Assembly (NCBI GenBank): GCA_016841185.1
Contig: JAENZQ010000012.1
Location: 1 to 64,000 of the forward strand
DNA: 64,000 bases
Direction of reading: 5' to 3'
Origin: Anaerovorax odorimutans
GTDB lineage: Bacteria; Bacillota; Clostridia; Peptostreptococcales; JAAYPU01
The translations under genes were made by a program, and so were the position numbers. The notes beneath the pieces are model-generated. The model searched no databases. It saw only the letters and a program-made list of their open reading frames with translations, and was not told the DNA's origin. Below, in pieces: positions 1-64,000 of this stretch (the stretch's first letter is position 1; every line of letters begins with the position of its first letter).

Positions 1-279
1 TATAGTGCAGCAACCAATACAGGCGACCAAAGTGCAGCAACCAATACAGGCGACCGAAGTGCAGCAACGGTAGAAGGCAAAGAATCTATTGCAATAGTAA
101 CTGGATATCAAGGCAAGGCAAAAGGTGCGATAGGTAACTGGCTAGTAATAACAGAACGTGGAGATTGGGACGGGGAAACATACCCGATTAAAGGCATTAA
201 ATCTGTGAAAATAGATGGCGAAACAGTAAAAGCAGACACTTTTTATATGTTAGTAGATGGGGAGTTGGTAAAAGCATGA
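1..279 (+). CDS. Phage protein with Asn-Thr-Gly-Asp/Ser-Ala-Ala-Thr repeats (C-terminal part)
   Basis: The frame is open from the first base and ends at TGA 277-279, giving 92 residues of a protein that starts outside the window. The visible N-terminal part has short repeats of the type NTGDxSAAT. A compact C-terminal domain follows with a VEGKESIAIVTG stretch, a WDGETYP motif and a hydrophobic DTFYMLVDGE end. This layout is known from phage proteins of Gram-positive bacteria of the DUF7666 type; their function is unknown. The stop overlaps the next start (ATGA), so it belongs to the early operon. Confidence 0.6.
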   Translation, partial: YSAATNTGDQSAATNTGDRSAATVEGKESIAIVTGYQGKAKGAIGNWLVITERGDWDGETYPIKGIKSVKIDGETVKADTFYMLVDGELVKA

Positions 280-434
280 AACCTATATATTCAGTAGAAC
301 AAAACGGATCTATCATACTTGACACACGTAGCAGAACATTAGCCATGAGACTATATGAAGCTGTCAACGGTTGGAAAAGACTTCTCTATCGAGATGATTT
401 AGGACGAGTAGTTATTAGGAAGGTGATTAGATGA
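276..434 (+). CDS. Small phage protein, 52 aa
   Basis: ATG at 276 overlaps the stop of the preceding gene, and the stop overlaps the start of the next one (ATGA at 431). Translational coupling on both sides supports a real gene. The product is basic and Arg-rich, with no membrane segment or known motif. No function can be assigned. Confidence 0.6.
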   Translation: MKPIYSVEQNGSIILDTRSRTLAMRLYEAVNGWKRLLYRDDLGRVVIRKVIR

Positions 435-715
435 ATTACAAAACAATAGGCGTATTAACCAAAGAAGTATTAGGCGAATATCCAGAATGCTATTATACAA
501 GTCAATTAGGGCGGGAAATCAAGAAATTAAACCTACCATTCATTTATGTGGATGCACCTAACCCAGTAAGCGGAGAAATTATTACAACGAGAGCATATGC
601 ACCAGAAGGACACGAAGTAATTAAGAGCTATATTTTAAAAATTATAGAAGAAGAAAAGAAAAATCAAAATTTAGAGCTATTTAAACAACATTTCAATTCT
701 TCGATTCCATTTTGA
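431..715 (+). CDS. Hypothetical phage protein, 94 aa
   Basis: Soluble protein with a mixed alpha/beta look and a charged C-terminal helix rich in Glu and Lys (about residues 67-85). I recognise no family. It sits in the early operon between two small genes. The GAGGTGATT at 714-722 that follows is the ribosome binding site of the next small reading frame. Confidence 0.65.
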   Translation: MNYKTIGVLTKEVLGEYPECYYTSQLGREIKKLNLPFIYVDAPNPVSGEIITTRAYAPEGHEVIKSYILKIIEEEKKNQNLELFKQHFNSSIPF

Positions 716-724
716 GGTGATTAG

Positions 725-808
725 ATGAACATAGGCGGTATAGCAACATTCCTATTTATCATATTAGCACCAATGGTATTGGCAGGAATTTGTTGTAGAT
801 ATGAATAA
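725..808 (+). CDS. Very small membrane peptide, 27 aa
   Basis: ATG at 725 comes right after a good ribosome binding site (GAGGTGA at 714-720). The 27-residue product is almost one membrane helix (residues 6-22) followed by two Cys and a short charged end. It could be a real phage micropeptide or a chance frame. The strong binding site and its place in the gene row are the only support. Confidence 0.4.
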   Translation: MNIGGIATFLFIILAPMVLAGICCRYE

Positions 809-878
809 AAAAAGACACTCGCAAAAGTGCCTAATAAAAAACTCAATTAAATTATACACGAGCAAGGGGGAAATGTAA

Positions 879-1196
879 ATGGAAAATCCAGAGATATATA
901 AAGCGCAGAATTTAAGCAGTGATCCGAAACTTAAAGGGTATTGTGTTTCGTGCTGCGATCCCATACATGAAAACGAAAAAAGTTGGCAGACAAGAGACGG
1001 ACTTATACACGATACAAGAGATTGTAAGTTAGAACAGATGTATAAGGAATTTAAGATAAGTCAAATAGTAGACGACTTTAAGGACAGAATCAACAAGCTA
1101 TCGACAAAAGAGTTTCTTGAATTTGTGGACGACTACGAACTTGAAGAAGAACTTATATCATTATCAGAGGACTACGATTGGAGGGACAATGAATGA
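879..1196 (+). CDS. Hypothetical phage protein with clustered cysteines, 105 aa
   Basis: Preceded by a strong ribosome binding site (AAGGGGGAA, 865-873) and overlapping the ERF gene by four bases. Residues 22-27 hold Cys-Val-Ser-Cys-Cys, and a further Cys follows in a DTRDC stretch, so a small metal site is possible. The C-terminal half is very acidic. No family is recognised. Its coupling to the ERF gene suggests a role near recombination, but that is inference from position only. Confidence 0.7.
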   Translation: MENPEIYKAQNLSSDPKLKGYCVSCCDPIHENEKSWQTRDGLIHDTRDCKLEQMYKEFKISQIVDDFKDRINKLSTKEFLEFVDDYELEEELISLSEDYDWRDNE

Positions 1197-1783
1197 ATAT
1201 ATATGAAAAGATAAATACCATTATGAGTGAAGTTAAATCCTTACAAAAAGACGGTAAGGTGGCATATGGGAATACAAAATATAACTATTTATCAGAGGCT
1301 AAAACAACAGAAATATTTAGAGAAAAATTAATTAAACATAAACTCGTTTTACTTCCCATTAAAGTTACTGACGAAAAAGACGGACAGATAACAAAAGGAC
1401 ATTACATATACAGACTTATAAATGCAGAAAAGCCAGAAGAGTACATTGATTTAGAAACAACAGGGCAAGGACACGATTCAGCAGACAAGGGAAGCGGTAA
1501 AGCTTCAAGTTATGCTTATAAGTATTTGATGTGGCGTACTTTTGCTATACCAAGCAATGACGATCCGGACCAAGTATCAAGCGACGAAATCAAAGAACAA
1601 CATGAACTTGCTAATAAGAAGATTGATTCCATTAAATTAAAGGCCATAGAACAAGCAATAGATGCCAAGAAAGAAAAAATCACAGCCGATATGATATGCA
1701 CTCACTACAAAATTAAGACTTTATCGAATCTTAATTTAGAGCAATGGACAGATGCTATGAAGAGGATTGAGAAAGTCAAATGA
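1193..1783 (+). CDS. ERF-family single-strand annealing protein
   Basis: Product of 196 aa matching the ERF superfamily of phage recombinases, which anneal complementary single strands and can recircularise phage DNA. The N-terminal half carries the usual features: YNYLSEA at about residues 28-34, followed by the TTGQGHDSADKGSGKASSYAYKY region and the F-A-I-P-S-N-D-D-P-D block. The C-terminal part is variable and helical, as is normal for the family. It overlaps both neighbours by four bases. An SSB gene lies further on in the same early region (9629), which fits ERF-type recombination. Confidence 0.85.
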   Translation: MNIYEKINTIMSEVKSLQKDGKVAYGNTKYNYLSEAKTTEIFREKLIKHKLVLLPIKVTDEKDGQITKGHYIYRLINAEKPEEYIDLETTGQGHDSADKGSGKASSYAYKYLMWRTFAIPSNDDPDQVSSDEIKEQHELANKKIDSIKLKAIEQAIDAKKEKITADMICTHYKIKTLSNLNLEQWTDAMKRIEKVK

Positions 1784-2124
1784 TTGAAAAACCCAAGAAA
1801 CGCAAAAAGAAACCAAAGAACAACCCAAAGCCTACCGAATCCGACATTTGCATCTACACAGGACAACCATACGCCACAACTCACGAAATATTCGAGGGTA
1901 ACGGTAGGAGACAGATAAGTATTATGTACGGTTACCAAATAAAGGTTAATGCACAAGACCATATGTTAATACAGCATGCTACAGAACCTTATTGGGAAGC
2001 CGAGGACACACGGTGGAAGATATACTATCAGACTAAGTTTGAACTAGAACGAATCGCCGAAGGAAAGACAGTTGATAAAGCAAGGTTAGAGTGGATAGGG
2101 TTAATAGGTAAAAGTTATATTTAG
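1780..2124 (+). CDS. HNH-like phage protein, probably degenerate
   Basis: Product of 114 aa. It starts with a very basic stretch (KPKKRKKKPKNNPKP), then a C-I-Y-T-G and a THEIFEGNGRRQIS motif. The latter resembles the His-Glu-Ile-Phe block of small phage HNH-type zinc proteins found near recombination genes. The later cysteine and histidine pairs of a working HNH site are not evident: one expected pair is replaced by AQDHMLIQHA. The assignment rests on motif resemblance. It is probably DNA-binding; nuclease activity is doubtful. Confidence 0.5.
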   Translation: MIEKPKKRKKKPKNNPKPTESDICIYTGQPYATTHEIFEGNGRRQISIMYGYQIKVNAQDHMLIQHATEPYWEAEDTRWKIYYQTKFELERIAEGKTVDKARLEWIGLIGKSYI

Positions 2125-2152
2125 ATTTGATTTATAGGAAAGGATTAGAAGA

Positions 2153-2446
2153 ATGAAATTAAAGTTAAACGAAGATTTCTATATAATGTCAGATTCAAGA
2201 AATATTATGCTAACTCAAAAAAAAGTAGTTGAGGAAGGAAAAACAAAAGGTGAAAAAAGATTTGACACTATTAGTTATCACGGAACTATTGCACAAGCCT
2301 TAGAGCGGTTTATGAGCTATAAATTAATGACATCAGAAGCCGAAACTATTACCGAACTATTAAAAGAGCTTCAAGCCGTTAAAAAAGACCTAAAAAACTT
2401 TACTGATGAATTTAATGATTTTATCAATGAGTGGAAGAAAAAATGA
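2153..2446 (+). CDS. Hypothetical phage protein, 97 aa (DUF5405-like)
   Basis: Starts MKLKLNEDFYIMSDSRNI, followed by a beta-rich half and then a coiled C-terminal helix (TELLKELQAVKKDLKNF). The N-terminal pattern is common in small early proteins of Firmicute phages and resembles DUF5405. Function is unknown. A clear ribosome binding site (GGAAAGGA) precedes it. Confidence 0.65.
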   Translation: MKLKLNEDFYIMSDSRNIMLTQKKVVEEGKTKGEKRFDTISYHGTIAQALERFMSYKLMTSEAETITELLKELQAVKKDLKNFTDEFNDFINEWKKK

Positions 2447-2483
2447 AACTAAATATAAACTCTTATAGGAAAGGGTGAGAAGA

Positions 2484-2627
2484 ATGAAAGATGAAATTCT
2501 TTGGAAGGAGTTTTCAAAGGCTTTAAGTAAAAATGACCCCTGGTGGTATTCGATTTGTTTAGAATTTAATGATTGTTCTAGATGCCCTTTAAATCATGAC
2601 GGAATAAAGGAATGTGACGAAAAATGA
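2484..2627 (+). CDS. Small Cys-containing phage protein, 47 aa
   Basis: ATG at 2484 follows AAAGGGTGAGA. The frame ends in ATGA, overlapping the NinB-like start. Residues about 28-43 carry three cysteines in the pattern DCSRCP...EC, a possible small zinc site. It is too short for a family call; the overlap and binding site support it as a gene. Confidence 0.55.
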   Translation: MKDEILWKEFSKALSKNDPWWYSICLEFNDCSRCPLNHDGIKECDEK

Positions 2628-3145
2628 AGCTACTAATTAATTCCCTGCAAGTCCTTAACGGTGTTTTAATCATAGAACCAACCAAAGACTCGCTGAAGAA
2701 CTTAAACAAGCTACAAGCCGAATATAAGCCTGACAAACCGTATGAATGCGAGATAGCGCCTAAGAAGAAAAAACGCTCACTTAACGCCAACGCTTACGCA
2801 TGGGTACTCATAACAGAAATAGCAAACGTACTAAGAACAGATAAAGAAGAAGTATATTTTGAAATGCTGAAAAAATACGGTCAAAGTCAAGTCGTATCGG
2901 TAGTCAAAGAAGGTTTGGAAATTTTTAAAAGATCGGTTAAGTACTGCGAAGAATGGCAAGAAGCTGAACTGAACGGAAAAACATTTGTACATGTAAAAGT
3001 GTTTACCGGCAGTAGTGAGTTTGACACAAGGGAAATGGCAATTTTTATAGATGGGATTGTAAGCGACTGCAAGGACTTAGGCATAGAGACTATCACACCG
3101 ACAGAACTTAAACGACTTAAGAACTCTTGGGGAAAGGTTGGGTGA
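2624..3145 (+). CDS. NinB-like recombination mediator
   Basis: Product of 173 aa. The RSLNANAYAWVLI block at about residues 51-63 and the REMAIFIDGIVSDC block near 137-150 are typical of NinB/Orf-type phage proteins, which bind single-stranded DNA and help recombinases act on SSB-coated DNA. It lies one kilobase after the ERF gene, which fits a recombination module. The last codons and stop (AAAGGTTGGGTGAGTA) are repeated at the end of the next gene. Confidence 0.75.
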   Translation: MKLLINSLQVLNGVLIIEPTKDSLKNLNKLQAEYKPDKPYECEIAPKKKKRSLNANAYAWVLITEIANVLRTDKEEVYFEMLKKYGQSQVVSVVKEGLEIFKRSVKYCEEWQEAELNGKTFVHVKVFTGSSEFDTREMAIFIDGIVSDCKDLGIETITPTELKRLKNSWGKVG

Positions 3146-3148
3146 GTA

Positions 3149-3664
3149 GTGAAGTTAGAAAGAATATGGTCTATGCCTAATAGCGAGACTTTCACCATTA
3201 AGCCAATAAATGATTTGTTAAAGCAAGAAATGCAGTTTGGAACATGGCTTGACCCTTTTGCTCGAAATAGTCAATTATCCACATTAACTATGAAAGTAAT
3301 AACTAACGATTTGAACCCTAGCTGTAATACAGATTACCATATGGAAGCTACAGAGTTTTTAAAGCAATTTGATGATAATTCAATAGACGGAGTATTGTTT
3401 GACCCTCCATATTCACCAAGACAAGTAAAGGAGTGTTACGAAGGAATAGGACTCGATAAATTTAATACTAAAGCGAATTTTTGGTCTGATGTAAAAAACG
3501 AAATTGCCAGGGTGATTAAACCTAATTGTAAAGTTATATGTTTTGGGTGGAATAGTATGGGCTTAGGTAAAAACAGAGGTTTTAAAATGACTCGAGTGCT
3601 ATTAGTTCCTCACGGCGGAGCCAAAAACGATACTATTGTAACGGTTGAAAGAAAGGTTGGGTGA
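3149..3664 (+). CDS. Phage DNA adenine-type methyltransferase
   Basis: GTG start at 3149, three bases after the NinB-like stop. The 171-residue product has a class I methyltransferase layout. LDPFARN at residues 34-40 stands in the SAM-binding position, and VLFDPPYSP at 82-90 holds the catalytic DPPY typical of N6-adenine (or N4-cytosine) DNA methyltransferases. No target-recognition domain is added, so it is a small orphan enzyme. It probably protects phage DNA from restriction or marks it for packaging or replication; the role is inferred. Confidence 0.75.
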   Translation: MKLERIWSMPNSETFTIKPINDLLKQEMQFGTWLDPFARNSQLSTLTMKVITNDLNPSCNTDYHMEATEFLKQFDDNSIDGVLFDPPYSPRQVKECYEGIGLDKFNTKANFWSDVKNEIARVIKPNCKVICFGWNSMGLGKNRGFKMTRVLLVPHGGAKNDTIVTVERKVG

Positions 3665-3668
3665 GTAA

Positions 3669-3848
3669 ATGAAGGAATATGCACTTTATAAAGGCGAAGA
3701 AATTTTGGCTATAGGCACAGTAAAAGAAATTGCCAAAGAAACAGGGCTTAAAACTGAAACGGTACGTTATTATCATTCGCCAGCATATAAAAAACGTTGC
3801 AAAGATGAATTTAACAATATGGTTCTTGTTAGCTTAGATGATGAATAA
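3669..3848 (+). CDS. Small phage protein with HTH-like core, 59 aa
   Basis: ATG at 3669 lies shortly after the repeated GGTTGGGTGAGTA junction. The protein reads Y-x-G-E-E-I-L-A-I-G-T-V-K-E-I-A-K-E-T-G then T-V-R-Y-Y. This is the pattern of a widespread small Firmicute phage protein with a helix-turn-helix-like core. It probably binds DNA, but its role is unknown. Confidence 0.65.
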   Translation: MKEYALYKGEEILAIGTVKEIAKETGLKTETVRYYHSPAYKKRCKDEFNNMVLVSLDDE

Positions 3849-3859
3849 GGGGTGGAAAC

Positions 3860-4750
3860 ATGAATGTATTATCATTATTTGACGGAATAAGCTGCGGACA
3901 AGTAGCTTTAAATAAAGCAGGGATAAAAGTTGATAAATATTACGCAAGTGAAATAGATAAATATGCTATACAAGTTACTCAAAAAAACTATCCAAGCACT
4001 ATACAAATAGGAGATGTTGAAAAAGTAAACGGGAACCATTATAAAAACATTGATTTGCTTATAGGTGGAAGCCCTTGCCAAAGCTTAAGCATTACACAAA
4101 GCCAAATAAGGCAAAATTTATTTGGCAAGAGCAAATTGTTTTTTGAGTTTGTCAGGGTTTTGAATGAATCTCAACCAAAATATTTTTTGTTTGAAAATGT
4201 AGCAAGTATGACAGAAGAAAGCAAACATATAATTAGCGAACTTCTTAAATGTAAACCAATTTTTATTAACAGTAATGCTTTCGTTGCACAAGATAGACCA
4301 CGTTACTATTGGACTAATATTCCATTAACACAATCTCAATTCGATGAGTGTACTCTCTGTTTAAACGATATATTAGAGCCTTATGTAGATGAAAAATATT
4401 TTTATAATTGCGGATATGATTTTAAAGGCTTAGATAAATCGGTTTGTGCGATTTTACACATTAAAGGGCATGACATACTAAAAAGGGTAAATAGTCCAAA
4501 TTTCAAAAGTCATACATTAACTACTTGTATGGGAGGTAATACTCAAAAAAAAGTTTTTGATAAAAACAGACCAAGAAAATTAACTCCTATTGAATATGAA
4601 AGATTACAAGGTCTGCCTGATAATTATACTTATGGAATTAGTGATACAAGGCGATATACAACCATAGGAAACGGCTGGACAGTAGACGTAATAACACACA
4701 TCATTAAAGGCTTAGCTGAAATATACAAAGATGTTGAAAATGTTGGGTGA
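3860..4750 (+). CDS. DNA (cytosine-5)-methyltransferase
   Basis: Product of 296 aa with the ordered C5-methyltransferase motifs. Motif I is SLFDGISCGQ at residues 5-14, motif IV is GGSPCQS at 69-75 with catalytic Cys73, motif VI is FENV, motif VIII is QDRPRYYW and motif X is GNGWTVDV near the C-terminus. The target-recognition region between VIII and IX is short. It matches orphan phage enzymes without a partner restriction gene; none is seen nearby. Likely role: protection of phage DNA against host restriction. Confidence 0.9.
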   Translation: MNVLSLFDGISCGQVALNKAGIKVDKYYASEIDKYAIQVTQKNYPSTIQIGDVEKVNGNHYKNIDLLIGGSPCQSLSITQSQIRQNLFGKSKLFFEFVRVLNESQPKYFLFENVASMTEESKHIISELLKCKPIFINSNAFVAQDRPRYYWTNIPLTQSQFDECTLCLNDILEPYVDEKYFYNCGYDFKGLDKSVCAILHIKGHDILKRVNSPNFKSHTLTTCMGGNTQKKVFDKNRPRKLTPIEYERLQGLPDNYTYGISDTRRYTTIGNGWTVDVITHIIKGLAEIYKDVENVG

Positions 4751-4754
4751 TTAA

Positions 4755-4979
4755 ATGAAATGCAGAGGACGAGAATGCCCATACATGACACCTACAAGCA
4801 TTGGACCAGCTTGTTATTATGCGGCAATCGCTAAAAAGTCAAGAGGTTGCAGTGTAGAAGAGTGTACTCACTACTTAGACAAGCCTGTAAAAGCAAGTAA
4901 CACCATGAACCTAAAATCTGTCAACGGAGATTATGATAAGTACATAAAAGAAAAAATGTCAGGGAGGAAAGCAGTATGA
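4755..4979 (+). CDS. Small Cys-rich phage protein, 74 aa
   Basis: Cysteines are arranged as C-x3-C-x9-C...C-x4-C in the first 40 residues (RGRECPYM, GPACYYA, GCSVEECTHY), suggesting a small metal-binding fold. The C-terminal half is charged and lacks motifs. Its end overlaps the next gene by four bases. No family is recognised. Confidence 0.6.
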   Translation: MKCRGRECPYMTPTSIGPACYYAAIAKKSRGCSVEECTHYLDKPVKASNTMNLKSVNGDYDKYIKEKMSGRKAV

Positions 4980-5203
4980 AGGTGTATGAAAAATGTAACG
5001 AATTAAAGGGCACAAATGCAGATGCAAAAACAATTGCAGATTGGGCTTACATGAACAGGATATGCCCTATTGAATTTGAATATGGGTTAGAAGTAAATAA
5101 TTATCCTGACGAACTTAAAACGATAGCAGGAATAACATGTGCTAAAAATTCATGCGGTCATAATTGCGTTATGGAATTTTTAAATAGCGAGGTGAAAGTA
5201 TGA
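4976..5203 (+). CDS. Hypothetical phage protein, 75 aa
   Basis: Overlaps both neighbours by four bases (ATGA). Five cysteines are spread through the product, with C-A-K-N-S-C-G-H-N-C near residues 55-64 as a possible metal site. No family is recognised. Confidence 0.6.
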   Translation: MKVYEKCNELKGTNADAKTIADWAYMNRICPIEFEYGLEVNNYPDELKTIAGITCAKNSCGHNCVMEFLNSEVKV

Positions 5204-5742
5204 GAAAACTATACATCTTATCAATACTAATCTTTATTATCACAATTTTATTTCTATACCAGCAGACAGTAAATGTTAATTTTCTAATCGACAAAAACCT
5301 TCAACTAGAACAAATCATATACGAAACCAAAGAATCAATCGAAATAAATCAGATAGAAATAAATGAACTACAAGAACAGAGGCAAGAACTAATAGACCAA
5401 CTAAAGAAGTTTAACTTAGTCAGCTTAGGAACATTCGAGATAACAGCATACACAGAAGGGTTTGAATCTTGCGGCAAACTTCCTTCGCATCCTGAATACG
5501 GAATTACTGCATCAGGAAACAAAGTCAAAGAGAACTGGACTATCGCTGCCGACAAGAACTTTAAATTTGGCGACAAGTTAATGATAGAAGGACTTCCCTA
5601 TATTTACACCGTTGAGGACAGAGGGGGAGCAATTAAAGGAGATAGACTCGACTTGTACGTGCCTGAATTAACACGTGCGTTAGAGTGGGGCAGGAGAGAA
5701 AGAGAGGTATATTTGGTTGAAGATAGGGTTGATAGACATTGA
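5200..5742 (+). CDS. Membrane-anchored 3D-domain protein
   Basis: Product of 180 aa. Residues 4-21 form one membrane helix, followed by a coiled coil (about 30-70) and then a 3D domain. The three conserved aspartates are D140, D148 and D151 in VEDRGGAIKGDRLDLY, and the FEITAYTEG start is at about residue 79. Such domains resemble the double-psi barrel of lytic transglycosylases such as MltA and occur in cell-wall-acting proteins. The protein is probably anchored with its domain outside the membrane. It lies in the early region, far from the lysis genes, so it may not serve lysis. Confidence 0.75.
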   Translation: MRKLYILSILIFIITILFLYQQTVNVNFLIDKNLQLEQIIYETKESIEINQIEINELQEQRQELIDQLKKFNLVSLGTFEITAYTEGFESCGKLPSHPEYGITASGNKVKENWTIAADKNFKFGDKLMIEGLPYIYTVEDRGGAIKGDRLDLYVPELTRALEWGRREREVYLVEDRVDRH

Positions 5743-6586
5743 CGGACACAACTTTCCGAATTTACCTTTAATGAAAATATCAGCATGGCATAAAAAACAA
5801 GGCGATCAAGTTGAGTTTGTAAATCCGTTCTTCATGTATGACAAAGTTTACATGAGTAAAGTGTTTGATTTTACACCTGATTTTGATACTTGTTTACAAG
5901 CTGACGAAATTATCAAAGGTGGCACAGGGTATGGACTTAAAAATTATCTACCTGATGAAATAGAACATATATATCCTGATTACAATTTATACGGAATAAA
6001 AAATACTGCTTATGGTTTTTTAACTCGCGGATGCCCAAGACAATGTGAATTTTGCATAGTTAGTAAAAAAGAAGGCTGCAAATCTGTAAAGGTTGCTGAA
6101 TTATCAGAGTTTTGGAATGGACAAAAAGAAATTGTTTTGCTTGATCCAAACATTACAGCTTGCAATGACAGAATTTATTTGCTTGATGAATTAATAAGAA
6201 CTAAATCATGGATAGATTTTTCGCAAGGTTTAGATATTCGGCTTATGACAGATGAAATTGCAGACAAGTTAAATCAATTAAAAATCAAGATGATCCATTT
6301 TGCTTGGGATAACTACGAATTTAAAACATACGAGTATTTAAAGAGATTTAGACAGTCTTTCAATTACGATGTTAGACGATTAAGGGTTTATGTGCTAACT
6401 AACTTTAACACAACAATAGAGCAAGATTTAGAACGTATTTACAAGTTGAAAGAATTAGATTATGACCCTTATGTCATGATTTACGACAAAAAAAACGCAC
6501 CCAAAAGAACAAAGCAAATGGCAAGGTGGGTTAATAACAAATTTATATGGCGATCGTGTGAAAAATTTGAAGAGTATAGGAGGTAA
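5717..6586 (+). CDS. Phage radical SAM protein
   Basis: A TTG start at 5717, inside the end of the 3D-domain gene, is preceded by GAGAGAAAGAGAGG and gives a 289-residue product starting KIGLIDIDGHNFPNLPLMK. The radical SAM cluster motif C-x3-C-x2-C is at Cys106, Cys110 and Cys113 (RGCPRQCEFC). The N-terminal part resembles the cobalamin-binding-like front domain of this enzyme group. A tight family of such proteins occurs in Firmicute phages; the substrate is unknown. A role in modifying phage DNA or an RNA is possible, but nothing in the sequence decides it. Confidence 0.75.
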   Translation: MKIGLIDIDGHNFPNLPLMKISAWHKKQGDQVEFVNPFFMYDKVYMSKVFDFTPDFDTCLQADEIIKGGTGYGLKNYLPDEIEHIYPDYNLYGIKNTAYGFLTRGCPRQCEFCIVSKKEGCKSVKVAELSEFWNGQKEIVLLDPNITACNDRIYLLDELIRTKSWIDFSQGLDIRLMTDEIADKLNQLKIKMIHFAWDNYEFKTYEYLKRFRQSFNYDVRRLRVYVLTNFNTTIEQDLERIYKLKELDYDPYVMIYDKKNAPKRTKQMARWVNNKFIWRSCEKFEEYRR

Positions 6587-6590
6587 TACA

Positions 6591-6956
6591 ATGAAAGGAA
6601 TAGACCTTTATAAAGAAGTAGTCATAAATCAGAACAGGGAGTATTTGGGTAAAGAGTTCAGAAGCGAAATAGGGCATATAAGAGTAGTTAGTTTTGGATT
6701 TAGATATATATCTCCTTGTTATGCGTCAGACAGAAGAAGTCCTCAAGAGATAGAAGAATTTATGAAAGCCGAATGGGAAGAAGTAAAACAGCCAGTAAGT
6801 TTAAATGATGCTCTAACACATATGCTACAAGGTTATGTTGCTGAATTTAAGGGCGAGAAATACAAATTTTGCTGCGGCTGGCTTGTTCGGAAAGATACAA
6901 TGTTCGGTTGTACGTTATCAGAAGATATGGTTAAAGGTGAATGGTTTATAGATTAG
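6591..6956 (+). CDS. Hypothetical phage protein, 121 aa
   Basis: ATG at 6591 is chosen because it follows a perfect AGGAGGT (6579-6585); an upstream ATG at 6558 lacks one. The product is a mixed protein with G-K-E-F-R-S-E near the start and a hydrophobic FCCGWLV segment. No family is recognised. It stands between the radical SAM gene and the replisome organizer. Confidence 0.65.
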   Translation: MKGIDLYKEVVINQNREYLGKEFRSEIGHIRVVSFGFRYISPCYASDRRSPQEIEEFMKAEWEEVKQPVSLNDALTHMLQGYVAEFKGEKYKFCCGWLVRKDTMFGCTLSEDMVKGEWFID

Positions 6957-6971
6957 GGGGTGGTTACTTGA

Positions 6972-7754
6972 ATGGACAACAAGGGATGGATAAAGCTACA
7001 TAGATGTATTCAAGACAATGTTTTATGGCAAGATAAACCATTTTCAAGAGGTCAAGCATGGGTTGATTTAATCTTAATGGCAAATCATGAAGATAACAAA
7101 TTCTTATTAGGTAATGAATGGGTAGATGTTAAACGTGGTAGCTTTATTACTTCTGAACATAAATTAATGGATAGGTGGGGTTGGAGTAAGACAAAAACCA
7201 GGGATTTCCTAAAAATGTTGGAAAATGGTGAGATGATAGTCAAAAATAGCGACCGTAAAAAAACCACTATAACCATTGAAAAATACAACAATTATCAAAA
7301 TATAGAAACCACTAAAAAACCTAAAAAAAACCACGAAGAGACCACGAAGAGACCACAGAGAGACCCAAACAAGAAGATAAAGAATGATAAGAATGAAAAG
7401 AAATATATATACTATGCCGAAAAAGTAAAATTAACCGAAGTTGAATATGAAAGATTATGTGATGAAAAAGGCAAAGACTTAACGGATATAGCAATACAAT
7501 ACTTATCTGATTACATAATTGAAAAAGGCTATAAAACGAAAGACCATAACAGAACTTTGAGAAGATGGGTATTTGATGCAGTAAGTAAATTACCACAAAC
7601 AAAACAAGTTAATCCTGCGAAAAAAGCACAAACAACTAAGCAAGTACAAGACATAGAAGCACAACTACAAGCTGAAAAAGAGAGACAAGCAGAAAAATAC
7701 AAAGGCAATAAAGGCAGCATAGATGACTTGACTAAAAAATTTAGTATGGGGTGA
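6972..7754 (+). CDS. Phage replisome organizer
   Basis: Product of 260 aa. Residues 1-100 form the winged-helix domain of phage replication initiators: GWIKLHRCIQDN, RGQAWVDLILMANH, W-G-W-S-K-T-K-T-R-D-F-L. A very basic linker (KKPKKNHEETTKRPQRDPNKK) follows. The C-terminal part ends in a coiled, Gln-rich helix. The family binds the phage origin, which often lies inside its own gene. No DnaC-type helicase loader is next to it, so the phage may use a host loader or one outside the window. Confidence 0.8.
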   Translation: MDNKGWIKLHRCIQDNVLWQDKPFSRGQAWVDLILMANHEDNKFLLGNEWVDVKRGSFITSEHKLMDRWGWSKTKTRDFLKMLENGEMIVKNSDRKKTTITIEKYNNYQNIETTKKPKKNHEETTKRPQRDPNKKIKNDKNEKKYIYYAEKVKLTEVEYERLCDEKGKDLTDIAIQYLSDYIIEKGYKTKDHNRTLRRWVFDAVSKLPQTKQVNPAKKAQTTKQVQDIEAQLQAEKERQAEKYKGNKGSIDDLTKKFSMG

Positions 7755-7759
7755 TTAAT

Positions 7760-7945
7760 ATGTATAAATGTCCTTCCTGCAACGGAAATAAATACATAAC
7801 CATAGGCGACAGAAAAATAAAATGTGCAGCATGTTACGGACACAGATATATGACAGAATATCAAATCAGAGAATATTTAGATCGTGATACAGCCGAAAAA
7901 TACATGGAGAAAGCGAGGGTGAGGTTAGATGACCCGAGAGATTAA
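7760..7945 (+). CDS. Small zinc-ribbon phage protein, 61 aa
   Basis: ATG at 7760 is preferred over an in-frame GTG at 7751, because GGGGTGATT then serves as the ribosome binding site. The protein has two Cys pairs, CPSC at residues 4-7 and CAAC further on, in the arrangement of a DnaJ-type zinc ribbon (CxxCxGxK). It is probably a DNA- or protein-binding adaptor. Confidence 0.65.
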   Translation: MYKCPSCNGNKYITIGDRKIKCAACYGHRYMTEYQIREYLDRDTAEKYMEKARVRLDDPRD

Positions 7946-8249
7946 AGGAGTGGGACCAGAAGCCGAAACAGAAGTAAACCAAAAAGGCGGTAAGCAATCA
8001 AAAGTCTTATATAGATTTGACTTAGCAGACCCAAAAGCAATGTTTGAAATGTGCAAAGTCTTAAAAGAAGGTGCCGACAAATACGGTGATGATGAAAACT
8101 GGCGACGAATTCCGGTAAGGGAACATTTAAACCACTTATTGATTCATACATACGCTTATCTTGCAGGTGACAGGTCGGACGAACATTTAAGCCATATCAT
8201 GTGTCGAGCAACTTTTGCTCAGGGGGTAGCGTTAGAAAATGACAAATAG
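7929..8249 (+). CDS. dATP/dGTP diphosphohydrolase-like protein (DUF5664)
   Basis: Product of 106 aa matching phage DUF5664: DLADPKAMFEMCKVLKEGADKYG, N-W-R, then R-E-H-L-N-H-L-L-I-H and a final CRATFA helix. These small all-helical proteins resemble the N-terminal domain of MazG-like dATP/dGTP diphosphohydrolases and are thought to shape the dNTP pool during phage replication. Overlaps with both neighbours place it in the replication module. Confidence 0.7.
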   Translation: MTREIKGVGPEAETEVNQKGGKQSKVLYRFDLADPKAMFEMCKVLKEGADKYGDDENWRRIPVREHLNHLLIHTYAYLAGDRSDEHLSHIMCRATFAQGVALENDK

Positions 8250-8565
8250 TAAGCGAAAAGGTGCAGAAGGTGAAAGGGAACTTGTAAGAAAACTTAAGGA
8301 ATTAGGCTTCGATGTAGAACGGACACAACAATATTGTGGCAACACAGGAGAAGCAGCAGACTTACGAGGACTTAAAAAAATACATGTAGAGTGCAAACGT
8401 ACTGAAAAACTTAGTTTATATGATGCAATGGCACAGGCAAAACATGATGCAAATGAAGGTAGTTTACCGGCAGTATTTCACAGACGTAATCGGTGTAACT
8501 GGGTTGTAATAATGGAAATTGAAGATTGGGTGCAACTTTACAGAGAGTTTTTAGACAGCAATTAA
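8239..8565 (+). CDS. Hjc-like Holliday junction resolvase / PD-(D/E)XK nuclease
   Basis: Product of 108 aa. It starts with RKGAEGERELVRKLKELGF, the Glu-bearing first helix of archaeal-type (Hjc) resolvases. AADLRG supplies the Asp and IHVECKRTE the Glu-x-Lys catalytic pair. It is a compact single-domain nuclease of the PD-(D/E)XK fold. Probable role: resolving recombination or replication junctions made by the ERF/NinB module. It is the last gene of the first early row. Confidence 0.75.
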   Translation: MTNSKRKGAEGERELVRKLKELGFDVERTQQYCGNTGEAADLRGLKKIHVECKRTEKLSLYDAMAQAKHDANEGSLPAVFHRRNRCNWVVIMEIEDWVQLYREFLDSN

Positions 8566-8712
8566 ATATTTAGCTAAATATCTAAATATAACCGTCTAAT
8601 TTGCCCTACATTCAATTTTTACATCTTAGGTATATCAAACTATGACTAATCAATAAAAACACCATATACGGTATAAAAACAGGCTAATAACGCTATATAT
8701 AGGGGGATAGAT
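8566..8712 (+). promoter_or_regulatory. AT-rich regulatory gap between two early gene rows
   Basis: A 147-base gap with no gene. It holds a perfect 16-base palindrome at 8566-8581 (ATATTTAGCTAAATAT) and one copy of the long inverted repeat described separately. There is also a possible promoter: TTTACA at 8617-8622, a 17-base spacer, and TATGAC at 8640-8645. The leader ends in AGGGGGATAG before the gene at 8713. Confidence 0.5.
8587..8632 (+). repeat. Copy A of a dispersed inverted repeat (partner at 33505-33550)
   Basis: The core, 8595-8621, matches the reverse complement of 33516-33542 in 26 of 27 bases. Weaker similarity extends on both sides, with TATAA at 8587-8591 on one side and TTAG on the other. 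Both copies lie in gaps between gene rows and are not coding. Confidence 0.75.
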
Positions 8713-8943
8713 ATGGATATCATACAACTTATAACTAAACTGCAAAAGAAAATAAAAAAAAGGATGAGAAATGATGTAAAACGACTATACATAGACTCTG
8801 TGCTTGATAAAACACATTACTTAGTAGAAAATGGGCAGCTTTACATTTTAGCTGAGGACAACGGAATGATGTGTATAGAGTTTGAAGATTTAAAAACCGT
8901 TATTGCTGAAATTGAGGGAATTTATGAAACATATAAGGAGTGA
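8713..8943 (+). CDS. Hypothetical phage protein, 76 aa
   Basis: First gene after the regulatory gap, with AGGGGGATAG as binding site. The N-terminal part is basic (KLQKKIKKRMRNDVKR) and the C-terminal part acidic, so it may be a small nucleic-acid-associated protein. No family is recognised. Confidence 0.6.
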   Translation: MDIIQLITKLQKKIKKRMRNDVKRLYIDSVLDKTHYLVENGQLYILAEDNGMMCIEFEDLKTVIAEIEGIYETYKE

Positions 8944-9358
8944 GGAAATAGAGAGATTAACAAAGAGAACTAAAAACGGGACAGCTTATTTGGCTGTAGC
9001 TGATACTTTGCCTAAAAAAGACCAAGAAATAGAAGGTAGTAAACCAGTATTGGAAGGTATATATGTAATGTTTCAAAAACTTGCAGAATACGAAGATTTA
9101 GAAGAACAAGGATTGCTTATAAGGTTGCCTTGCAAGGTGGGGGAAACAGTTTATACGCAAGATAGTGAATATAAAGTTTATCATATTAGTTTTCATTTAA
9201 ATGGATATGAAGATATTTGCAAAAATTTAAGATTTCATGCTACTGAAAAAACAGGTAAATTAGATGATATTTGGTTTTGGGTAGATGAAATTGGCAAAAC
9301 AGTATTTTTCACCAAAGAAGAAGCAGAACAAGCGTTAAAGGAGAGTGAAACAGAATGA
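8924..9358 (+). CDS. Phage protein with LPCKVGETVY motif, 144 aa
   Basis: ATG at 8924 is chosen because GAGGGAATTT precedes it; the earlier TTG at 8903 has no such site. The protein has an N-terminal helical part ending YEDLEEQG, then RLPCKVGETVYT, a strand pair common in small early phage proteins, and a C-terminal F-F-T-K-E-E-A-E-Q-A-L-K helix. The family is widespread in Firmicute phages; function is unknown. Confidence 0.65.
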   Translation: MKHIRSEEIERLTKRTKNGTAYLAVADTLPKKDQEIEGSKPVLEGIYVMFQKLAEYEDLEEQGLLIRLPCKVGETVYTQDSEYKVYHISFHLNGYEDICKNLRFHATEKTGKLDDIWFWVDEIGKTVFFTKEEAEQALKESETE

Positions 9359-9636
9359 CAAATAAAGAAGCGGTGGAAGTGGTTAGAGAATATATGAGAA
9401 ATGAATACGGAGAAGAAAAAATAAGAGTGGCTAAAAATATGGCAATAGAAGCACTACAACAAGATATAGTTTACTGCTATGAGTGCAAATATAAAAAAGA
9501 AGCAGAAAAAGACACAATGATACTTAACAAAGGTGAATGGTTTTGTAAGAAAAATAACATGACTGCTACATTGACTGGTGAAGATTATTGCTCTTACGGA
9601 GAAAGAAAAGAAAGTGAGGAAATAGATAATGAATAA
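9355..9636 (+). CDS. Hypothetical phage protein with CxxC, 93 aa
   Basis: The first half has a helical K-E-A-V-E-V-V-R-E-Y pattern ending in NMAIEALQQD. Then YCYECKYKKEAE and later WFCKKN and DYCSYG supply four or five cysteines, a probable zinc-binding half. This composite of helical front and Cys-rich tail is common in phage proteins near ssb. Four-base overlap with the gene before it and eight with ssb. Confidence 0.65.
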   Translation: MTNKEAVEVVREYMRNEYGEEKIRVAKNMAIEALQQDIVYCYECKYKKEAEKDTMILNKGEWFCKKNNMTATLTGEDYCSYGERKESEEIDNE

Positions 9637-10030
9637 CATAACACTTATCGGTAATCTAACCAAAAATGCAGAAAATAGAATGATCAATGACGGAGAAACT
9701 AACGTAATCAAGTTTAGTTTAGCAGTACAAAGAGACTTTCAAAAAGACAAAGCAGATTTTTTTACAGTAGTTTATTTTACCAAGTCAGAAAAAATGCTAT
9801 CTCTTTGCCAAGACAAGCTAAAAAAAGGCTTTAAAGTGGCGGTGTCTGGACGCTTGCAAAACAATAATTACGAAACACAATCCGGAGAGAAACGATATAC
9901 AACAGAAATTATTGCAGACAAAGTTGAATTTTTAGAGCCTAAAGGACAAGTAAAACAGGCAACAGACAGTTCAGGCAACGAAATTAAGGGATTCCAGGCG
10001 TTAGAAGATGACGACGAAATACCGTTTTAA
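9629..10030 (+). CDS. ssb: Single-stranded DNA-binding protein
   Basis: Product of 133 aa with one OB fold. It starts NNITLIGNLTKNAE, with FSLAVQRDF, GFKVAVSGRLQ and ending in the acidic DDDEIPF tip that binds partner proteins. Length and motifs are standard for phage SSB. It works with the ERF and NinB-like proteins on single strands. Confidence 0.92.
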   Translation: MNNITLIGNLTKNAENRMINDGETNVIKFSLAVQRDFQKDKADFFTVVYFTKSEKMLSLCQDKLKKGFKVAVSGRLQNNNYETQSGEKRYTTEIIADKVEFLEPKGQVKQATDSSGNEIKGFQALEDDDEIPF

Positions 10031-10042
10031 AGGAGGGGGACA

Positions 10043-10111
10043 GTGAACATTTATTTATTGAAATTGCCGAAACATGGGCAGATATCAGAACTTAACGGGG
10101 CAGAACGTTGA
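10043..10111 (+). CDS. Possible leader peptide, 22 aa
   Basis: GTG at 10043 follows AAAGGAGGGGG, one of the strongest binding sites in the prophage. The frame ends after 22 codons at TGA 10109-10111, just before a GC-rich hairpin (10141-10166). It could be a micropeptide or a regulatory leader for the gene at 10180. It is too short to judge by composition. Confidence 0.35.
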   Translation: MNIYLLKLPKHGQISELNGAER

Positions 10112-10140
10112 GAAATATATACTTATTTAGATGTAATAAT

Positions 10141-10166
10141 GGCGTGGTAGTCTGTCATACCGCGCC
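10141..10166 (+). promoter_or_regulatory. GC-rich RNA hairpin before a start codon
   Basis: GGCGTGGTA at 10141-10149 pairs with TACCGCGCC at 10158-10166 (nine pairs, one T-G) around an eight-base loop. It lies four bases before the GAGGAGGG region that serves the ATG at 10180. No T run follows, so it is not a terminator. It may control translation. Confidence 0.5.
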
Positions 10167-10179
10167 GAGGAGGGATAAT

Positions 10180-10446
10180 ATGAAAACTATATTAGTAATT
10201 CAAGAAAATAAGCAACAAGTAGTGTTAACACCTGAAAACGACTACGAAAAGAATATATTAAAACTTATCGAATCTCAAAAAGTTAAAACGACAATGAAAG
10301 TTGGAAAATTTTCAGATTGTCAAGGAGGCTGGATAAGATACTACGATTTTGATGATAGATTCAATCAAAACAAATTTGATTCATTAATGGTTGTATTAGA
10401 AAACGATAAAGAACCAAGTAAAGCAATACCTGTAGATATGGGGTGA
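10180..10446 (+). CDS. Hypothetical phage protein, 88 aa
   Basis: ATG at 10180 follows AGGAGGG directly after the hairpin; the frame also extends upstream to a TTG at 10108. Mixed alpha/beta product (KTILVIQENKQQVVL, GGWIRYYDFDD). No family is recognised. If the upstream TTG were used, the hairpin would lie inside the gene. Confidence 0.55.
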   Translation: MKTILVIQENKQQVVLTPENDYEKNILKLIESQKVKTTMKVGKFSDCQGGWIRYYDFDDRFNQNKFDSLMVVLENDKEPSKAIPVDMG

Positions 10447-10451
10447 GAATA

Positions 10452-10745
10452 TTGGATAAACGCTTATTTAATTATTCAATAACAGGCAGTGAATTTAAAC
10501 AGATACTTAAAAACGAAAAAGAAAAAACTTATAAAGAATATAAAAAGCATGAACAAAATGTAGATAGACTTATAAAAAACATTAAAAACGACAAAAAAGC
10601 AACAAATATTGATAAACAAATAAAAAATTTAAAATGGATAATTGACTGTCACAATGAAAAAGTAGTTAAAACGATTAAAAATATTGATTATTTAATTAGA
10701 GACATAGAAGATAAAAAATATTACACAGTCAAAGTATTTGAATAG
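10452..10745 (+). CDS. Coiled, Lys-rich phage protein, 97 aa
   Basis: TTG at 10452 is preferred because the GGGGTGA before it acts as binding site; an in-frame GTG lies at 10443 inside that site. Almost the whole product is a charged helix rich in Lys and Asn. No family is recognised. Confidence 0.55.
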   Translation: MDKRLFNYSITGSEFKQILKNEKEKTYKEYKKHEQNVDRLIKNIKNDKKATNIDKQIKNLKWIIDCHNEKVVKTIKNIDYLIRDIEDKKYYTVKVFE

Positions 10746-10758
10746 TAAGGGTGAGAAT

Positions 10759-11070
10759 ATGAATGCTGAAGAAACATACAAAAAAAACAAAATATTGACT
10801 TTTGGATTAATCAATAAATACAAAAAACATTGGCTATATAGACCGAATATGAACACTCACATGAAACAGTTAAATTTGATAAAAACACTTGAGCACTATC
10901 AAGAAGTTATAGAAAATATGGCTCAATTTATATTGAAACATGATATCGATGAAGAGATTTGTAAAAAAGTTGAGTGTTCAGGAGAATGTCTAAGTTGTGT
11001 ATCTAAATATTTTGGAATGAAATTTGAGGAAAACGAAAATGAAACAACATATAACCGAAAAAGAACTTGA
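10759..11070 (+). CDS. Hypothetical phage protein with C-terminal cysteines, 103 aa
   Basis: ATG at 10759 follows AAGGGTGAG. The C-terminal part contains C-K-K-V-E-C-S-G-E-C-L-S-C, a dense cysteine pattern that may bind a metal. The last 32 bases overlap the next gene in another frame. No family is recognised. Confidence 0.55.
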   Translation: MNAEETYKKNKILTFGLINKYKKHWLYRPNMNTHMKQLNLIKTLEHYQEVIENMAQFILKHDIDEEICKKVECSGECLSCVSKYFGMKFEENENETTYNRKRT

Positions 11071-11350
11071 AAAGTTTTGTGAGGAAAACGAAAATGAAGC
11101 AACAAAATTAATAAAAATAATAAGTAAAGATATAGATTTTATACCTTTAGGCACAGAAAATCTAATTTTTGCAGAAAAAGTAAATATAGGTAAAATGATA
11201 GAGATATTAGAACAAGACAATAAGTTATTAGATATTACAAATACATATCATCCAAAACATGCTGGTTGGGGCATTATCATTAACGGGAAAGAGATAAAAA
11301 GCCAAGAACTCTGTGATGCACTTTGGGAAGCAGTTAAAACAATATTATAA
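11039..11350 (+). CDS. Hypothetical phage protein, 103 aa
   Basis: ATG at 11039 follows TGAGGAAAA; an in-frame TTG at 11024 is less likely. A 24-base stretch covering this start (11025-11048) is repeated with one change at 11080-11103 inside the gene. The product has an acidic front helix and a GWGIIINGKEIKS strand pair. No family is recognised. Confidence 0.55.
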   Translation: MKQHITEKELEKFCEENENEATKLIKIISKDIDFIPLGTENLIFAEKVNIGKMIEILEQDNKLLDITNTYHPKHAGWGIIINGKEIKSQELCDALWEAVKTIL

Positions 11351-11362
11351 GGGGGTAATTGA

Positions 11363-11692
11363 TTGATAGATAAAATATCAGATAAAGGTATAGAAGAATT
11401 ATATATAGCAATTTTTAAACAAGCATTACATGATGATTTAATAACAGAAACAAATAAATTTATTACAAAATCAACATATGAAATTGATAGTATAAAAGGT
11501 CATACAGACAAAAGGAGACTTAAAAAGATTTATAACGATAATTACAAAACTAAGCTTGTGAACTTAATCAAGCAAAGAATTTACAACGAAACCTTATCAT
11601 GGCCGGAAAAAAATAGAAACAAAGAAAAAGAATATAAAACAAATTTTAATAACCTAGTTAACTTATTTGTTCAAGAATATTTAAAGGGGTGA
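11363..11692 (+). CDS. Hypothetical phage protein, 109 aa
   Basis: TTG start at 11363 after AAGGGGGTAATTGA. All-helical, strongly basic product. Its position right before the DUF1492 regulator recurs in Firmicute phages, but no family is recognised. Confidence 0.55.
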   Translation: MIDKISDKGIEELYIAIFKQALHDDLITETNKFITKSTYEIDSIKGHTDKRRLKKIYNDNYKTKLVNLIKQRIYNETLSWPEKNRNKEKEYKTNFNNLVNLFVQEYLKG

Positions 11693-11696
11693 TTGA

Positions 11697-12107
11697 TTGA
11701 ACAACAGAGATAAAATAAACTATCTCAAACAATATAAGCGTTTAGATGAACGTATAGATAGATTACTCGAAGAAAAAGAAAAATGGAGAACAAGAGCAGA
11801 AAAAATGTCTCCAACAATAAGCGATATGCCACATGGGGGAAACGGAGAAAATCAAATTGAAAACGCAATATGCAAAATGTTAGATTGTGATCGAGAAGCT
11901 ACTAAAGATATAGACAAGCTGGTTGACTTAGGACGAGAAATTAAAAGTCATATAGAAAAGATGGAAGATGAAACATTGCAGCTACTTCTTTTATATCGGT
12001 ATATAGATGGACACACTTTTGAAGAAATAGCAGTAAAAATGAATTACTCATGGCGACAAGTACACAGACTACATAGTGATGCACTTATGGAATTCAAGAT
12101 GTCATAG
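11697..12107 (+). CDS. ArpU/RinA-like late transcription regulator (DUF1492)
   Basis: TTG start at 11697 after AAAGGGGTGATT. The 136-residue product has a front coiled coil, a conserved MPHGG turn (about residues 43-47), and a C-terminal helix-turn-helix (L-L-Y-R-Y-I-D-G-H-T-F-E-E-I-A-V-K-M-N-Y-S-W-R-Q-V-H-R-L-H) like sigma region 4. These proteins act just before the packaging genes and turn on late transcription. A terminator follows at 12147. Confidence 0.8.
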   Translation: MNNRDKINYLKQYKRLDERIDRLLEEKEKWRTRAEKMSPTISDMPHGGNGENQIENAICKMLDCDREATKDIDKLVDLGREIKSHIEKMEDETLQLLLLYRYIDGHTFEEIAVKMNYSWRQVHRLHSDALMEFKMS

Positions 12108-12146
12108 AATGTCATATTGCAAAAGTGATAATATATAACTGTAGAG

Positions 12147-12181
12147 ATAGGCATTAATCCCCTGATGCCTATTTTTATTTT
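12147..12181 (+). terminator. Terminator after the late regulator
   Basis: ATAGGCAT at 12147-12154 pairs with ATGCCTAT at 12165-12172, followed by a T-rich run to 12181. It closes the early transcript. Confidence 0.8.
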
Positions 12182-12189
12182 TGGGAGTG

Positions 12190-12288
12190 CAGCTAAAAGC
12201 CTGATTGTGTAATGCAATCTTAAATGGATGGGCTTGTTAGTTGTGGGGTGCGGTGCTGCTTATATAACGCACGTGGGATGATGCAGCA
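12190..12288 (+). other. Strongly structured noncoding element before the packaging genes
   Basis: Bases 12190-12201 pair with 12231-12243 through twelve pairs and one bulged base, enclosing a GATTG/CAATC hairpin (12203-12207 with 12215-12219). Next, GTGCG (12248-12252) pairs with CGCAC (12268-12272), and TGCTGC (12254-12259) can instead pair with GCAGCA (12283-12288). The stretch is richer in G than its surroundings and has no reading frame. Position between late regulator and terminase suggests a packaging site (cos or pac) or a structured RNA. Which one is not settled by the sequence. Confidence 0.55.
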
Positions 12289-12305
12289 AAAAGGGAGTGA
12301 AGTGT

Positions 12306-12455
12306 ATGAAGTGGGGATATCAAGGCATGACAAAGGCCGAAACAAGAAAAGCACGCAATGATTATAGAGAAAAAGAAGAGTATAAAAATCAAATAGAAGA
12401 ACACTTCAAAACAGAAAATGACAAGCTAAACGAAATATATAAGCGTAAAAAGTAA
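12306..12455 (+). CDS. Small basic phage protein, 49 aa
   Basis: ATG at 12306 after AAAGGGAGTGAAG. Highly charged helical product (YREKEEYKNQIEEHF, ending YKRKK). It sits between the structured element and a divergent cassette. No family is recognised. Confidence 0.5.
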   Translation: MKWGYQGMTKAETRKARNDYREKEEYKNQIEEHFKTENDKLNEIYKRKK

Positions 12456-12479
12456 ATTTTAAAGCTCTAATTAAGCCTA

Positions 12480-12510
12480 AAAAAGAGAGCTTACTTGCTC
12501 TCTCTTAATT
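12480..12510. terminator. Bidirectional terminator between convergent genes
   Basis: AGAGAGC at 12484-12490 pairs with GCTCTCT at 12497-12503. A runs lie on the left and T-rich bases on the right, so it can stop transcription from both sides. It ends the minus-strand cassette. Confidence 0.75.
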
Positions 12511-12853
12511 TGTTGAGATATTTACGGAGCAGTTCATTTTCTTTATCTGTAATATAAAAACTTTGACGTTTGCGTCCAGTCGGTTTACGACCAGCGCCTT
12601 GACGAACACCGCCCCAAGTTGGGAGTTGTTCCCACCGCTCATTAATTATCGATGGTTCGTCATTTTCAACAGGCTCAACTTCTGTGACATAAGCGATTTT
12701 AGATAGCTCCCTATTTTCGTCTTTGTTCCATTTTGTAAATATTGTGTATTGTGTTTTATTTGATCCATCTTCTGTTTCTTTGTAGTTATTTTGTAGCAAT
12801 ATTTTTCTACCCTCCGACAATGTTTTGTTTTTTATTTTATCAAACATTTTCAA
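12491..12853 (-). CDS. Minus-strand phage protein with GGVRQGAGRKP motif, 120 aa
   Basis: The C-terminal part has W-G-G-V-R-Q-G-A-G-R-K-P-T-G-R-K-R followed by SFYITDKENELLRKYLNKL. This Gly/Arg signature and helix occur in small DNA-associated proteins of phages and plasmids, where the tail resembles a ribbon-helix-helix. The front part is a separate beta-rich domain. It is the second gene of a divergent two-gene cassette, 18 bases after its partner. It may repress the cassette promoter; this is inferred from the motif and the palindrome there. Confidence 0.65.
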   Translation of the reverse strand: MKMFDKIKNKTLSEGRKILLQNNYKETEDGSNKTQYTIFTKWNKDENRELSKIAYVTEVEPVENDEPSIINERWEQLPTWGGVRQGAGRKPTGRKRQSFYITDKENELLRKYLNKLRESK

Positions 12854-12871
12854 ACCCCCTTTTTAAAAAAT

Positions 12872-13261
12872 TTATCTTAAAGATTTTCTTTTAAGATTAT
12901 TTTTTATAGTCTCTAAATTGTCATAAACTTTAGAGTAAGCAACAACAGCTTCTGTACTGTTATTTAATGCTTCACGTATTTTACCTTGATTAGCAAACAC
13001 TACATTAGTTATTTTTAAGATTTCTTCTGCATCATATTTAGATAGTATCCGATTAATTTGTTCAATATCAATATTCAACATAGTTTTTTCAGCATCTTCA
13101 CTAATTTTAGCGAGTTCATCTTTGTATACGTGTATTTGTTCGTTGTTAATATAAATACGAACTAAATTTTCATCATTATTAATTTTTGGAGAATAAGTTT
13201 TACTGTTCCATTCGCCAGTAAATTCTTCACCTTTCCAATTTTTAATAGTTATATTTTTCAT
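12872..13261 (-). CDS. Minus-strand phage protein, 129 aa
   Basis: First gene of the divergent cassette, starting 50 bases after its promoter's -10. A binding site (CAGGAGATTAAT) precedes ATG. The front half is beta-rich (ITIKNWKGEEFTGEWNSKT) and the back half helical. No family is recognised. Being alone with its partner under a private promoter in an otherwise + strand prophage, it may be expressed in the lysogen. Confidence 0.6.
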   Translation of the reverse strand: MKNITIKNWKGEEFTGEWNSKTYSPKINNDENLVRIYINNEQIHVYKDELAKISEDAEKTMLNIDIEQINRILSKYDAEEILKITNVVFANQGKIREALNNSTEAVVAYSKVYDNLETIKNNLKRKSLR

Positions 13262-13307
13262 ATTAATCTCCTGAGTTTTAAGCCCTTCCGGCTGTTATCT
13301 TGATTTA

Positions 13308-13336
13308 ATGATAACATAATCAAATTTGATTGTCAA
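13308..13336 (-). promoter_or_regulatory. Promoter and palindromic operator of the divergent cassette
   Basis: On the minus strand, TTGACA (13336-13331) and TATCAT (13313-13308) are 17 bases apart. The spacer contains a perfect 14-base palindrome, AATCAAATTTGATT, at 13318-13331, where a bound protein would block RNA polymerase. Confidence 0.75.
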
Positions 13337-13423
13337 CACCTAAAATCAAAATAATTTAAAAATATTTTCAAAATCTCTAAAACGTTGAAATTTCAATATT
13401 AAAAAGGAAGTGGGGGAATAAAA

Positions 13424-13595
13424 ATAGATAAAAAAAAGATTAAATGTAAATGCGGTAATGACAAATTTAAGATTATGCACATACAAGGTCAAAGAGACAA
13501 GCACAGTTATAAAACAGCGTATATGCTATTCACTGATATATGAATGCATAGAAGAACAAGACTATCAAAAAGCATATTTTAATCCGAGGAAGTGA
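13424..13595 (+). pseudogene. Probable broken zinc-ribbon gene
   Basis: After a good binding site (AAAGGAAGTGGGGG), a frame from ATA at 13424 reads DKKKIKCKCGNDKFKIMH and stops at TGA 13541. A second frame carries on at once with CIEEQDYQKAYFNPRK to TGA 13593. No standard start codon is in place for the first frame. A lost start and a one-base shift fit a decayed small zinc-ribbon protein. A sequencing error or an unusual start remains possible. Confidence 0.45.
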
Positions 13596-13601
13596 AACAA
13601 C

Positions 13602-14060
13602 ATGGCAAGAGGAAAGAAAACAAGTGACCAAAAAAAAGAAGAAGTTAAAGCAGTACTATATATAAATCCTAATGCCACAGGTAAAGAAATAGCACAAATA
13701 ACTAAACTACCAGAAAGAACAGCATACGATCTAAGAGATAAAGTTATTAATGAAGATGCAGATACTTTTGCAGCACTCCGCAATAAGAAAAAAGAAGAGT
13801 TTATAGACGAAGCCTGGAATGTAGTGACAAAGATCATGCTAACAGCAGACAAGAAGATAGACATGCTACTCAGAGACCCTGAGAGCCTTTCTAAAGCTAA
13901 TATAAGAGACATAGCCATAGCCTTAGGCACGATCTACGACAAGCAAGCCTTAGCAGCAGGAGAGCCTACAAATATCACTGAGAGACAAGAGCCTGTGCAG
14001 GAGCTTATCCGTAAACTTGAGACAAAAATGCAAGAATACAAAAAACTCACATCCAACTAA
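13602..14060 (+). CDS. Terminase small subunit (probable)
   Basis: Product of 152 aa with an N-terminal helix-turn-helix (NPNATGKEIAQITKLPERTAYDLRD), a middle helical oligomerisation part and a C-terminal tail ending KLETKMQEYKKL. This is the general layout of small terminases, which recognise the packaging site and recruit the large subunit. Position before the large subunit fits, though five small genes intervene. Family identity is by layout and position, not by a strong motif. Confidence 0.65.
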   Translation: MARGKKTSDQKKEEVKAVLYINPNATGKEIAQITKLPERTAYDLRDKVINEDADTFAALRNKKKEEFIDEAWNVVTKIMLTADKKIDMLLRDPESLSKANIRDIAIALGTIYDKQALAAGEPTNITERQEPVQELIRKLETKMQEYKKLTSN

Positions 14061-14189
14061 CTATTCCCACAACATACATTTAGGGAATAGTTAAAAAGAG
14101 ATGAGTAATTGCAACACTCACAGCGTACGAAAATCAAAGACCCTTTTTGATATTCATTCTATCATGCATAACTATACACTATATCCCAA

Positions 14190-14222
14190 TTTATACATAG
14201 TTTATACACAGTTTATACATTA
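14190..14222 (+). repeat. Three tandem 11-bp repeats
   Basis: TTTATACATAG, TTTATACACAG and TTTATACATTA follow each other without gaps at 14190, 14201 and 14212. The period of one helix turn suggests protein binding on one face of the DNA. Confidence 0.7.
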
Positions 14223-14317
14223 TTCACTACAAAAAACACACCCCCGGGGTAGGTCTCTTTGATGGGGGGTAGGGGTATAGATATATCCACACCACACCTC
14301 GACGATAACAAATGGCT

Positions 14318-14372
14318 TTGCATTATATGTATTACATAGTATAATAATAGTATATACATAGTACAATACTAT
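14318..14372 (+). promoter_or_regulatory. Promoter with overlapping ATAGTAT-type operator
   Basis: TTGCAT at 14318-14323, a 16-base spacer and TATAAT at 14340-14345 form a good promoter. From 14335 to 14372 the unit CATAGTAT recurs, ending in its inverted copy ATACTATG, so the -10 region is covered by likely operator half-sites. Confidence 0.65.
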
Positions 14373-14399
14373 GATAAAACTATGAAAGGATATGATGTA

Positions 14400-14564
14400 A
14401 TGAGACAAACACGCAAAGGCTATAAACAATTAAACATAGAAGTACCTGTATACATTAAAGAAAAGATACTGCCTGAAATATGTGCTATTGACAAACGCAG
14501 TCAAGCTAACATGATAGTATGGCTGATAGAAAAATATTATCAAGAGGTCAAGCAAAATGTTTAA
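14400..14564 (+). CDS. Ribbon-helix-helix regulator, 54 aa
   Basis: ATG at 14400 is chosen since GAAAGGAT lies nine bases upstream; the earlier ATG at 14382 overlaps that site. The product has a short strand (KQLNIEVPVYIKEK) followed by two helices with R-S-Q-A-N-M-I-V-W-L-I-E-K-Y-Y, the Arc/CopG fold. It probably binds the repeated half-sites in its own promoter. Confidence 0.7.
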   Translation: MRQTRKGYKQLNIEVPVYIKEKILPEICAIDKRSQANMIVWLIEKYYQEVKQNV

Positions 14565-14588
14565 AGAAATTTTCATGGAGATTAAAAA

Positions 14589-14819
14589 ATGAGCAATAAA
14601 ATAGAACAATACAGGATTATGTTGTTTCCTTTTGTAGAAACTTACAGTGATGAACAGTTTAACAGAGATATTAACAGAGTAAACTATTTAGATAAAGGAT
14701 TTATAGAAATGCAAACGGCATACATAAAGCAAAAGTGTTTAGAGAAATTTGGTAAAGAGCCAGTTGAGATAATTATAGATAATGATTTTGACGCACTGGT
14801 AAAAATAGAGAGAGCCTAA
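14589..14819 (+). CDS. Hypothetical phage protein, 76 aa
   Basis: Small soluble acidic protein, second gene after the ribbon-helix-helix regulator and followed by a terminator. No family is recognised. The two genes form a small unit between the terminase subunits. Confidence 0.55.
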   Translation: MSNKIEQYRIMLFPFVETYSDEQFNRDINRVNYLDKGFIEMQTAYIKQKCLEKFGKEPVEIIIDNDFDALVKIERA

Positions 14820-14834
14820 AGGCTCTTTTTTATT
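14812..14834 (+). terminator. Terminator after the regulator unit
   Basis: GAGCC at 14812-14816 pairs with GGCTC at 14821-14825, followed by a T run to 14834. It overlaps the stop codon of the preceding gene. Confidence 0.75.
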
Positions 14835-14846
14835 TGGAGCAATAAC

Positions 14847-14927
14847 ATGGATAGTAAATATATTAAAGCAATGGATTTTGTACAGATTATGCTATTTGGA
14901 GAATTGAAAGACAAACTAACAAAATAA
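14847..14927 (+). CDS. Very small phage peptide, 26 aa
   Basis: ATG at 14847 after TTGGAGC. The 26-residue helix has no motif. It sits between a terminator and the Com-like gene. Support is limited to the binding site. Confidence 0.3.
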   Translation: MDSKYIKAMDFVQIMLFGELKDKLTK

Positions 14928-14939
14928 AGGGGGAATAAA

Positions 14940-15119
14940 ATGCAAGAAGTTAGATGCCTTCAATGCAATAAACTTCTTTTAGAAGCTAACGGAGAAGTTA
15001 AAAAAATATGCCCTAAATGTAAAACAGAAATACATGTAGTTGTTACGAGTACAGGAATAATAAATTTAAAACCTCATTTTTATGGGCATTATGTGGGGCT
15101 AAATGGCACACATAAATAA
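14940..15119 (+). CDS. Com-like zinc-finger protein, 59 aa
   Basis: ATG at 14940 follows AAAGGGGGAATA. The protein has RCLQCNKLLLEANG and K-I-C-P-K-C-K-T-E, the two Cys pairs of the Mu Com family. Mu Com is a small RNA-binding translational regulator of a late methyltransferase gene. In other phages such proteins lie near terminase genes, as here. The target in this phage is unknown. Confidence 0.75.
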   Translation: MQEVRCLQCNKLLLEANGEVKKICPKCKTEIHVVVTSTGIINLKPHFYGHYVGLNGTHK

Positions 15120-15134
15120 AGGAGCGTGTCGAAT

Positions 15135-15380
15135 ATGAGAAAATTTAAATTAAATTTAGATGAAATGATAAGTTTGTTAAATGGAGAAGAAGAAATTATA
15201 AAAAAATTTAAAAAAGATATTTATAAAAAATGTGAATTTTGCGGAAAAGAATTTATTGCAAAAACAAGAAAAAATCAAACTTTATGTTCTAAAAAATGCG
15301 GAGCATTAAAATATCAAAAAAATAATCCTGAAAAAACAAGAGAAACAAAAAGAAATTGGGCTAGAAAAAACAAAAAGTAA
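15135..15380 (+). CDS. Small zinc-finger phage protein, 81 aa
   Basis: ATG at 15135 is chosen with AAAGGAGCG as binding site; GTG at 15126 overlaps it. The product holds CEFCGKEFIAK and L-C-S-K-K-C-G-A, a treble-clef-like Cys4 site, with a very basic tail (TRETKRNWARKNKK). Probably nucleic-acid binding. Confidence 0.6.
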   Translation: MRKFKLNLDEMISLLNGEEEIIKKFKKDIYKKCEFCGKEFIAKTRKNQTLCSKKCGALKYQKNNPEKTRETKRNWARKNKK

Positions 15381-15397
15381 ATAAAAGCGTCTCAAGC

Positions 15398-15435
15398 AGA
15401 CCTATTCACTTAACGGTGGGTAGGTCTTTTTTTAT
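15398..15435 (+). terminator. Terminator before the large terminase gene
   Basis: AGACCTA at 15398-15404 pairs with TAGGTCT at 15421-15427, followed by a long T run. Confidence 0.75.
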
Positions 15436-15449
15436 TTGTAGGTGATGTT

Positions 15450-16937
15450 ATGAAAAAATTAACACCAGAAGAACAGCAGAAAGCAAAACAACTTGAAAAA
15501 GAAATAATAGATATTGAGAAAGCTATAGATAAAAAGCTAAAAGAAAACAGGCTTGAAATATACAATGTTGGGAAAGTGCATAAAACACAAATTGCTTTTC
15601 ATAAATCAGATAAGCGTAAAAAGGCAATGTTTGGCGGCAATAGGACAGGGAAAACTGTTGGAGGAGCCGTTGAAGCAGTAAGTCACGCTATCGGATATTC
15701 ACGATTTAGAAAAATAAAGCCATCTTCTGGGTGGGTAGTTTCATTAACCAACGAAGTCCAACGTGATGTTGCTCAGAAGGAAATTTTAAAATGGTTGCCT
15801 AAAAAAGAAATTAAAAACTATGTTATCCGTCACGGAAGAAAAGATGACCCTGAAAACTCTATCATAGATAAAATTATACTTAAAAACGGTTGCACAATTG
15901 GATTTAAGACTTGCGAACAAGGAAGAGAATCGTTTCAAGGAACTTCACAGGGCTGGATATGGTTTGATGAAGAGCCCCCAGAAGAAATCTATAAAGAGTG
16001 TTTAATGAGAATTATGGACACCAGAGGATATATGTGGTTTACCATGACACCTCTTAAAGGATTAACGTTTGTCTATAATCTTATTTATTTAAATGAAGCC
16101 GACGATCCTAATGTTGAATATTGGATGATGGAATGGGAAGATAATCCTTGGCTTTTACAAGAAGAAATAGACGAAATGATACGCAACATGAGTGAAGAAG
16201 AAAGAGAAGCACGCCAATATGGAAAATTTACATCATTGTGTGGGTTTGCCTTTCCTGAACTTAAAAAAGAAATCCATATCCGTGAAATAGAACCTATACC
16301 GGAATATTGTAAAAAATACGTCGCCTTAGACTACGGCTTAGATGCTTTGGCTGCCGGATGGTTTTGGATTGATAAATTTGGATATGCAAGACTTTATAAA
16401 ATTTTATATAAGAAAAACCTTATAATTTCAGAAGCGGCAAAAGAAATTTTAAAATATAACGGCACAGATAATATTGAACATTATTACGCCCCACCGGACC
16501 TATGGGCAAGAAGAAACGATACCGGGAAAAGTGCCTTTGACATATTTAGAGAAAACGGTATTGTATTGATAAAATCTTCTAATGATAGAGAATCAGGCTG
16601 GATGAATGTACACGAATGGCTAAGGCCTTTTGAAACACGCGATGAACAAACAGGAGAACTTATTAAGAAAGCACGGCTGACTTTTGATGAAGGACTTGAC
16701 CCTTATTTTTGGAAATGCATGACAAACATACAAAAATCAGATAAAAAACCGAATGATGTGGCAACGACACCGCATGAACTTACCCACCTCCCAGATATGG
16801 TGCGGTATTTTTGTGTAAAAAGAAAATCACCAAGCACCGAACCGCAGCCCAAACAACCGGACCAATTCGGGCTTTACCAAGAAGAATCAGAAGGGTTTGG
16901 AGAAATAACGGAGGATTATGTAAATTATGGTATTTAA
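15450..16937 (+). CDS. Terminase large subunit
   Basis: Product of 495 aa. The front ATPase has Walker A GGNRTGKT at residues 62-69 and Walker B WIWFDEEPP at 169-177. The back half has the RNase-H-like nuclease, with VALDYGLDALAAG near 290-302 as first acidic site. It cuts concatemeric DNA and drives it into the procapsid through the portal. A front coiled helix (residues 5-32) is basic and acidic mixed. The following membrane protein gene overlaps its end by eleven bases. Confidence 0.92.
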   Translation: MKKLTPEEQQKAKQLEKEIIDIEKAIDKKLKENRLEIYNVGKVHKTQIAFHKSDKRKKAMFGGNRTGKTVGGAVEAVSHAIGYSRFRKIKPSSGWVVSLTNEVQRDVAQKEILKWLPKKEIKNYVIRHGRKDDPENSIIDKIILKNGCTIGFKTCEQGRESFQGTSQGWIWFDEEPPEEIYKECLMRIMDTRGYMWFTMTPLKGLTFVYNLIYLNEADDPNVEYWMMEWEDNPWLLQEEIDEMIRNMSEEEREARQYGKFTSLCGFAFPELKKEIHIREIEPIPEYCKKYVALDYGLDALAAGWFWIDKFGYARLYKILYKKNLIISEAAKEILKYNGTDNIEHYYAPPDLWARRNDTGKSAFDIFRENGIVLIKSSNDRESGWMNVHEWLRPFETRDEQTGELIKKARLTFDEGLDPYFWKCMTNIQKSDKKPNDVATTPHELTHLPDMVRYFCVKRKSPSTEPQPKQPDQFGLYQEESEGFGEITEDYVNYGI

Positions 16938-17187
16938 TTTTTTATTAATAGCGTCTATCACGGGCGCTTTTTTTATAGGAATGTTTACTTACCGCTTAGG
17001 GCTTAAAGATGGTCTGGCAGTTAAAAAAGATCAGCCTATCACCAAAATACAACCAATACAAAAAGTGCAGCAGACAATATCAGATGTTAAACACACAAAA
17101 GCAGAAAAAGAAGCTGAAAAAAAATTCCAAGAAGAACTTAACATAATCACGGAATATGACGGCACATTGAAAGCGAGTGATCAATAA
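16927..17187 (+). CDS. Small membrane protein between terminase and portal, 86 aa
   Basis: ATG at 16927 overlaps the terminase end and its stop overlaps the portal start (TAATGA). Residues 3-25 are one membrane helix; the rest is Lys/Gln-rich and probably coiled. A membrane protein at this site is unusual for a packaging module. No family is recognised. Confidence 0.6.
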   Translation: MVFNFLLIASITGAFFIGMFTYRLGLKDGLAVKKDQPITKIQPIQKVQQTISDVKHTKAEKEAEKKFQEELNIITEYDGTLKASDQ

Positions 17188-18893
17188 TGAAAGTAACTGA
17201 CTACTGGCTGTTGTACGAAGCTGGAAAAACCTATAACACCAAAATTAATTTATACCACGATGTCAACAGAAACACAGAATTTTACATAGGTAATCAATGG
17301 GTAGGCGTAAAATCTAACGGACTTGATAAGCCAGTCTTTAACATTATTAAAAGAGTAATTAATTACTTTCGTGCGGTTATAATGCCCCAAGACATCAAAG
17401 TTAATCTTGTGCCTGAACTTTTGAACGAACTTAGCCCAACAGAAAAAGAAGTAGAAATAAAAGAACTGTCAGACCTTGCCAGTGCACATATAGAGGATAT
17501 ATGGGAAAAAAACAAAATAGAAGCCATGATAAGAGAAGTTCTACTTGATTGTGCTAATTCAGGTGATGGGTGCGTGTATACAACTTGGAATCCTGACATT
17601 GATTTAGGGCTTCCTAAGATGGAAGGTGTACCTTACGAGGACAATATTAAAGGCGACATTGAAAACCAAATTTTAGACAATGTAAATGTGTTTTTTGGAA
17701 ACCCCAACGACCATAAAGTAAACCACAGAGGGCGACCTACACAACCGTATATTTTAATAGCATTTAGACAGTTAGTGTCAGAACTTAAAGAAGAAGCTAA
17801 AAAATACGGTCAAAACCCTAAGAATATAAGCCCAGACGAAGATTACCAAGAACAAATAGGGCAATACGGAAAAACTGAACTTGAAAATACAGACGTCACA
17901 GGAAAAGCCACCGTGCTACTTAAAATGTATCCTAAAGACGGAAAAATTCATTGTGTAAAAGCAGGCAAATTTGGAATTATTCGTCCTGAATGGAACACAA
18001 AACTTACTTTGTACCCAATTGCATGGATGAATTGGGATATTCGAAAAAACTGTTATCACGGTCAAGCTTTAGCGACTGAAATGATACCGAATCAAGTCTT
18101 TATCAACAAATCGTTTGCAATGTTGATGCTGTGGTTAAAGCAGATGTCTATACCTAAGATATTTTACGACAACAGCCTTATACAACATTGGTCAAATGTA
18201 ATAGGGCAAGCAATAGGTGTCGAGGGGAACCCAACACAAGCAGCTTACAGTATGAATCCATCACAACTAAGCAATCAAGTATTTACTTTAATTGATAAAG
18301 CAATTCAATATACTAAAGAGTTTTTAGGTGTTTCAGATGTTGGGTTAGGACAAATTTCAGACCCTGACAACGCTGCGGCAATCGGGACAGCTATTGAGCA
18401 AGTCGAAACACCTTTAACCAACTATAGAAACGCCCTATATCAATTTGTAGAAGATTGGATGCTTATATGGATTGATTACATGGCTAATTATTACGGCAAG
18501 CGATATGTTACAGCAAAAGACGAAGAAGGTAAAAGTTTTGTAAAAGAAGTCGATTTCAACCTTTTAAAAAAACATAAATTCAGAATCAAAATAGATGTAG
18601 GTTCGACCTCGAAATGGTCAGAAATAGCATCTATGAAAACTTTAGATAACCTTCTGCAATTAGAGAAAATATCATTTTTGCAGTACCTAAAGAGTTATCC
18701 TGAAGGCAAAATACCACGGCAAACAGAACTTATTAAAGAAATTGAAGAACATCAAAAACAAGACCAACAACTAATGAATTTAAATGAATATGTTCAATCT
18801 TTACCAGAAAAAGAACAAGAAAGGCTTGCTCAACTACCAGACGAGCAATTCCAAATAGAAGTTAAAAAACTGATGGCCCAACAGGGCCTTTAA
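17187..18893 (+). CDS. Portal protein
   Basis: Product of 568 aa. The front has YIGNQWVGVKSNGLDKP and F-N-I-I-K-R-V-I-N-Y-F-R-A, the usual opening of portal proteins of short-tailed and related phages. The middle carries L-G-V-S-D-V-G-L-G, and the C-terminus is helical and Gln-rich. Twelve copies would form the DNA channel at one capsid vertex. Position right after terminase and before scaffold and capsid supports the call. Confidence 0.85.
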   Translation: MKVTDYWLLYEAGKTYNTKINLYHDVNRNTEFYIGNQWVGVKSNGLDKPVFNIIKRVINYFRAVIMPQDIKVNLVPELLNELSPTEKEVEIKELSDLASAHIEDIWEKNKIEAMIREVLLDCANSGDGCVYTTWNPDIDLGLPKMEGVPYEDNIKGDIENQILDNVNVFFGNPNDHKVNHRGRPTQPYILIAFRQLVSELKEEAKKYGQNPKNISPDEDYQEQIGQYGKTELENTDVTGKATVLLKMYPKDGKIHCVKAGKFGIIRPEWNTKLTLYPIAWMNWDIRKNCYHGQALATEMIPNQVFINKSFAMLMLWLKQMSIPKIFYDNSLIQHWSNVIGQAIGVEGNPTQAAYSMNPSQLSNQVFTLIDKAIQYTKEFLGVSDVGLGQISDPDNAAAIGTAIEQVETPLTNYRNALYQFVEDWMLIWIDYMANYYGKRYVTAKDEEGKSFVKEVDFNLLKKHKFRIKIDVGSTSKWSEIASMKTLDNLLQLEKISFLQYLKSYPEGKIPRQTELIKEIEEHQKQDQQLMNLNEYVQSLPEKEQERLAQLPDEQFQIEVKKLMAQQGL

Positions 18894-18924
18894 TTATGCC
18901 CAATCATAGGCAAGGAGGAGAATT

Positions 18925-19719
18925 ATGATTAAATTATTTTGGCAACCATACCAAAATCAAGATGGACAAGGAGGAGGAGAACCGACACCGGAACCGACAC
19001 CGGAACCGACACCGGAACCAAATCCAGAACCAGAACCGACACCAGAACCTGCTTTACCACAAGCAATAAAGGTCAAGTACAACCACGAAGAAATGGAAAT
19101 TCCATACGAAGAAGCTGTCCAACACATTCAAAAAGGCATGAACTATGACAAAGCAATAGAAAGAGCGAAGCAAGAAGCACAACAAGAAGCCCGTGATGCA
19201 TGGATAGCAGAACAAGGCTATGAATGGAACGGTAAACCGATAACAACGGAAGCCGAATACAAAGAAGCCTTGAAAGAAAAAGAGTTAATGGAGCAAGGCA
19301 TAAACCCCGAAACCGTTAACAAGGTTTTAGATTCTCACCCGACAGTACAATGGGCTAAACAAATGCAGGAAAAGGAACAAGCAAAAGAAGCCCAAGCACA
19401 ACAATGGATAAAACTTCAAAAAAAATACAACGAGATAAAATCTGTTGATGATGTGCCCAAAGAGGTTTGGGACCAAGTTGAACAAGGAGAATCTATCTTA
19501 GAAGCCTACTCAGATTACAAAGTTAAAACTATAACAGCCCAAATGGAACAGTTAAAACAGTCTATCGAAAATGGAGAAGCTTCACCGGGTGCTGTTCCTA
19601 AAAATGGAGAATTAACAAAAGATTTTATCTCTAAAGAAGCTTTTGAAGCTAACAAACATGACCGAAACTGGGTGATAAAAAATTTACCCAAAATCACAAA
19701 AAGTCGTGCCAAATGGTAG
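18925..19719 (+). CDS. Scaffolding protein
   Basis: Product of 264 aa, almost fully charged and helical, the usual look of a capsid scaffold. Residues 16-45 are a Pro-Glu-Thr repeat (EPTPEPTPEP type). A long Glu/Gln-rich coil follows and the basic end is NLPKITKSRAKW, a likely capsid-binding tail. It is located directly between portal and capsid genes. The repeat is encoded by a 12-base tandem repeat. Confidence 0.8.
   Translation: MIKLFWQPYQNQDGQGGGEPTPEPTPEPTPEPNPEPEPTPEPALPQAIKVKYNHEEMEIPYEEAVQHIQKGMNYDKAIERAKQEAQQEARDAWIAEQGYEWNGKPITTEAEYKEALKEKELMEQGINPETVNKVLDSHPTVQWAKQMQEKEQAKEAQAQQWIKLQKKYNEIKSVDDVPKEVWDQVEQGESILEAYSDYKVKTITAQMEQLKQSIENGEASPGAVPKNGELTKDFISKEAFEANKHDRNWVIKNLPKITKSRAKW
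18979..19050 (+). repeat. Tandem 12-bp repeat coding Glu-Pro-Thr-Pro
   Basis: The unit GAACCGACACCG occurs three times in a row from 18979, followed by decayed units to about 19050. Copy number changes would lengthen the scaffold's disordered front without a frameshift. Confidence 0.8.
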
Positions 19720-19749
19720 GACTTATTTTATTTGAAAGGATGATTAATT

Positions 19750-20592
19750 ATGGCAGCAAATGTAAATGCTGATGCTTTTATTCCTGAGATATGGGACGCC
19801 GCCGTGTGGCGAACACTTGAAGATAACTTGGTAGCAAAGAAGATTTGTAGAAACTATTCTGACAAAGTCAAAAAGGCAGGAGATACAATTCATTTTAATG
19901 GGTTGGCTGACCCTACTGTATCAAGTTATGAAGGGACAGTAAATTATGAAAACTTAAATGCAGGACAAGTTTCTTTGCTTATTGACCAACAAAACTATTA
20001 TGGCTTTGTAGTAAGCGACATTGAACAAGCTATGGCAAATGTAGACCTTAAAGGCTCACAAGCTGAAAGAGCAGGTTATATATTAAGAAAAACTTGCGAC
20101 TCTTATATAATGGCTTTATATTCACAAGCTGGAAACTCTATACCTGATGATGATACTTGTGATACGACTACAATTATTTCTGATATAGGTCTTATGCAAC
20201 AAAAACTTGCAGAAAACAATGTTGATGAAAATGACATGTGGTGCGTTATTAATCCGTGGATACAATTAAAGCTTAAATTGGCAGGCATAAAATTTTCAAT
20301 TAACGAAGGTATTAACGGAAAAGGCGGCATGATGTGGACAAAAGATTTAGGATTAGACATATTTGTTACTAATCAAGTTTACAACAGTGCAACTACGCCA
20401 GTTTCGCACATAATGGCAGGTTCTTACAACTCCATTGTATTTGCAGAAGCATTAATGAAATCAGAAGCGTTGAAAGATAAAGACGAATTTGGAACATTTT
20501 TAAGAGGGCTTCATGTATTTGGAGCAAAAGTTGTAAAGCCTATGGAACTTGTTACAGCTAAATTAACTTACGCTGCTGAAACTGCAATTTAA
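19750..20592 (+). CDS. Major capsid protein
   Basis: Product of 280 aa opening with FIPEIWDAAVWRTLEDNLVA, followed by a D-T-I-H-F motif and DQQNYYGFVVSDIEQAM, the pattern of HK97-fold capsid proteins of the P22-coat-like type found in many Firmicute phages. It lies right after the scaffold. Length is normal for a compact HK97-fold protein. Confidence 0.85.
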   Translation: MAANVNADAFIPEIWDAAVWRTLEDNLVAKKICRNYSDKVKKAGDTIHFNGLADPTVSSYEGTVNYENLNAGQVSLLIDQQNYYGFVVSDIEQAMANVDLKGSQAERAGYILRKTCDSYIMALYSQAGNSIPDDDTCDTTTIISDIGLMQQKLAENNVDENDMWCVINPWIQLKLKLAGIKFSINEGINGKGGMMWTKDLGLDIFVTNQVYNSATTPVSHIMAGSYNSIVFAEALMKSEALKDKDEFGTFLRGLHVFGAKVVKPMELVTAKLTYAAETAI

Positions 20593-20639
20593 CAGAGGGA
20601 GTAATCCCTCTTATCTTTAATCAAGAAAGGATGATATAA

Positions 20640-21029
20640 ATGGCTAATATAACAATAACCCCAGCAACTGTAACTAATTTTACAGATCATGCTGATGCTG
20701 CGGCTGCGGCTGCTACTTCAACGGTAGTAGATGCAACAGAAGTATTTGAAGTTTCTATTACCGGCAAACCTTCAAAAGTAGCTTTGATATTTTCAAATGC
20801 TAACGGTCATGGTTCGTACACTTATTCAATAGCAGCAGGCGATTTTGCGTTTTCTGGTGCGGCTGTAACTGGAAGCGTTGCACAAAATAAACCAAATTCG
20901 GTAAGACAGATTGAAACTGGAAAAGTTCAAGATGATGATGGAAAAATACTGATTACACTAACACCGGCAAGTGGAAAAAGACTTCTTTCAGATCATGCAG
21001 CTACTATTAGAGCAGTCAACTTAGTATAG
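20640..21029 (+). CDS. Ala/Thr-rich virion protein, possible capsid decoration
   Basis: Product of 129 aa, with the front MANITITPATVTNFTDHADAAAA and a beta-sandwich-like rest. A position directly after the major capsid gene and before a terminator fits a capsid decoration or head-surface protein. No family is recognised, so the call rests on position and composition. Confidence 0.6.
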   Translation: MANITITPATVTNFTDHADAAAAAATSTVVDATEVFEVSITGKPSKVALIFSNANGHGSYTYSIAAGDFAFSGAAVTGSVAQNKPNSVRQIETGKVQDDDGKILITLTPASGKRLLSDHAATIRAVNLV

Positions 21030-21053
21030 GAGGGTACACCCCTCCTTTTTTCC
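21028..21053 (+). terminator. Terminator after the capsid genes
   Basis: GGAGGG at 21029-21034 pairs with CCCTCC at 21040-21045, followed by TTTTTTCC. It overlaps the preceding stop codon. It may lower expression of the tail genes relative to capsid. Confidence 0.8.
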
Positions 21054-21070
21054 TTATAAGGAGTGATTAA

Positions 21071-21412
21071 ATGAAATATAAGTTTTTTGGTGAACCCAAT
21101 ATGCTTGTAAAAACAAAAAAGAAAACTTACTTTGAAAATAAAATACAACTTAAACCTTTATTCAGATTTGACGAAAACGGAGAATACATAACAGAAGATA
21201 AACAGTTAATTGAAAAACTAAAATCAAGATTTAGTTGTGTACCGATTCAGGAAATAGATAGCAAAATAAATCAAGCAGTAGAAAACGCAGTAGAAGATGT
21301 TAAAAATCAAATAAAACCAGAAGAAAAAGTTTATAAGTGTAAAAAATGTCCATACGAAACTACAAATATGGGGGAGTTAATGGCACATTATAAGAAAGAA
21401 CACCCTAAATAA
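21071..21412 (+). CDS. Protein with a C-terminal C2H2 zinc finger, 113 aa
   Basis: The back end carries a classical finger: Cys-x2-Cys-x12-His-x4-His within YKCKKCPYETTNMGELMAHY and the following EH. The front half is basic and beta-rich, the middle a short coil (SKINQAVENAVEDVKNQ). C2H2 fingers of eukaryotic spacing are uncommon in bacterial phages. In the virion gene row it might bind DNA at the head-tail joint, but that is inference. Confidence 0.7.
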   Translation: MKYKFFGEPNMLVKTKKKTYFENKIQLKPLFRFDENGEYITEDKQLIEKLKSRFSCVPIQEIDSKINQAVENAVEDVKNQIKPEEKVYKCKKCPYETTNMGELMAHYKKEHPK

Positions 21413-21473
21413 AGTAATTAAATAAAAATAATAAAAGTTGTTAATGAAAAACAAATTAAAGGAGTGGCAATTA

Positions 21474-21758
21474 ATGGCAAGTACATTGGAGCAAAAACAA
21501 GCAGACTTATCAATGTCCGCCTTTGGAAGAAAAGGCGGTATTTTAATAACAAATACAACAGGTATTACAGGTAAATTCAGAATGATGGTTGTTCTTTCTG
21601 ATGCTACATTTTCAGTATTAACAACCAATTATACTAAGAATGGTACAGAAACTAATGCCTCTGCATCAGATTGGGGAACTCTCCCCACGGGACTTGTTCT
21701 TTCTGGTGAGATAACAGCAGTAACACTCAGTAGTGGCAAGGTGCTACTTATTGTATAA
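21474..21758 (+). CDS. Small virion protein, 94 aa
   Basis: ATG at 21474 after AAAGGAGTGG is preferred to TTG at 21438. The front helix is EQKQADLSMSAFG and the rest is Thr/Ser-rich beta structure. Probably structural, given its neighbours; no family is recognised. Confidence 0.55.
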   Translation: MASTLEQKQADLSMSAFGRKGGILITNTTGITGKFRMMVVLSDATFSVLTTNYTKNGTETNASASDWGTLPTGLVLSGEITAVTLSSGKVLLIV

Positions 21759-21772
21759 GAAGGTGTGATAAT

Positions 21773-22081
21773 ATGAATACTTTTGGGTTTAACGGAATGG
21801 GAAATGCTTTAAGAGGAAATGGAGAAACTGTTCAAAAAGGTTCAGTAACCTTCACTAAAACTTATTCTTCTTATACATGGGCTGAACTGGCAACAGTTAC
21901 TTTTGATAAAGCTTTTCCAAGTGTTCCGAAAGTAGTTATCAGTGTTGTAGATAATAGCGGTGACACTTTACAAATTTTACAACCTCGAAATATAACTACT
22001 TCCGGATTTACTTTATATGGGTATTGCATATCAGAAGCTACAGTAACCGATGCAACTATAAATTATATAGCAATAGGGTGA
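21773..22081 (+). CDS. H-type-lectin-like virion protein, 102 aa
   Basis: Product of 102 aa with the pattern V-T-F-D-K-A-F-P-S-V-P-K-V-V-I-S-V-V and F-T-L-Y-G-Y, typical of small beta-sandwich domains (H-lectin type) seen at tips of phage fibres. It stands immediately before the tailspike gene. Probably binds sugar or supports the spike. Confidence 0.6.
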   Translation: MNTFGFNGMGNALRGNGETVQKGSVTFTKTYSSYTWAELATVTFDKAFPSVPKVVISVVDNSGDTLQILQPRNITTSGFTLYGYCISEATVTDATINYIAIG

Positions 22082-22085
22082 TTCT

Positions 22086-24251
22086 ATGAATTACTATATC
22101 AGCAATTCAGGAAGCGACAGCAACCCGGGAACACAAGTCGCACCGTGGGCGACTTTAGACAAAATTAATTCGTTCCAGTTTTCGCCCGGAGACACAGTTT
22201 ACTTTAAATGCGGAGACGTCTTTAGGGGTTTGTTGTACCCTGATTCTGGTAATTCAACAGCAGATGTCACTTATGCATCTTACGGATCAGGCGATAAACC
22301 AATTATTATGGGTTCTGTATCAAAAAATGACCTTTCCGATTGGACAGATTTAGGAGATAATATTTGGCAAGCAGAAGCGGTTCTAACGCCTTCAACACCT
22401 GCTGAACCAGATAATCTTATTGTAGAAGAGAATTGGTATCCAGTATACACTGAAGGAACAGGAGAAGCAGGGAGCGAAACAGACATTACAGAGTGTTACT
22501 ATGACGGCAGTTCAAGTTTTAAAATTACTTGCGTAGATTCAGGTGCAAACCCATACGATATACAGTTCTATAACGCTCCTTTCAAAACTGGAAAATGGAA
22601 AATCTATACTTTAACCATTGCAATGAAAGGTTCAGTTAATTTTACCATCCCTAAAATAGAGCTTATTTTGGCTGAATCCCCTTTTACTCAATTAGATGTT
22701 TATGAATCTATAGACATCACAACAGATTGGCAAGAAATTATAATAGAATTTTACACTGAAGCTGACATATCAAATACGATGTTGGATATTGTTTTAGGCG
22801 GAGCCATACCAAACGGAGCTATTTTATATATTGACAAGCAAATAACTCTAAAAGATGCAGGAATGAAATTGTATAACGACAATTATAATTTTTATACTTC
22901 TGCTGATGCTACGCAAAGCGATGATGCGAGTTATTATTATTCAGGTAGTTCAAGTATGAAAGTAGATGTTACGGATTCAGGAGATAACATTTACGCCATA
23001 CAGATTTACAACGGTGTGTATTGGTTTACTCCCGGTAAGATGTATAAAGTGACTTTTGCAGCCAAAAGCACAGAAACCTTCACTATACCTGAAATCTTTT
23101 TGTCAGATTATCAGGGCGATTATCGCTATGACTGTATTGCTAAAACAGCAGACATCACAACAGATTGGCAAGAATATGAAATTTATTTTACAGTAGATCG
23201 TAGGCGTGCGGAGGGTTCAAGATTTCAAATGAACCTCGGAAATGCAATTCCTGCTGGAGCTTCTTTTTATCTTGACAAATACATAACTTTTACAGAAATT
23301 GACAGCTACGAATTTTACAATCTCGATGTGGGGAATATTGTATTCGGCGAAACATGCGGAGTTAAAAAAACATCTGAAGAAGAACTTTCAAAACAAAATG
23401 ATTTTTATAGCGGCAACAATGTAGTTAAAATGTATTCTGTAGGCAATCCAGCTTCTTTGTATCCAGAAATTGAATTATGCAAAAAACAAGATGTTATACA
23501 AGGAAAATTTGAATATTCAGTTATAAATGGGTTAAAAATTTTATATTCAGGAGCCCACGGAATCAATACTACTCCCGGCACAAACAATATAGAGATCATA
23601 AACAATACTGTCGGATGGATAGGCGGCAGTTTTTTAATTGATGAAGTCAGGTATGGAAACGGCATACAAATTTGGGAAAGTGCCCATGACATATTAATTA
23701 AAGATAATGATATTTACCAAGTTTATGATGCAGCAATTACAAATCAAGGAACCTCAACAGCAGATCAATATAATATAAATATTTTAAGTAACAAAATAGA
23801 AAAATGTGAAATGTCTTATGAAGTGTGGCTTTTATCGTCTGAATCATCAATGAGCAATATAAATTTTAAATACAACAAATGTAACAATTCAGGATACGGA
23901 TGGAGCCACAACCAAAGACCGGACCCGAACGGATGTCATTTATTATTTTATGCCAATTATTCAAACACTGTAAATGTCAATATAGCAAACAATATATTTA
24001 ACACAGCAACAGATTATATGGTTTACGGCGACTTTGTAAAAGACTATATAGTTGAAGATAATAAATTTTATTTAAGCGGAACAGAAAAACTTTATTATGG
24101 GACAGTTATTCCGTTTTGGGCATGGATTTACTATCTTAATGATGTTAATAACTGGACAGATTCAGATAATTCAATTGTAGAATGGACAAAGCCAGAAAAT
24201 CCAAGTACAAGCTTTGCAAAGCCTAATAACTCAGATACAGAATGGCGGTGA
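22086..24251 (+). CDS. Tailspike with beta-helix and two inserted sugar-binding-like domains
   Basis: Product of 721 aa. Residues 1-75 open a right-handed beta-helix (YYISNSGSDSNPGTQVAPWATLD, then GDTVYFKCGDVFRG), as in pectate-lyase-like spikes. Residues about 110-260 and 265-415 are two tandem beta-sandwich domains sharing ITTDWQE, LGxAIPxGA and a Y-I/L-D-K signature, like CBM4/9-type carbohydrate-binding modules. The beta-helix resumes near 460 (N-N-I-E-I-I-N-N-T-V-G-W) and runs to about 640. The protein likely binds and perhaps cleaves a surface polysaccharide of the host. Confidence 0.8.
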   Translation: MNYYISNSGSDSNPGTQVAPWATLDKINSFQFSPGDTVYFKCGDVFRGLLYPDSGNSTADVTYASYGSGDKPIIMGSVSKNDLSDWTDLGDNIWQAEAVLTPSTPAEPDNLIVEENWYPVYTEGTGEAGSETDITECYYDGSSSFKITCVDSGANPYDIQFYNAPFKTGKWKIYTLTIAMKGSVNFTIPKIELILAESPFTQLDVYESIDITTDWQEIIIEFYTEADISNTMLDIVLGGAIPNGAILYIDKQITLKDAGMKLYNDNYNFYTSADATQSDDASYYYSGSSSMKVDVTDSGDNIYAIQIYNGVYWFTPGKMYKVTFAAKSTETFTIPEIFLSDYQGDYRYDCIAKTADITTDWQEYEIYFTVDRRRAEGSRFQMNLGNAIPAGASFYLDKYITFTEIDSYEFYNLDVGNIVFGETCGVKKTSEEELSKQNDFYSGNNVVKMYSVGNPASLYPEIELCKKQDVIQGKFEYSVINGLKILYSGAHGINTTPGTNNIEIINNTVGWIGGSFLIDEVRYGNGIQIWESAHDILIKDNDIYQVYDAAITNQGTSTADQYNINILSNKIEKCEMSYEVWLLSSESSMSNINFKYNKCNNSGYGWSHNQRPDPNGCHLLFYANYSNTVNVNIANNIFNTATDYMVYGDFVKDYIVEDNKFYLSGTEKLYYGTVIPFWAWIYYLNDVNNWTDSDNSIVEWTKPENPSTSFAKPNNSDTEWR

Positions 24252-24255
24252 GTAA

Positions 24256-24840
24256 ATGTTAGTATCTGCCTTAATTAGTTGGTGTAACTCAATGTATGAA
24301 CCAGACACCACAGATTATAAGTTATCCGATTCAACTTGGATAGCTTTTTTTAATGAAGCTTTAGTTGACTTAAAGCCTTATTTATTTTTACGAGAAACAG
24401 CTACGGCAGACATTATAAATGAAACTACATCTTATGGTTTGCCAACAGATTTTTATAAAATGCACCAATTATTAATTAAACAAAAATCAACGGACGAATA
24501 TTATAAAATCTATAAACTTTTAAGGGTAAATGATGTATATTCAACAGGCTACAGATTATGGGAAACCACATTAGAAATTTATCCAGAACCTACCGAAGAT
24601 GTAACAGACGGGCTTAAAATGTATTACTGGAAAACCCATCCTGAACTTTCAGAAACAGATGATGAAATTCTTATCTCCGACCCATATGCAGTAGGGATAT
24701 ACGCTTTATACAGAATTGAGCAATCTGACCGTACATCTAAGTCAACTGACTATTACAGACAGTACGAAGAAAAAATCAAACGCCTTAAACTCAATCAACC
24801 TGAATATATAGACGACTATCTAATAGAGGACGTGTACTAA
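24256..24840 (+). CDS. Head-tail connector / adaptor protein
   Basis: Product of 194 aa, mostly helical, with W-I-A-F-F-N-E-A-L-V-D-L-K-P near the front and L-P-T-D-F-Y-K-M-H in the middle. This resembles the adaptor rings that sit under the portal in short-tailed phages. It overlaps the next gene by one base. The call is by layout and position. Confidence 0.6.
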   Translation: MLVSALISWCNSMYEPDTTDYKLSDSTWIAFFNEALVDLKPYLFLRETATADIINETTSYGLPTDFYKMHQLLIKQKSTDEYYKIYKLLRVNDVYSTGYRLWETTLEIYPEPTEDVTDGLKMYYWKTHPELSETDDEILISDPYAVGIYALYRIEQSDRTSKSTDYYRQYEEKIKRLKLNQPEYIDDYLIEDVY

Positions 24841-27374
24841 TGGAACATTATAATTTTAAAGGGACCAATCTAATAGACCAAAATTTACCGCTTAATGTGT
24901 CTCCTTATATGCGAAATGTTGATACCGAAAATGGCAACATAGCAAAATGTAAAGGAAGAATTGGTTTATTTGATTCTTTAGGTGCAAGTGGAATTAAAGG
25001 AATATATGCTTCAGACTTAGGCACATTCGACACTCTTTTATTTGGACATGGAACTTCAGTCTATAGACTGAGTGGCTCTGAACAATCTATCACTAAAACA
25101 CTTACAGCAGACTTTACAGGCACCCACACCAATACTGTTGCAAATAGTGATAAAGTTATATTAAGTGGACCCGGGCTTACTGTATCAACTATTACGCAAA
25201 ATGACCAAAATGGAACAATACGAGCAACTTCTAATATAGGGCAAACATTTAAAACTAATTCTGATATGTATGTTATTTCTTCTATTATGGTGTCTTTTAC
25301 AGTTCCTGAAAATCCGGGCAACAGAACATTAACATTATATACAGATACAAGCAAGACTGTTTCATTGGGCAGTGTTACTAATTATATTGATGCACTTAAC
25401 AATACATTTACTTTTTCCTCTCCAATTGAAGTAGAACCATTAACAACATATTATTTTGAACTATCAAATTTAGATAGCGAGGACTATTTACGTTATCATG
25501 ACGGGAACCTTTATTCAGATGGTATGTTATATCGAGGAGAAACAAGTTATACAGACTGGGATCTATTATTTGAAGTCAGCAGCGGTAATCAGTATTTATA
25601 TGACGATACAGAGGGGATTTACCTAACAGATATTATTGATTTAGGACAAACGCCAGTAGCAAGCATTTTAAATTTTAACATTTCGACAACTTCTGAATCT
25701 AATGTCAGTGTGTTTGTTAAAGGTAGCTCTAATGGAGAAACATGGTCTAATTGGGAAGCAAAATCAAACGAAGATTCTATTCCCCTTAAAAGATATTTAC
25801 AGTTAAAAGTAATTTTAACTACAGAGCAAGGCTATCTTACGCCGTCTTTCAATGATTTTACAATCACCTATACAAATACATTTGGTACAGCAACAGCATT
25901 TGATACAGGACTTTCAGGGGATATTATAAGGTTTTGTGACTATGGAGGAAAAACTTATTACTGTGATAACGGTGGCCCTAAATCTTACAATGGAACAACT
26001 GTCAAAACACTCGGAGTATTGGCACCTGAAACTACTTGTACTGTAGCAATTGGGTCCGGTGGTAATTTAGATGGAACATACACTTATAAGGTAACTTTTG
26101 TTGATTCAGATGGAGTAGAAGGAAATCCATCGGTATCGAGTTCAGGTGTCACAGTATCAAGCGAGAAAGTTTCAATTACCAATATTCCAACATCTACAGG
26201 CATGAATCGTAAAATATACCGGATGAGAACAGGAACTGCCTATTATTTAGTAGACACAATAGATGATGATACAACTACTACTTACACGGACAATAAAACT
26301 AACGACGAAGTAGAAATATCAAGCGGTCTATTAGAAATAGATAATAATCAGCCGCCTGATGCAACTATCGTATATGAGCATAAAGGTTATATGTTTTATG
26401 TCTCTGCAACCTACCCATCAAGATTGTATTTTTCTAAAGTTTACGGAACAAATGCAGATTATCCGCAAGCTGCTTACGAACAAGTTCCGACAACGAATTG
26501 GAAAGAACACCCAAGCCCAATTTTAGGCTTAAGATCATACGAAAATAAACTAATTGTTACAGGGCAAGACTTTACAGGGTTTTGGACAGGCTCAATATGG
26601 GGAGGAACTAACGACAACACGGCATGGCACCTGATAGACAACATCGGAGGGGTAAGCCACGAAGCTATGACTATATGTCAAACTTCCGAAGGGGCTATAT
26701 GTGCAATGGTGACAGAAACAGGAGTCAGAACCTTTTACCCAGCTCTTTACGAAGAAGGTTTACAAAGACTACCTTTAAGTTACGATATCCAACCTTTATT
26801 TGATGCAGGCAATTTAGATAATGCTTGGTGTCAATTTTACAGTTCAAGGTTATTTGTAGGATTTTCTTATTCGGAAGGAACGCCCGTAAATTACAATAAT
26901 ATAGTTTGTGTATATGATTTTAAACGAGGTGTATGGGATGCGCCCTGGGAATTTAATATCAGCCAAGCAGTAATCTATAACAATTTGCTTTATGGTGGTG
27001 GTTCAGACATTGGCAAAGTCTATGAAATGCTTTCGGGGTATACAAACGACGGCGAAGCAATCAATATGATATGCGATCTTAGAGGAGACACAGGAAAATA
27101 CGAAGCTTCAATCCAAAAGTTAAAAATTCATGTTAAAAATACAAGTGTGACAGATAACTTAACTATAGGAATGCAAGTTGATAGTAGCACGCTTTCAAAA
27201 ACACCTACAAGATGGAGAAATTCGGCTTCAAGTTATGGAAATCAGAATCTCATGGAAACTACACTCTCTATTAAAAGACGAGGGAGTTTTTACGGAATAA
27301 GAATAAGCGACAATTCCACAAACCCCATAGAAATTAATAAAATATTTGTTGATTATGAAGGTATCAAGGAGTGA
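24840..27374 (+). CDS. Large tail hub / nozzle protein, 844 aa
   Basis: The front MEHYNFKGTNLIDQNLPLNVSP and the N-I-A-K-C-K-G-R-I-G-L-F segment resemble openings of tail nozzle proteins of short-tailed phages. Residues about 400-480 are a fibronectin-III-like insert (TCTVAIGSGGNLDGTYTYKV). A propeller-like back half has A-T-Y-P-S-R-L-Y-F-S and G-S-I-W-G-G. It likely forms the tail tube or nozzle after the adaptor. No tail tube or tape measure gene is found elsewhere, which supports this. Confidence 0.65.
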   Translation: MEHYNFKGTNLIDQNLPLNVSPYMRNVDTENGNIAKCKGRIGLFDSLGASGIKGIYASDLGTFDTLLFGHGTSVYRLSGSEQSITKTLTADFTGTHTNTVANSDKVILSGPGLTVSTITQNDQNGTIRATSNIGQTFKTNSDMYVISSIMVSFTVPENPGNRTLTLYTDTSKTVSLGSVTNYIDALNNTFTFSSPIEVEPLTTYYFELSNLDSEDYLRYHDGNLYSDGMLYRGETSYTDWDLLFEVSSGNQYLYDDTEGIYLTDIIDLGQTPVASILNFNISTTSESNVSVFVKGSSNGETWSNWEAKSNEDSIPLKRYLQLKVILTTEQGYLTPSFNDFTITYTNTFGTATAFDTGLSGDIIRFCDYGGKTYYCDNGGPKSYNGTTVKTLGVLAPETTCTVAIGSGGNLDGTYTYKVTFVDSDGVEGNPSVSSSGVTVSSEKVSITNIPTSTGMNRKIYRMRTGTAYYLVDTIDDDTTTTYTDNKTNDEVEISSGLLEIDNNQPPDATIVYEHKGYMFYVSATYPSRLYFSKVYGTNADYPQAAYEQVPTTNWKEHPSPILGLRSYENKLIVTGQDFTGFWTGSIWGGTNDNTAWHLIDNIGGVSHEAMTICQTSEGAICAMVTETGVRTFYPALYEEGLQRLPLSYDIQPLFDAGNLDNAWCQFYSSRLFVGFSYSEGTPVNYNNIVCVYDFKRGVWDAPWEFNISQAVIYNNLLYGGGSDIGKVYEMLSGYTNDGEAINMICDLRGDTGKYEASIQKLKIHVKNTSVTDNLTIGMQVDSSTLSKTPTRWRNSASSYGNQNLMETTLSIKRRGSFYGIRISDNSTNPIEINKIFVDYEGIKE

Positions 27375-27378
27375 TAGC

Positions 27379-28536
27379 ATGTCTATTTACGACGAATTTA
27401 AAAAGCAAGAACAATACGAAAACGAGCAAAAGTATTTAGAAAAACTTCAAAAGTCAGGTTCAGAAGGTGAAAAAAAATGGGCAAATCAGCAAATGGGCGA
27501 TTTGCTGAATGCATATACCCAATTTAATCAGCCTAAAAAAACAACTAAAACAAAAATAAATAATTATCAATCTCCGAGATATGATGTGTTATCGTTCGAT
27601 GATGCTCTTTCAAGAGCATCTAAGTTAATTGACCCTCGCTTTCAGCAGATTAAAAATAACCTTGTTAGGAACATTAATGAAAAAAGAAAAAGCAGTCTTA
27701 ACAATTTAGCTTCCAGAGGTCAGGCAGTAGGTGGGCAACGACAAAGAATTGAAAACACATTAACAAGCGATGAAACATTACAAGCATCTAATTTAGGTCT
27801 ACAGGCTGATATAGCCAAAAACGAACTTGCTACTAATTTGGTCAATGAATCCCAACAGCAAGCAGAAGCCAGAGCAGAAAGAGACTATCAGCAATGGTTG
27901 AATCAGCAAAACATACTTAGGCAAGCAAGACTTGATGACTTTGACAGACAACAGTATGAGGATGCTTTAGACTGGCGTACATCTTCTAATAATCCTGAAT
28001 ATGTGGCTCAGCAGATGGCAAATAAATATTACCCACAAGAAACAGAAACCAATATAGCTTATAAAAATGCTATGATACAAAAAATGCTTGGTGGCGGCGA
28101 TGGAGGAACTCCAACTACTGAAACTGTAGACTTAAAACCGTTTAGAGATCACATTAAAAACAATATATATGGCAATAACGATGTTTTAGACACTGAAAAA
28201 GAAATAGACATATATACAAAAAATTTGAATCGTAATGGTTTTCCATTAGAAGCTGTTAATCAATTAAGGTTAGAATATGGTCTTGGACCCATAGGGCAAC
28301 AGAAAGAATTTAGACCATTTTTATCGGCTTTTGGAATACCTATTAATCCCTTTACAGTAAGTCCAACTCAACCAACGCAACAGCCAACTCAACAACCAAC
28401 ACAAAATTACGAGCAAGAGTTTATGAACCTTCAAACACCAGAAGAAGACAGAGCATACTTAGAAAGCCTATACAATCAAGGAGTACCCGAGAAAGAAATA
28501 AGACGAATTGCAAAACTTAAAGGTTATGAATTGTAG
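27379..28536 (+). CDS. Coiled, Gln-rich virion protein, 385 aa
   Basis: ATG at 27379 follows AAGGAGTGATAG; an upstream in-frame start at 27346 overlaps the previous gene without a site. The middle (about residues 85-210) is a long Gln/Arg-rich coiled coil, then a Pro/Thr/Gln repeat (TQPTQQPTQQPTQ), and an end domain with PEEDRAYLESLYNQGVPEKE. Composition and position fit an ejected or internal virion protein. Confidence 0.6.
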   Translation: MSIYDEFKKQEQYENEQKYLEKLQKSGSEGEKKWANQQMGDLLNAYTQFNQPKKTTKTKINNYQSPRYDVLSFDDALSRASKLIDPRFQQIKNNLVRNINEKRKSSLNNLASRGQAVGGQRQRIENTLTSDETLQASNLGLQADIAKNELATNLVNESQQQAEARAERDYQQWLNQQNILRQARLDDFDRQQYEDALDWRTSSNNPEYVAQQMANKYYPQETETNIAYKNAMIQKMLGGGDGGTPTTETVDLKPFRDHIKNNIYGNNDVLDTEKEIDIYTKNLNRNGFPLEAVNQLRLEYGLGPIGQQKEFRPFLSAFGIPINPFTVSPTQPTQQPTQQPTQNYEQEFMNLQTPEEDRAYLESLYNQGVPEKEIRRIAKLKGYEL

Positions 28537-28544
28537 GTGATAGC

Positions 28545-31500
28545 ATGACACTTAACTTTGACAACATTACAAAGAAAAAAACATTAAATTTTGATAATAT
28601 TACTAAAAATTACGGCATATATGGAAAAAAACTATCAGAAAGAGAACTTCAAAACTTTTCACAACAAGCCATGCTGTCGCCCAAACTCGGAAGAGAAATT
28701 GTAAAGAAAACTCCTGACTTAGGCACAACATTTAAACAAAAAACTGAGCAAGATGTTAAGAAAAACCCATTCATCACAGGAGCACTTCAAGGCTCAACCT
28801 ATGGAGATATCGAAGGCAATATCGAAAGGGTAATTGGAGACAAACTTAACATAGAGGACAGTAAAAAAAGCGGTGCATACAAAGCCGGGGAAATAGTTGG
28901 TACTATTGGACAATTTGCAAGCGGTTACGCCGGGGCAGGAGGAACAGTCGCAAGCGGTGCGTCTAAGCTTATACCTAAGGCATTACCAAAATTAGGAAAA
29001 ACAATTGCAACCGAAGCCGCTAAAGACCTAACAATCGGAACAGGACTTTCAGCTTTGCAAGGTGCTAAATCAGACTTAGAAGGGAAAGAACTTGCTAAGT
29101 ATATCGGTCAGAACTTAGTTATAGATTTACTGGCAGGCGGTGGCATTGTAGCAGGCGGCAAAGTATTTCGTAGTTTAAAGGCTCTTAAAGGGGCTACACC
29201 AAAAGAAATTGACGAAGTAGTACAAACGGTAGCCAAACAAACTCAACAGCCAGTAGAACAAGTTAAAAAGCAAGTAGATGAAGCCGTTAATACAGTATGC
29301 GCTCAGGAAAAATCATTAAAACAAGAAATGATAGATAAATACGGCTATATGAATGAAGGTGTAAAACCTGATAGAAAAATGGTTTTGCCTAAGAAAACAG
29401 ACAAAGATCAAGCAGTCAGTAAATACGCCAGAACTGTATCAGAATCTAAAAACATAACTGATGAAATGGCCAATAAAATTGAAGAAAGAATCGTAAAAGG
29501 TGATTTTTCACATGAAATTTTTACAGATAAAAAAGCTTTAAATAATGCCGAAAGTATTATTGAAAAAAACGGAATGTCAGGTGCTAAAAAAAGATGGGAC
29601 AGTATTGTTAATGGGAATAAAGTTGCAGATAAAACAGATATCGCATTAGGACAAAGACTTTTAACGGAAGCTGCTAATCGTGGAGATGTGGACGAAGTAC
29701 AAAGATTAGTATCTGATTTAGTTGTAGAAGGAACTCGAAGCGGTCAAAAAGTTCAGGCATTTTCAATGTTAAAGAAAATGACTCCGGAAGGTAAATTGTA
29801 TTATTTTGAAAAATTCATTCAAAAACAAAACGATGAACTACTTAAAAGATACGGTGATCGTGCGCCTGAAATTACTGTACCAAAAGATTTGGCTAATAAA
29901 CTTTTAAAAGCAACTACTCAAAAAGAAATCGAAGAAGTAGAAGAAGAAATAATTAAACAAATAGGTGCTCAAATACCTGCTAATTGGTACGATAAAATGA
30001 ATGCATGGCGTTATATGTCTATGCTTGCTAACCCTAAAACCCATATGAGAAATATAGTAGGAAATGCTTTGTTTGTACCTTTTAGAAAGTTCAGAGACAT
30101 TATAGGAACAGCACTTGAAGGGAAACTTGTTCCAGAAGGATTCGAAAAAACAAAAGCCATACTAAATCCCTTATCTAAACAAGATAAATCATTGAAAGAA
30201 TTTGCAAAAACTAATTTTGAAGCCAATAAAAAAGCTTTAACTTCTACCGGAAAGGTTAATGTTGACAATGAAATCTTAAAAAGCCGCAGAATTTTTAATA
30301 CTGAGCCTTTGGAAAAAATCCGTAAATTTAACTTTGAAATGTTAGACAAAGAGGATACTTGGTTTTTGAGACCAGCTTATATTGGCAGCATGTCACAGTA
30401 TATGAAAGCCAATAAATTGACACCTGAATTTTTAAAATCAGGGACCACCAAAGCTACAAAAGCTTTGGAAAAAGCACAGCAATATGCAGCAGAGCAAGCT
30501 TTAAAAGCGACGTATAGAGATGCTTCTGCGGTAGCTTCTGCTATAAGTAGATTTACAAATGCCCCAACGGACAATAAATTAAAAAAAGCAGGACAGATTG
30601 CAGTCGAGGGACTTCTTCCATTTAAGAAAACCCCTATTAATATTTTAAAAAGAGGATTAGAATATTCGCCAGGTGGGTTACTTAAAGGAATAAAAAATAT
30701 GACTTTAGATATTAAAAAAGGAACAATAAGTCCATCGCAAGCTATTGAGAATTTATCGCAAGGCTTAACTGGAACTGGCGTAATGATTTTAGGTGGCTAC
30801 CTTGCCAATTTAGGTTTAATTTCAGGCAGGAATCAGGATGATAGTTATAAAGTTCAATCCTTTGAATCTATGGAGGGGAAGCAAGAATATTCGTTCAAAA
30901 TAGGAGATACAACTTATACAATTGATTGGGTGGCACCAATGAGTATGCCGTTTTTTATGGGAGTTGAGTTACACAATTCTATGAAAAATAAAATGGACGC
31001 TAAAGGTGGGTTTGCAAGGTTTGTAAATGCAATGGCAGGAATAGGTGACCCAATATTTAATCTTTCTATGCTACAAGGTTTTAATCAATTGCTTGAAGGA
31101 TATGGCGGAAACTTAGGAACAGCACTTACCAAAACAGCTACTAATTACGGAGGGCAGTATGTGCCCACTATCGGAGGGCAAATTGCCCGAACTTTAGACC
31201 CAGTTAGGAGAACGACTTACGCATCAAAAGAAAGCACTTTAACTAAGCCCGGAGAACAATTTTTAAGAAAACAAATTGGGAAAGTGCCTTTTGCTTCTCA
31301 AAAATTAGAACCGTTTTTAGATCCGTTTGGTAGGGAACAAAAAACAGAAAATGTAGTCAGAAGAGCGTTTGAAAACTTTATAAGCCCGGGATATTTAAAT
31401 AGTGATGAATCTGGTAATGTAGAAAAAGAACTGGATAAGCTTTACAATGAATTAGGAGATACAACAATACTACCAAGTACAGCACCATCCTATAAAAGAC

Positions 31501-31706
31501 ATAATAATAAAACGATATATCTTACTCCAAAGGAAAGAACACGCTATCAAAAAACATACGGTCAGTACGCTTTAGAAAAACTTAATAATTTAATATCCCA
31601 AGATGCATATAAGAAACTGCCAAAAGAAAGAAAAGCTTACTATATAAGCAAAATTTACAGAGAAGCAACTAAGCAAGCAACAGATGAACTAATTAATAAT
31701 AGGTAA
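28545..31706 (+). CDS. Very large virion protein, 1,053 aa (probable ejection protein)
   Basis: The front contains a short duplication (TLNFDNITKKK then TLNFDNITKN). A glycine/alanine-rich stretch at about residues 110-205 (GEIVGTIGQFASGYAGAGG, LLAGGGIVAGG) may be membrane-active. Long helical parts follow, and a second Gly/Ala-rich hydrophobic part lies near 740-765. Such layouts occur in internal virion proteins that enter the host envelope with the DNA. It is the last virion gene before lysis. No enzyme motif is seen. Confidence 0.6.
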   Translation: MTLNFDNITKKKTLNFDNITKNYGIYGKKLSERELQNFSQQAMLSPKLGREIVKKTPDLGTTFKQKTEQDVKKNPFITGALQGSTYGDIEGNIERVIGDKLNIEDSKKSGAYKAGEIVGTIGQFASGYAGAGGTVASGASKLIPKALPKLGKTIATEAAKDLTIGTGLSALQGAKSDLEGKELAKYIGQNLVIDLLAGGGIVAGGKVFRSLKALKGATPKEIDEVVQTVAKQTQQPVEQVKKQVDEAVNTVCAQEKSLKQEMIDKYGYMNEGVKPDRKMVLPKKTDKDQAVSKYARTVSESKNITDEMANKIEERIVKGDFSHEIFTDKKALNNAESIIEKNGMSGAKKRWDSIVNGNKVADKTDIALGQRLLTEAANRGDVDEVQRLVSDLVVEGTRSGQKVQAFSMLKKMTPEGKLYYFEKFIQKQNDELLKRYGDRAPEITVPKDLANKLLKATTQKEIEEVEEEIIKQIGAQIPANWYDKMNAWRYMSMLANPKTHMRNIVGNALFVPFRKFRDIIGTALEGKLVPEGFEKTKAILNPLSKQDKSLKEFAKTNFEANKKALTSTGKVNVDNEILKSRRIFNTEPLEKIRKFNFEMLDKEDTWFLRPAYIGSMSQYMKANKLTPEFLKSGTTKATKALEKAQQYAAEQALKATYRDASAVASAISRFTNAPTDNKLKKAGQIAVEGLLPFKKTPINILKRGLEYSPGGLLKGIKNMTLDIKKGTISPSQAIENLSQGLTGTGVMILGGYLANLGLISGRNQDDSYKVQSFESMEGKQEYSFKIGDTTYTIDWVAPMSMPFFMGVELHNSMKNKMDAKGGFARFVNAMAGIGDPIFNLSMLQGFNQLLEGYGGNLGTALTKTATNYGGQYVPTIGGQIARTLDPVRRTTYASKESTLTKPGEQFLRKQIGKVPFASQKLEPFLDPFGREQKTENVVRRAFENFISPGYLNSDESGNVEKELDKLYNELGDTTILPSTAPSYKRHNNKTIYLTPKERTRYQKTYGQYALEKLNNLISQDAYKKLPKERKAYYISKIYREATKQATDELINNR

Positions 31707-31880
31707 TTATGAATAGTAAATGAATTTTACAACATTAAAGATCATAGCAAGAAAAAACCAAGCTACAAACTGAAAACCTGCATTATCTTCATTGTCTGTT
31801 ATGCCACATAAAATTAAAACAAATATAGCGATTGGTAAGCTTCTGGCAATACTATGGCAAAAAATATAAACAAAATCCAT
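31707..31880 (-). CDS. Minus-strand small membrane protein, 57 aa
   Basis: ATG at 31880 on the minus strand follows AAAGGAGG. The product holds two membrane helices (about residues 12-26 and 36-52). It has its own promoter (31903-31931) and lies opposite to the virion and lysis genes. It may be expressed in the lysogen. No family is recognised. Confidence 0.6.
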   Translation of the reverse strand: MDFVYIFCHSIARSLPIAIFVLILCGITDNEDNAGFQFVAWFFLAMIFNVVKFIYYS

Positions 31881-31902
31881 ATATGCAAACCTCCTTTTCC
31901 TT

Positions 31903-31931
31903 AGTATATGCATATATGACAAATTTTACAA
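31903..31931 (-). promoter_or_regulatory. Promoter of the minus-strand membrane gene
   Basis: On the minus strand, TTGTAA (31931-31926) and TATACT (31908-31903) lie 17 bases apart, 23 bases before the start codon. Confidence 0.6.
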
Positions 31932-31932
31932 T

Positions 31933-31962
31933 ACAGAGAGAAAAAATTCTCTCTGTTTTTAT
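31933..31962 (+). terminator. Terminator after the virion genes
   Basis: ACAGAGAGAA at 31933-31942 pairs with TTCTCTCTGT at 31947-31956, followed by TTTTT. Confidence 0.8.
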
Positions 31963-31982
31963 TTTAAGAGAGGTATAAGGGT

Positions 31983-32222
31983 ATGGAATATGTAGAAAAA
32001 ACATTGGAGAATCACGAAAGAAGAATAACAAAAAATGAAAGTGATATATCTGGACTAAAAATTACAGACGGAAAACTAACCACTTACATAGAAAACCTTG
32101 CAAAGTCTATCGACAACTTATCATCGTGGATTAAGACATTCATTATAGTTGCGTTTACAGTTCTTTTTGCAATTGCCGGGGCAGGGTTAACTTTTATAAT
32201 CTGGTACATACAAAAGGGGTGA
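31983..32222 (+). CDS. XhlA-like hemolysin/holin-associated protein
   Basis: Product of 79 aa. The front coil is HERRITKNESDISGLKITDGKL, and the back is one membrane helix (about residues 53-75). This is the XhlA layout known from phage PBSX, where it works with a holin and amidase in lysis. It stands directly before the lysin gene. Confidence 0.75.
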   Translation: MEYVEKTLENHERRITKNESDISGLKITDGKLTTYIENLAKSIDNLSSWIKTFIIVAFTVLFAIAGAGLTFIIWYIQKG

Positions 32223-32226
32223 ACGT

Positions 32227-33438
32227 ATGGCTTTTCAAATGGCTAAAAGTGGTCAAAGATACTTTGAAATTATGAATATACCACAATGGCACGAAGCAGG
32301 CTACACAGGTAAAGGAATAAAAATATTTGAAGTAGAATACGATACAGACCATTGTCAACAAGTATTTGAAGCAGGCAAAATCGTGGCACCAGATGCAGAA
32401 TTTTACAACCGGGAAGGAATTAGGAGAGAAGATTTACTTGATTATGTAGATCATATAAAACCCAACATTGTAGCAATGGCACAAGATTTTAATATGGCTA
32501 ATTACGAATGGTTTGCTAAAGGATTACACGAAAGAGGTATTCCTTTTTTTAAGTCAGCCGATAATGACGGAGATTTAATTAAACCCAATGAATTAGCATA
32601 CTCGCCGTACGTTATGACTATTGGAGCTATAAGCAGTCATGGAAACAAGGCGAACTATTCAGAATACGGGGAGGCTTTGGATTTTGTAGGATTTCCGATA
32701 ATTATAAGTGGCACATCGATAACACAAATGACAAGTGGGGCTGCATTAACGGCTTTACTCATGCAGCGATATGGACAAATGACACCTTATCAAGTTTATT
32801 GCTATTGGCAGAATCATTGTAAAGATTTAGGGGAGCTGGGATTTGATATATATACTGGATATGGAATGCCGGTGCTTCCGGATGTAAAGGAGGTTTATGA
32901 AATGAATAAACCAAACAAAATCATACTACATCATTCGGCAACTGACGGTGGAACTTTTGAATCTATTAAAAAATACCATGTTGAGCATAACGGATGGGAC
33001 GATATAGGATACCACTACTTAATACAACAAGATGGAAGTTTGCATAAAGGCAGAAATGAAAAAACGGTAGGAGCACATTGTTTAGGACAAAATGATTCTT
33101 CTATTGGTATATGCTTAGTCGGGAACTTTGACAAATACGAACCAAACGACAAGCAAATGAAATCACTTAACGATTTAATAATCGACATTAATATGAGATT
33201 AGGCATAACAGAAATACAAGGTCACAATCACTACAGCGAAAAGACATGTCCGGGAATATATTTCAGATGGAAGGATGTTGTAAAATTGGAACAGAAAAAA
33301 GAACAAGTATCTGATTGGGCAAAAGAAGCATGGAATAAAGCAGTTAAAAAAGGAATTAATGACGGACAAGGACCTAAAAACCCAGTTACAGAAGAACAAA
33401 TGATGGTTTTTTTTGATAGATTAGGTTTGCTTGATTAA
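32227..33438 (+). CDS. Lysin: degenerate subtilase-like domain fused to an amidase
   Basis: Product of 403 aa. Residues about 15-220 resemble a subtilase: GYTGKGIKIF, IVAPDAEFYN, P-Y-V-M-T-I-G-A-I, and ISGTSITQMTSGAALTALLM, which keeps the Ser of the GTS motif. The usual D-T-G segment is replaced and the Asp and His regions are shortened, so protease activity is doubtful. Residues about 230-355 are an Amidase_2 domain (I-I-L-H-H-S-A, DDIGYHYLIQQDG, GHNHYSEKTCPG) with zinc ligands in place. The end (WAKEAWNKAVKKGINDG) is an SLH-like wall-binding repeat. The amidase would cut the peptidoglycan stem peptide. Confidence 0.85.
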   Translation: MAFQMAKSGQRYFEIMNIPQWHEAGYTGKGIKIFEVEYDTDHCQQVFEAGKIVAPDAEFYNREGIRREDLLDYVDHIKPNIVAMAQDFNMANYEWFAKGLHERGIPFFKSADNDGDLIKPNELAYSPYVMTIGAISSHGNKANYSEYGEALDFVGFPIIISGTSITQMTSGAALTALLMQRYGQMTPYQVYCYWQNHCKDLGELGFDIYTGYGMPVLPDVKEVYEMNKPNKIILHHSATDGGTFESIKKYHVEHNGWDDIGYHYLIQQDGSLHKGRNEKTVGAHCLGQNDSSIGICLVGNFDKYEPNDKQMKSLNDLIIDINMRLGITEIQGHNHYSEKTCPGIYFRWKDVVKLEQKKEQVSDWAKEAWNKAVKKGINDGQGPKNPVTEEQMMVFFDRLGLLD

Positions 33439-33470
33439 GAACAAACGTTTGAGAATGTGAGTTCTTTTTT
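33437..33470 (+). terminator. Terminator after the lysin gene
   Basis: AAGAAC at 33437-33442 pairs with GTTCTT at 33461-33466, followed by TTTT. The loop contains AAACGTTT, so the fold may be larger. Moderately convincing. Confidence 0.55.
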
Positions 33471-33504
33471 ATTGCGATAAAACAAGACAACCTATAGAAA
33501 GTTA

Positions 33505-33550
33505 TTACTAATATATAAAAATTAAATGTAGGGCAAATTAGAGCCTTATA
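33505..33550 (-). repeat. Copy B of the dispersed inverted repeat (partner at 8587-8632)
   Basis: Reverse complement of copy A; the core 33516-33542 matches in 26 of 27 bases. It lies in the gap between the lysin and the holin-like gene, so it forms part of the latter's 5' leader. Confidence 0.75.
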
Positions 33551-33566
33551 GAAAGGAATTAATGCA

Positions 33567-33752
33567 ATGAATAAATTTTTAGAAAATATTGCAAGTCTTA
33601 TAAAGGTAAAAACAATAATTACCTTCATGATAACAGGCACAGTTGTGTATTTGGGAATAAAGGGAAGTATAGAAGCAAAAGATATCATGCTATTAGCCGG
33701 CATGGTTTTTACATACTTCTTCAACAAAGATACAAAAGACGGAGGGCAATAA
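33567..33752 (+). CDS. Small holin-like membrane protein, 61 aa
   Basis: ATG at 33567 after AAAGGAATT. The product MNKFLENIASLIKVKT has a membrane helix at about residues 17-32 and a second hydrophobic stretch near 39-52. Similar small proteins stand beside lysins in clostridial phages and are taken as holins. A terminator overlaps its end. Confidence 0.6.
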   Translation: MNKFLENIASLIKVKTIITFMITGTVVYLGIKGSIEAKDIMLLAGMVFTYFFNKDTKDGGQ

Positions 33753-33765
33753 GCCCTCTTTTTTA
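33742..33765 (+). terminator. Terminator after the holin-like gene
   Basis: GAGGGC at 33742-33747 pairs with GCCCTC at 33753-33758, followed by a T run. It closes the lysis unit. Confidence 0.8.
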
Positions 33766-33776
33766 TTGGAGGTATT

Positions 33777-35144
33777 ATGGAATTAAATGATAGAATGTAC
33801 TATTTATGGCAACAAGGAAAATCATTTAAAGAAATACAAGAAGAACTTAAACTTAACTTATCAACAGGTGCTATAAAAAAGAGAATATACCGAATTAAAA
33901 ATAAAAACGTTGACATAAATAAAATAGAAGGAGAAGAAGAACCAAAACCTCAATATGAAGAAGTTGAAAACGGATATAGAATATACTATGGAAAACAACG
34001 TAGGCATAATGTGTTTATAACTTTTAACGACTTAGAAGAAGCATTAAACCTTTACTGTATAGCACATCTTACTTTAAATCAAGTATCATTAAAAATGAAT
34101 CTTACCAGACGTGAATTTTACGCAATCAAGACAGCTTTTGATATCACAAAAGATTCTATGCCATTTACACCTAAACAGATTGACTTTTATACTGCTGAGG
34201 AACTGGCTGAAAAGTACAGAATTAAAAAGAAACAATATGCACTTACTAAGATAGAACAAAATAAAAACAAAGACATAGAAAACCGAATTAAGCAAATGGA
34301 CACTGTTGATTATTGGCATAAAGAAATTTGTAATAGAGTAAATCAAATACAAGCTGAACCTTATCAAATAACAAAACGCAGAAAAAATAATGAAGAATTA
34401 TTCGTGGCTTATAATGCAGATGTTCACGCAGGGTTAGAAGTTGACAATTATTTTAATAAATATAATATTGAAATTATGCACGAACGATTTAAAAAATTAG
34501 CCGAAGGAATTATTGATAATGTAGAAAATAAAACAATTTATATAGCAGACTTAGGAGATACCGTACACGGAATTATACACGGAAGCGTTCAAAAGTATAG
34601 TACATGGGTAAACAATGCAGTTACAGAGGTAATAAGAGGTTATGAGAGTTTATTTCTTACTCTTATACAGCAAGGTTACGAAGTGCATTTTACAAAAGTA
34701 AACGGATCGCATGAAAGCATAGAAAAGTCAAAACAAGAAAGAACAGAAGAAGAATCATTTGGTAATTTTATTTATGACATGCTTGAATGGAAATACGGAA
34801 AGTTTAAAAACCTACATTTCATACCTAAATTAAAAGGTTTAAATGCTTCTATTATTCCTATATTTGATTACTCAACTCTTTTAATTCATGGCGATAATAA
34901 CAGTTTAAATAAATTAAAAGATGCTGATAGGTTGTTCAAGGAACACAATGTAAAAGAAATAAACGCCGCACACTTTCATCATAGAAAAGTAGAAGATTTT
35001 AACGAAATGACCGTACATTATAACGAACCTTTTTGCGGTACCGACCAATACGCAGGAAATAAATTAATGTCAAGTGGTTTTGGCACAAGGTTAGTACAAT
35101 ATACGCCAGAAGGCAGAGGAAATGAATTATTGATAAGATACTAA
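33777..35144 (+). CDS. Calcineurin-like metallophosphoesterase with N-terminal HTH
   Basis: Product of 455 aa. Residues 5-45 form a helix-turn-helix (WQQGKSFKEIQEEL, S-T-G-A-I-K-K-R-I-Y-R-I). The back half has the phosphoesterase motifs in order: ADVHAG, LGDTVHG, NGSHES, LLIHGDN and AAHFHHRK. These match the two-metal site, with Ser in the usual GNHE position (GSHE). The substrate may be DNA, RNA or a nucleotide. It is the only + strand gene between lysis and the right end, a typical place for accessory genes. Confidence 0.75.
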   Translation: MELNDRMYYLWQQGKSFKEIQEELKLNLSTGAIKKRIYRIKNKNVDINKIEGEEEPKPQYEEVENGYRIYYGKQRRHNVFITFNDLEEALNLYCIAHLTLNQVSLKMNLTRREFYAIKTAFDITKDSMPFTPKQIDFYTAEELAEKYRIKKKQYALTKIEQNKNKDIENRIKQMDTVDYWHKEICNRVNQIQAEPYQITKRRKNNEELFVAYNADVHAGLEVDNYFNKYNIEIMHERFKKLAEGIIDNVENKTIYIADLGDTVHGIIHGSVQKYSTWVNNAVTEVIRGYESLFLTLIQQGYEVHFTKVNGSHESIEKSKQERTEEESFGNFIYDMLEWKYGKFKNLHFIPKLKGLNASIIPIFDYSTLLIHGDNNSLNKLKDADRLFKEHNVKEINAAHFHHRKVEDFNEMTVHYNEPFCGTDQYAGNKLMSSGFGTRLVQYTPEGRGNELLIRY

Positions 35145-35170
35145 AGCCCCTTAATTGGGGCTATTTTTAT
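35145..35170. terminator. Bidirectional terminator between convergent genes
   Basis: AGCCCC at 35145-35150 pairs with GGGGCT at 35157-35162, with T-rich bases after it and A-rich bases before it. It serves the phosphoesterase and the minus-strand genes. Confidence 0.75.
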
Positions 35171-35402
35171 TGACTAAATAATGTAAACCTACAATAGAAA
35201 CCGAAGCAAATAATAATATTTGCGCGAATCTGTACCAAATATAATTTAGCTCCGCCCCTATATTTTTTAAAGCAGGAATACTATATAAGCTTGGTCTTAA
35301 GTCTATAATAACAGGCAAATAATAACCCCAGTATGCGGCTATAAAAACAAGCCATCCTAAAGTAATAAAAAAGCCAATTTTAGACATCGATTTGTTCTCC
35401 AT
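35151..35402 (-). CDS. Minus-strand membrane protein, 83 aa
   Basis: ATG at 35402 follows CGGAGGAAC on the minus strand. The product has two to three membrane helices (about residues 10-30 and 54-72). It overlaps the previous minus-strand gene by 23 bases. No family is recognised. Possible lysogeny function such as superinfection exclusion, inferred from place and type only. Confidence 0.6.
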   Translation of the reverse strand: MENKSMSKIGFFITLGWLVFIAAYWGYYLPVIIDLRPSLYSIPALKNIGAELNYIWYRFAQILLFASVSIVGLHYLVNKNSPN

Positions 35403-35706
35403 ATTGTTCCTCCGTTTTGCAAAATAAAATTGTAAAAATAGCACGCACGATCACTACTAAAAAATAAGCCATTACTGCTACATTGTATATAATAAAAAAA
35501 TCTCCAGTTATTTTAAAGTAAACGTACATTAAATATAATTCTGAAATAACAGGAAAGAAAAAAGCCATAACGCCGCCTATTAATCCATTTCCTAAAAAGA
35601 TAGCATATACTGTCCATAGGTGTAAGGCGATACCTCCTATATATGTGCCAATCCAAAGAATAACAGTAAAAAATCTTATAATTCCCTTTGATACAGTGTT
35701 CAACAT
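35380..35706 (-). CDS. Minus-strand multi-pass membrane protein, 108 aa
   Basis: ATG at 35706 follows AAGAGGTGA on the minus strand; a GTG nine bases upstream lies in that site. Three or four membrane helices fill the product (about residues 10-30, 38-52, 55-63 and 73-92). The tail is charged (KTEEQYGEQIDV). Paired with the next membrane gene. No family is recognised. Confidence 0.6.
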   Translation of the reverse strand: MLNTVSKGIIRFFTVILWIGTYIGGIALHLWTVYAIFLGNGLIGGVMAFFFPVISELYLMYVYFKITGDFFIIYNVAVMAYFLVVIVRAIFTILFCKTEEQYGEQIDV

Positions 35707-35788
35707 ATCGTTCACCTCTTACACATATAATCTCTAATATTTCCATATTATCATAAAAATTTGTAAAAATATAGAAGAAATAAAATTT

Positions 35789-35878
35789 TTATCTTTGTAC
35801 AAAAAAAGCAATCATGCCAGTAATGAAAGATATTAATATTAATTTTACCCAAAAGCTTGTAATTACTTCATCTTTCAT
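35789..35878 (-). CDS. Minus-strand membrane micropeptide, 29 aa
   Basis: ATG at 35878 on the minus strand is preceded by AAGGAGGGG, an excellent binding site. The peptide is a single membrane helix (residues 9-26) with a charged front and end. The strong site argues for a real gene. Confidence 0.5.
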   Translation of the reverse strand: MKDEVITSFWVKLILISFITGMIAFFVQR

Positions 35879-35905
35879 TGTACCCCTCCTTATCACAGTT
35901 TTTAA

Positions 35906-35927
35906 ATTATTTATCAATTATTTATCA
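35906..35927 (+). repeat. Tandem 11-bp repeat near the right prophage end
   Basis: ATTATTTATCA occurs at 35906-35916 and again at 35917-35927. Repeats of this length close to a prophage end may be arm-type integrase binding sites. Confidence 0.5.
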
Positions 35928-36056
35928 CAAAACATATATCTAAAACGTTACAAAACATAAAAAATATTAACTATAAACAACAATTACAAATATTGAAATT
36001 TAAACATATAAACTACAATCAATCGTCGTAAAGAACAAATATCTACTAATATGTAA

Positions 36057-36197
36057 AAACATTATATTGTTTTGGTCCAAGTGGCGATTCTTATAGCAAT
36101 TGCAATAGGAATGGGCATTCTTTTCAAAGGAAAAATAGGAGAGTTTATTTCGGGAGTATTCAATGATCTGGTAGGCTCTGATTTCAGCAATATGTAG
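36057..36197 (+). pseudogene. C-terminal remnant of a Flp1-type pilin gene at the right prophage end
   Basis: From the stop at 36054-36056 an open frame runs to TAG 36195-36197. Its coding-like part (from about 36075) reads VQVAILIAIAIGMGILFKGK then IGEFISGVFNDLVG, the C-terminal part of a Flp1-type IVb pilin. The front, including the processed leader, is missing. TadE-like genes follow at once, the normal partners of this pilin. The missing part is expected at the far left end of the prophage. The att core probably lies near 36060-36090. Confidence 0.7.
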
Positions 36198-36222
36198 GTG
36201 TAACATGGGAGAAGAAAATAGT

Positions 36223-36771
36223 ATGAAGAGCAGAGGGAGTATTCTGGTAGAAGCCGCACTGATATTTCCTGTTATTATATTGGTAATTGTTGCTATGATC
36301 TATATTCTTGTTTATATGTATCATCAAACATGTCTGCAGTCTGTTATAAATATGGTATCAGAACGTAAAGGTTATTATCTGGCCGGAAGTATACTGACTG
36401 AAGATTTAGTGCCTGAGAATCGATTATATTACTATTTTTACAGGAATTCAGATTTGATTGAAAATATTGAGCCATGTCTAAAGAATTATTACCAGAAGTA
36501 TACCTTGTCTCGAAAGCAGAAAATTAAAATGTCCTTTTCGCATCATCTCATGTATTCTCAAATGGAGGTGATTGCTTATGATACCTACAGTATCCCATTT
36601 CTCAATCATACGGATACAGAGATCAGGAAAAGAATTAAGGCGGTTTATTACGTGCATGATGAAGCAGAATATGTCAGAAATGTGGATTTAGTTTTAAATG
36701 AAAGTTTTTCAGAGATTGATGATATTTTTGAAAAGGCTGTTCAAAGATCAGAAAGAATAGGTAAAGATTAG
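36223..36771 (+). CDS. TadE-like pseudopilin, 182 aa
   Basis: ATG at 36223 is chosen because GGGAGAAGA precedes it; an in-frame ATG at 36205 is weaker. The front reads MKSRGSILVEAALIFPVIIL, a TadE-type opening of a short basic part, G-S-x-x-x-E and a membrane helix (about residues 8-32). The rest is extracytoplasmic. It would be a minor component of a Tad pilus. The next gene follows 12 bases later. Confidence 0.75.
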   Translation: MKSRGSILVEAALIFPVIILVIVAMIYILVYMYHQTCLQSVINMVSERKGYYLAGSILTEDLVPENRLYYYFYRNSDLIENIEPCLKNYYQKYTLSRKQKIKMSFSHHLMYSQMEVIAYDTYSIPFLNHTDTEIRKRIKAVYYVHDEAEYVRNVDLVLNESFSEIDDIFEKAVQRSERIGKD

Positions 36772-36783
36772 GGGATATTTATT

Positions 36784-39222
36784 TTGAGAAGGATAAGATC
36801 ACAGGAAGGCTCCGTTGCGGTGTTTCTATGTATCATAATTGTAAGTCTGTTTATCTTTGCAGGAGTTTTGACGGATGTTGCAGGCATCCATACTGCGGAG
36901 ATTCAGATTCAGAGGGCGTTGGATATTGCGGCGCGTTCTGTTCTTTCCGAATATGACCGTAACCTGAAAAATGAATACGGACTATTCGGGACTTGCCAAA
37001 GCGAAGCAGAGATGGAAGAAAAAATCGAAGCATATACCAACAGAATGCTTAATCCGGAGTTGAATATGCCTTCTATCGAAAATGCATCAGAATTATATGA
37101 CTTTCGTATTGAAAATATTTTTGTTGAAACTGATGGACGATCTCTGAATAATCTTATTATTTTTGAGGATCAGGTGCTGGAATTTATGAAATACCGGGCA
37201 CCTCTGGGACGCATTTATGAGTTTTCGAAGGAAGTAGAAAGCGTAAATAAAGCTTCCAACAGTTTGGAGTTGATCAATAAAGCCACAGACGTGTTTAAAG
37301 AGCTGGCAAATTTTGAGGCGTATCTGAATCATTTAAGAAAATATAGTGATGGCTGGTATTGTGAAGAAGGAAAGAAATTTACGGTGTATGGACCTTTTAT
37401 TAAAAGTATTGCGGTTCAAGGTTCTGATAAATATATAGACAGTGTTTATCCATTACTTGCGGCAGATGAAAAGAAAGAGCTGGCATGTCTGGTTTATTCA
37501 AAAAAGCAACTCGGTGTGATGTGGAAGGAATATTTGAGGGATATTGATTTATATATTGAGTGCCGATGTAAGATAAAATGTATGGAAGAATTGCAAGAGG
37601 GCATAAAAACTGCAAAAAAAAATTCTGAAGATGAAGAGAAGGCCGTTGATTATGACTGGTTTTTAAAAAGCATAGCTGCTGAAATCAAAAAATGTAAAAA
37701 TACTATTAAGATAATAAAGCTTCATAAATATTATGATTTTTTTAATGAACGTAAAGATTCGTGTAATAAAGCACTTTCATTGATAAGGAAAGCTATCGTT
37801 TCGCTGAAAAACACTGAAAGACTGGTGAATGAAGTTGAAGCATTTATGAGCCAATATGATGGTTGTATATTAGAGCCGATAAAAGCAACAATGGCAAATG
37901 ATATAAAATCAATCCGAAATCTTATGGGAAGCCAGGCTGAAAGCGTTCTGACACATACTAAAAACATAATAGAAAGCAACGGTGAAGCCATTGAAGAGCA
38001 GATGCAATGTTTTGATGAAGAAGCTGTAATCGAACAGTTGGAAGGGAAGGCTTCAAGACTGGGGAAGCATTGGGAGTCAGGATTTAAACAGAATATGAGA
38101 GATGTTATTTCCGAAGAAATAGAGAAATTGCTCGAGCAAGATACGAAGTATCATTTGTTAAAAGAGAGATATAAAAAAGCTTTTAATACTTTTATGACCC
38201 GGTATAATTCGGAATACAGCATAGAGCCTTTCTCCCCATCACAAATAAAACACCTGACTGAAAGTGATGTCAGTGGGGAGATAAATATTTCCGATTTTAC
38301 AGATAGAGATGCACAAGAGAGAAATTTAAAGAAAGGCCGGGAACTTAGGAATCAATATATTATAGAGAGGCTTCCCTCTTACCTTTATGGAACAACAGAC
38401 GGAGCAAGTGGCATGAGCCATACAATCGTAAATATATTAGGCCGGTTAAAAGGAAATGTATTAAAGGGAGAGTGCTTGAGAGATAATCTTTACGTCAATG
38501 AATATATTCTCAATTTTTTCAAAAACCATATAACAAGTGCCGGCAAAAATGAAAGTTTTTTTGAACATGAAGCAGAGTATGTTCTATATGGAGATTTACG
38601 GGATGAAAATAACTTTTCCAGGTTTAAGAATCATCTTTTACTTTTAAGAAGCGGTTTGAATCTTGTGCATATTTACAGCGATCCGCTGAAAAAAGCACAG
38701 GTTCTGGAAGCAGCTGCAGCCCTTTCAGGCGGAACCGGTACTTTTCTTCTGCAGTTTATTATTGCCTCGGCGTGGGCGGAGGCAGAAGCGGAGGAAGACA
38801 TAAGCAGATTAATAGAGGGAGAAAACGTTGCATTTATAAAGAGCAAAGATGACTGGGTATTATCATTTGAAAATTTCCTTTTTAATAAAGGAAAGAAGCA
38901 TGATGTTAATATCCAAAAGAAAACCGGCTCGGATATTGATTTTCAGCCCAATTCATTTTCTTATGAAGATTATCTCAGAATATTTTTCCTGATGCACAAT
39001 AAAGAAATAAAGTTTTATAGAATTTTGGATTTGATTCAGATAAATATGAAGGGCAGGCATTATAAGGAATTTGAGACAAAGAATTTTAGCGGAAGCCTTA
39101 AAGTGAAAGCAGAGGTTTCAATCAAGTGCAGATTTCTTACAGTTCAATGGATGCCTGAGTTTATCAGATATTCATCTGCATCAAGAAAAAGTATAAAAGC
39201 TGAAGTTCAGCACAGTTATTAA
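36784..39222 (+). CDS. Large Tad-locus surface protein (DUF5702-like), 812 aa
   Basis: TTG start at 36784. The front MRRIRSQEGSVAVFLCIIIV is a prepilin-like membrane anchor (helix about residues 11-30), followed by GIHTAEIQIQRALDIAARSV and then a long, mainly helical, charged body. The anchor plus 'all-alpha' body is typical of the large DUF5702 protein of clostridial Tad loci, standing where TadG stands elsewhere. Probably assembled at the cell surface with the two TadE-like proteins. Confidence 0.75.
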   Translation: MRRIRSQEGSVAVFLCIIIVSLFIFAGVLTDVAGIHTAEIQIQRALDIAARSVLSEYDRNLKNEYGLFGTCQSEAEMEEKIEAYTNRMLNPELNMPSIENASELYDFRIENIFVETDGRSLNNLIIFEDQVLEFMKYRAPLGRIYEFSKEVESVNKASNSLELINKATDVFKELANFEAYLNHLRKYSDGWYCEEGKKFTVYGPFIKSIAVQGSDKYIDSVYPLLAADEKKELACLVYSKKQLGVMWKEYLRDIDLYIECRCKIKCMEELQEGIKTAKKNSEDEEKAVDYDWFLKSIAAEIKKCKNTIKIIKLHKYYDFFNERKDSCNKALSLIRKAIVSLKNTERLVNEVEAFMSQYDGCILEPIKATMANDIKSIRNLMGSQAESVLTHTKNIIESNGEAIEEQMQCFDEEAVIEQLEGKASRLGKHWESGFKQNMRDVISEEIEKLLEQDTKYHLLKERYKKAFNTFMTRYNSEYSIEPFSPSQIKHLTESDVSGEINISDFTDRDAQERNLKKGRELRNQYIIERLPSYLYGTTDGASGMSHTIVNILGRLKGNVLKGECLRDNLYVNEYILNFFKNHITSAGKNESFFEHEAEYVLYGDLRDENNFSRFKNHLLLLRSGLNLVHIYSDPLKKAQVLEAAAALSGGTGTFLLQFIIASAWAEAEAEEDISRLIEGENVAFIKSKDDWVLSFENFLFNKGKKHDVNIQKKTGSDIDFQPNSFSYEDYLRIFFLMHNKEIKFYRILDLIQINMKGRHYKEFETKNFSGSLKVKAEVSIKCRFLTVQWMPEFIRYSSASRKSIKAEVQHSY

Positions 39223-39239
39223 AACTTAAGGGGCTGGGG

Positions 39240-40109
39240 ATGAAAAAACCAACGAATGATAATGGGTCTTTAACCGTAGAGGCTGCTATTTTTCTTCCAA
39301 TATTCATGATTTCTGTTTTTACCATAGGATTCATCATGAAATTATTCTGGGTACAGGAATGCCTTCAGCATGCTATTTCTGATGAAATCCTAAAAATGGC
39401 TTCCGAGAGTTATCTGGAATATAGAATGTGCCCGGACAATATTCCGGAAATATTAGGGAAACTGGATGGGGCAGGCGGGCGGAATGATCTGCGTGAAAAG
39501 ATCAAGCAGCATTTTACCGCAGATACTTTTGAGTCGATGCATATCCTGAAAGGCCCTGATATCATCGAATACAGGTATTTATTTGATGGCCGGTCGGAGA
39601 ATTATCTGATAGATGAACCCTATCAGATAAATACGGACTACTTGATCGAAGCAGTAAGTATGAGTAAAGTCAGAGTACCTTTTTCAATCCGTTTTATCAG
39701 CGATATGGTACTTACACAGAGGGTCGTTGCAAGAAGTTGGGTCGGAACCGAAAAGATAAGCAGGCCGATGGGTTTCAATGAAATGGCAGAAGAAGGGGAA
39801 AAAGAAAAGATTGTTTATGTTTTCCCGCGGGCAGGAGAAAGATACCATGAAAAGAGCTGTTTGCTGGTCTCCAACTATCCTACATTGAAAATCTTGACCA
39901 ATGCGATAAAAAATAAATTCAGACCGTGTAAACTCTGCGATGCAGGGCAGCTCGATATTGGCTCATCTGTATTTATTTTTGAAGAAAGCGGAGAGGTATA
40001 TCATTCGGAAAATTGTGTGCTGGTGGATAAATATGTGATACCGATGGACTTAAAAGAAGCTGAAAATCAGGGATATACCCCCTGTAAAAAATGCCGCCCA
40101 GGCAATTAA
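39240..40109 (+). CDS. TadE-like protein with two C-terminal Cys modules, 289 aa
   Basis: The front is TadE-like (NGSLTVEAAIFLPIFMIS, helix about residues 11-34). From about residue 190 come two copies of one module: Y-H-E-K-S-C ... R-P-C-K-L-C and Y-H-S-E-N-C ... T-P-C-K-K-C. Each has a His-x3-Cys and a Cys-x2-Cys, thus four possible metal ligands. The same module is known at ends of some secreted nucleases. Its fusion to a pilin-like anchor is unusual. It may bind a metal or a cell-wall partner. Confidence 0.75.
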   Translation: MKKPTNDNGSLTVEAAIFLPIFMISVFTIGFIMKLFWVQECLQHAISDEILKMASESYLEYRMCPDNIPEILGKLDGAGGRNDLREKIKQHFTADTFESMHILKGPDIIEYRYLFDGRSENYLIDEPYQINTDYLIEAVSMSKVRVPFSIRFISDMVLTQRVVARSWVGTEKISRPMGFNEMAEEGEKEKIVYVFPRAGERYHEKSCLLVSNYPTLKILTNAIKNKFRPCKLCDAGQLDIGSSVFIFEESGEVYHSENCVLVDKYVIPMDLKEAENQGYTPCKKCRPGN

Positions 40110-40274
40110 GGGTAGTGTAAGTAGAAAGCAGAAAGCAGGAATTAGAGGTTAGTAGATAGTGATTGGAGAAAGGCAGAAATTTTGATTTTTATCAAAATTT
40201 CCACCTTAACTGTCATCTATCATCAATAATCTATAATCCATACTCTAACATTTGAAATCTTTAAGGGGGATATT
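40110..40274 (+). other. Noncoding gap with a hairpin and repeat-like sequence
   Basis: A 165-base gap. GAAATTTTGAT at 40176-40186 pairs with ATCAAAATTTC at 40191-40201 around a four-base loop, without a following T run. The flanks have low complexity (AGTAGAAAGCAGAAAGCAGG type) and look like remnants of a dispersed intergenic repeat. No gene is seen. Confidence 0.45.
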
Positions 40275-41483
40275 ATGAGTGAAAATATGGACCCGAATGG
40301 TAATAATGAGGCAATATTATGCCGGGCTTATCTGATTTGTACATTTGATGGGAGAAAGCATCCCATAGACGGAGATAAACGGTTTAATATCGGAAGGAAA
40401 ACGACTGATAACGATGTCATTGATTTATCTATGGATGAGCCAATCATCAGCAGGAAACATGCAGTCATTATCCTTGATAATAATAAATTCTTTTTGTGTG
40501 ATACGGATTCGAAAAATGGAACTTATATAAATGGTAATAAACTTGAGCCAAATAAAAAGTATTTACTTAAAAATAATGATATCCTGGAATTTTCAAAAAT
40601 AAAATATAGATTCGAAAGATATGAAAAGAAAGAAGGCAAATTCAGCTATGATTTCGGGGATATTATGTTTATCGATGTATTTGGAAAAAGAAGAATATGT
40701 GTAGAACTTCATGAAGACAGGAGAATCATACCATACCAATATAAAATGATGAATTCAAACTGTATAAACGGGTTGTTATCTATAGCAGTTATGGATAATG
40801 AAGGGCGTTCTCGTATTTATTATGATATAGAAAAAATGGAATCCTTGTCATCCCAGATAAATGCGAAAGGTTATCTTTCAAAAAAACAGTTTATTCAAAT
40901 TCTTTTAGATGTTTTCCAGACAATACGAAATATAAGGGATTATCTTTTAAATCCTGATGCACTTTTATTGAATCCTGCATTTATTTTTTACGATCATGAT
41001 GAAAAAAAACCGCTTTTAGTTTACTGTCCCTTTGATATAACAGCCGAAAGACATATGTCCTTAAAAGTTTTTATTTCCCAATTGACTGCTTATATTTCCG
41101 AGGAAAGAGAAAAGGATTTTCAGATGCGTGTCTTAAAGGCAGTCTCAAACGAGAACTTTAACTTAAGCGATTTTAAAAATATTATTTTGAATGAACAGGA
41201 AGAGTGTACACCGGATTCGGATCATTATCCAAAAGAGAAAAAAAATTCGTGGTTATTCAATAGTACTAAGAAGATGCAGAGTAATTTTGACAAGAAAATG
41301 ATTATTTTGATTCAGGCAGTATTGATTTTTATAACAGGGTGCATAATCATCAGCAGAAAGCTGGACACGCATCAGTACATAGGTTTGATGATCATTGCAG
41401 CAGCCATTGATATAGGAGTGATATATAAATATCCCAAGTTTATCGAAGAAAGAAGAAGAGAAAAATGGAAAGAGGGAGACTGA
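40275..41483 (+). CDS. FHA-domain membrane protein, 402 aa
   Basis: The FHA domain spans about residues 20-95 with FNIGRKT, P-I-I-S-R-K-H-A and SKNGTYINGNKL, the residues that bind phosphothreonine. A central domain resembles regions found in FHA proteins of Tad loci (R-I-I-P-Y-Q-Y-K-M-M-N-S-N). Two membrane helices lie near the end (about 343-361 and 370-388), followed by a basic tail. It overlaps the kinase gene by 19 bases, so it is a likely phosphorylation partner. Confidence 0.85.
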   Translation: MSENMDPNGNNEAILCRAYLICTFDGRKHPIDGDKRFNIGRKTTDNDVIDLSMDEPIISRKHAVIILDNNKFFLCDTDSKNGTYINGNKLEPNKKYLLKNNDILEFSKIKYRFERYEKKEGKFSYDFGDIMFIDVFGKRRICVELHEDRRIIPYQYKMMNSNCINGLLSIAVMDNEGRSRIYYDIEKMESLSSQINAKGYLSKKQFIQILLDVFQTIRNIRDYLLNPDALLLNPAFIFYDHDEKKPLLVYCPFDITAERHMSLKVFISQLTAYISEEREKDFQMRVLKAVSNENFNLSDFKNIILNEQEECTPDSDHYPKEKKNSWLFNSTKKMQSNFDKKMIILIQAVLIFITGCIIISRKLDTHQYIGLMIIAAAIDIGVIYKYPKFIEERRREKWKEGD

Positions 41484-42214
41484 TCGGTAAGAAATACAGA
41501 GTAATAGCCCGAATGAAAAGCGGAGGAACAAAGAAAGTCTTTCTTGCAGAGCATATCCGCCTTCACACATTTTGGATTATTAAAGAATGGAGAAATTGGG
41601 AATCAACATCCATTCCTATGGAGGCCATGATATTGTCCAAACTTAAACATCAGGATATTCCCAGGGCCGTGGATTATTTTGAGGAAAACAGCTACGGGTA
41701 TCTCATCGAGGAGTATATTGAAGGGGACATTCTTGAAGACGTCATCAAAGAGAGAGGGAAAATTCAAAGCCGACTTGGTGTTGAATGGATGTATCAGCTC
41801 TGTAAGATCTTAGAGTATATCCATAGTATAAAGCCACATCCCATTATACATGGCGATATTAAACCTTCAAATATTATTGTATCACCTGATAAGACCATTA
41901 AGCTCATAGATTTTGGCGCTTCGAAAGCTAAAAGCGTAAGTGATTGGCGGTATTGCATTACAGAGGGGTATTCTGCACCTGAGCAGTATTTTTCAACGGC
42001 TATAGATCAGAGGTGTGACATTTACGGTGTAGGAGCGGTCCTATATTATATTTTTGCAGGAAAACATCCGGAGAAGAAGATTCGGCTTGATCCGGGATCC
42101 GGTTTTTCAGAAAATGTATCTGCTGTTATTAATAAGTGTACTTTTTTTTTAAAAGAATTACGATATCATGATGTCATGGAATTGGGGGAGGATCTTAAAA
42201 AAATTAATAGTTAG
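41465..42214 (+). CDS. Serine/threonine protein kinase, 249 aa
   Basis: Soluble Hanks-type kinase with the ATP lysine at about K40 (FWIIKEW), catalytic HGDIKPSN at 129-136, DFG at 149-151 and S-A-P-E-Q-Y at 170-174. The glycine loop is shortened (MKSGGTKKVFLAE). The HxD arginine is replaced by Gly (HGD), so the activation segment may need no phosphorylation. No membrane or PASTA part is present, unlike the cell-wall kinases. Overlap with the FHA gene suggests a two-part switch for pilus assembly. Confidence 0.85.
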   Translation: MERGRLIGKKYRVIARMKSGGTKKVFLAEHIRLHTFWIIKEWRNWESTSIPMEAMILSKLKHQDIPRAVDYFEENSYGYLIEEYIEGDILEDVIKERGKIQSRLGVEWMYQLCKILEYIHSIKPHPIIHGDIKPSNIIVSPDKTIKLIDFGASKAKSVSDWRYCITEGYSAPEQYFSTAIDQRCDIYGVGAVLYYIFAGKHPEKKIRLDPGSGFSENVSAVINKCTFFLKELRYHDVMELGEDLKKINS

Positions 42215-42219
42215 ATGAT

Positions 42220-42243
42220 TAAAGCATTTTTTTTTGGTATAAT
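42220..42243 (+). promoter_or_regulatory. Extended -10 promoter for the sigma-54 activator gene
   Basis: TGGTATAAT at 42235-42243 is an extended -10 element. It lies 30 bases before the ATG and after a T run. No good -35 is seen. Confidence 0.6.
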
Positions 42244-42272
42244 ACTTGAAAAGATAAGGAGAGGTGGTTTGC

Positions 42273-43664
42273 ATGAATAGCAAAAAAATAAATCCACAAT
42301 CCTTTAAGCTTCTTATGGATAATTTTGAAGCCGTACTTGAATCCTCTTATGATGGCATATATATAACAGATGGAGATGCCAATACTTTATATGTCAATCA
42401 GTCGTATGAACGTATTACCGGGCTTAAGCGAAAAGATGTTTTGGGAAAGAATATGAAAGATCTTGAGAATAAGGGCATTCTGTCTCAGTCTGCTTCTATT
42501 CTGGTTTTGAAAACCAAGAAAATGACTACGCTTCTCCAGGGATTTCGTACCGGTAAGGAAGCTCTTGTGACCAGCACGCCCATATTAGATAAAAAAGGAA
42601 ATATCATTCTGGTGGTTACCAATGTCCGGGACGTCACAGAGCTGAAAGGTTTAAAAGAAGAGCTGGATGAAAATAAGGTCCTGGCCGAAAAGTATTATTC
42701 CGAAATAGAAGAAATGAGGTTACAGTTATTGGAAAGCTCCGAAATAGTGGCTGAAGATAAAGCAACCATAGATATTCTTAAAAAAGCCATGCGCGTAGCT
42801 AAAGTAGATACAACAGTATTGATCCTGGGCGAAACAGGTGTTGGAAAAGAAGAGATTGCAAAGTTCGTTCATAAAAACAGCAGGAGATCAGAGAAGCAAT
42901 TCATAAAAGTGAATTGCGGAGCCATACCTGAAAACCTTTTGGAATCGGAACTTTTTGGATATGAAAAAGGTGCTTTTACGGGTGCTCTGGAAAAAGGGAA
43001 AATGGGTCTTTTTGAAGTGGCCGGAGAAGGAACGATTTTTCTTGACGAGGTGGGAGAACTGCCTGTCAATATGCAAGTAAAGCTTCTCAGAGTCCTCCAG
43101 GAAAATAAAATTCAAAGAATAGGAGGCGTTAAGACGATTGATGTTAATGTTCGTGTTATTGCAGCAACAAATAGAGATTTGGAAGAAATGATAAAAAATA
43201 ATCTGTTTCGGGAAGATCTGTATTATAGGCTAAATGTTGTACCTATTGTGATTCCTCCATTGAGAGAAAGAAAGCAGGATATTATCGCTTTGCTGAAATA
43301 TTATCTGGAGTTTTTTAACTATAAGCATGGTTATAATAAAAAGCTTGATTCCAGAGTAATAGAAGTTTTGCTGGAGTATGACTGGCCGGGCAATATCCGG
43401 CAATTAAGAAATCTAATTGAGCGGCTTGTGGTAATGAGTAATCATGATAAAATTGATGTTGATGACTTGCCTCAAAAAATAGTCGAATCCTGTGAAGGCT
43501 CTCTTAACGGATTTGATAATTTATCTCTTAAGGAGGCGGTAGGTAGATTAGAATCTCAAATGATCGAAAGAGCATATTTGAGACGGGGTAATGTCAGGGA
43601 TGCAGCAAAAGACCTTGGCATTGATGCTTCAACTCTTGTAAGGAAAAGAAAGAAATATACATGA
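42273..43664 (+). CDS. PAS-domain sigma-54-dependent activator
   Basis: ATG at 42273 is chosen with GGAGAGGTGG as binding site. Residues about 13-125 are a PAS domain (SSYDGIYITDGDANTLYVN), then a coil. The AAA+ domain (about 155-390) has Walker A GETGVGKEE, the sigma-54 contact loop GAFTGA and Walker B IFLDEVGELP. The end is a Fis-type helix-turn-helix (GNVRDAAKDLGIDASTLVRK). There is no receiver domain, so a small molecule probably signals through PAS. The -24/-12 promoter just downstream marks the 4-hydroxybutyrate operon as target. Confidence 0.9.
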   Translation: MNSKKINPQSFKLLMDNFEAVLESSYDGIYITDGDANTLYVNQSYERITGLKRKDVLGKNMKDLENKGILSQSASILVLKTKKMTTLLQGFRTGKEALVTSTPILDKKGNIILVVTNVRDVTELKGLKEELDENKVLAEKYYSEIEEMRLQLLESSEIVAEDKATIDILKKAMRVAKVDTTVLILGETGVGKEEIAKFVHKNSRRSEKQFIKVNCGAIPENLLESELFGYEKGAFTGALEKGKMGLFEVAGEGTIFLDEVGELPVNMQVKLLRVLQENKIQRIGGVKTIDVNVRVIAATNRDLEEMIKNNLFREDLYYRLNVVPIVIPPLRERKQDIIALLKYYLEFFNYKHGYNKKLDSRVIEVLLEYDWPGNIRQLRNLIERLVVMSNHDKIDVDDLPQKIVESCEGSLNGFDNLSLKEAVGRLESQMIERAYLRRGNVRDAAKDLGIDASTLVRKRKKYT

Positions 43665-43672
43665 TTAGTATG

Positions 43673-43688
43673 TGTGCAAAATCGCACA
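43673..43688 (+). promoter_or_regulatory. Candidate upstream activator site 1
   Basis: A perfect TGTGC-N6-GCACA palindrome directly after the activator gene. A similar site is at 43781. Confidence 0.55.
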
Positions 43689-43780
43689 TCACGTTGCATT
43701 TTTACAACAAATATATTATAAGAGAAAAGAAGCATGTACGGTATCTGGAACAATTTTATGATATTTTTATAACAAATCTA

Positions 43781-43797
43781 TGTTGCAGAAACGCACA
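43781..43797 (+). promoter_or_regulatory. Candidate upstream activator site 2
   Basis: TTGC-N6-GCACA inside TGTTGCAGAAACGCACA; the 14 bases TGCAGAAACGCACA match site 1 at 12 positions. It lies about 350 bases before the -24/-12 promoter at 44147, a workable distance for a looping activator. Confidence 0.5.
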
Positions 43798-43867
43798 GCC
43801 GTAAACAAAAGTGAGATATGGATTTCTCATTTTATGAAATTTTTCTCTTTTATGAAGGAGGTTTATT

Positions 43868-44146
43868 ATGCATAATGAGGTAACAAAAATAATAAAAGAA
43901 AAAATAAATCCAATATTACAAGAGCACTTTGGAAGTGCAGAAATAACCGAAATAAATGATGGTGTGGTAAAGGTAAAATTCTTAGGGGCTTGCAGCAGCT
44001 GCCCTGCAGCACAATACACCTTGGAAGACACAGTCAAGGCTATCCTTATGGAAGAATTTCCGGAGATAAAAGATGTGATACTGGATACTTCGGTAAGTGA
44101 AGACCTTATTGACATGGCCAAGAAAATACTGAATAAGGACAAATAG
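43868..44146 (+). CDS. NifU-type iron-sulfur scaffold domain protein
   Basis: Product of 92 aa, a stand-alone NifU C-terminal (Nfu) domain with L-G-A-C-S-S-C-P, the Cys-x2-Cys that holds a 4Fe-4S cluster. Next to the 4Fe-4S enzyme 4-hydroxybutyryl-CoA dehydratase it may deliver or repair that enzyme's cluster; this is inferred from position. It starts after GAAGGAGG and lies before the -24/-12 promoter, so it may have a separate promoter. Confidence 0.8.
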   Translation: MHNEVTKIIKEKINPILQEHFGSAEITEINDGVVKVKFLGACSSCPAAQYTLEDTVKAILMEEFPEIKDVILDTSVSEDLIDMAKKILNKDK

Positions 44147-44163
44147 TGGCATAAAATTTGCAT
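44147..44163 (+). promoter_or_regulatory. Sigma-54 (-24/-12) promoter of the 4-hydroxybutyrate operon
   Basis: TGGCATAAAATTTGCAT: the GG (44148-44149) and GC (44160-44161) are ten bases apart, as sigma-54 requires, and the flanking bases match TGGCAy and TTGCAt. It begins one base after the stop of the NifU-type gene and lies 50 bases before the dehydratase start. Confidence 0.85.
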
Positions 44164-44212
44164 ATTTATAAATTTGGAATATCCAAAATGAATATATGAA
44201 GGAGTGAGTTTT

Positions 44213-45667
44213 ATGGCACTTATGACAGGTGAACAGTATATTGAAAGCCTGAGGAAGTTAAACACAAAAGTTTATATGTTTGGTGAGCAAGTTGAGAATT
44301 TTGTTGATCACCCAATCATTCGACCTTCTATTAATTCTGTAGCAATGACTTATGAGCTTGCGCATGATCCGGAATATGAGGATCTGATGACTGCTACTTC
44401 CATATTTACCGGAAATAAAGTCAACAGATTTACACATCTTCATCAAAGCACAGACGATTTGAGAAAAAAGGTTAAAATGCTGAGATTATTAGGCCAAAAA
44501 ACGGCTACTTGTTTCCAGAGATGTGTTGGCATGGACGCTTTTAATGCAGAATTTTCGACCACATACGAAGTAGATCAAAAATATGGAACAAACTACCATG
44601 AGAATTTTAAAAAGTATCTTGAGTATGTTAGTGAAAATGATTTGACTGTTGATGGTGCTATGACAGACCCGAAAGGTGACAGAGGTCTTTCACCAAGTCA
44701 GCAGGAAGATCCGGATTTGTTTCTTCACATTGTAGAAAAAAGACCGGACGGAATCGTAGTCCGAGGTGCGAAAGCACATCAAACCGGATCCATAAACTCG
44801 CATGAACACCTTATCATGCCTACAATTGCAATGAGAGAAGAAGATAAGGATTATGCTGTTTCATTTGCAGTTCCGTCTAATGCAGAGGGGCTGTACATGA
44901 TCTATGGAAGACAATCCTGTGATACAAGAAAGCTTGAAGAAGGAGCCGATGTAGATTTAGGAAATAAGAACTTTGGCGGACAGGAAGCATTAGTCGTATT
45001 TGATGATGTATTTGTACCAAATGATAGAGTTTTCCTATGCGGTGAATATGAATTTGCCGGTATGCTTGTAGAAAGATTTGCAGGTTATCACAGACAGAGC
45101 TATGGCGGCTGTAAAGTCGGTGTAGGTGATGTTTTGATTGGTGCTGCTGCTCTGGCTGCTGATTATAATGGTGCCGCAAAAGCTTCTCATATTAAGGATA
45201 AGCTTATTGAAATGACGCATTTAAATGAAACATTATATTGCTGCGGTATTGCATGTTCAGCCGAAGGTTATCCGACTGAAGCAGGAAACTATCAGATCGA
45301 TTTGCTTCTTGCAAATGTCTGTAAGCAGAATGTAACACGATTCCCATATGATATCACAAGGCTGGCAGAAGATATTGCCGGAGGTCTTATGGTAACAATG
45401 CCTTCAGAAAAAGACTTCAATGCTCCTAAAATTGGTGAAGTCTGTAAGAAATATTTCAAAGGGGTTGCCGGTGTTCCAACAGTAAACAGGATGAGAATCT
45501 TACGGCTTATAGAAAATATGTGTCTTGGAACAGCTGCGGTAGGGTATAGAACTGAATCCTTGCATGGAGCAGGTTCTCCTCAGGCCCAGAGAATTATGAT
45601 TGCAAGACAGGGAAATATTCAGCAAAAGAAAGAGCTTGCTAAAGTAATAGCCGGAATTAAAGAGTAA
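44213..45667 (+). CDS. abfD: 4-Hydroxybutyryl-CoA dehydratase
   Basis: ATG at 44213 follows GAAGGAGTGAG; the 484-residue product lines up along its length with AbfD of Clostridium aminobutyricum, as I recall that sequence. It makes crotonyl-CoA from 4-hydroxybutyryl-CoA through a radical reaction using a 4Fe-4S cluster and FAD. Cluster ligands are visible as Cys100 and Cys104 (TATCFQRCVG), and the His and Cys in AGYHRQSYGGCKVG. The enzyme may also isomerise vinylacetyl-CoA. It is the key gene of the operon. Confidence 0.95.
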   Translation: MALMTGEQYIESLRKLNTKVYMFGEQVENFVDHPIIRPSINSVAMTYELAHDPEYEDLMTATSIFTGNKVNRFTHLHQSTDDLRKKVKMLRLLGQKTATCFQRCVGMDAFNAEFSTTYEVDQKYGTNYHENFKKYLEYVSENDLTVDGAMTDPKGDRGLSPSQQEDPDLFLHIVEKRPDGIVVRGAKAHQTGSINSHEHLIMPTIAMREEDKDYAVSFAVPSNAEGLYMIYGRQSCDTRKLEEGADVDLGNKNFGGQEALVVFDDVFVPNDRVFLCGEYEFAGMLVERFAGYHRQSYGGCKVGVGDVLIGAAALAADYNGAAKASHIKDKLIEMTHLNETLYCCGIACSAEGYPTEAGNYQIDLLLANVCKQNVTRFPYDITRLAEDIAGGLMVTMPSEKDFNAPKIGEVCKKYFKGVAGVPTVNRMRILRLIENMCLGTAAVGYRTESLHGAGSPQAQRIMIARQGNIQQKKELAKVIAGIKE

Positions 45668-45674
45668 TATGTGT

Positions 45675-45704
45675 TGTAGGGATGAATCATCCCTACAGCT
45701 TTTA
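45675..45704 (+). terminator. Hairpin terminator or attenuator after abfD
   Basis: TGTAGGGATG at 45675-45684 pairs with CATCCCTACA at 45688-45697, followed by GCTTTTA. It may reduce read-through into the downstream genes and keep the dehydratase mRNA most abundant. Confidence 0.7.
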
Positions 45705-45745
45705 TTCAATATCTTATGTTCAGGCAAAAAATTATGGAGGATATC

Positions 45746-45976
45746 ATGCCGGATGAAGTAAATGAAATTCTTCAGAATGAGGTTTTCCCAATTTTGCAGG
45801 ATAAATATGGAAGTTTTGAGTTTGAACAGGTAAAGGATGGCATTGTTGAGATTATATCATTGAAGAAATCATATTTAACCCCGGGAGGCTGCTATGAGAT
45901 TGTTGACACAGCAGAAAAACTCCTGAAAAAATCAATAAGCGGAATTGAAAAAGTTGTGTTGATAAATGACTGGTAA
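45746..45976 (+). CDS. NifU-like paralogue lacking the Cys-x2-Cys pair, 76 aa
   Basis: ATG at 45746 follows TGGAGGATA; ATG at 45716 lacks a site. It aligns with the NifU-type protein at 43868 over most of its length (FPILQDKYGSFEFEQVKDGI against NPILQEHFGSAEITEINDGV). The cluster motif GACSSCP is replaced by LTPGGCY, so only one Cys remains. It cannot hold a cluster in the usual way alone. It may act as a partner of the first protein or in another role. Confidence 0.7.
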   Translation: MPDEVNEILQNEVFPILQDKYGSFEFEQVKDGIVEIISLKKSYLTPGGCYEIVDTAEKLLKKSISGIEKVVLINDW

Positions 45977-45990
45977 AAGGAGATTGTTTT

Positions 45991-46266
45991 GTGTTGTTGG
46001 TTGGAATAAAATTTTGCGGCGGATGTAACCCGAGATATAATCGAGGAAAAATATTGAATCAGCTAAGGGAAGATTTTAAAAATACCATTACATTTGAAAC
46101 GGCAAGCGAAAGCCAACTTTATGAAGGGCTTATCGTTTTATGCGGATGCTCAAGCTGTTGTGCATCTTATGATAATTTCAAGACTAATAGAAAACCCATT
46201 TTAATTTGGGATGAAAAGCAATATAATGATATTGTTGAAACCATAAAAAAAGAAGTGGAGGGATGA
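45991..46266 (+). CDS. Cys-rich protein with FCGGCNPRYNR motif, 91 aa
   Basis: GTG start at 45991 after AAAGGAGAT. The front motif is KFCGGCNPRYNRGK; a second cluster, LCGCSSCCA, lies at about residues 50-58. The central part is a Rossmann-like alternation. Similar small proteins occur near anaerobic fermentation operons in clostridia; their function is unknown to me. Six or more cysteines suggest an iron-sulfur cluster or metal transfer. It is likely an accessory protein of the dehydratase. Confidence 0.65.
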   Translation: MLLVGIKFCGGCNPRYNRGKILNQLREDFKNTITFETASESQLYEGLIVLCGCSSCCASYDNFKTNRKPILIWDEKQYNDIVETIKKEVEG

Positions 46267-46270
46267 AGAT

Positions 46271-47572
46271 TTGAATTGGAAAGACCTATACAAAAATAAG
46301 CTGGCTACTGCCGTTGAGGCCGTCACACATATCAAATCCGGCGACAGGGTTGTTTTTGGCCATGCCTGTGGAGAGCCTAAAGACACAGTTGATGCAATGG
46401 TTAAGAATTATGAACAGTATAAAAATGTAGAAATTGTACACATGGTTGCAATGGGAAAAGGGGAATACACAAAACCGGAAATGGCTCCTCATTTCAGACA
46501 TAATGCGATTTTTGTAGGAGGATGTACCAGAAACGCAATAGCCGAAGGAAGAGGAGACTATACTCCAGTATTTTTTCATGAAGTTCCAAAGCTTTTTAAA
46601 AAGGGTCTGCTGCCGATAGATGTAGCAATGGTTCAGGTGTCTAAGCCCGATGAGCACGGATACTGCAGCCTTGGTGTTTCTGTTGATTATACAAAATCAG
46701 CAATAGAAACAGCAAAATTTGTTATTGCAGAAGTAAACGACCAGATGCCCAGGACATATGGAGATACTTTTGTGCATGTGTCTGAGCTGGATATTATTGT
46801 AGAAACTTCAAATCCAATTACCGAGTTAAGTCCTCCCAAAATTGGTGATGTTGAAAGGGCCATTGGTGAAAATTGTGCATCTTTGATCGAAGATGGCTCA
46901 ACACTACAATTGGGAATCGGAGCAATTCCTGATGCTGTTCTTTTATTCCTTAAAGATAAAAAAGACCTTGGAATCCATTCGGAAATGTTTTCAGACGGAG
47001 TCTTAGAGCTTTTTGAATCTGGTGTTATCAACAACAGTAAAAAAGCCATCCATAAAGGCAAAATGATCGTTACTTTTCTGATGGGAACAAAACGTCTTTA
47101 TGATTTTGTGGACAATAACCCGGTGGTAGAAATGCATCCTGTGGATTATGTAAACGATCCAGTTGTGGTTATGAAAAACAGCAAAATGGTTTCCATCAAT
47201 TCCTGTATACAGGTAGATTTTATGGGACAGGTTGCATCTGAAAGTATCGGAACAGTCCAGTTCAGCGGAGTAGGCGGACAGGTTGATTTTGTAAGAGGTG
47301 CCAGCATGGCAGAGGATGGGAAATCAATTATAGCAATGCCTGCAACAGCAGCAAAAGGTAAAGTTTCAAGGATTGCACCTTTTATTGATCAGGGATCTGC
47401 TGTGACCACATCCCGTAATGATGTGCATTATATTGTTACCGAGTTCGGGATTGCTGAGCTTAAAGGAAAAACACTGCAGCAGAGAGCACGGAATTTGATC
47501 AATATTGCACATCCGGACTTCAGAGATCAGTTAATAGAAGATTTTGAAAAGAGATTTAAGTCTAAGTTTTAA
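46271..47572 (+). CDS. abfT: 4-Hydroxybutyrate CoA-transferase
   Basis: TTG start at 46271 after GGAGGGATGA. The 433-residue product follows the C. aminobutyricum enzyme closely: GKGEYTKPE, VVYGDTFVHVSE-like NDQMPRTYGDTFVHVSE, L-Q-L-G-I-G-A-I-P-D-A-V, HSEMFSDGV with the catalytic Glu, FSGVGGQVDFVRGA and VTEFGIAEL. It moves CoA from acetyl-CoA to 4-hydroxybutyrate and so feeds the dehydratase. Also called Cat2 in other clostridia. Confidence 0.92.
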   Translation: MNWKDLYKNKLATAVEAVTHIKSGDRVVFGHACGEPKDTVDAMVKNYEQYKNVEIVHMVAMGKGEYTKPEMAPHFRHNAIFVGGCTRNAIAEGRGDYTPVFFHEVPKLFKKGLLPIDVAMVQVSKPDEHGYCSLGVSVDYTKSAIETAKFVIAEVNDQMPRTYGDTFVHVSELDIIVETSNPITELSPPKIGDVERAIGENCASLIEDGSTLQLGIGAIPDAVLLFLKDKKDLGIHSEMFSDGVLELFESGVINNSKKAIHKGKMIVTFLMGTKRLYDFVDNNPVVEMHPVDYVNDPVVVMKNSKMVSINSCIQVDFMGQVASESIGTVQFSGVGGQVDFVRGASMAEDGKSIIAMPATAAKGKVSRIAPFIDQGSAVTTSRNDVHYIVTEFGIAELKGKTLQQRARNLINIAHPDFRDQLIEDFEKRFKSKF

Positions 47573-47583
47573 ATCATTAAAAG

Positions 47584-47615
47584 GGAAGAAGCCTGTTAAA
47601 TGCTGTGCTTCTTCC
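47584..47615 (+). other. Intergenic hairpin between CoA-transferase and dehydrogenase genes
   Basis: GGAAGAAGC at 47584-47592 pairs with GCTTCTTCC at 47607-47615. Only TTC follows, so it is more likely an RNA processing or stability element than a full terminator. Confidence 0.55.
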
Positions 47616-47649
47616 TTCAAAATACAAAACATTAAGGGAGGAGAAAATT

Positions 47650-48768
47650 ATGAGAGGAATTAAAATTGCACCGGAAGTTCATGTTTTTGATACTTTTAAA
47701 GAATTTGCCGATGAGTTCAAAATTGGTAAAAATGATTTGGTACTGACACATGAATTCTTGTATGAGCCATTTATGAAACCTTTAGGGATTGAGTCAAATT
47801 ACATATTCCAGGAAAAATTCGGAGTAGGAGAGCCTTCAGATGAGATGATTGATGCTATTACTGCGGAGATGAGAAAGTATCAATTCAATAGGATTATTGC
47901 TTTTGGCGGCGGAACCATTATTGATATTGCTAAGCTATTCTCACTGAAAATGCCGGATAAGTCTGTAAAACTATTTGAGAAGGCTGTTCCAATAGAAAGA
48001 GTTAAAGAATTGGTACTTGTTCCGACAACTTGCGGCACCGGCAGTGAAGTAACCAATATTTCTATTGCTGAAATCAAATCGAAACATGTTAAAATGGGTC
48101 TTGCAGTAGATGAACTGTATGCTGATTATGCTGTGCTTGTCCCTGAGACCATCAAGGGTCTGCCTTATAAATTCTTTGCAACCAGTTCAGTGGATGCATT
48201 GATTCACGCTATTGAATCTTTTGTTGCTCCAAAATCAAACCCATATACGGAATTGTTTGCATTAAAAGCGATTGAATTGATTGTTGAAGGTTATAAGAAA
48301 ATTGCTGAAAAAGGTGAAGATGCAAGACTTGATAATCTCAAGAATTTTGCTATTGCAAGTAATTATGCGGGAATTGCTTTCGGAAACACAGGTGTTGGAG
48401 CGGTCCATGCACTGTCTTATTCAATAGGCGGAGCTTTCCATGTACCTCATGGAGAAGCAAACTATGCATTTTTTACAGAAGTGTTTAAAAAATACAATGA
48501 AAAAAATCCGAATGGAAAAATCAAAGAAGCAAATGAAGTCATTGCAAATGTACTGGGTGTAAATGCCGGCAGCGATATATATGGAGCTCTGGAAGATTTA
48601 CTCAACAAGGTGATTGCAAAGAAAAGACTTAGTGAATATGGAATGACGGAAGCGCAAATCGATGAGTTCACAGATAGCACCATAGAAAATCAGCAAAGAC
48701 TTCTTGCTAACAATTATGTGGATCTGTCACGTGATGAGATTAGAGAAATATTTGCAAACCTTTATTAA
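47650..48768 (+). CDS. 4hbD: 4-Hydroxybutyrate dehydrogenase
   Basis: ATG at 47650 after GGGAGGAGA; the 372-residue product is an iron-dependent group III alcohol dehydrogenase. It has a nucleotide-binding FGGGTIIDIAKL, the PTTCGTGSEVTNI block, and metal-binding His residues in DALIHAIESF and VHALSYSIGGAFHVPHGEANY. In this operon it should reduce succinate semialdehyde to 4-hydroxybutyrate with NADH. It is the last gene before a terminator. Confidence 0.9.
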   Translation: MRGIKIAPEVHVFDTFKEFADEFKIGKNDLVLTHEFLYEPFMKPLGIESNYIFQEKFGVGEPSDEMIDAITAEMRKYQFNRIIAFGGGTIIDIAKLFSLKMPDKSVKLFEKAVPIERVKELVLVPTTCGTGSEVTNISIAEIKSKHVKMGLAVDELYADYAVLVPETIKGLPYKFFATSSVDALIHAIESFVAPKSNPYTELFALKAIELIVEGYKKIAEKGEDARLDNLKNFAIASNYAGIAFGNTGVGAVHALSYSIGGAFHVPHGEANYAFFTEVFKKYNEKNPNGKIKEANEVIANVLGVNAGSDIYGALEDLLNKVIAKKRLSEYGMTEAQIDEFTDSTIENQQRLLANNYVDLSRDEIREIFANLY

Positions 48769-48802
48769 ATACTGAGTATATATAGATTGATGCATATGAA
48801 AG

Positions 48803-48837
48803 ATTCCTTCGTAAGTTGTCTTGCGGAGGAATTTTTA
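48803..48837 (+). terminator. Terminator of the 4-hydroxybutyrate operon
   Basis: ATTCCT and GTAAG on the left pair with CTTGC and AGGAAT on the right (48803-48832), followed by TTTTTAA. Confidence 0.75.
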
Positions 48838-48902
48838 ATGAAAAATATCGAATTATATACTATAATAACAGTATTGAGAAATTAGACTTCGGGAGGCTTT
48901 CG

Positions 48903-49505
48903 ATGTTCTGGTATAAGCTTATTATATTAGCACTGGTCGGTGGAATAATCGGATATTTAACAAATACCATAGCTGTTAAAATGATTTTCAGGCCTTTAAA
49001 ACCGGTCGAACTTCCTTTTAACATCAGGATTCAGGGGCTGATTCCAAAACGACGGGAAGATATTGCAAAATCAATAGGAGAAGTCGTGGATAAAGAACTT
49101 GTTTCGGTGGAATCGATTTTTGGTAAGTTCATTGAAAACAGCGGAAGAGATATTCTTATCGAAAAGGTAAAGGAAAAATTGAAACAGGCTGTCAGCATGA
49201 ATTTGCCGCCTATTATTCCCAATGTCGTGAAAAGTATGATTACAGAATATGCTAATGATATCATTGACAGAGAGACAGAAACTTTTATTATAGAAGCTGC
49301 TGAAAAATTCATGGATGATGCAGCTGTTCATGTCAGGATTTCTGAAATTGTTGAAGAAAAAATCAACAGCTTCGAAATCGAAAAGCTTGAAGAGTTGACC
49401 ATACGTATTGCAAAAAAAGAGCTTCGATATATCGAAATATTGGGCGGCGTGATTGGGCTTCTAATAGGACTGATACAGGGACTTATTATTTTAAATATAA
49501 AATAA
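48903..49505 (+). CDS. DUF445 family membrane protein, 200 aa
   Basis: ATG at 48903 follows CGGGAGGCTTT. The front LALVGGIIGYLTNTIAVKMI and FRPLKP are the DUF445 signature, with the first membrane helix at about residues 7-24; the end is a second helix (VIGLLIGLIQGLIIL). The middle is helical. The protein is about half the length of the Bacillus YheB relative; a short form is common in clostridia. Function is unknown. Confidence 0.8.
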   Translation: MFWYKLIILALVGGIIGYLTNTIAVKMIFRPLKPVELPFNIRIQGLIPKRREDIAKSIGEVVDKELVSVESIFGKFIENSGRDILIEKVKEKLKQAVSMNLPPIIPNVVKSMITEYANDIIDRETETFIIEAAEKFMDDAAVHVRISEIVEEKINSFEIEKLEELTIRIAKKELRYIEILGGVIGLLIGLIQGLIILNIK

Positions 49506-49613
49506 TAAGTGTAAGTGCAATATACTCCTTTGGAGTAGTGTAAGCAGAATAAGTATCAAGTTAAATAAAGCTTTTTCGCAGCAGTGTAGATATTAAAGTC
49601 AGTAAAAGCGACC

Positions 49614-49641
49614 TTGACAAACAAGTCCTTAGTTGTATAAT
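49614..49641 (+). promoter_or_regulatory. thrS promoter
   Basis: TTGACA at 49614-49619 and TATAAT at 49636-49641, both perfect, with a 16-base spacer. It starts the T-box transcript. Confidence 0.85.
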
Positions 49642-49654
49642 ATTACACAGGATT

Positions 49655-49877
49655 ACTAATTAAATGCTATGATAAGAACGAGTACTGTAATAACGAACTT
49701 CAGAGAGAAAATGCTCCGGCTGAAAGCATTTTTAGTAACGGTTACAGGAAAACCAGCTTTGAGCAGCTGCCGATAATAAGGTAAGCCGGCGTAAGGTCGT
49801 TATTTTAATGAAGCTGATTATCTGGGTGGAACCGCGACTTATCCTCGCCCCATTATTGGGGGGAGTTTTTGTTTTTT
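49655..49877 (+). promoter_or_regulatory. T-box riboswitch in front of thrS
   Basis: The T-box core GGGTGGAACCGCG lies at about 49825-49837. CCTCGCCCC and GGGGGGAG around ATTATT form the terminator with a T run to 49877. The front has the Stem I base pairing CTGTAA (49685-49690) with TTACAG (49741-49746). A threonine codon ACG stands just before the right strand (49736-49738), with ACC further on as an alternative specifier. Uncharged tRNA-Thr would stabilise the antiterminator and allow thrS expression. Confidence 0.88.
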
Positions 49878-49929
49878 TAAATTACTTTAATCTAAATATT
49901 AAATGGAAAAAACAGGAGGAAGATAATAA

Positions 49930-51843
49930 ATGGAAAAAGTAAAAATTACCTTAAAAGACGGAACGGTGAAAGAAGTAGAAAAAGGGATATCTATTTATGA
50001 AATAGCAAAGAGCATACATCCTGCTTTGGCAAAAGAAGCCGTAGCTGCTGAAGTGAATGAAAAAGTAACAGGCCTTGCTGATGAAATAGAAGAAGATGTG
50101 GCGCTTAATATTTTGAAATTCGATTCTCATAAAGCAAAAGATACTTTCAGGCATACCACTTCACATATTCTGGCTCAAGCAGTAAAAAGATTATTTCCGG
50201 ATGCAAAACTGGGAATAGGTCCTGCAATTGAAAACGGCTATTATTACGATTTTGATTTAGAATATCGTTTTTCTGAAGATGATCTGGAAAAAATAGAGAA
50301 GGAAATGGAGAAAATCGTTCAGGAAGCACTGGATATTACTCGATTTGAACTTCCAAGAAATGAAGCAATAAAGTATATGACGGATAAAAACGAAACCTAC
50401 AAAGTTGAATTAATACAGGATCTGCCTGAAGATGCCGTAATATCATTTTATCAGCAGGGTGAGTTTACAGATTTATGTGCCGGACCGCATCTCATGAACA
50501 CAAAACAGGTTAAAGCCGTTAAGCTTCAAAGTATTGCGGGGGCTTACTGGCGTGGTGATGAAAAAAATAAGATGCTTCAGAGAATATACGGGACTTCCTT
50601 TCCGAAGAAAAAAGAATTGGATGCTTATATAGAGTTGCTTGAAGAGGCAAAAAAAAGAGATCATAGAAAAATTGGCAAAGAGTTAGATTTGTTCAGTATA
50701 CAGGAAGAGGGGCCGGGGTTCCCGTTTTTCCATCCTAAAGGAATGGTTCTTAGAAATGTCCTGGAAGATTTTTGGAGAAAAACCCACGAAGAAAGAGGAT
50801 ATGAAGAAATTAAAACGCCCATAATACTCAATGAGCATCTTTGGCATACATCCGGTCATTGGGATCATTATAAAGACAACATGTATTTTACAAAAATAGA
50901 TCAAGATGATTATGCAGTCAAGCCTATGAACTGTCCGGGGGCCATACTCGTTTATAAGAGAAAAATGTGGAGTTATCGTGACTTGCCCATTCGTATGGGG
51001 GAAATGGGACTGGTTCACAGACATGAACTTTCCGGTGCACTTCACGGATTAATGCGTGTGCGTTGCTTTACTCAAGATGATGCTCATATATTCATGCTGC
51101 CGGAGCAGGTAAAAGAAGAAATTACCGGCGTTATTGATTTTGTCGATTATCTTTACAGTATTTTTGGTTTTAAATATCATATTGAATTATCAACAAAGCC
51201 TGAGGATTCCATGGGAAGTGATGAAGATTGGGAGCTGGCTACAAATTCATTAAAGGAAGCCCTGGATGAAAAGGGTTTGAAGTATGTAATTAATGAAGGG
51301 GACGGTGCTTTTTACGGTCCAAAGATCGATTTTCATTTAGAAGACTGTATCGGCAGGACATGGCAATGTGGTACGATACAGCTGGATTTTCAGATGCCTC
51401 AAAAATTTGATTTGACATATATCGGAAGTGACAGTGAAAAACATCGGCCAATTATGATTCATAGGGTTATTTTTGGAAGCATAGAACGATTTATTGCTAT
51501 ATTAATTGAACATTTTGCAGGAAAATTTCCGGCTTGGCTGGCACCTGTACAGGTAAAGGTCCTTCCCATTGCAGATAAATTTCATGATTATGCTGATCGT
51601 ATCGTTAACCAATTGAAAGCAGCAGAAATAAGAGTTGAATATGATACACGTAATGAAAAAATCGGCTATAAAATTCGTGAAGCCCAATTGGAAAAGGTGC
51701 CCTATATGCTTATCATAGGTGAAAAAGAAATGGATTCAGATATTGTTTCTGTTCGTTCAAGAGAGCAGGGCGACCTGGGAAGTCAGAAACTACAGATGTT
51801 TATCGAAAAATTAAACAAAGAAATAAAAGAAAGATCAAAATAG
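49930..51843 (+). CDS. thrS: Threonyl-tRNA synthetase
   Basis: Product of 637 aa with the standard parts: TGS domain (residues 1-62, KITLKDGTVKEVEKG), editing domain with R-H-T-T-S-H-I-L-A-Q-A-V, catalytic class II core with motif 2 RMGEMGLVHRHELSG, the zinc Cys in PMNCPG, motif 3 HRVIFGSIERF, and an anticodon-binding end. It charges tRNA-Thr. The gene is controlled by the T-box leader. Confidence 0.96.
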   Translation: MEKVKITLKDGTVKEVEKGISIYEIAKSIHPALAKEAVAAEVNEKVTGLADEIEEDVALNILKFDSHKAKDTFRHTTSHILAQAVKRLFPDAKLGIGPAIENGYYYDFDLEYRFSEDDLEKIEKEMEKIVQEALDITRFELPRNEAIKYMTDKNETYKVELIQDLPEDAVISFYQQGEFTDLCAGPHLMNTKQVKAVKLQSIAGAYWRGDEKNKMLQRIYGTSFPKKKELDAYIELLEEAKKRDHRKIGKELDLFSIQEEGPGFPFFHPKGMVLRNVLEDFWRKTHEERGYEEIKTPIILNEHLWHTSGHWDHYKDNMYFTKIDQDDYAVKPMNCPGAILVYKRKMWSYRDLPIRMGEMGLVHRHELSGALHGLMRVRCFTQDDAHIFMLPEQVKEEITGVIDFVDYLYSIFGFKYHIELSTKPEDSMGSDEDWELATNSLKEALDEKGLKYVINEGDGAFYGPKIDFHLEDCIGRTWQCGTIQLDFQMPQKFDLTYIGSDSEKHRPIMIHRVIFGSIERFIAILIEHFAGKFPAWLAPVQVKVLPIADKFHDYADRIVNQLKAAEIRVEYDTRNEKIGYKIREAQLEKVPYMLIIGEKEMDSDIVSVRSREQGDLGSQKLQMFIEKLNKEIKERSK

Positions 51844-51847
51844 AAAC

Positions 51848-51903
51848 AAAAGGATTTGCCTGGGCAAATCCTTTTGTATTCCGGACAGGGGCAAGCCCTG
51901 TCC
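51848..51903. terminator. Double hairpin terminator between convergent genes
   Basis: AAAAGGATTTGCC at 51848-51860 pairs with GGCAAATCCTTTT at 51863-51875. A second hairpin pairs GGACAGGG (51883-51890) with CCCTGTCC (51896-51903). They end thrS from the left and the FtsH-like gene from the right. Confidence 0.8.
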
Positions 51904-51910
51904 CTAAAAT

Positions 51911-53488
51911 TTATACCACTGCCTCTCTTGCCATTCTAAAGTCGGGCCGGGTTGATAGTATGATACTATCAATTTCTTCTTTGTTGAGTATTTCTTTTTC
52001 CATTAGAACGGCAGCCAAAGATTTCAGAATATCTGTATTTTCTTTAATAATTCTTTTTGCATCTTCATAACATTCGTCAATGATGGTCTTTACCTCATTA
52101 TTGACTTCTGTAAAGCAGTTTCTTATGATGTTTTCATCATATGTGATATTTCCCAATCTGCTCATACCCAATTCGCATACCATTTCAAAGGCAATATTAT
52201 TTGCCTTTTTTAAATCGTCTTTAGCTCCGGAGGATATTTCGTTAAAAATGATTTGTTCGGCTGCTCTGCCGCCGAAGAGTACTTTGACTTTCTCTTTCAT
52301 TTCAACTTCGGTAATTAAATACCTGTCTTCTTCCGGGATCTGAAGAGTGTATCCTAATGCCTTGCCTCTGGGAATAATGGATATTTTGCTGATAATATCT
52401 GTATTTAAATATTTGGCTACCAGAGCATGACCGGACTCATGGTATGCAACTTTACTTTTTTCTAGCTCAGATATAATGGCAGATTTTCTTTCAAGTCCGG
52501 CAATTACTTTCTCTATGGCCTCATCAATTTCTATGTTCGATATCATGTTTTTACGATGGCGAACTGCCAGTATTGCAGCTTCATTTGCAATACTGGCCAG
52601 ATGAGCACCTGTCATTCCGGATGTTTTTTGGGCAATTTCTTTAATATGGATGGCTTTATCAAGGGGTTTATTCAGAAAGTGGACACCTAATATTTCTTCT
52701 CTTGCTTTAACATCAGGCCTTCCAACATATATTTGTCTGTCAAATCTCCCTGGCCTGAGTAAAGCTTCATCCAACAGGTCCAATCGATTGGTGGCACCAA
52801 TAATAATAACGGATTCATTGGTTTCAAATCCATCAATTTCAACTAATAACTGATTTAGAGTCTGATCCTTTTCATTATTAGTTTCGTTTGTTCTTTTTGC
52901 CCCGATTGCATCTATTTCATCTATAAAGATGACGCTGGGAGCTTCTTTTTTCGCTTTTTCAAAAAGAGTTCGGACCCTTTTCGCCCCTACGCCGACATAT
53001 TTTTCTACAAATTCAGAGCCGCAGGCATTATGAAAAGCGGCATAGCTTTCTCCGGCAATTGCTTTGGCAAGAAGTGTTTTTCCTGTACCTGAAGGGCCAT
53101 GAAAAAGGATACCTTTCGGAAGTTTAGCACCCATTTTTCGATATTTTTCCGGAGATTTAAGAAAATCTATTACCTCCATAAGCTCTTCTTTTACTTCTTG
53201 CAGCCCTGCTACTTCATTCAAAGTGGTACGGGGTGTTCTGACAGGATATTCTGTCTTCTCCGAGGACAAGTCTTTTTTGTTATTGCGTACCCTTGCTGTT
53301 TCCGCTTCGGGGTGAGGATTTGGTTTTCCATAATAAATTAAAAGTACTATACAAAAAACCATTTGAAAAATAATATCTACAGTATTAACATATATATACG
53401 GAAAATCAAATGCAAAGTATGCAATGAAGCACAAAAATGTATACGATGAGCATATTATTATAGAAAGCAGTAACAAATTTCTTTTCAA
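51911..53488 (-). CDS. FtsH-like AAA+ zinc metalloprotease, 525 aa
   Basis: A TTG start at 53488 on the minus strand follows AGGTGGTGT. Two membrane helices lie close together (about residues 5-27 and 34-53) with hardly any outer domain, unlike classical FtsH. The AAA+ part has GPSGTGKT at 131-138, FIDEIDAIG and the R-P-G-R-F-D-R second region. The protease has HESGH. It is shorter than the usual 600-650 residues and probably a second, specialised copy. Its minus-strand location between thrS and infC is local. Confidence 0.85.
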
Positions 53489-53593
53489 GCTAACACCACC
53501 TATACTAAAATATTCTTAAACCTATTTTGCCCAACTTAAGACAGAAAATGATTTATATATCATATTTATAAATATTTTTTATTTAAATTGGAG

Positions 53594-53622
53594 TTGACAA
53601 GAAATGATATAAATGATAAATT
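53594..53622 (+). promoter_or_regulatory. Promoter of the infC operon
   Basis: TTGACA at 53594-53599, a 17-base spacer and TAAATT at 53617-53622. It lies just before the leader. Confidence 0.65.
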
Positions 53623-53639
53623 AATTAAGTAAATTAAGA

Positions 53640-53741
53640 AGAAGTATCCGCTTCTCACCTTGCGGGAATATCTCAGTAAGGTTAATATTCGACAATTATT
53701 TTTAATTGGATTGGAAGCGGATTATATACCGCTTTTTTTTA
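53640..53741 (+). promoter_or_regulatory. L20-type ribosomal protein leader
   Basis: ATCCGCTTC at 53646-53654 is the exact complement of GAAGCGGAT at 53714-53722. The latter also starts a terminator, with AGCGG (53716-53720) pairing with CCGCT (53729-53733) before a T run. These choices exclude each other, as in the L20 leader of Firmicutes, where L20 binding favours termination. The CTTCTCACCTTGCGGGA segment fits that family. Confidence 0.8.
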
Positions 53742-53831
53742 ATGGAAATTATATACCTTGAATAATTTCCGGTATTATGAAGTCTTTTTAAGACAGTAAG
53801 TTGTTTTTCTGATTTTTAGGAGGTGCTAAAG

Positions 53832-54341
53832 ATTAACAAGGAACTTCAGATCAACGAAGAAATTCGTGATAAAGAAATCAGGTTAATTGACAGCGATGGA
53901 TCACAACTGGGTGTTGTGAGTGCTAAAGAAGCACAAAAAATTGCTAATGAAAAGAAACTTGATTTGGTCAAAATCGCTCCAAATGCGAAACCCCCTGTTT
54001 GCAAAATCCTGGATTATGGGAAGTATAGGTATGAGCAGCAGAAAAAGGAAAAGGAAGCAAAGAAGAAACAAAAAATCATCAGCGTAAAAGAGATCAGGCT
54101 GAGTCCCAATATCGAGGACCATGATTTGTCTGTTAAGGCAAATAATGCAAATAAATTCCTAAAAAATGGAGATAAGGTCAAAGTTACTTTGAGGTTTAGA
54201 GGCCGCGAAATGGGTTTTGTTAAATCAGGCTTTTCGATTATGGATAAATTTTTTGCATTGATTGAGGAGACAGGTACGGTCGAAAAGAAACCGGTACTTG
54301 AGGGGAGAAATATGATTATGATTTTGGCACCTAAGAATTAA
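53832..54341 (+). CDS. infC: Translation initiation factor IF-3
   Basis: The start is probably ATT at 53832: AGGAGGTG at 53818-53825 is the binding site with normal spacing, while the in-frame GTG at 53823 lies inside it. AUU starts are a hallmark of infC, which thereby controls its own translation. From there the 169-residue product (NKELQINEEIRDKEIRLID) has the usual length. The linker is basic (QQKKEKEAKKKQK), and the C-terminal domain carries VKEIRLSPNIEDHD. It keeps 30S subunits free and checks the start codon. Confidence 0.93.
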   Translation: MNKELQINEEIRDKEIRLIDSDGSQLGVVSAKEAQKIANEKKLDLVKIAPNAKPPVCKILDYGKYRYEQQKKEKEAKKKQKIISVKEIRLSPNIEDHDLSVKANNANKFLKNGDKVKVTLRFRGREMGFVKSGFSIMDKFFALIEETGTVEKKPVLEGRNMIMILAPKN

Positions 54342-54362
54342 TATCGAGAGGAGGAAATAATT

Positions 54363-54557
54363 ATGCCTAAAATGAAGACACATAGAGGAGCTGCTAAGAG
54401 GATTAAAATGACTAAAAGCGGCAAACTCAAAAGAGCAAAAGCATATAAGAGTCACATATTAACAAAGAAATCTCAGAAAAGAAAGAGGAATCTGAGGAAA
54501 GCAGGTTTCCTGACTTCGGCAGATATTAAGAGAATAAAAAGAGCTCTGGGCATATAG
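54363..54557 (+). CDS. rpmI: 50S ribosomal protein L35
   Basis: Product of 64 aa starting [20 protein letters not shown], the L35 signature, highly basic throughout. Second gene of the infC-rpmI-rplT operon, 21 bases after infC. Confidence 0.96.
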
Positions 54558-54584
54558 ATTGAAAAACAAAGGAGGTAAAAGAAG

Positions 54585-54944
54585 ATGGCAAGAGTTAAAA
54601 AAGCTTTAAATGCAAAGAAAAAGCATAAAAAAATACTTAACTTGGCTAAAGGTTACTATGGTGCAAAAAGCAAAACTTTCAGAGCAGCTAATCCCGCAGT
54701 CATGAGATCGCTTCGATTTGCATTTATAGGAAGAAAACTTAAAAAAAGAGAATATAGAAGATTATGGATTGCCAGAATTAATGCAGCAGCAAGGAACAAT
54801 GGTATTTCTTACAGCAAATTTATGAATGGATTAAAACTTGCCGGTGTTGAAATAAATAGAAAAATACTTGCAGACATGGCGGTAAATGATGCTGCAGGTT
54901 TCAGTCAATTGGTAGATGTAGCAAAGGATAAGCTGAATGCTTAG
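54585..54944 (+). CDS. rplT: 50S ribosomal protein L20
   Basis: Product of 119 aa with the long basic front helix ([20 protein letters not shown]), the [10 protein letters not shown] block and [13 protein letters not shown]. It binds 23S rRNA early in assembly and, by analogy, represses its own operon through the leader at 53640. Confidence 0.96.
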
Positions 54945-54983
54945 AATCAATTAATAATAATAATGAACAATGAACAATTAATG

Positions 54984-55019
54984 AAGGATTCTGTTTTGTA
55001 AAACAGAATCCTTTATTTT
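54984..55019 (+). terminator. Terminator of the infC operon
   Basis: AAGGATTCTGTTT at 54984-54996 pairs with AAACAGAATCCTT at 55001-55013, followed by TATTTTT. Just before it lies a low-complexity stretch (AATGAACAATGAACAATTAA) of a type often seen in clostridial intergenic repeats. Confidence 0.85.
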
Positions 55020-55097
55020 TAGTTTATTAGGGATCTTTTTATGAAACAGAATTCTCTCTAAATCAAAAATCTTCATTCTTAAATTTAAAATGAGTGA

Positions 55098-55144
55098 TTC
55101 GACGCCTCATAATGACAAAATATTAATGGGAGTTGATATATAAT
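55098..55144 (+). promoter_or_regulatory. Candidate Spo0A-controlled promoter of spoIIGA-sigE
   Basis: TTCGACGCC (55098-55106) and AATGACAAA (55111-55119) resemble Spo0A boxes in reverse orientation (TTCGACAAA). TATAAT follows at 55139-55144, which puts the second box at about -36. This matches the known layout of spoIIG, where Spo0A replaces a proper -35. Both boxes are imperfect. Confidence 0.5.
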
Positions 55145-55248
55145 CTGCATAAATCAAAGGTCTGGTGAATATTCTTATATAATAATAATTAGGCCTTGCT
55201 GAATAATTTAAATCGAGTTATTCCCAAGCTCTGATTAAGGAGTATGAA

Positions 55249-56175
55249 ATGATTGACATATACGGAGAGCTTCTTTTTGTTGAAAATTTAACTATCAATT
55301 ATTTTATTCTGGCGCTTTCATCAAAAATTTGCGGAGCAGCAGCAACAAAAAAAAGGCTGATCATTGGTGCGGTAGTAGGAGCTGTATATTCATTTGTGTT
55401 TTTTATACCCTCCATTCATTTCCTGTATTCCACATTAATGAAAATTATATTTTCATGTTTCATTGTTGTCATAACATTTTCACCAAATCATATAAAATTC
55501 TTTTTCAAACTATTGGTGTCCTTTTATGGTTCAAGCTTTGCTTTAGGAGGACTTATTTTAGCGGGATTGTATTTTACTGATATGAATGGCCTGGTGAAAA
55601 ATAGTATTTTCTATATCCGGGATTTATCCTATCTAAAGGTTATCATATTAGCCTGCTGCGGTTATTTTATGATGATTTACTTAGCTAAAATGTTTAGAAA
55701 AAGAATACTAAAAAGTGAACTTTATGCAGAAATTCAGATCGAAGTAGACGGCAAAAAGACATTAGTAAACGGTATTATGGATACTGCAAACTTTTTAATG
55801 GACCCCATATCAAAAATGCCTGTCATAGTAATTGAATATTCAGCATTAAAAAATTTTTTGCCTGAGATATTTCAGGACATCCTTAGAGAGGGCATTGTAT
55901 TAAATGAAATTCCTGAGAATATCTATGAGATAGGTTGGGGAAGAAGACTCAGATTTATACCATTCACTTCATTAGGGGCAAAAAACGGAATGTTGATAGG
56001 AATAAAGCCCGATGCAGTTTACATACGAAAAGATCGAAAAAGTTATTCTAATAAAAATATTATTATAGGAATTTATGATGGGAGCATAGGTGATGAAGAT
56101 TATTCTGCACTCTTACATCCCGATATCTTAAAGGAGGACGCTGAATATGACGTTAAAGAAGTATGGAATGAGTAG
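55249..56175 (+). CDS. spoIIGA: Pro-sigma-E processing peptidase
   Basis: Product of 308 aa. Five membrane helices fill the first 150 residues; the back half is a cytoplasmic aspartic protease domain. The active site region reads [12 protein letters not shown] with Asp178; most relatives have DTG where this has DTA. It activates sigma-E in the mother cell after signalling from the forespore. It overlaps sigE by 29 bases. Confidence 0.9.
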
Positions 56176-56884
56176 AGTTTTGATGTCACTGGTTAAAGAA
56201 GCTATTTTTTACTGGCGAATTTTATGGAAAGAAAGAATTTTTTATATTGGCGGAAGTGATATTTTACCGCCTCCTTTAAATCAGGAAGAAGAAAAAGTAT
56301 TTGTAGATAAACTTCTGGAGGACAGTGGAACGGCGAAAACTGTATTAATTGAAAGAAATTTAAGATTAGTGGTTTATATTGCAAAAAAATTTGAAAATGC
56401 AGGTGTCAACGTTGAAGATCTTATTTCTATAGGGACCATTGGTTTAATAAAAGCAGTAAATACTTTTAATCCAAACAAAAATATCAAATTAGCTACATAT
56501 GCATCAAGATGTATTGAAAATGAAATATTGATGTATTTAAGAAGAAATAGTAAGAATAAAATAGAAATCTCCTTTGATGAACCGTTAAATATTGATTGGG
56601 ACGGGAATGAATTGCTGTTGTCCGATATTCTGGGGACGGAAGAGGATGTTGTCTATAATAATTTAGAAGAAGAAGTTAATAGGGAATTGTTGAAATATGC
56701 TTTAAAAAAACTGTCTCATCGCGAAAAGAAAATCATGGAGCTTCGATTCGGCCTTGCCGGCGGAAAGGAGATGACCCAAAAGGAAGTGGCAGATTTATTA
56801 GGGATTTCCCAGTCCTACATTTCCAGATTGGAGAAAAAAATCATTAATAGATTAAAAAAAGAAATTAGAAAAATGACCTATTAA
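56147..56884 (+). CDS. sigE: Sporulation sigma factor E (pro-form)
   Basis: ATG at 56147 with AAGGAGGAC upstream. The 245-residue product has a hydrophobic, basic pro-peptide (about residues 1-34) ending near FYIGG, where SpoIIGA would cut. Region 2 is A-R-K-F-E-N-T-like ([33 protein letters not shown]), and region 4 ends [12 protein letters not shown]. It drives early mother-cell genes. Confidence 0.95.
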
Positions 56885-56889
56885 AGTGT

Positions 56890-56918
56890 GTATAAATGAA
56901 ATATCTAAGGCAATAATT
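56890..56918 (+). promoter_or_regulatory. Forespore (sigma-F/sigma-G type) promoter of sigG
   Basis: GTATA at 56890-56894, a 14-base spacer and GGCAATAATT at 56909-56918 fit the forespore sigma-factor pattern. It lies between sigE and sigG, so sigG can be made in the forespore and then amplify itself. Confidence 0.75.
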
Positions 56919-56972
56919 ATATTAAGACCAAACAAATAAGGGGGGCAGTAATTCACGACTGGAGGACAAGCA

Positions 56973-57752
56973 ATGCACATCAATAAAGTTGAAATATGCG
57001 GCGTAAATACATCGAAGCTGCCTGTCTTTAATGATTCTCAAATGAAGCAAATGATCAATAAAATAAAGGAGGGTGATGAAAAAACAAGAGAAGAGTTTAT
57101 CAGAGGGAATTTAAGGTTGGTATTAAGTGTTATTCAAAGATTTAATAATAGAGGAGAAAATCTGGATGACCTTTTTCAGGTTGGCTGTATTGGTTTAATT
57201 AAAGCTTTGGATAATTTTGATACAAAACATAATGTTAAATTTTCTACATATGCTGTGCCAATGATCATAGGAGAAATAAGGCGATATTTAAGAGATAATA
57301 ATTCAATAAGAGTCAGTCGCTCTTTAAGAGATACGGCTTATAAAGCGTTGCAGGTTCGTGAGAGGCTTGTAAAGAACAACTGTAAGGAACCGACCATTTC
57401 TGAAATTGCTGAGGATCTGCAGATAGACCGTGAAGAGGTTGTTTTTGCTTTAGATGCCATACAGGACCCTGTTTCCCTTTTTGAACCGGTATACCATGAT
57501 AACGGGGATGCTATTTATGTAATGGATCAGGTGAGCGATGATAAACACAGTGACGAAAAATGGATGGATAATATTGATTTGACTGAAGCTTTGAAGAAGC
57601 TGAATAATAGAGAAAAGCATATTCTGACAATGCGGTTTTTTGAAGGGAGAACTCAGATGGAAGTGGCTGATGAAATTGGAATATCGCAAGCACAGGTATC
57701 AAGGTTGGAAAAAACGGCCATAAAGCATATGAAGAAATATATTGATAAATAA
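56973..57752 (+). CDS. sigG: Sporulation sigma factor G
   Basis: Product of 259 aa with the conserved front INKVEICGVNTSKLPV, region 2 (NRGENLDDLFQVGCIGLIKA), K-F-S-T-Y-A-V-P-M-I-I-G-E-I-R-R and region 4 (R-F-F-E-G-R-T-Q-M-E-V-A-D-E-I-G-I-S-Q-A-Q-V-S-R). It runs late forespore genes. ATG follows GGAGGACAAG. Confidence 0.96.
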   Translation: MHINKVEICGVNTSKLPVFNDSQMKQMINKIKEGDEKTREEFIRGNLRLVLSVIQRFNNRGENLDDLFQVGCIGLIKALDNFDTKHNVKFSTYAVPMIIGEIRRYLRDNNSIRVSRSLRDTAYKALQVRERLVKNNCKEPTISEIAEDLQIDREEVVFALDAIQDPVSLFEPVYHDNGDAIYVMDQVSDDKHSDEKWMDNIDLTEALKKLNNREKHILTMRFFEGRTQMEVADEIGISQAQVSRLEKTAIKHMKKYIDK

Positions 57753-57766
57753 TTAATCATCAAGTT

Positions 57767-57797
57767 AGATTTTGCTTCAAGCAAAATCTTTTTTTTA
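57767..57797 (+). terminator. Terminator after sigG
   Basis: AGATTTTGCTT at 57767-57777 pairs with AAGCAAAATCT at 57779-57789, followed by TTTTTTT. Bases 57798-57975 hold no further gene or clear signal that I can see. Confidence 0.85.
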
Positions 57798-57989
57798 TGC
57801 TCTCGAATAAATTAATCAGCTTAGAAAAAGCTCGCTGCATTTATTTCTAAACTTATGAAAACTGTAATATTCAGAAACCTTTTACTATAAGCTTTAACCA
57901 TTATCTTTTAAAGTATAAGAGGCTTTAGCATTTTTTTCGAGATAAATGCATAAGAATTACTTAGATTATCAAAAGGAGGAAAAGAGCAC

Positions 57990-58283
57990 ATGATTAGTAC
58001 ACAAGATATAAGGGATAAAGAGCTGATCAATATTTTTGATGGGAAAAGTCTGGGATATGTGTCTGATATTGAAATAAATCTGGAGAAAGGAAGAATTGAA
58101 GCTTTGATTGTTCCGGCTCAAAGTGGCTTTTTTAGCTTGTTTTCAAGGGAGAATGAGTATATTATTAAATGGAAAGATATTAAAAAAATTGGAGAAGATG
58201 TTATTCTTGTAGAGGTGAAAAACATTTATTATTCTGAAGAGGAGAACGAAGAATATGGGGAGATAGATGATGATTTAAAGTAG
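57990..58283 (+). CDS. YlmC/YmxH family sporulation protein (PRC barrel)
   Basis: Product of 97 aa opening ISTQDIRDKELINIFDGKSL then GYVSDIEINLEKGRIEALIV, the PRC-barrel fold of the YlmC/YmxH family. Members are linked with sporulation in Bacilli and Clostridia; the molecular role is unclear. AAAGGAGGAAA precedes the start. The position after sigG recurs in clostridia. Confidence 0.85.
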   Translation: MISTQDIRDKELINIFDGKSLGYVSDIEINLEKGRIEALIVPAQSGFFSLFSRENEYIIKWKDIKKIGEDVILVEVKNIYYSEEENEEYGEIDDDLK

Positions 58284-58400
58284 ACAAAAAAAACAATTGA
58301 AATTATAATGATAATAAAAGTAAGAGGATCAGCTGTATTTTATCTTTGTAATTCAAAATAAAGGAAAGATTATAATAGTGGTTGAAGGAGGGATTAATAA

Positions 58401-58862
58401 GTGAAATGTCCTTTTTGTGATAATATTGATACAAAAGTTATTGATTCAAGGCCTACTGAGGAAGGACATGCCATAAGAAGGAGAAGGGAATGTGACAATT
58501 GCAGAAAACGGTTCACCACATATGAAAAAGTTGAAGAGATTCCCATGATGGTTGTGAAAAAAGACGGAAGCAGAGAAGTGTTTGATCGAAATAAAGTGCT
58601 GAACGGTATTATTAAGGCTTGCGAAAAACGGCCTGTTTCAATGAATGATATTGACAAAATCGTAGACGAAATTGAAAGAGGTTTGAGCAATATGATGGAA
58701 AAGGAAATAGAAAGCCGTGTAATAGGCGAAATTATTATGGATCAGTTAAAAGGTATCGATGAAGTGGCATATGTTCGATTTGCTTCAGTATATCGGCAAT
58801 TCAAAGATATCAATACTTTTATTTCAGAACTCGAAAAACTTTTGAATGATTCAAAAAAGTAA
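58401..58862 (+). CDS. nrdR: Transcriptional repressor NrdR
   Basis: GTG start at 58401 after GAAGGAGGGA. The 153-residue product has the zinc ribbon (CPFCDN at residues 3-8 and CDNCRKRF), then an ATP-cone ([15 protein letters not shown]). It senses ATP/dATP and represses ribonucleotide reductase genes. No reductase gene is in the window. Confidence 0.95.
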
Positions 58863-58887
58863 CTATTGAAATCATGAAAGGAACTTT

Positions 58888-59691
58888 ATGATCGGATTCA
58901 GTTTAGAAAAGAACAGAAATGGTGTGGTATGGTTAAAAATACCGAAGTTTGAAAAAACAGGTATGGTTTTGGCGGCCTTTACCACCCGGATCGGAGGCTG
59001 TAGTACCGGTCGGTATGAGTCTTTGAATCTTGGGATAAATACAGGTGATCAGAGAGAATTTACAGATAAGAACTTTCAAAAAGTCAAAAGGGCGTTATCT
59101 TTAGATGATACGGTTTCTTTATATCAGATTCATTCGGATATTGTGATAGAGATAAAAAAATGTAATGTTATTAGCACTATCGGACGATTCATTTATGATC
59201 AGGGAGATGCTTTGGTTACAGATGACCCGGGAATAGCGCTTATTACATATCATGCGGATTGCATCCCCGTTTATTTTTTGGATGTAAAAAAAAGGGTGGT
59301 TGGATTGGCGCATAGCGGTTGGAAAGGTACGGCCAGCCAAATAGCAGTTAAAACTGTTGAGAAAATGCAGGCTTTATATAACAGCCGACCATGTGATATA
59401 ATGGCGGCTGTCGGACCGGGTATAGATTTTTGCTGTTTCGAAACGGGAAAAGAAGTTTTTGATGTATTCCATAATCAATTGGCTTATGAGAAAGTCTTTT
59501 TCAAAAAACTACCCAATGAGAAATATCAGATTGATTTAAAAGGCATCATAAAAAACCAGCTGAAAAGTAAAGGATTACAAGATATAGAGATGAGTTCATC
59601 CTGTACAATGTGTCAGGAGGATTTATTTTTTTCATACAGGCGGGATAAAGGAGATACCGGCCGTATGGCAGCAATTTTGCAGCTATTATAA
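58888..59691 (+). CDS. pgeF: Peptidoglycan editing factor PgeF (YfiH family)
   Basis: Product of 267 aa with TTRIGGCSTGRYESLNLG, the zinc/active-site blocks TYHADCIPVYFLD and A-H-S-G-W-K-G-T, and VGPGIDFCCFE. The family was once called a laccase-like polyphenol oxidase; E. coli YfiH hydrolyses wrongly built L-Ser muropeptide precursors. Location after nrdR is common in Firmicutes. Confidence 0.9.
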   Translation: MIGFSLEKNRNGVVWLKIPKFEKTGMVLAAFTTRIGGCSTGRYESLNLGINTGDQREFTDKNFQKVKRALSLDDTVSLYQIHSDIVIEIKKCNVISTIGRFIYDQGDALVTDDPGIALITYHADCIPVYFLDVKKRVVGLAHSGWKGTASQIAVKTVEKMQALYNSRPCDIMAAVGPGIDFCCFETGKEVFDVFHNQLAYEKVFFKKLPNEKYQIDLKGIIKNQLKSKGLQDIEMSSSCTMCQEDLFFSYRRDKGDTGRMAAILQLL

Positions 59692-59706
59692 TAGAGGAAA
59701 GAAGTG

Positions 59707-60393
59707 ATGGATATGGAAAAAACCAAAGTTCTTGTGGTGGATGATGAGCAACATATATTGGAGCTCCTTTCTTATAATTTAGAAGATAATGGATATCAGG
59801 TGTTTACTGCGGAGAATGGATTACAGGCTTTGGAGTATCTTACCGGCCGGAAATTTGATTTAATACTTCTGGATGTTATGCTTCCCGGTATGAACGGTGT
59901 TGAAGTATGTAAAAAAGCAAGGTTGGAATATAAGTTAAATACGCCTATTATAATGTTGACTGCCAAATCGGAAGAAATTGATAAGATACTGGGTTTGGAA
60001 CTGGGTGCGGATGACTATGTAACAAAACCTTTCAGTATCAGGGAACTTTTGGCAAGGATCAAGGCAGTGATGCGGCGTTATGATCAGAAGGAACCGGATT
60101 CCAATGTTATAAAAGTGAAAGATATTTCTATTAATATTGATAAGCATGAAGTATTAAAAGAAGATCAAGTGATAGAATTGACATATAAGGAATTTGAGCT
60201 TCTGAAAGTGCTTTTCCAAAACAGGGGGAAAGTATTGACCAGAGAATTTTTATTAGACACCATCTGGGGGTATGATTATATCGGAGAAACCAGAACTGTA
60301 GATGTCCATGTCCGATATTTAAGAAAAAAACTGAGGGATGAGGAGTCAAATTATATTGAGACCATACGAGGTGTCGGTTATAAAGTGAAGTGA
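59707..60393 (+). CDS. phoP: PhoP-type response regulator
   Basis: ATG at 59707 follows GAGGAAAGAAG; GTG 59704 and ATG 59713 are alternatives. The receiver domain has VVDDEQ with the Asp pair, LDVMLPG with the phospho-Asp, T-A-K and K-P-F. The winged helix ends RTVDVHVRYLRKKLRDEE and R-G-V-G-Y-K-V. Pairing with the next kinase and with the Pho-box arrays before pstS supports a phosphate role. Confidence 0.88.
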   Translation: MDMEKTKVLVVDDEQHILELLSYNLEDNGYQVFTAENGLQALEYLTGRKFDLILLDVMLPGMNGVEVCKKARLEYKLNTPIIMLTAKSEEIDKILGLELGADDYVTKPFSIRELLARIKAVMRRYDQKEPDSNVIKVKDISINIDKHEVLKEDQVIELTYKEFELLKVLFQNRGKVLTREFLLDTIWGYDYIGETRTVDVHVRYLRKKLRDEESNYIETIRGVGYKVK

Positions 60394-60402
60394 GTGATAA
60401 GA

Positions 60403-62160
60403 ATGAAGCGGAAAATTCTTTTTTTTATAGTAGCTGTTATATTTCTGAGTATTACCATTACCAGCATTATAACGCTGGTATTAATGAAAGAACAATATCT
60501 GGGACAGATAGAAAACAGCCTGATAACAGATTGTGAGTTGATAAACAGTTTTTTAATGGAAGCGGATTATCATGATCCTCATTTTAACTTTGATGGTCAT
60601 GCGAATTCATTTTCTGAAGATATAGGAGCAAGAGTAACCTTTATCGATACAGAAGGTACGGTTATAGGAGATTCGGAAGTTGAAAAAAGACATCTAAAGC
60701 AGATGGAAAACCATCGATACCGAGAAGAGGTGGACGAAGCTTTCAAAGGGGAGATCGGCAAAGGGATAAGAAAGAGCAGTACCATTGGAATAGATTATAT
60801 GTATATTGCTTTAGCTTTCGGAAAAGATGGACATGTTGACGGTGTAACACGTATTGCTTTTCCTTTATATCAATTGAAACAAATTAATAGCCAAATAGGC
60901 GCTTCTATATTGATTGCATCGATCGTGGCACTTCTTTCGGCTGTTACGATAGGCGTTCTTTATTCCGGAAGAGTTACAAGACCCATTGTCCATTTAACGG
61001 AATATGCGCAAAAAATCTCAGAAGGCCGTTACGAGGAAAAAGTGTATATTAAAACAGGTGATGAAATAGAAGTATTAGGGGATGCTCTCAATGAAATGGG
61101 CAGAAGGTTAAATGCTTCTATTGAAAAGCTGGTTGAGAACAACAGCAAGCTTTCATCTATACTTTTTAGCATGAAAGAGGCCATGCTTGCAATCGATATG
61201 GATTACAGAGTGATTATGATCAATCATGCGGCCAAGGAATTATTCCATATCGATGATGAAGCATTGGGTCATCATTTATTAAAAGTAGTTAGGAATAATC
61301 AGCTCCATATGGCTTTTCAGGATATCCTCCAAGAACAGTATATTGGAGAGCGGGAGATCGGATATAGAGATAATGAAATATTGAAGATACATACCAGTTA
61401 TATTTATAGTGAAAAAGATCATAGCAAAATAGGGGTATTGGCACTGGTTGAGAATATTACACAAATCAAGAGACTGGAAAATATGAGAAAGGACTTTGTT
61501 GCCAACGTATCTCATGAGTTAAAAACACCTCTGACTTCTATCAGTGGATTTATTGAAACTTTACAAAGCGGTGCGGCAGAAGATCCGAAGGTCAGAAAAA
61601 GATTTTTGGATATTGTATCTATAGAAACATCCAGATTAAAAAGATTGATCGAAGATTTGCTGATCTTATCCGATATTGAAAGCGGCAAGGTTGTGGATAA
61701 GGATGAGCAAATCAACGTGAATCAGGGAATTGAAGAAGTACTGACGTTACTGGATAATGAAATATGCAAGAAAAATATTAAAATCAATAAAGATTTTCCT
61801 GAAGAAAATATTATAATGAAAAAAGGCAATGCAGATCGATTCAAACAAATGATATTGAATGTCATCGACAATGCCATTAAGTATTCATACGAGAATGGTT
61901 GTATTGAGATATCTCTGATAGAAAGCAGAGATAAATTTTCAATAACTGTAAAAGACGAAGGAATAGGAATTTCTCATGAAAATCTACCCAGGCTTTTTGA
62001 AAGATTTTACAGAGTCGATTCAGCCAGATCAAAAAAGGCAGGGGGGACAGGATTGGGACTGGCCATTGTCAAGCATATCGTTATCTTGTTCGAAGGCACT
62101 ATTCAAGTTGAAAGTGAAGAAGGAAAAGGAACAACTTTTAAAATTACGCTGCCAAGATAG
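60403..62160 (+). CDS. phoR: PhoR-type sensor histidine kinase
   Basis: ATG at 60403 is used; GTG at 60394 is an alternative and no strong binding site decides. Product of about 585 aa: membrane helix at about 5-27, an outer sensor part, second helix about 163-185, HAMP (RPIVHLTEYAQKISEGRYEE), PAS, then HisKA with FVANVSHELKTPLTSI and the ATPase boxes NVIDNAIKYS, DEGIGIS and GTGLGLAIV. The layout is that of PhoR. Confidence 0.88.
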   Translation: MKRKILFFIVAVIFLSITITSIITLVLMKEQYLGQIENSLITDCELINSFLMEADYHDPHFNFDGHANSFSEDIGARVTFIDTEGTVIGDSEVEKRHLKQMENHRYREEVDEAFKGEIGKGIRKSSTIGIDYMYIALAFGKDGHVDGVTRIAFPLYQLKQINSQIGASILIASIVALLSAVTIGVLYSGRVTRPIVHLTEYAQKISEGRYEEKVYIKTGDEIEVLGDALNEMGRRLNASIEKLVENNSKLSSILFSMKEAMLAIDMDYRVIMINHAAKELFHIDDEALGHHLLKVVRNNQLHMAFQDILQEQYIGEREIGYRDNEILKIHTSYIYSEKDHSKIGVLALVENITQIKRLENMRKDFVANVSHELKTPLTSISGFIETLQSGAAEDPKVRKRFLDIVSIETSRLKRLIEDLLILSDIESGKVVDKDEQINVNQGIEEVLTLLDNEICKKNIKINKDFPEENIIMKKGNADRFKQMILNVIDNAIKYSYENGCIEISLIESRDKFSITVKDEGIGISHENLPRLFERFYRVDSARSKKAGGTGLGLAIVKHIVILFEGTIQVESEEGKGTTFKITLPR

Positions 62161-62169
62161 TCGGTTGAT

Positions 62170-62223
62170 TTTACGAATTTTTAACAATTGCTTTATCCGT
62201 TTTTAACAATCAATTTGTATACT
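62170..62223 (+). promoter_or_regulatory. Pho-box array and -10 of the pstS promoter
   Basis: TTTACG, TTAACA, TTTATC, TTAACA and TTTGTA begin at 62170, 62181, 62192, 62203 and 62214, each exactly 11 bases apart. This is the direct-repeat pattern bound by PhoP in Firmicutes (TTAACA type). A -10 TATACT follows at 62218-62223. Confidence 0.85.
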
Positions 62224-62259
62224 TGCACTTGAAAGAAAAAAAAAACGGAGGAGAGCAAA

Positions 62260-63117
62260 ATGATAAAAAGAATATTATCAGTTGGATTGATTTTAGTATT
62301 GGGTATGTTTTTACTTATTGGATGCGGTGGAGGACAAGAGTCTGCTGCTGAAAATAATGTCCCAGAAGAAGAAACCTTATCAGGTACAATAATAATCGCA
62401 GCCTCAACATCGGTACAACCTTTATCAGAAGAGCTTGGCGCAGCTTTTATGGATCAATATCCTGAGGTATCTGTTGAAGTTCAGGGTGGAGGTTCCAGCG
62501 TAGGCGTGAAGTCGGCAGCGGATAAAGTGGCAGATATCGGTGCGGCTTCAAGAGAAATTAAAGAATCCGAGAAAAGCTATGGCCTTGATGAGTATGTTAT
62601 CGCTAAAGATGGTATTGCGGTAGTGGAAAATCCCGATTGTGGTGTTGATGATCTCACCATGGAACAAATCCAGAAAATATTTATTGGGGAAGTTACAAAT
62701 TGGAGTGCTGTTGGCGGTTCGGATGCAGAAATTGTTGTCGTAAGCCGTGAAGAGGGGTCTGGAACAAGAGGTGCATTTGTTGAAATAACAGGAGTAGAAG
62801 GTGATGACGGAGATATGACTACTGCAAATGCGCTGGTTCAACCGTCAACAGGAGCGGTGAAACAGACTGTTGCCAATACCCCTGATTCCATAGGCTATAT
62901 TTCTTTAGGTGCTTTAGACAATACGGTAAAAGCTGTAAGGGTCGAGGGTGTTGAAGCCACAAATGAAAACATCCTGAATAACTCCTATAAGATTGCAAGG
63001 CCTTTTAATTACCTTACTAACGGAGAAGTATCAGAAGTCGTTCAGGCATATCTCGATTTTGTATTCAGTGCTGAAGGACAGGAAATCGTAGGACAGGAAT
63101 TTATACCTGTTAAATAG
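62260..63117 (+). CDS. pstS: Phosphate-binding lipoprotein PstS
   Basis: Product of 285 aa. A lipoprotein signal (residues 1-21) ends in LLIGCGG with the lipid Cys at about 21. The mature part has I-A-A-S-T-S-V-Q-P-L, GGGSSVGVKSAADKVADIG and SREEGSGTRGAF, the residues that hold phosphate. It captures phosphate outside the membrane for PstCAB. The Pho-box array controls it. Confidence 0.95.
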   Translation: MIKRILSVGLILVLGMFLLIGCGGGQESAAENNVPEEETLSGTIIIAASTSVQPLSEELGAAFMDQYPEVSVEVQGGGSSVGVKSAADKVADIGAASREIKESEKSYGLDEYVIAKDGIAVVENPDCGVDDLTMEQIQKIFIGEVTNWSAVGGSDAEIVVVSREEGSGTRGAFVEITGVEGDDGDMTTANALVQPSTGAVKQTVANTPDSIGYISLGALDNTVKAVRVEGVEATNENILNNSYKIARPFNYLTNGEVSEVVQAYLDFVFSAEGQEIVGQEFIPVK

Positions 63118-63138
63118 AAGAAAAAATATCAGTTTATA

Positions 63139-63170
63139 TAAAGCCCGTACCCACTTGAGTACGGGCTTTA
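63139..63170 (+). other. Strong hairpin between pstS and pstC
   Basis: TAAAGCCCGTAC at 63139-63150 pairs with GTACGGGCTTTA at 63159-63170 (12 pairs, eight-base loop). No T run follows on this strand, so it may be a processing or attenuation element that raises pstS mRNA above pstC. Confidence 0.7.
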
Positions 63171-63177
63171 TCGTGAT

Positions 63178-63216
63178 TTAACATAGAATTAACAATTTAT
63201 TAAAATCGAATTAATG
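63178..63216 (+). promoter_or_regulatory. Second Pho-box array, before pstC
   Basis: TTAACA, TTAACA, TTAAAA and TTAATG begin at 63178, 63189, 63200 and 63211, again 11 bases apart. A further TTAACA at 63225 is out of phase. It gives pstC its own PhoP-controlled promoter in addition to read-through from pstS. Confidence 0.75.
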
Positions 63217-63263
63217 TGGAAAGCTTAACATGGTTTATATAACCAATGTAATGGGGGCATATA

Positions 63264-64000
63264 ATGAAAGCTTATGAAAAAGTGATTGAAAAATTATTGC
63301 TTATATGTGCGGTAACAGCCACATTATCAGTAATTCTAATAACTATATTCATTTTTAAAGAGGGCATTTCCGTACTAAGTGATTATGGTATGATTAATTT
63401 TATTTTTGGTACGAAATGGAGCCCAACAAATGGCAATTATGGGATATTGCCTTTGATTGCGGGCTCTTTATCTGTTACCATCGGGGCTTTGGTCATAGGA
63501 ATTCCTACCGGTATTGCTTGTGCCGTATTTTTATCTGAAGTGGCGCATAAAAAAACAGCTAAAATATTGAAATCGGCAGTAGAGCTGTTGGCGGGCATCC
63601 CCTCGGTGGTTTATGGTTTTTTCGGTTTGTCTGTATTAGTTCCGGCTATTCGGCAGTTTATACTTCCGATTATACAATTATTTAATGAAGATGCCTCAAC
63701 TTCAGGTTTCAGTATTCTTGCAGGCGCTATTATTTTAGCTATTATGATTCTACCAACCATTGTAAGTATTTCTGAAAATGCAATCAGCTCTGTCCCCATA
63801 GAATATAAAGAAGCTTCTTTGGCATTAGGGGCTAATCGGCAAGAAACCATCACAAGAATTTTAGTACCTGCCGCAAAATCAGGCATTATTTCCTCTATAA
63901 TTTTAGGAATGGGAAGAGCCATTGGGGAAACCATGGCAGTTATTTTGATTACCGGAAATATGCCGAAAGTTCCCGGAGGTATGCTGGATTCGGTGGCCAC
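63264..64000 (+). CDS. pstC: Phosphate ABC transporter permease PstC (partial)
   Basis: ATG at 63264 after ATGGGGGCAT; the frame stays open to the window end (245 codons). Membrane helices at about residues 13-35, 65-90 and 105-130 are visible. The permease motif EASLALGANRQETITRILVPAAK-type loop is at about 188-210, and GMGRAIGETMAV near 221-232. It forms the channel with PstA. The end of the gene is outside the window. Confidence 0.93.
   Translation, partial: MKAYEKVIEKLLLICAVTATLSVILITIFIFKEGISVLSDYGMINFIFGTKWSPTNGNYGILPLIAGSLSVTIGALVIGIPTGIACAVFLSEVAHKKTAKILKSAVELLAGIPSVVYGFFGLSVLVPAIRQFILPIIQLFNEDASTSGFSILAGAIILAIMILPTIVSISENAISSVPIEYKEASLALGANRQETITRILVPAAKSGIISSIILGMGRAIGETMAVILITGNMPKVPGGMLDSVA

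Follow-up and report, generated by a model that had tools for sequence, protein, structure and literature searches.

For a small number of host genes, prophages are known that split the gene and restore it when they excise. One of these is sigK of Bacillus subtilis, a split gene that is rejoined in frame by site-specific recombination; the skin element that splits it is defective, and a serine recombinase removes it in the mother cell, which is terminal. Another is comK of Listeria monocytogenes, which controls the Com pseudopili. The comK prophage, phi10403S, is a complete phage located in a gene linked to a type IV pilus-kind of surface machine (PMC6872733). In Staphylococcus aureus, phiSa3int inactivates the toxin gene hlb in the lysogen and precise excision restores the gene, the excision having been measured; active excision of phiSa3mw is likewise reported to restore the interrupted hlb (PMC6597384). 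A related precedent is dusA, a protein-coding gene in whose 5' part a single family of integrases targets a conserved site, in over 200 bacteria (PMC4482086).

The DNA analyzed here (the window) is a stretch of 64,000 nucleotides from Anaerovorax odorimutans, in which a temperate phage (40.5 kb or more) has very likely integrated site-specifically into the Val-Gln-Val codons of the pilin gene flp1, giving a reversible loss of the pilin at a recurrent integration hotspot. The Tad pilus is an adhesion surface machine, and here its pilin is the phage target. As in hlb, the gene would be inactivated in the lysogen and restored by precise excision, which here is predicted from sequence. Whereas phi10403S interrupts a master regulator, this phage interrupts the pilin itself, and in contrast to skin it is a complete-looking phage with a tyrosine integrase and no apparent tie to sporulation. 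The initial annotation had likened the locus to the sigK and comK switches; the likening to sigK goes too far, as the recombinase is of the tyrosine type here and of the serine type in skin, and the S. aureus hlb prophage, whose active excision was demonstrated, is the better comparison. Unlike the one family of dusA integrases, the flp1 site is used by two distant integrases, each found in one genome. In an open-access literature collection that lacks most subscription journals, we came across no paper describing a phage integrated into a Tad/Flp pilin gene. Gene-splitting prophages as a kind are known; the pilin target and its convergent use appear to be new. At the flp1 site two ideas can be tested directly: control of piliation by the phage state, and removal by phages of their own receptor through their choice of integration site.

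Two pilin gene halves at the prophage ends

At the right prophage end a 46-residue frame (36057-36194, stop codon 36195-36197) reads KHYIVLVQVAILIAIAIGMGILFKGKIGEFISGVFNDLVGSDFSNM and has neither an ATG nor a GTG start at its front. The frame aligned with positions 12-42 of the 49 positions of Pfam PF16982 (Flp1_like) with an E value of 4e-4 (4.3e-4), a match that lies under the gathering score because the pilin front is absent, whereas a family-specific profile (A1) matched the rear half at positions 16-53 with an E value of 9.6e-19. These matches bear out the earlier proposal of a C-terminal Flp1-type pilin part at the boundary of phage and Tad genes, and confirmed the frame as the 3' part of a predicted Flp1-like pilin gene that lacks its front. 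A TadE-like gene does follow the pilin (PF07811), but not at the distance of 25 bases first given; that spacing fits the second TadE-like ATG (36223), whereas the first ATG (36205) is 7 bases past the pilin stop.

The first base of the window is also base 1 of contig C86, one of the 88 contigs of the genome, and the left prophage end is therefore outside the window. A T2SSF protein search of the same genome found contig C21, which carries tadZ, tadA, tadB, tadC, then ATG...MIKRIKDLLKNQKGMEMVQV, then a tyrosine integrase gene on the opposite strand, and which ends 4.6 kb past tadC. The pilin front thus lies between tadC and the integrase, at the left prophage end, where the initial annotation had supposed that the other half might be. 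The integrase is followed by two repressor-type genes, an excisionase-type gene (TIGR01764, above cut-off), an Ant-like protein gene (antirepressor) and a DUF7666 gene, of which only the beginning is present. The C21 end and the C86 start are both within this DUF7666 phage gene, in copies of a 27-bp repeat (AGTGCAGCAACCAATACAGGC...) that a genome-wide search found at these two contig ends only. We therefore infer that the two contigs, each carrying one end of the prophage, are joined via a single prophage, which spans at least 40,486 bp, with about 4.4 kb on C21 and 36 kb in the window. The location of the halves on different contigs of an 88-contig genome could also be read as an artefact of misjoined contigs or of a mixed population, but both junctions are well inside their contigs (C21:57547 of 61960; C86:36073), the repeat common to the two contig ends is confined to them, and the second case given below is on a single contig. 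An assembly artefact is highly improbable.

A shared att core had been predicted near 36060-36090. The 10-bp sequence TGGTCCAAGT is found at 36073-36082, its one occurrence in the window, and once in the C21 stretch L016. Joining the flanks at this core gave MIKRIKDLLKNQKGMEMVQVAILIAIAIGMGILFKGKIGEFISGVFNDLVGSDFSNM, an intact 57-aa pilin in frame, with a predicted attB junction of ATGGAGATGGTCCAAGTGGCGATT and a predicted attP junction of TATTGTTTTGGTCCAAGTATCTATTG. The rejoined pilin matched PF16982 with an E value of 8.5e-8 vs 4.3e-4 for the rear half alone, and the attL fusion gave no match. The score of the rejoined pilin (32.0 bits) is just under the cut-off of 33.5, whereas that of its orthologue in genome G001 (37.5 bits) is above it; G001 is the nearest relative, from the same family, and its uninterrupted flp1 is 86% identical to the rejoined pilin. 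An intact flp1 elsewhere was looked for as a refutation, and a whole-genome search, profile included, found no second copy of the pilin. The gene has the domain and the tad context of the Flp1 type, with tadC before it, tadE after it and a PF16982 match via the G001 orthologue, and it is both interrupted and restorable in frame, as in active lysogeny. These data support the proposal that the prophage interrupts a putative Flp1-type (type IVb) pilin gene of a Tad locus, with the other half at the left prophage end.

The phage would insert into flp1 of the tadZ-tadA-tadB-tadC-flp1-tadE group by means of its own tyrosine integrase. No complete pilin could then be made in the lysogen, because the front half runs into an unrelated 30-residue tail (a 50-aa frame without a Pfam match) and the rear half has neither a leader nor a good start. 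The prophage would also separate the Tad genes downstream of it from any promoter that precedes tadZ, and excision by the integrase and the excisionase would restore flp1 exactly. A promoter scan of the prophage right end gave no signal above chance, and we therefore make no claim of a phage promoter driving tadE.

The window is phage-like throughout from position 1 to about 35.7 kb. The prophage has an integrase adjoining att, an identical core at both ends, and structural, packaging and lysis genes, as expected of a temperate prophage; judged from these genes it looks complete rather than domesticated. Note that the two membrane-protein ORFs adjoining attR are oriented opposite to the late genes and are possible lysogeny-expressed genes. 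Also on the phage are genes for a DNA methyltransferase of the cytosine-5 type and for another methyltransferase-like protein (3149-3664 and 3860-4750). On C21, the tadC product (L016:5910-7367) has 485 residues and is longer than the usual TadC, its T2SSF domain being preceded by an atrophied Ig-like domain (PF20578, aBig_2). A second pair of T2SSF-domain proteins is encoded elsewhere in the genome (G000:C77:23916-25304), at another type IV pilus or secretion-type locus.

Table 1 Features of the prophage and the adjoining Tad genes. Positions are those of the window unless prefixed by L016.
Feature	Position	Strand	Evidence or remark
27-bp repeat copies (assembly break)	1..51	+	same repeat terminates C21, in the same DUF7666 phage gene
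prophage, right 36 kb	1..36082	+	phage genes; left ~4.4 kb = C21:57547-61960 = L016:7548-11961
tyrosine integrase	L016:7570-8733	-	PF00589, E 8e-19; directly adjoins attL core 7548-7557
terminase large subunit	15450..16937	+	phrog_2, E 1.3e-31
portal protein	17187..18893	+	phrog_156
major head protein	19750..20592	+	phrog_267, E 6e-44
XhlA/holin-like protein	31983..32222	+	weak match, below cut-off
endolysin, Amidase_2	32227..33438	+	Pfam and phrog matches
exonuclease-like protein	33777..35144	+	phrog_284; last + strand gene before attR, then terminator-like hairpin
two small overlapping membrane-protein ORFs adjoining attR (35151-35444, 35380-35715)	35151..35715	-	without Pfam or PADLOC match
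attR core, 10 bp	36073..36082	+	identical to attL core L016:7548-7557 = C21:57547-57556
flp1 3' part (C-terminal 37 residues + stop)	36083..36197	+	5' part at L016:7499-7557 on C21
TadE-like pseudopilin gene, intact	36205..36771	+	PF07811 above cut-off; 58% identical to relative G001
DUF5702 / TadE/G-like gene, intact	36784..39222	+	domain match
second TadE-like gene, C-terminal Ada-type zinc-binding motif	39240..40109	+	domain match
FHA/DUF6382 gene	40275..41483	+	domain match
serine/threonine kinase-like gene, last of Tad gene group (end 42214)	41465..42214	+	translation reading

A second prophage at the same codons

Genome G162, from another family of the same order, has the two halves of flp1 on a single contig of 141 kb, separated by 34,027 bp, and the gene is split at the same codons as in the window, at a 15-bp core, GGTGCAGGTGGCGAT. 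The G162 front reads MLTNKKGMEMVQVAI followed by a stop and adjoins a tyrosine integrase at attL, and a TadE-like gene comes after the rear half. The 34-kb prophage between them is myovirus-like and encodes contractile-tail proteins (sheath phrog_1480), whereas no sheath was recognised among the genes tested of the window's phage. The terminase, portal and head families also differ between the two phages, the integrases are 24% identical, and a comparison of 133 vs 193 frames gave four significant protein pairs, including the integrases and a methyltransferase. As the G162 phage differs in type, integrase and nearly all genes, two unrelated phages have reached the same codons independently, and because they did so in two bacterial families the site is probably a real, recurrent hotspot and not an accident. 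At the G162 attR (L217/L218, C6 about 9350) a phage-side in-frame ATG (MCEKVQVAIL...) precedes the pilin rear half; a leaderless pilin could in principle arise there, and no good ribosome site was seen.

Alignment A1 (21 sequences) has 13 invariant columns, including G14-M15-E16 and V18-Q19-V20, and both att cores cover the Val-Gln-Val codons. Coding sequence as conserved as this makes a natural attB, and the convergence can thus be explained with no benefit to either party. Temperate phages often integrate inside conserved genes, also without regulation. The most likely reading of these sequences is therefore integration into the most conserved stretch of flp1 with reversible loss of the pilin, and probably a passive one, the pilus being dispensable and the insertion having no adaptive role for phage or host. 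The convergence of two phages on one gene, which hints at some benefit, argues in the other direction. Such a benefit could be receptor removal, in which a phage that adsorbs to Tad pili would shield its lysogen from further infection by integrating into the pilin gene. Some phages of other bacteria do adsorb to Tad/Flp pili, and use of the same pilin gene by two unrelated phages is consistent with this possible role, but the att core is the most conserved stretch of the gene, which is enough alone for convergence, and we regard receptor removal as rather unlikely.

Occurrence among relatives and the question of a switch

A profile made from 21 Flp1 sequences was run on 394 genomes of the order plus 80 more of the G162 family, and the weakest matches were read closely. 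Split copies are expected to score below whole copies, the known rear halves giving 64-69 bits vs about 75-103 bits for nearly all whole copies. By hand count, about 270 species genomes had a clear pilin match among the matches listed, and flp1 was split by a prophage in two of these, the window's genome and G162; no third case was seen among these matches. In four genomes a draft contig ends inside flp1 (G330:C104, G775:C41, G808:C110 and G821:C230), two of the breaks being near the VQV codons; a mixture of integrated and empty sites could cause such breaks, as can ordinary fragmentation. Two other candidates were rejected: G363 has an N gap instead of a split pilin, and the weak match in G292 is within a 243-aa frame that is not a pilin.

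Searches with the integrase of the window's phage found no close relatives in viral contigs and none at E<=1e-60 in the 394 order genomes. The best relative in 391 genomes of the class was 39% identical, and none of those fetched adjoins a pilin half. Relatives of the G162 integrase were at best about 40% identical, and none adjoins a pilin half; the site preference of the integrase family is known from these two phages alone. We also scanned 85,000 species genomes for GMEMVQV fronts with a non-G base directly after them, a pattern that needs ATG codons and would miss G162 (G after GTG). Of the 97 stretches with a match, 80 were fetched, and all 80 were unrelated genes such as lipB, or chance matches. 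A similar scan of viral contigs yielded chance matches only.

The rarity of the interruption among relatives is consistent with passive loss. It argues against a regulated switch, in which excision bound to a certain condition and without cell death would allow Tad pili to be made only then, as proposed for the comK and hlb prophages. Several features would suit such an arrangement: excision is predicted to restore the gene exactly, the phage encodes an integrase and a protein of the Xis family, the rest of the Tad genes are intact, the same codons serve two unrelated phages, and phiSa3mw provides a reported case of active excision that restores hlb (PMC6597384). However, a prophage is present in only 2 of the approximately 270 pilin-bearing species genomes among the matches listed, the window's phage appears complete and not domesticated, and the two phages are not alike, which gives no indication of an arrangement kept for long between host and phage. 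A comK- or hlb-style switch is possible, but we consider it quite unlikely. The lack of decay in the other Tad genes does not sit well with passive loss either, and suggests recent insertion or continued use after excision. A broader proposal, which we put forward tentatively and as improbable, is that the importance of the pilus to the phage is what makes the VQV codons a convergent attachment site, with lysogens switching the pilus off, by receptor removal or by control of piliation through the phage state, and excision switching it on, giving a phage-driven phase variation of Tad pili in Clostridia-type bacteria.

Pilin type

Counted from the prepilin cleavage site, canonical Flp pilins have E or D at +5 followed by Y at +6 (PMC3244431). 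In contrast, position +5 is Q in each of the 21 aligned Flp1-like pilins (G^M-E-M-V-Q-V), and so the protein is Flp-like rather than canonical Flp and its description as the major subunit, made in the initial annotation, is provisional. Like the Gram-positive Flp and Flp-like pilins, the window's pilin is small and hydrophobic and is encoded in the tad operon after tadC and before tadE; as in the Flp-like group, tyrosine is absent at +6, whereas the E or D at +5 of the Gram-positive Flp pilins is an invariant Q in its own group (PMC3244431). The PDB contains no solved relative of the pilin. Clostridia tad loci without a recognisable pilin have been reported (PMC3244431), and Q5-type pilins might be what was missed in those loci.
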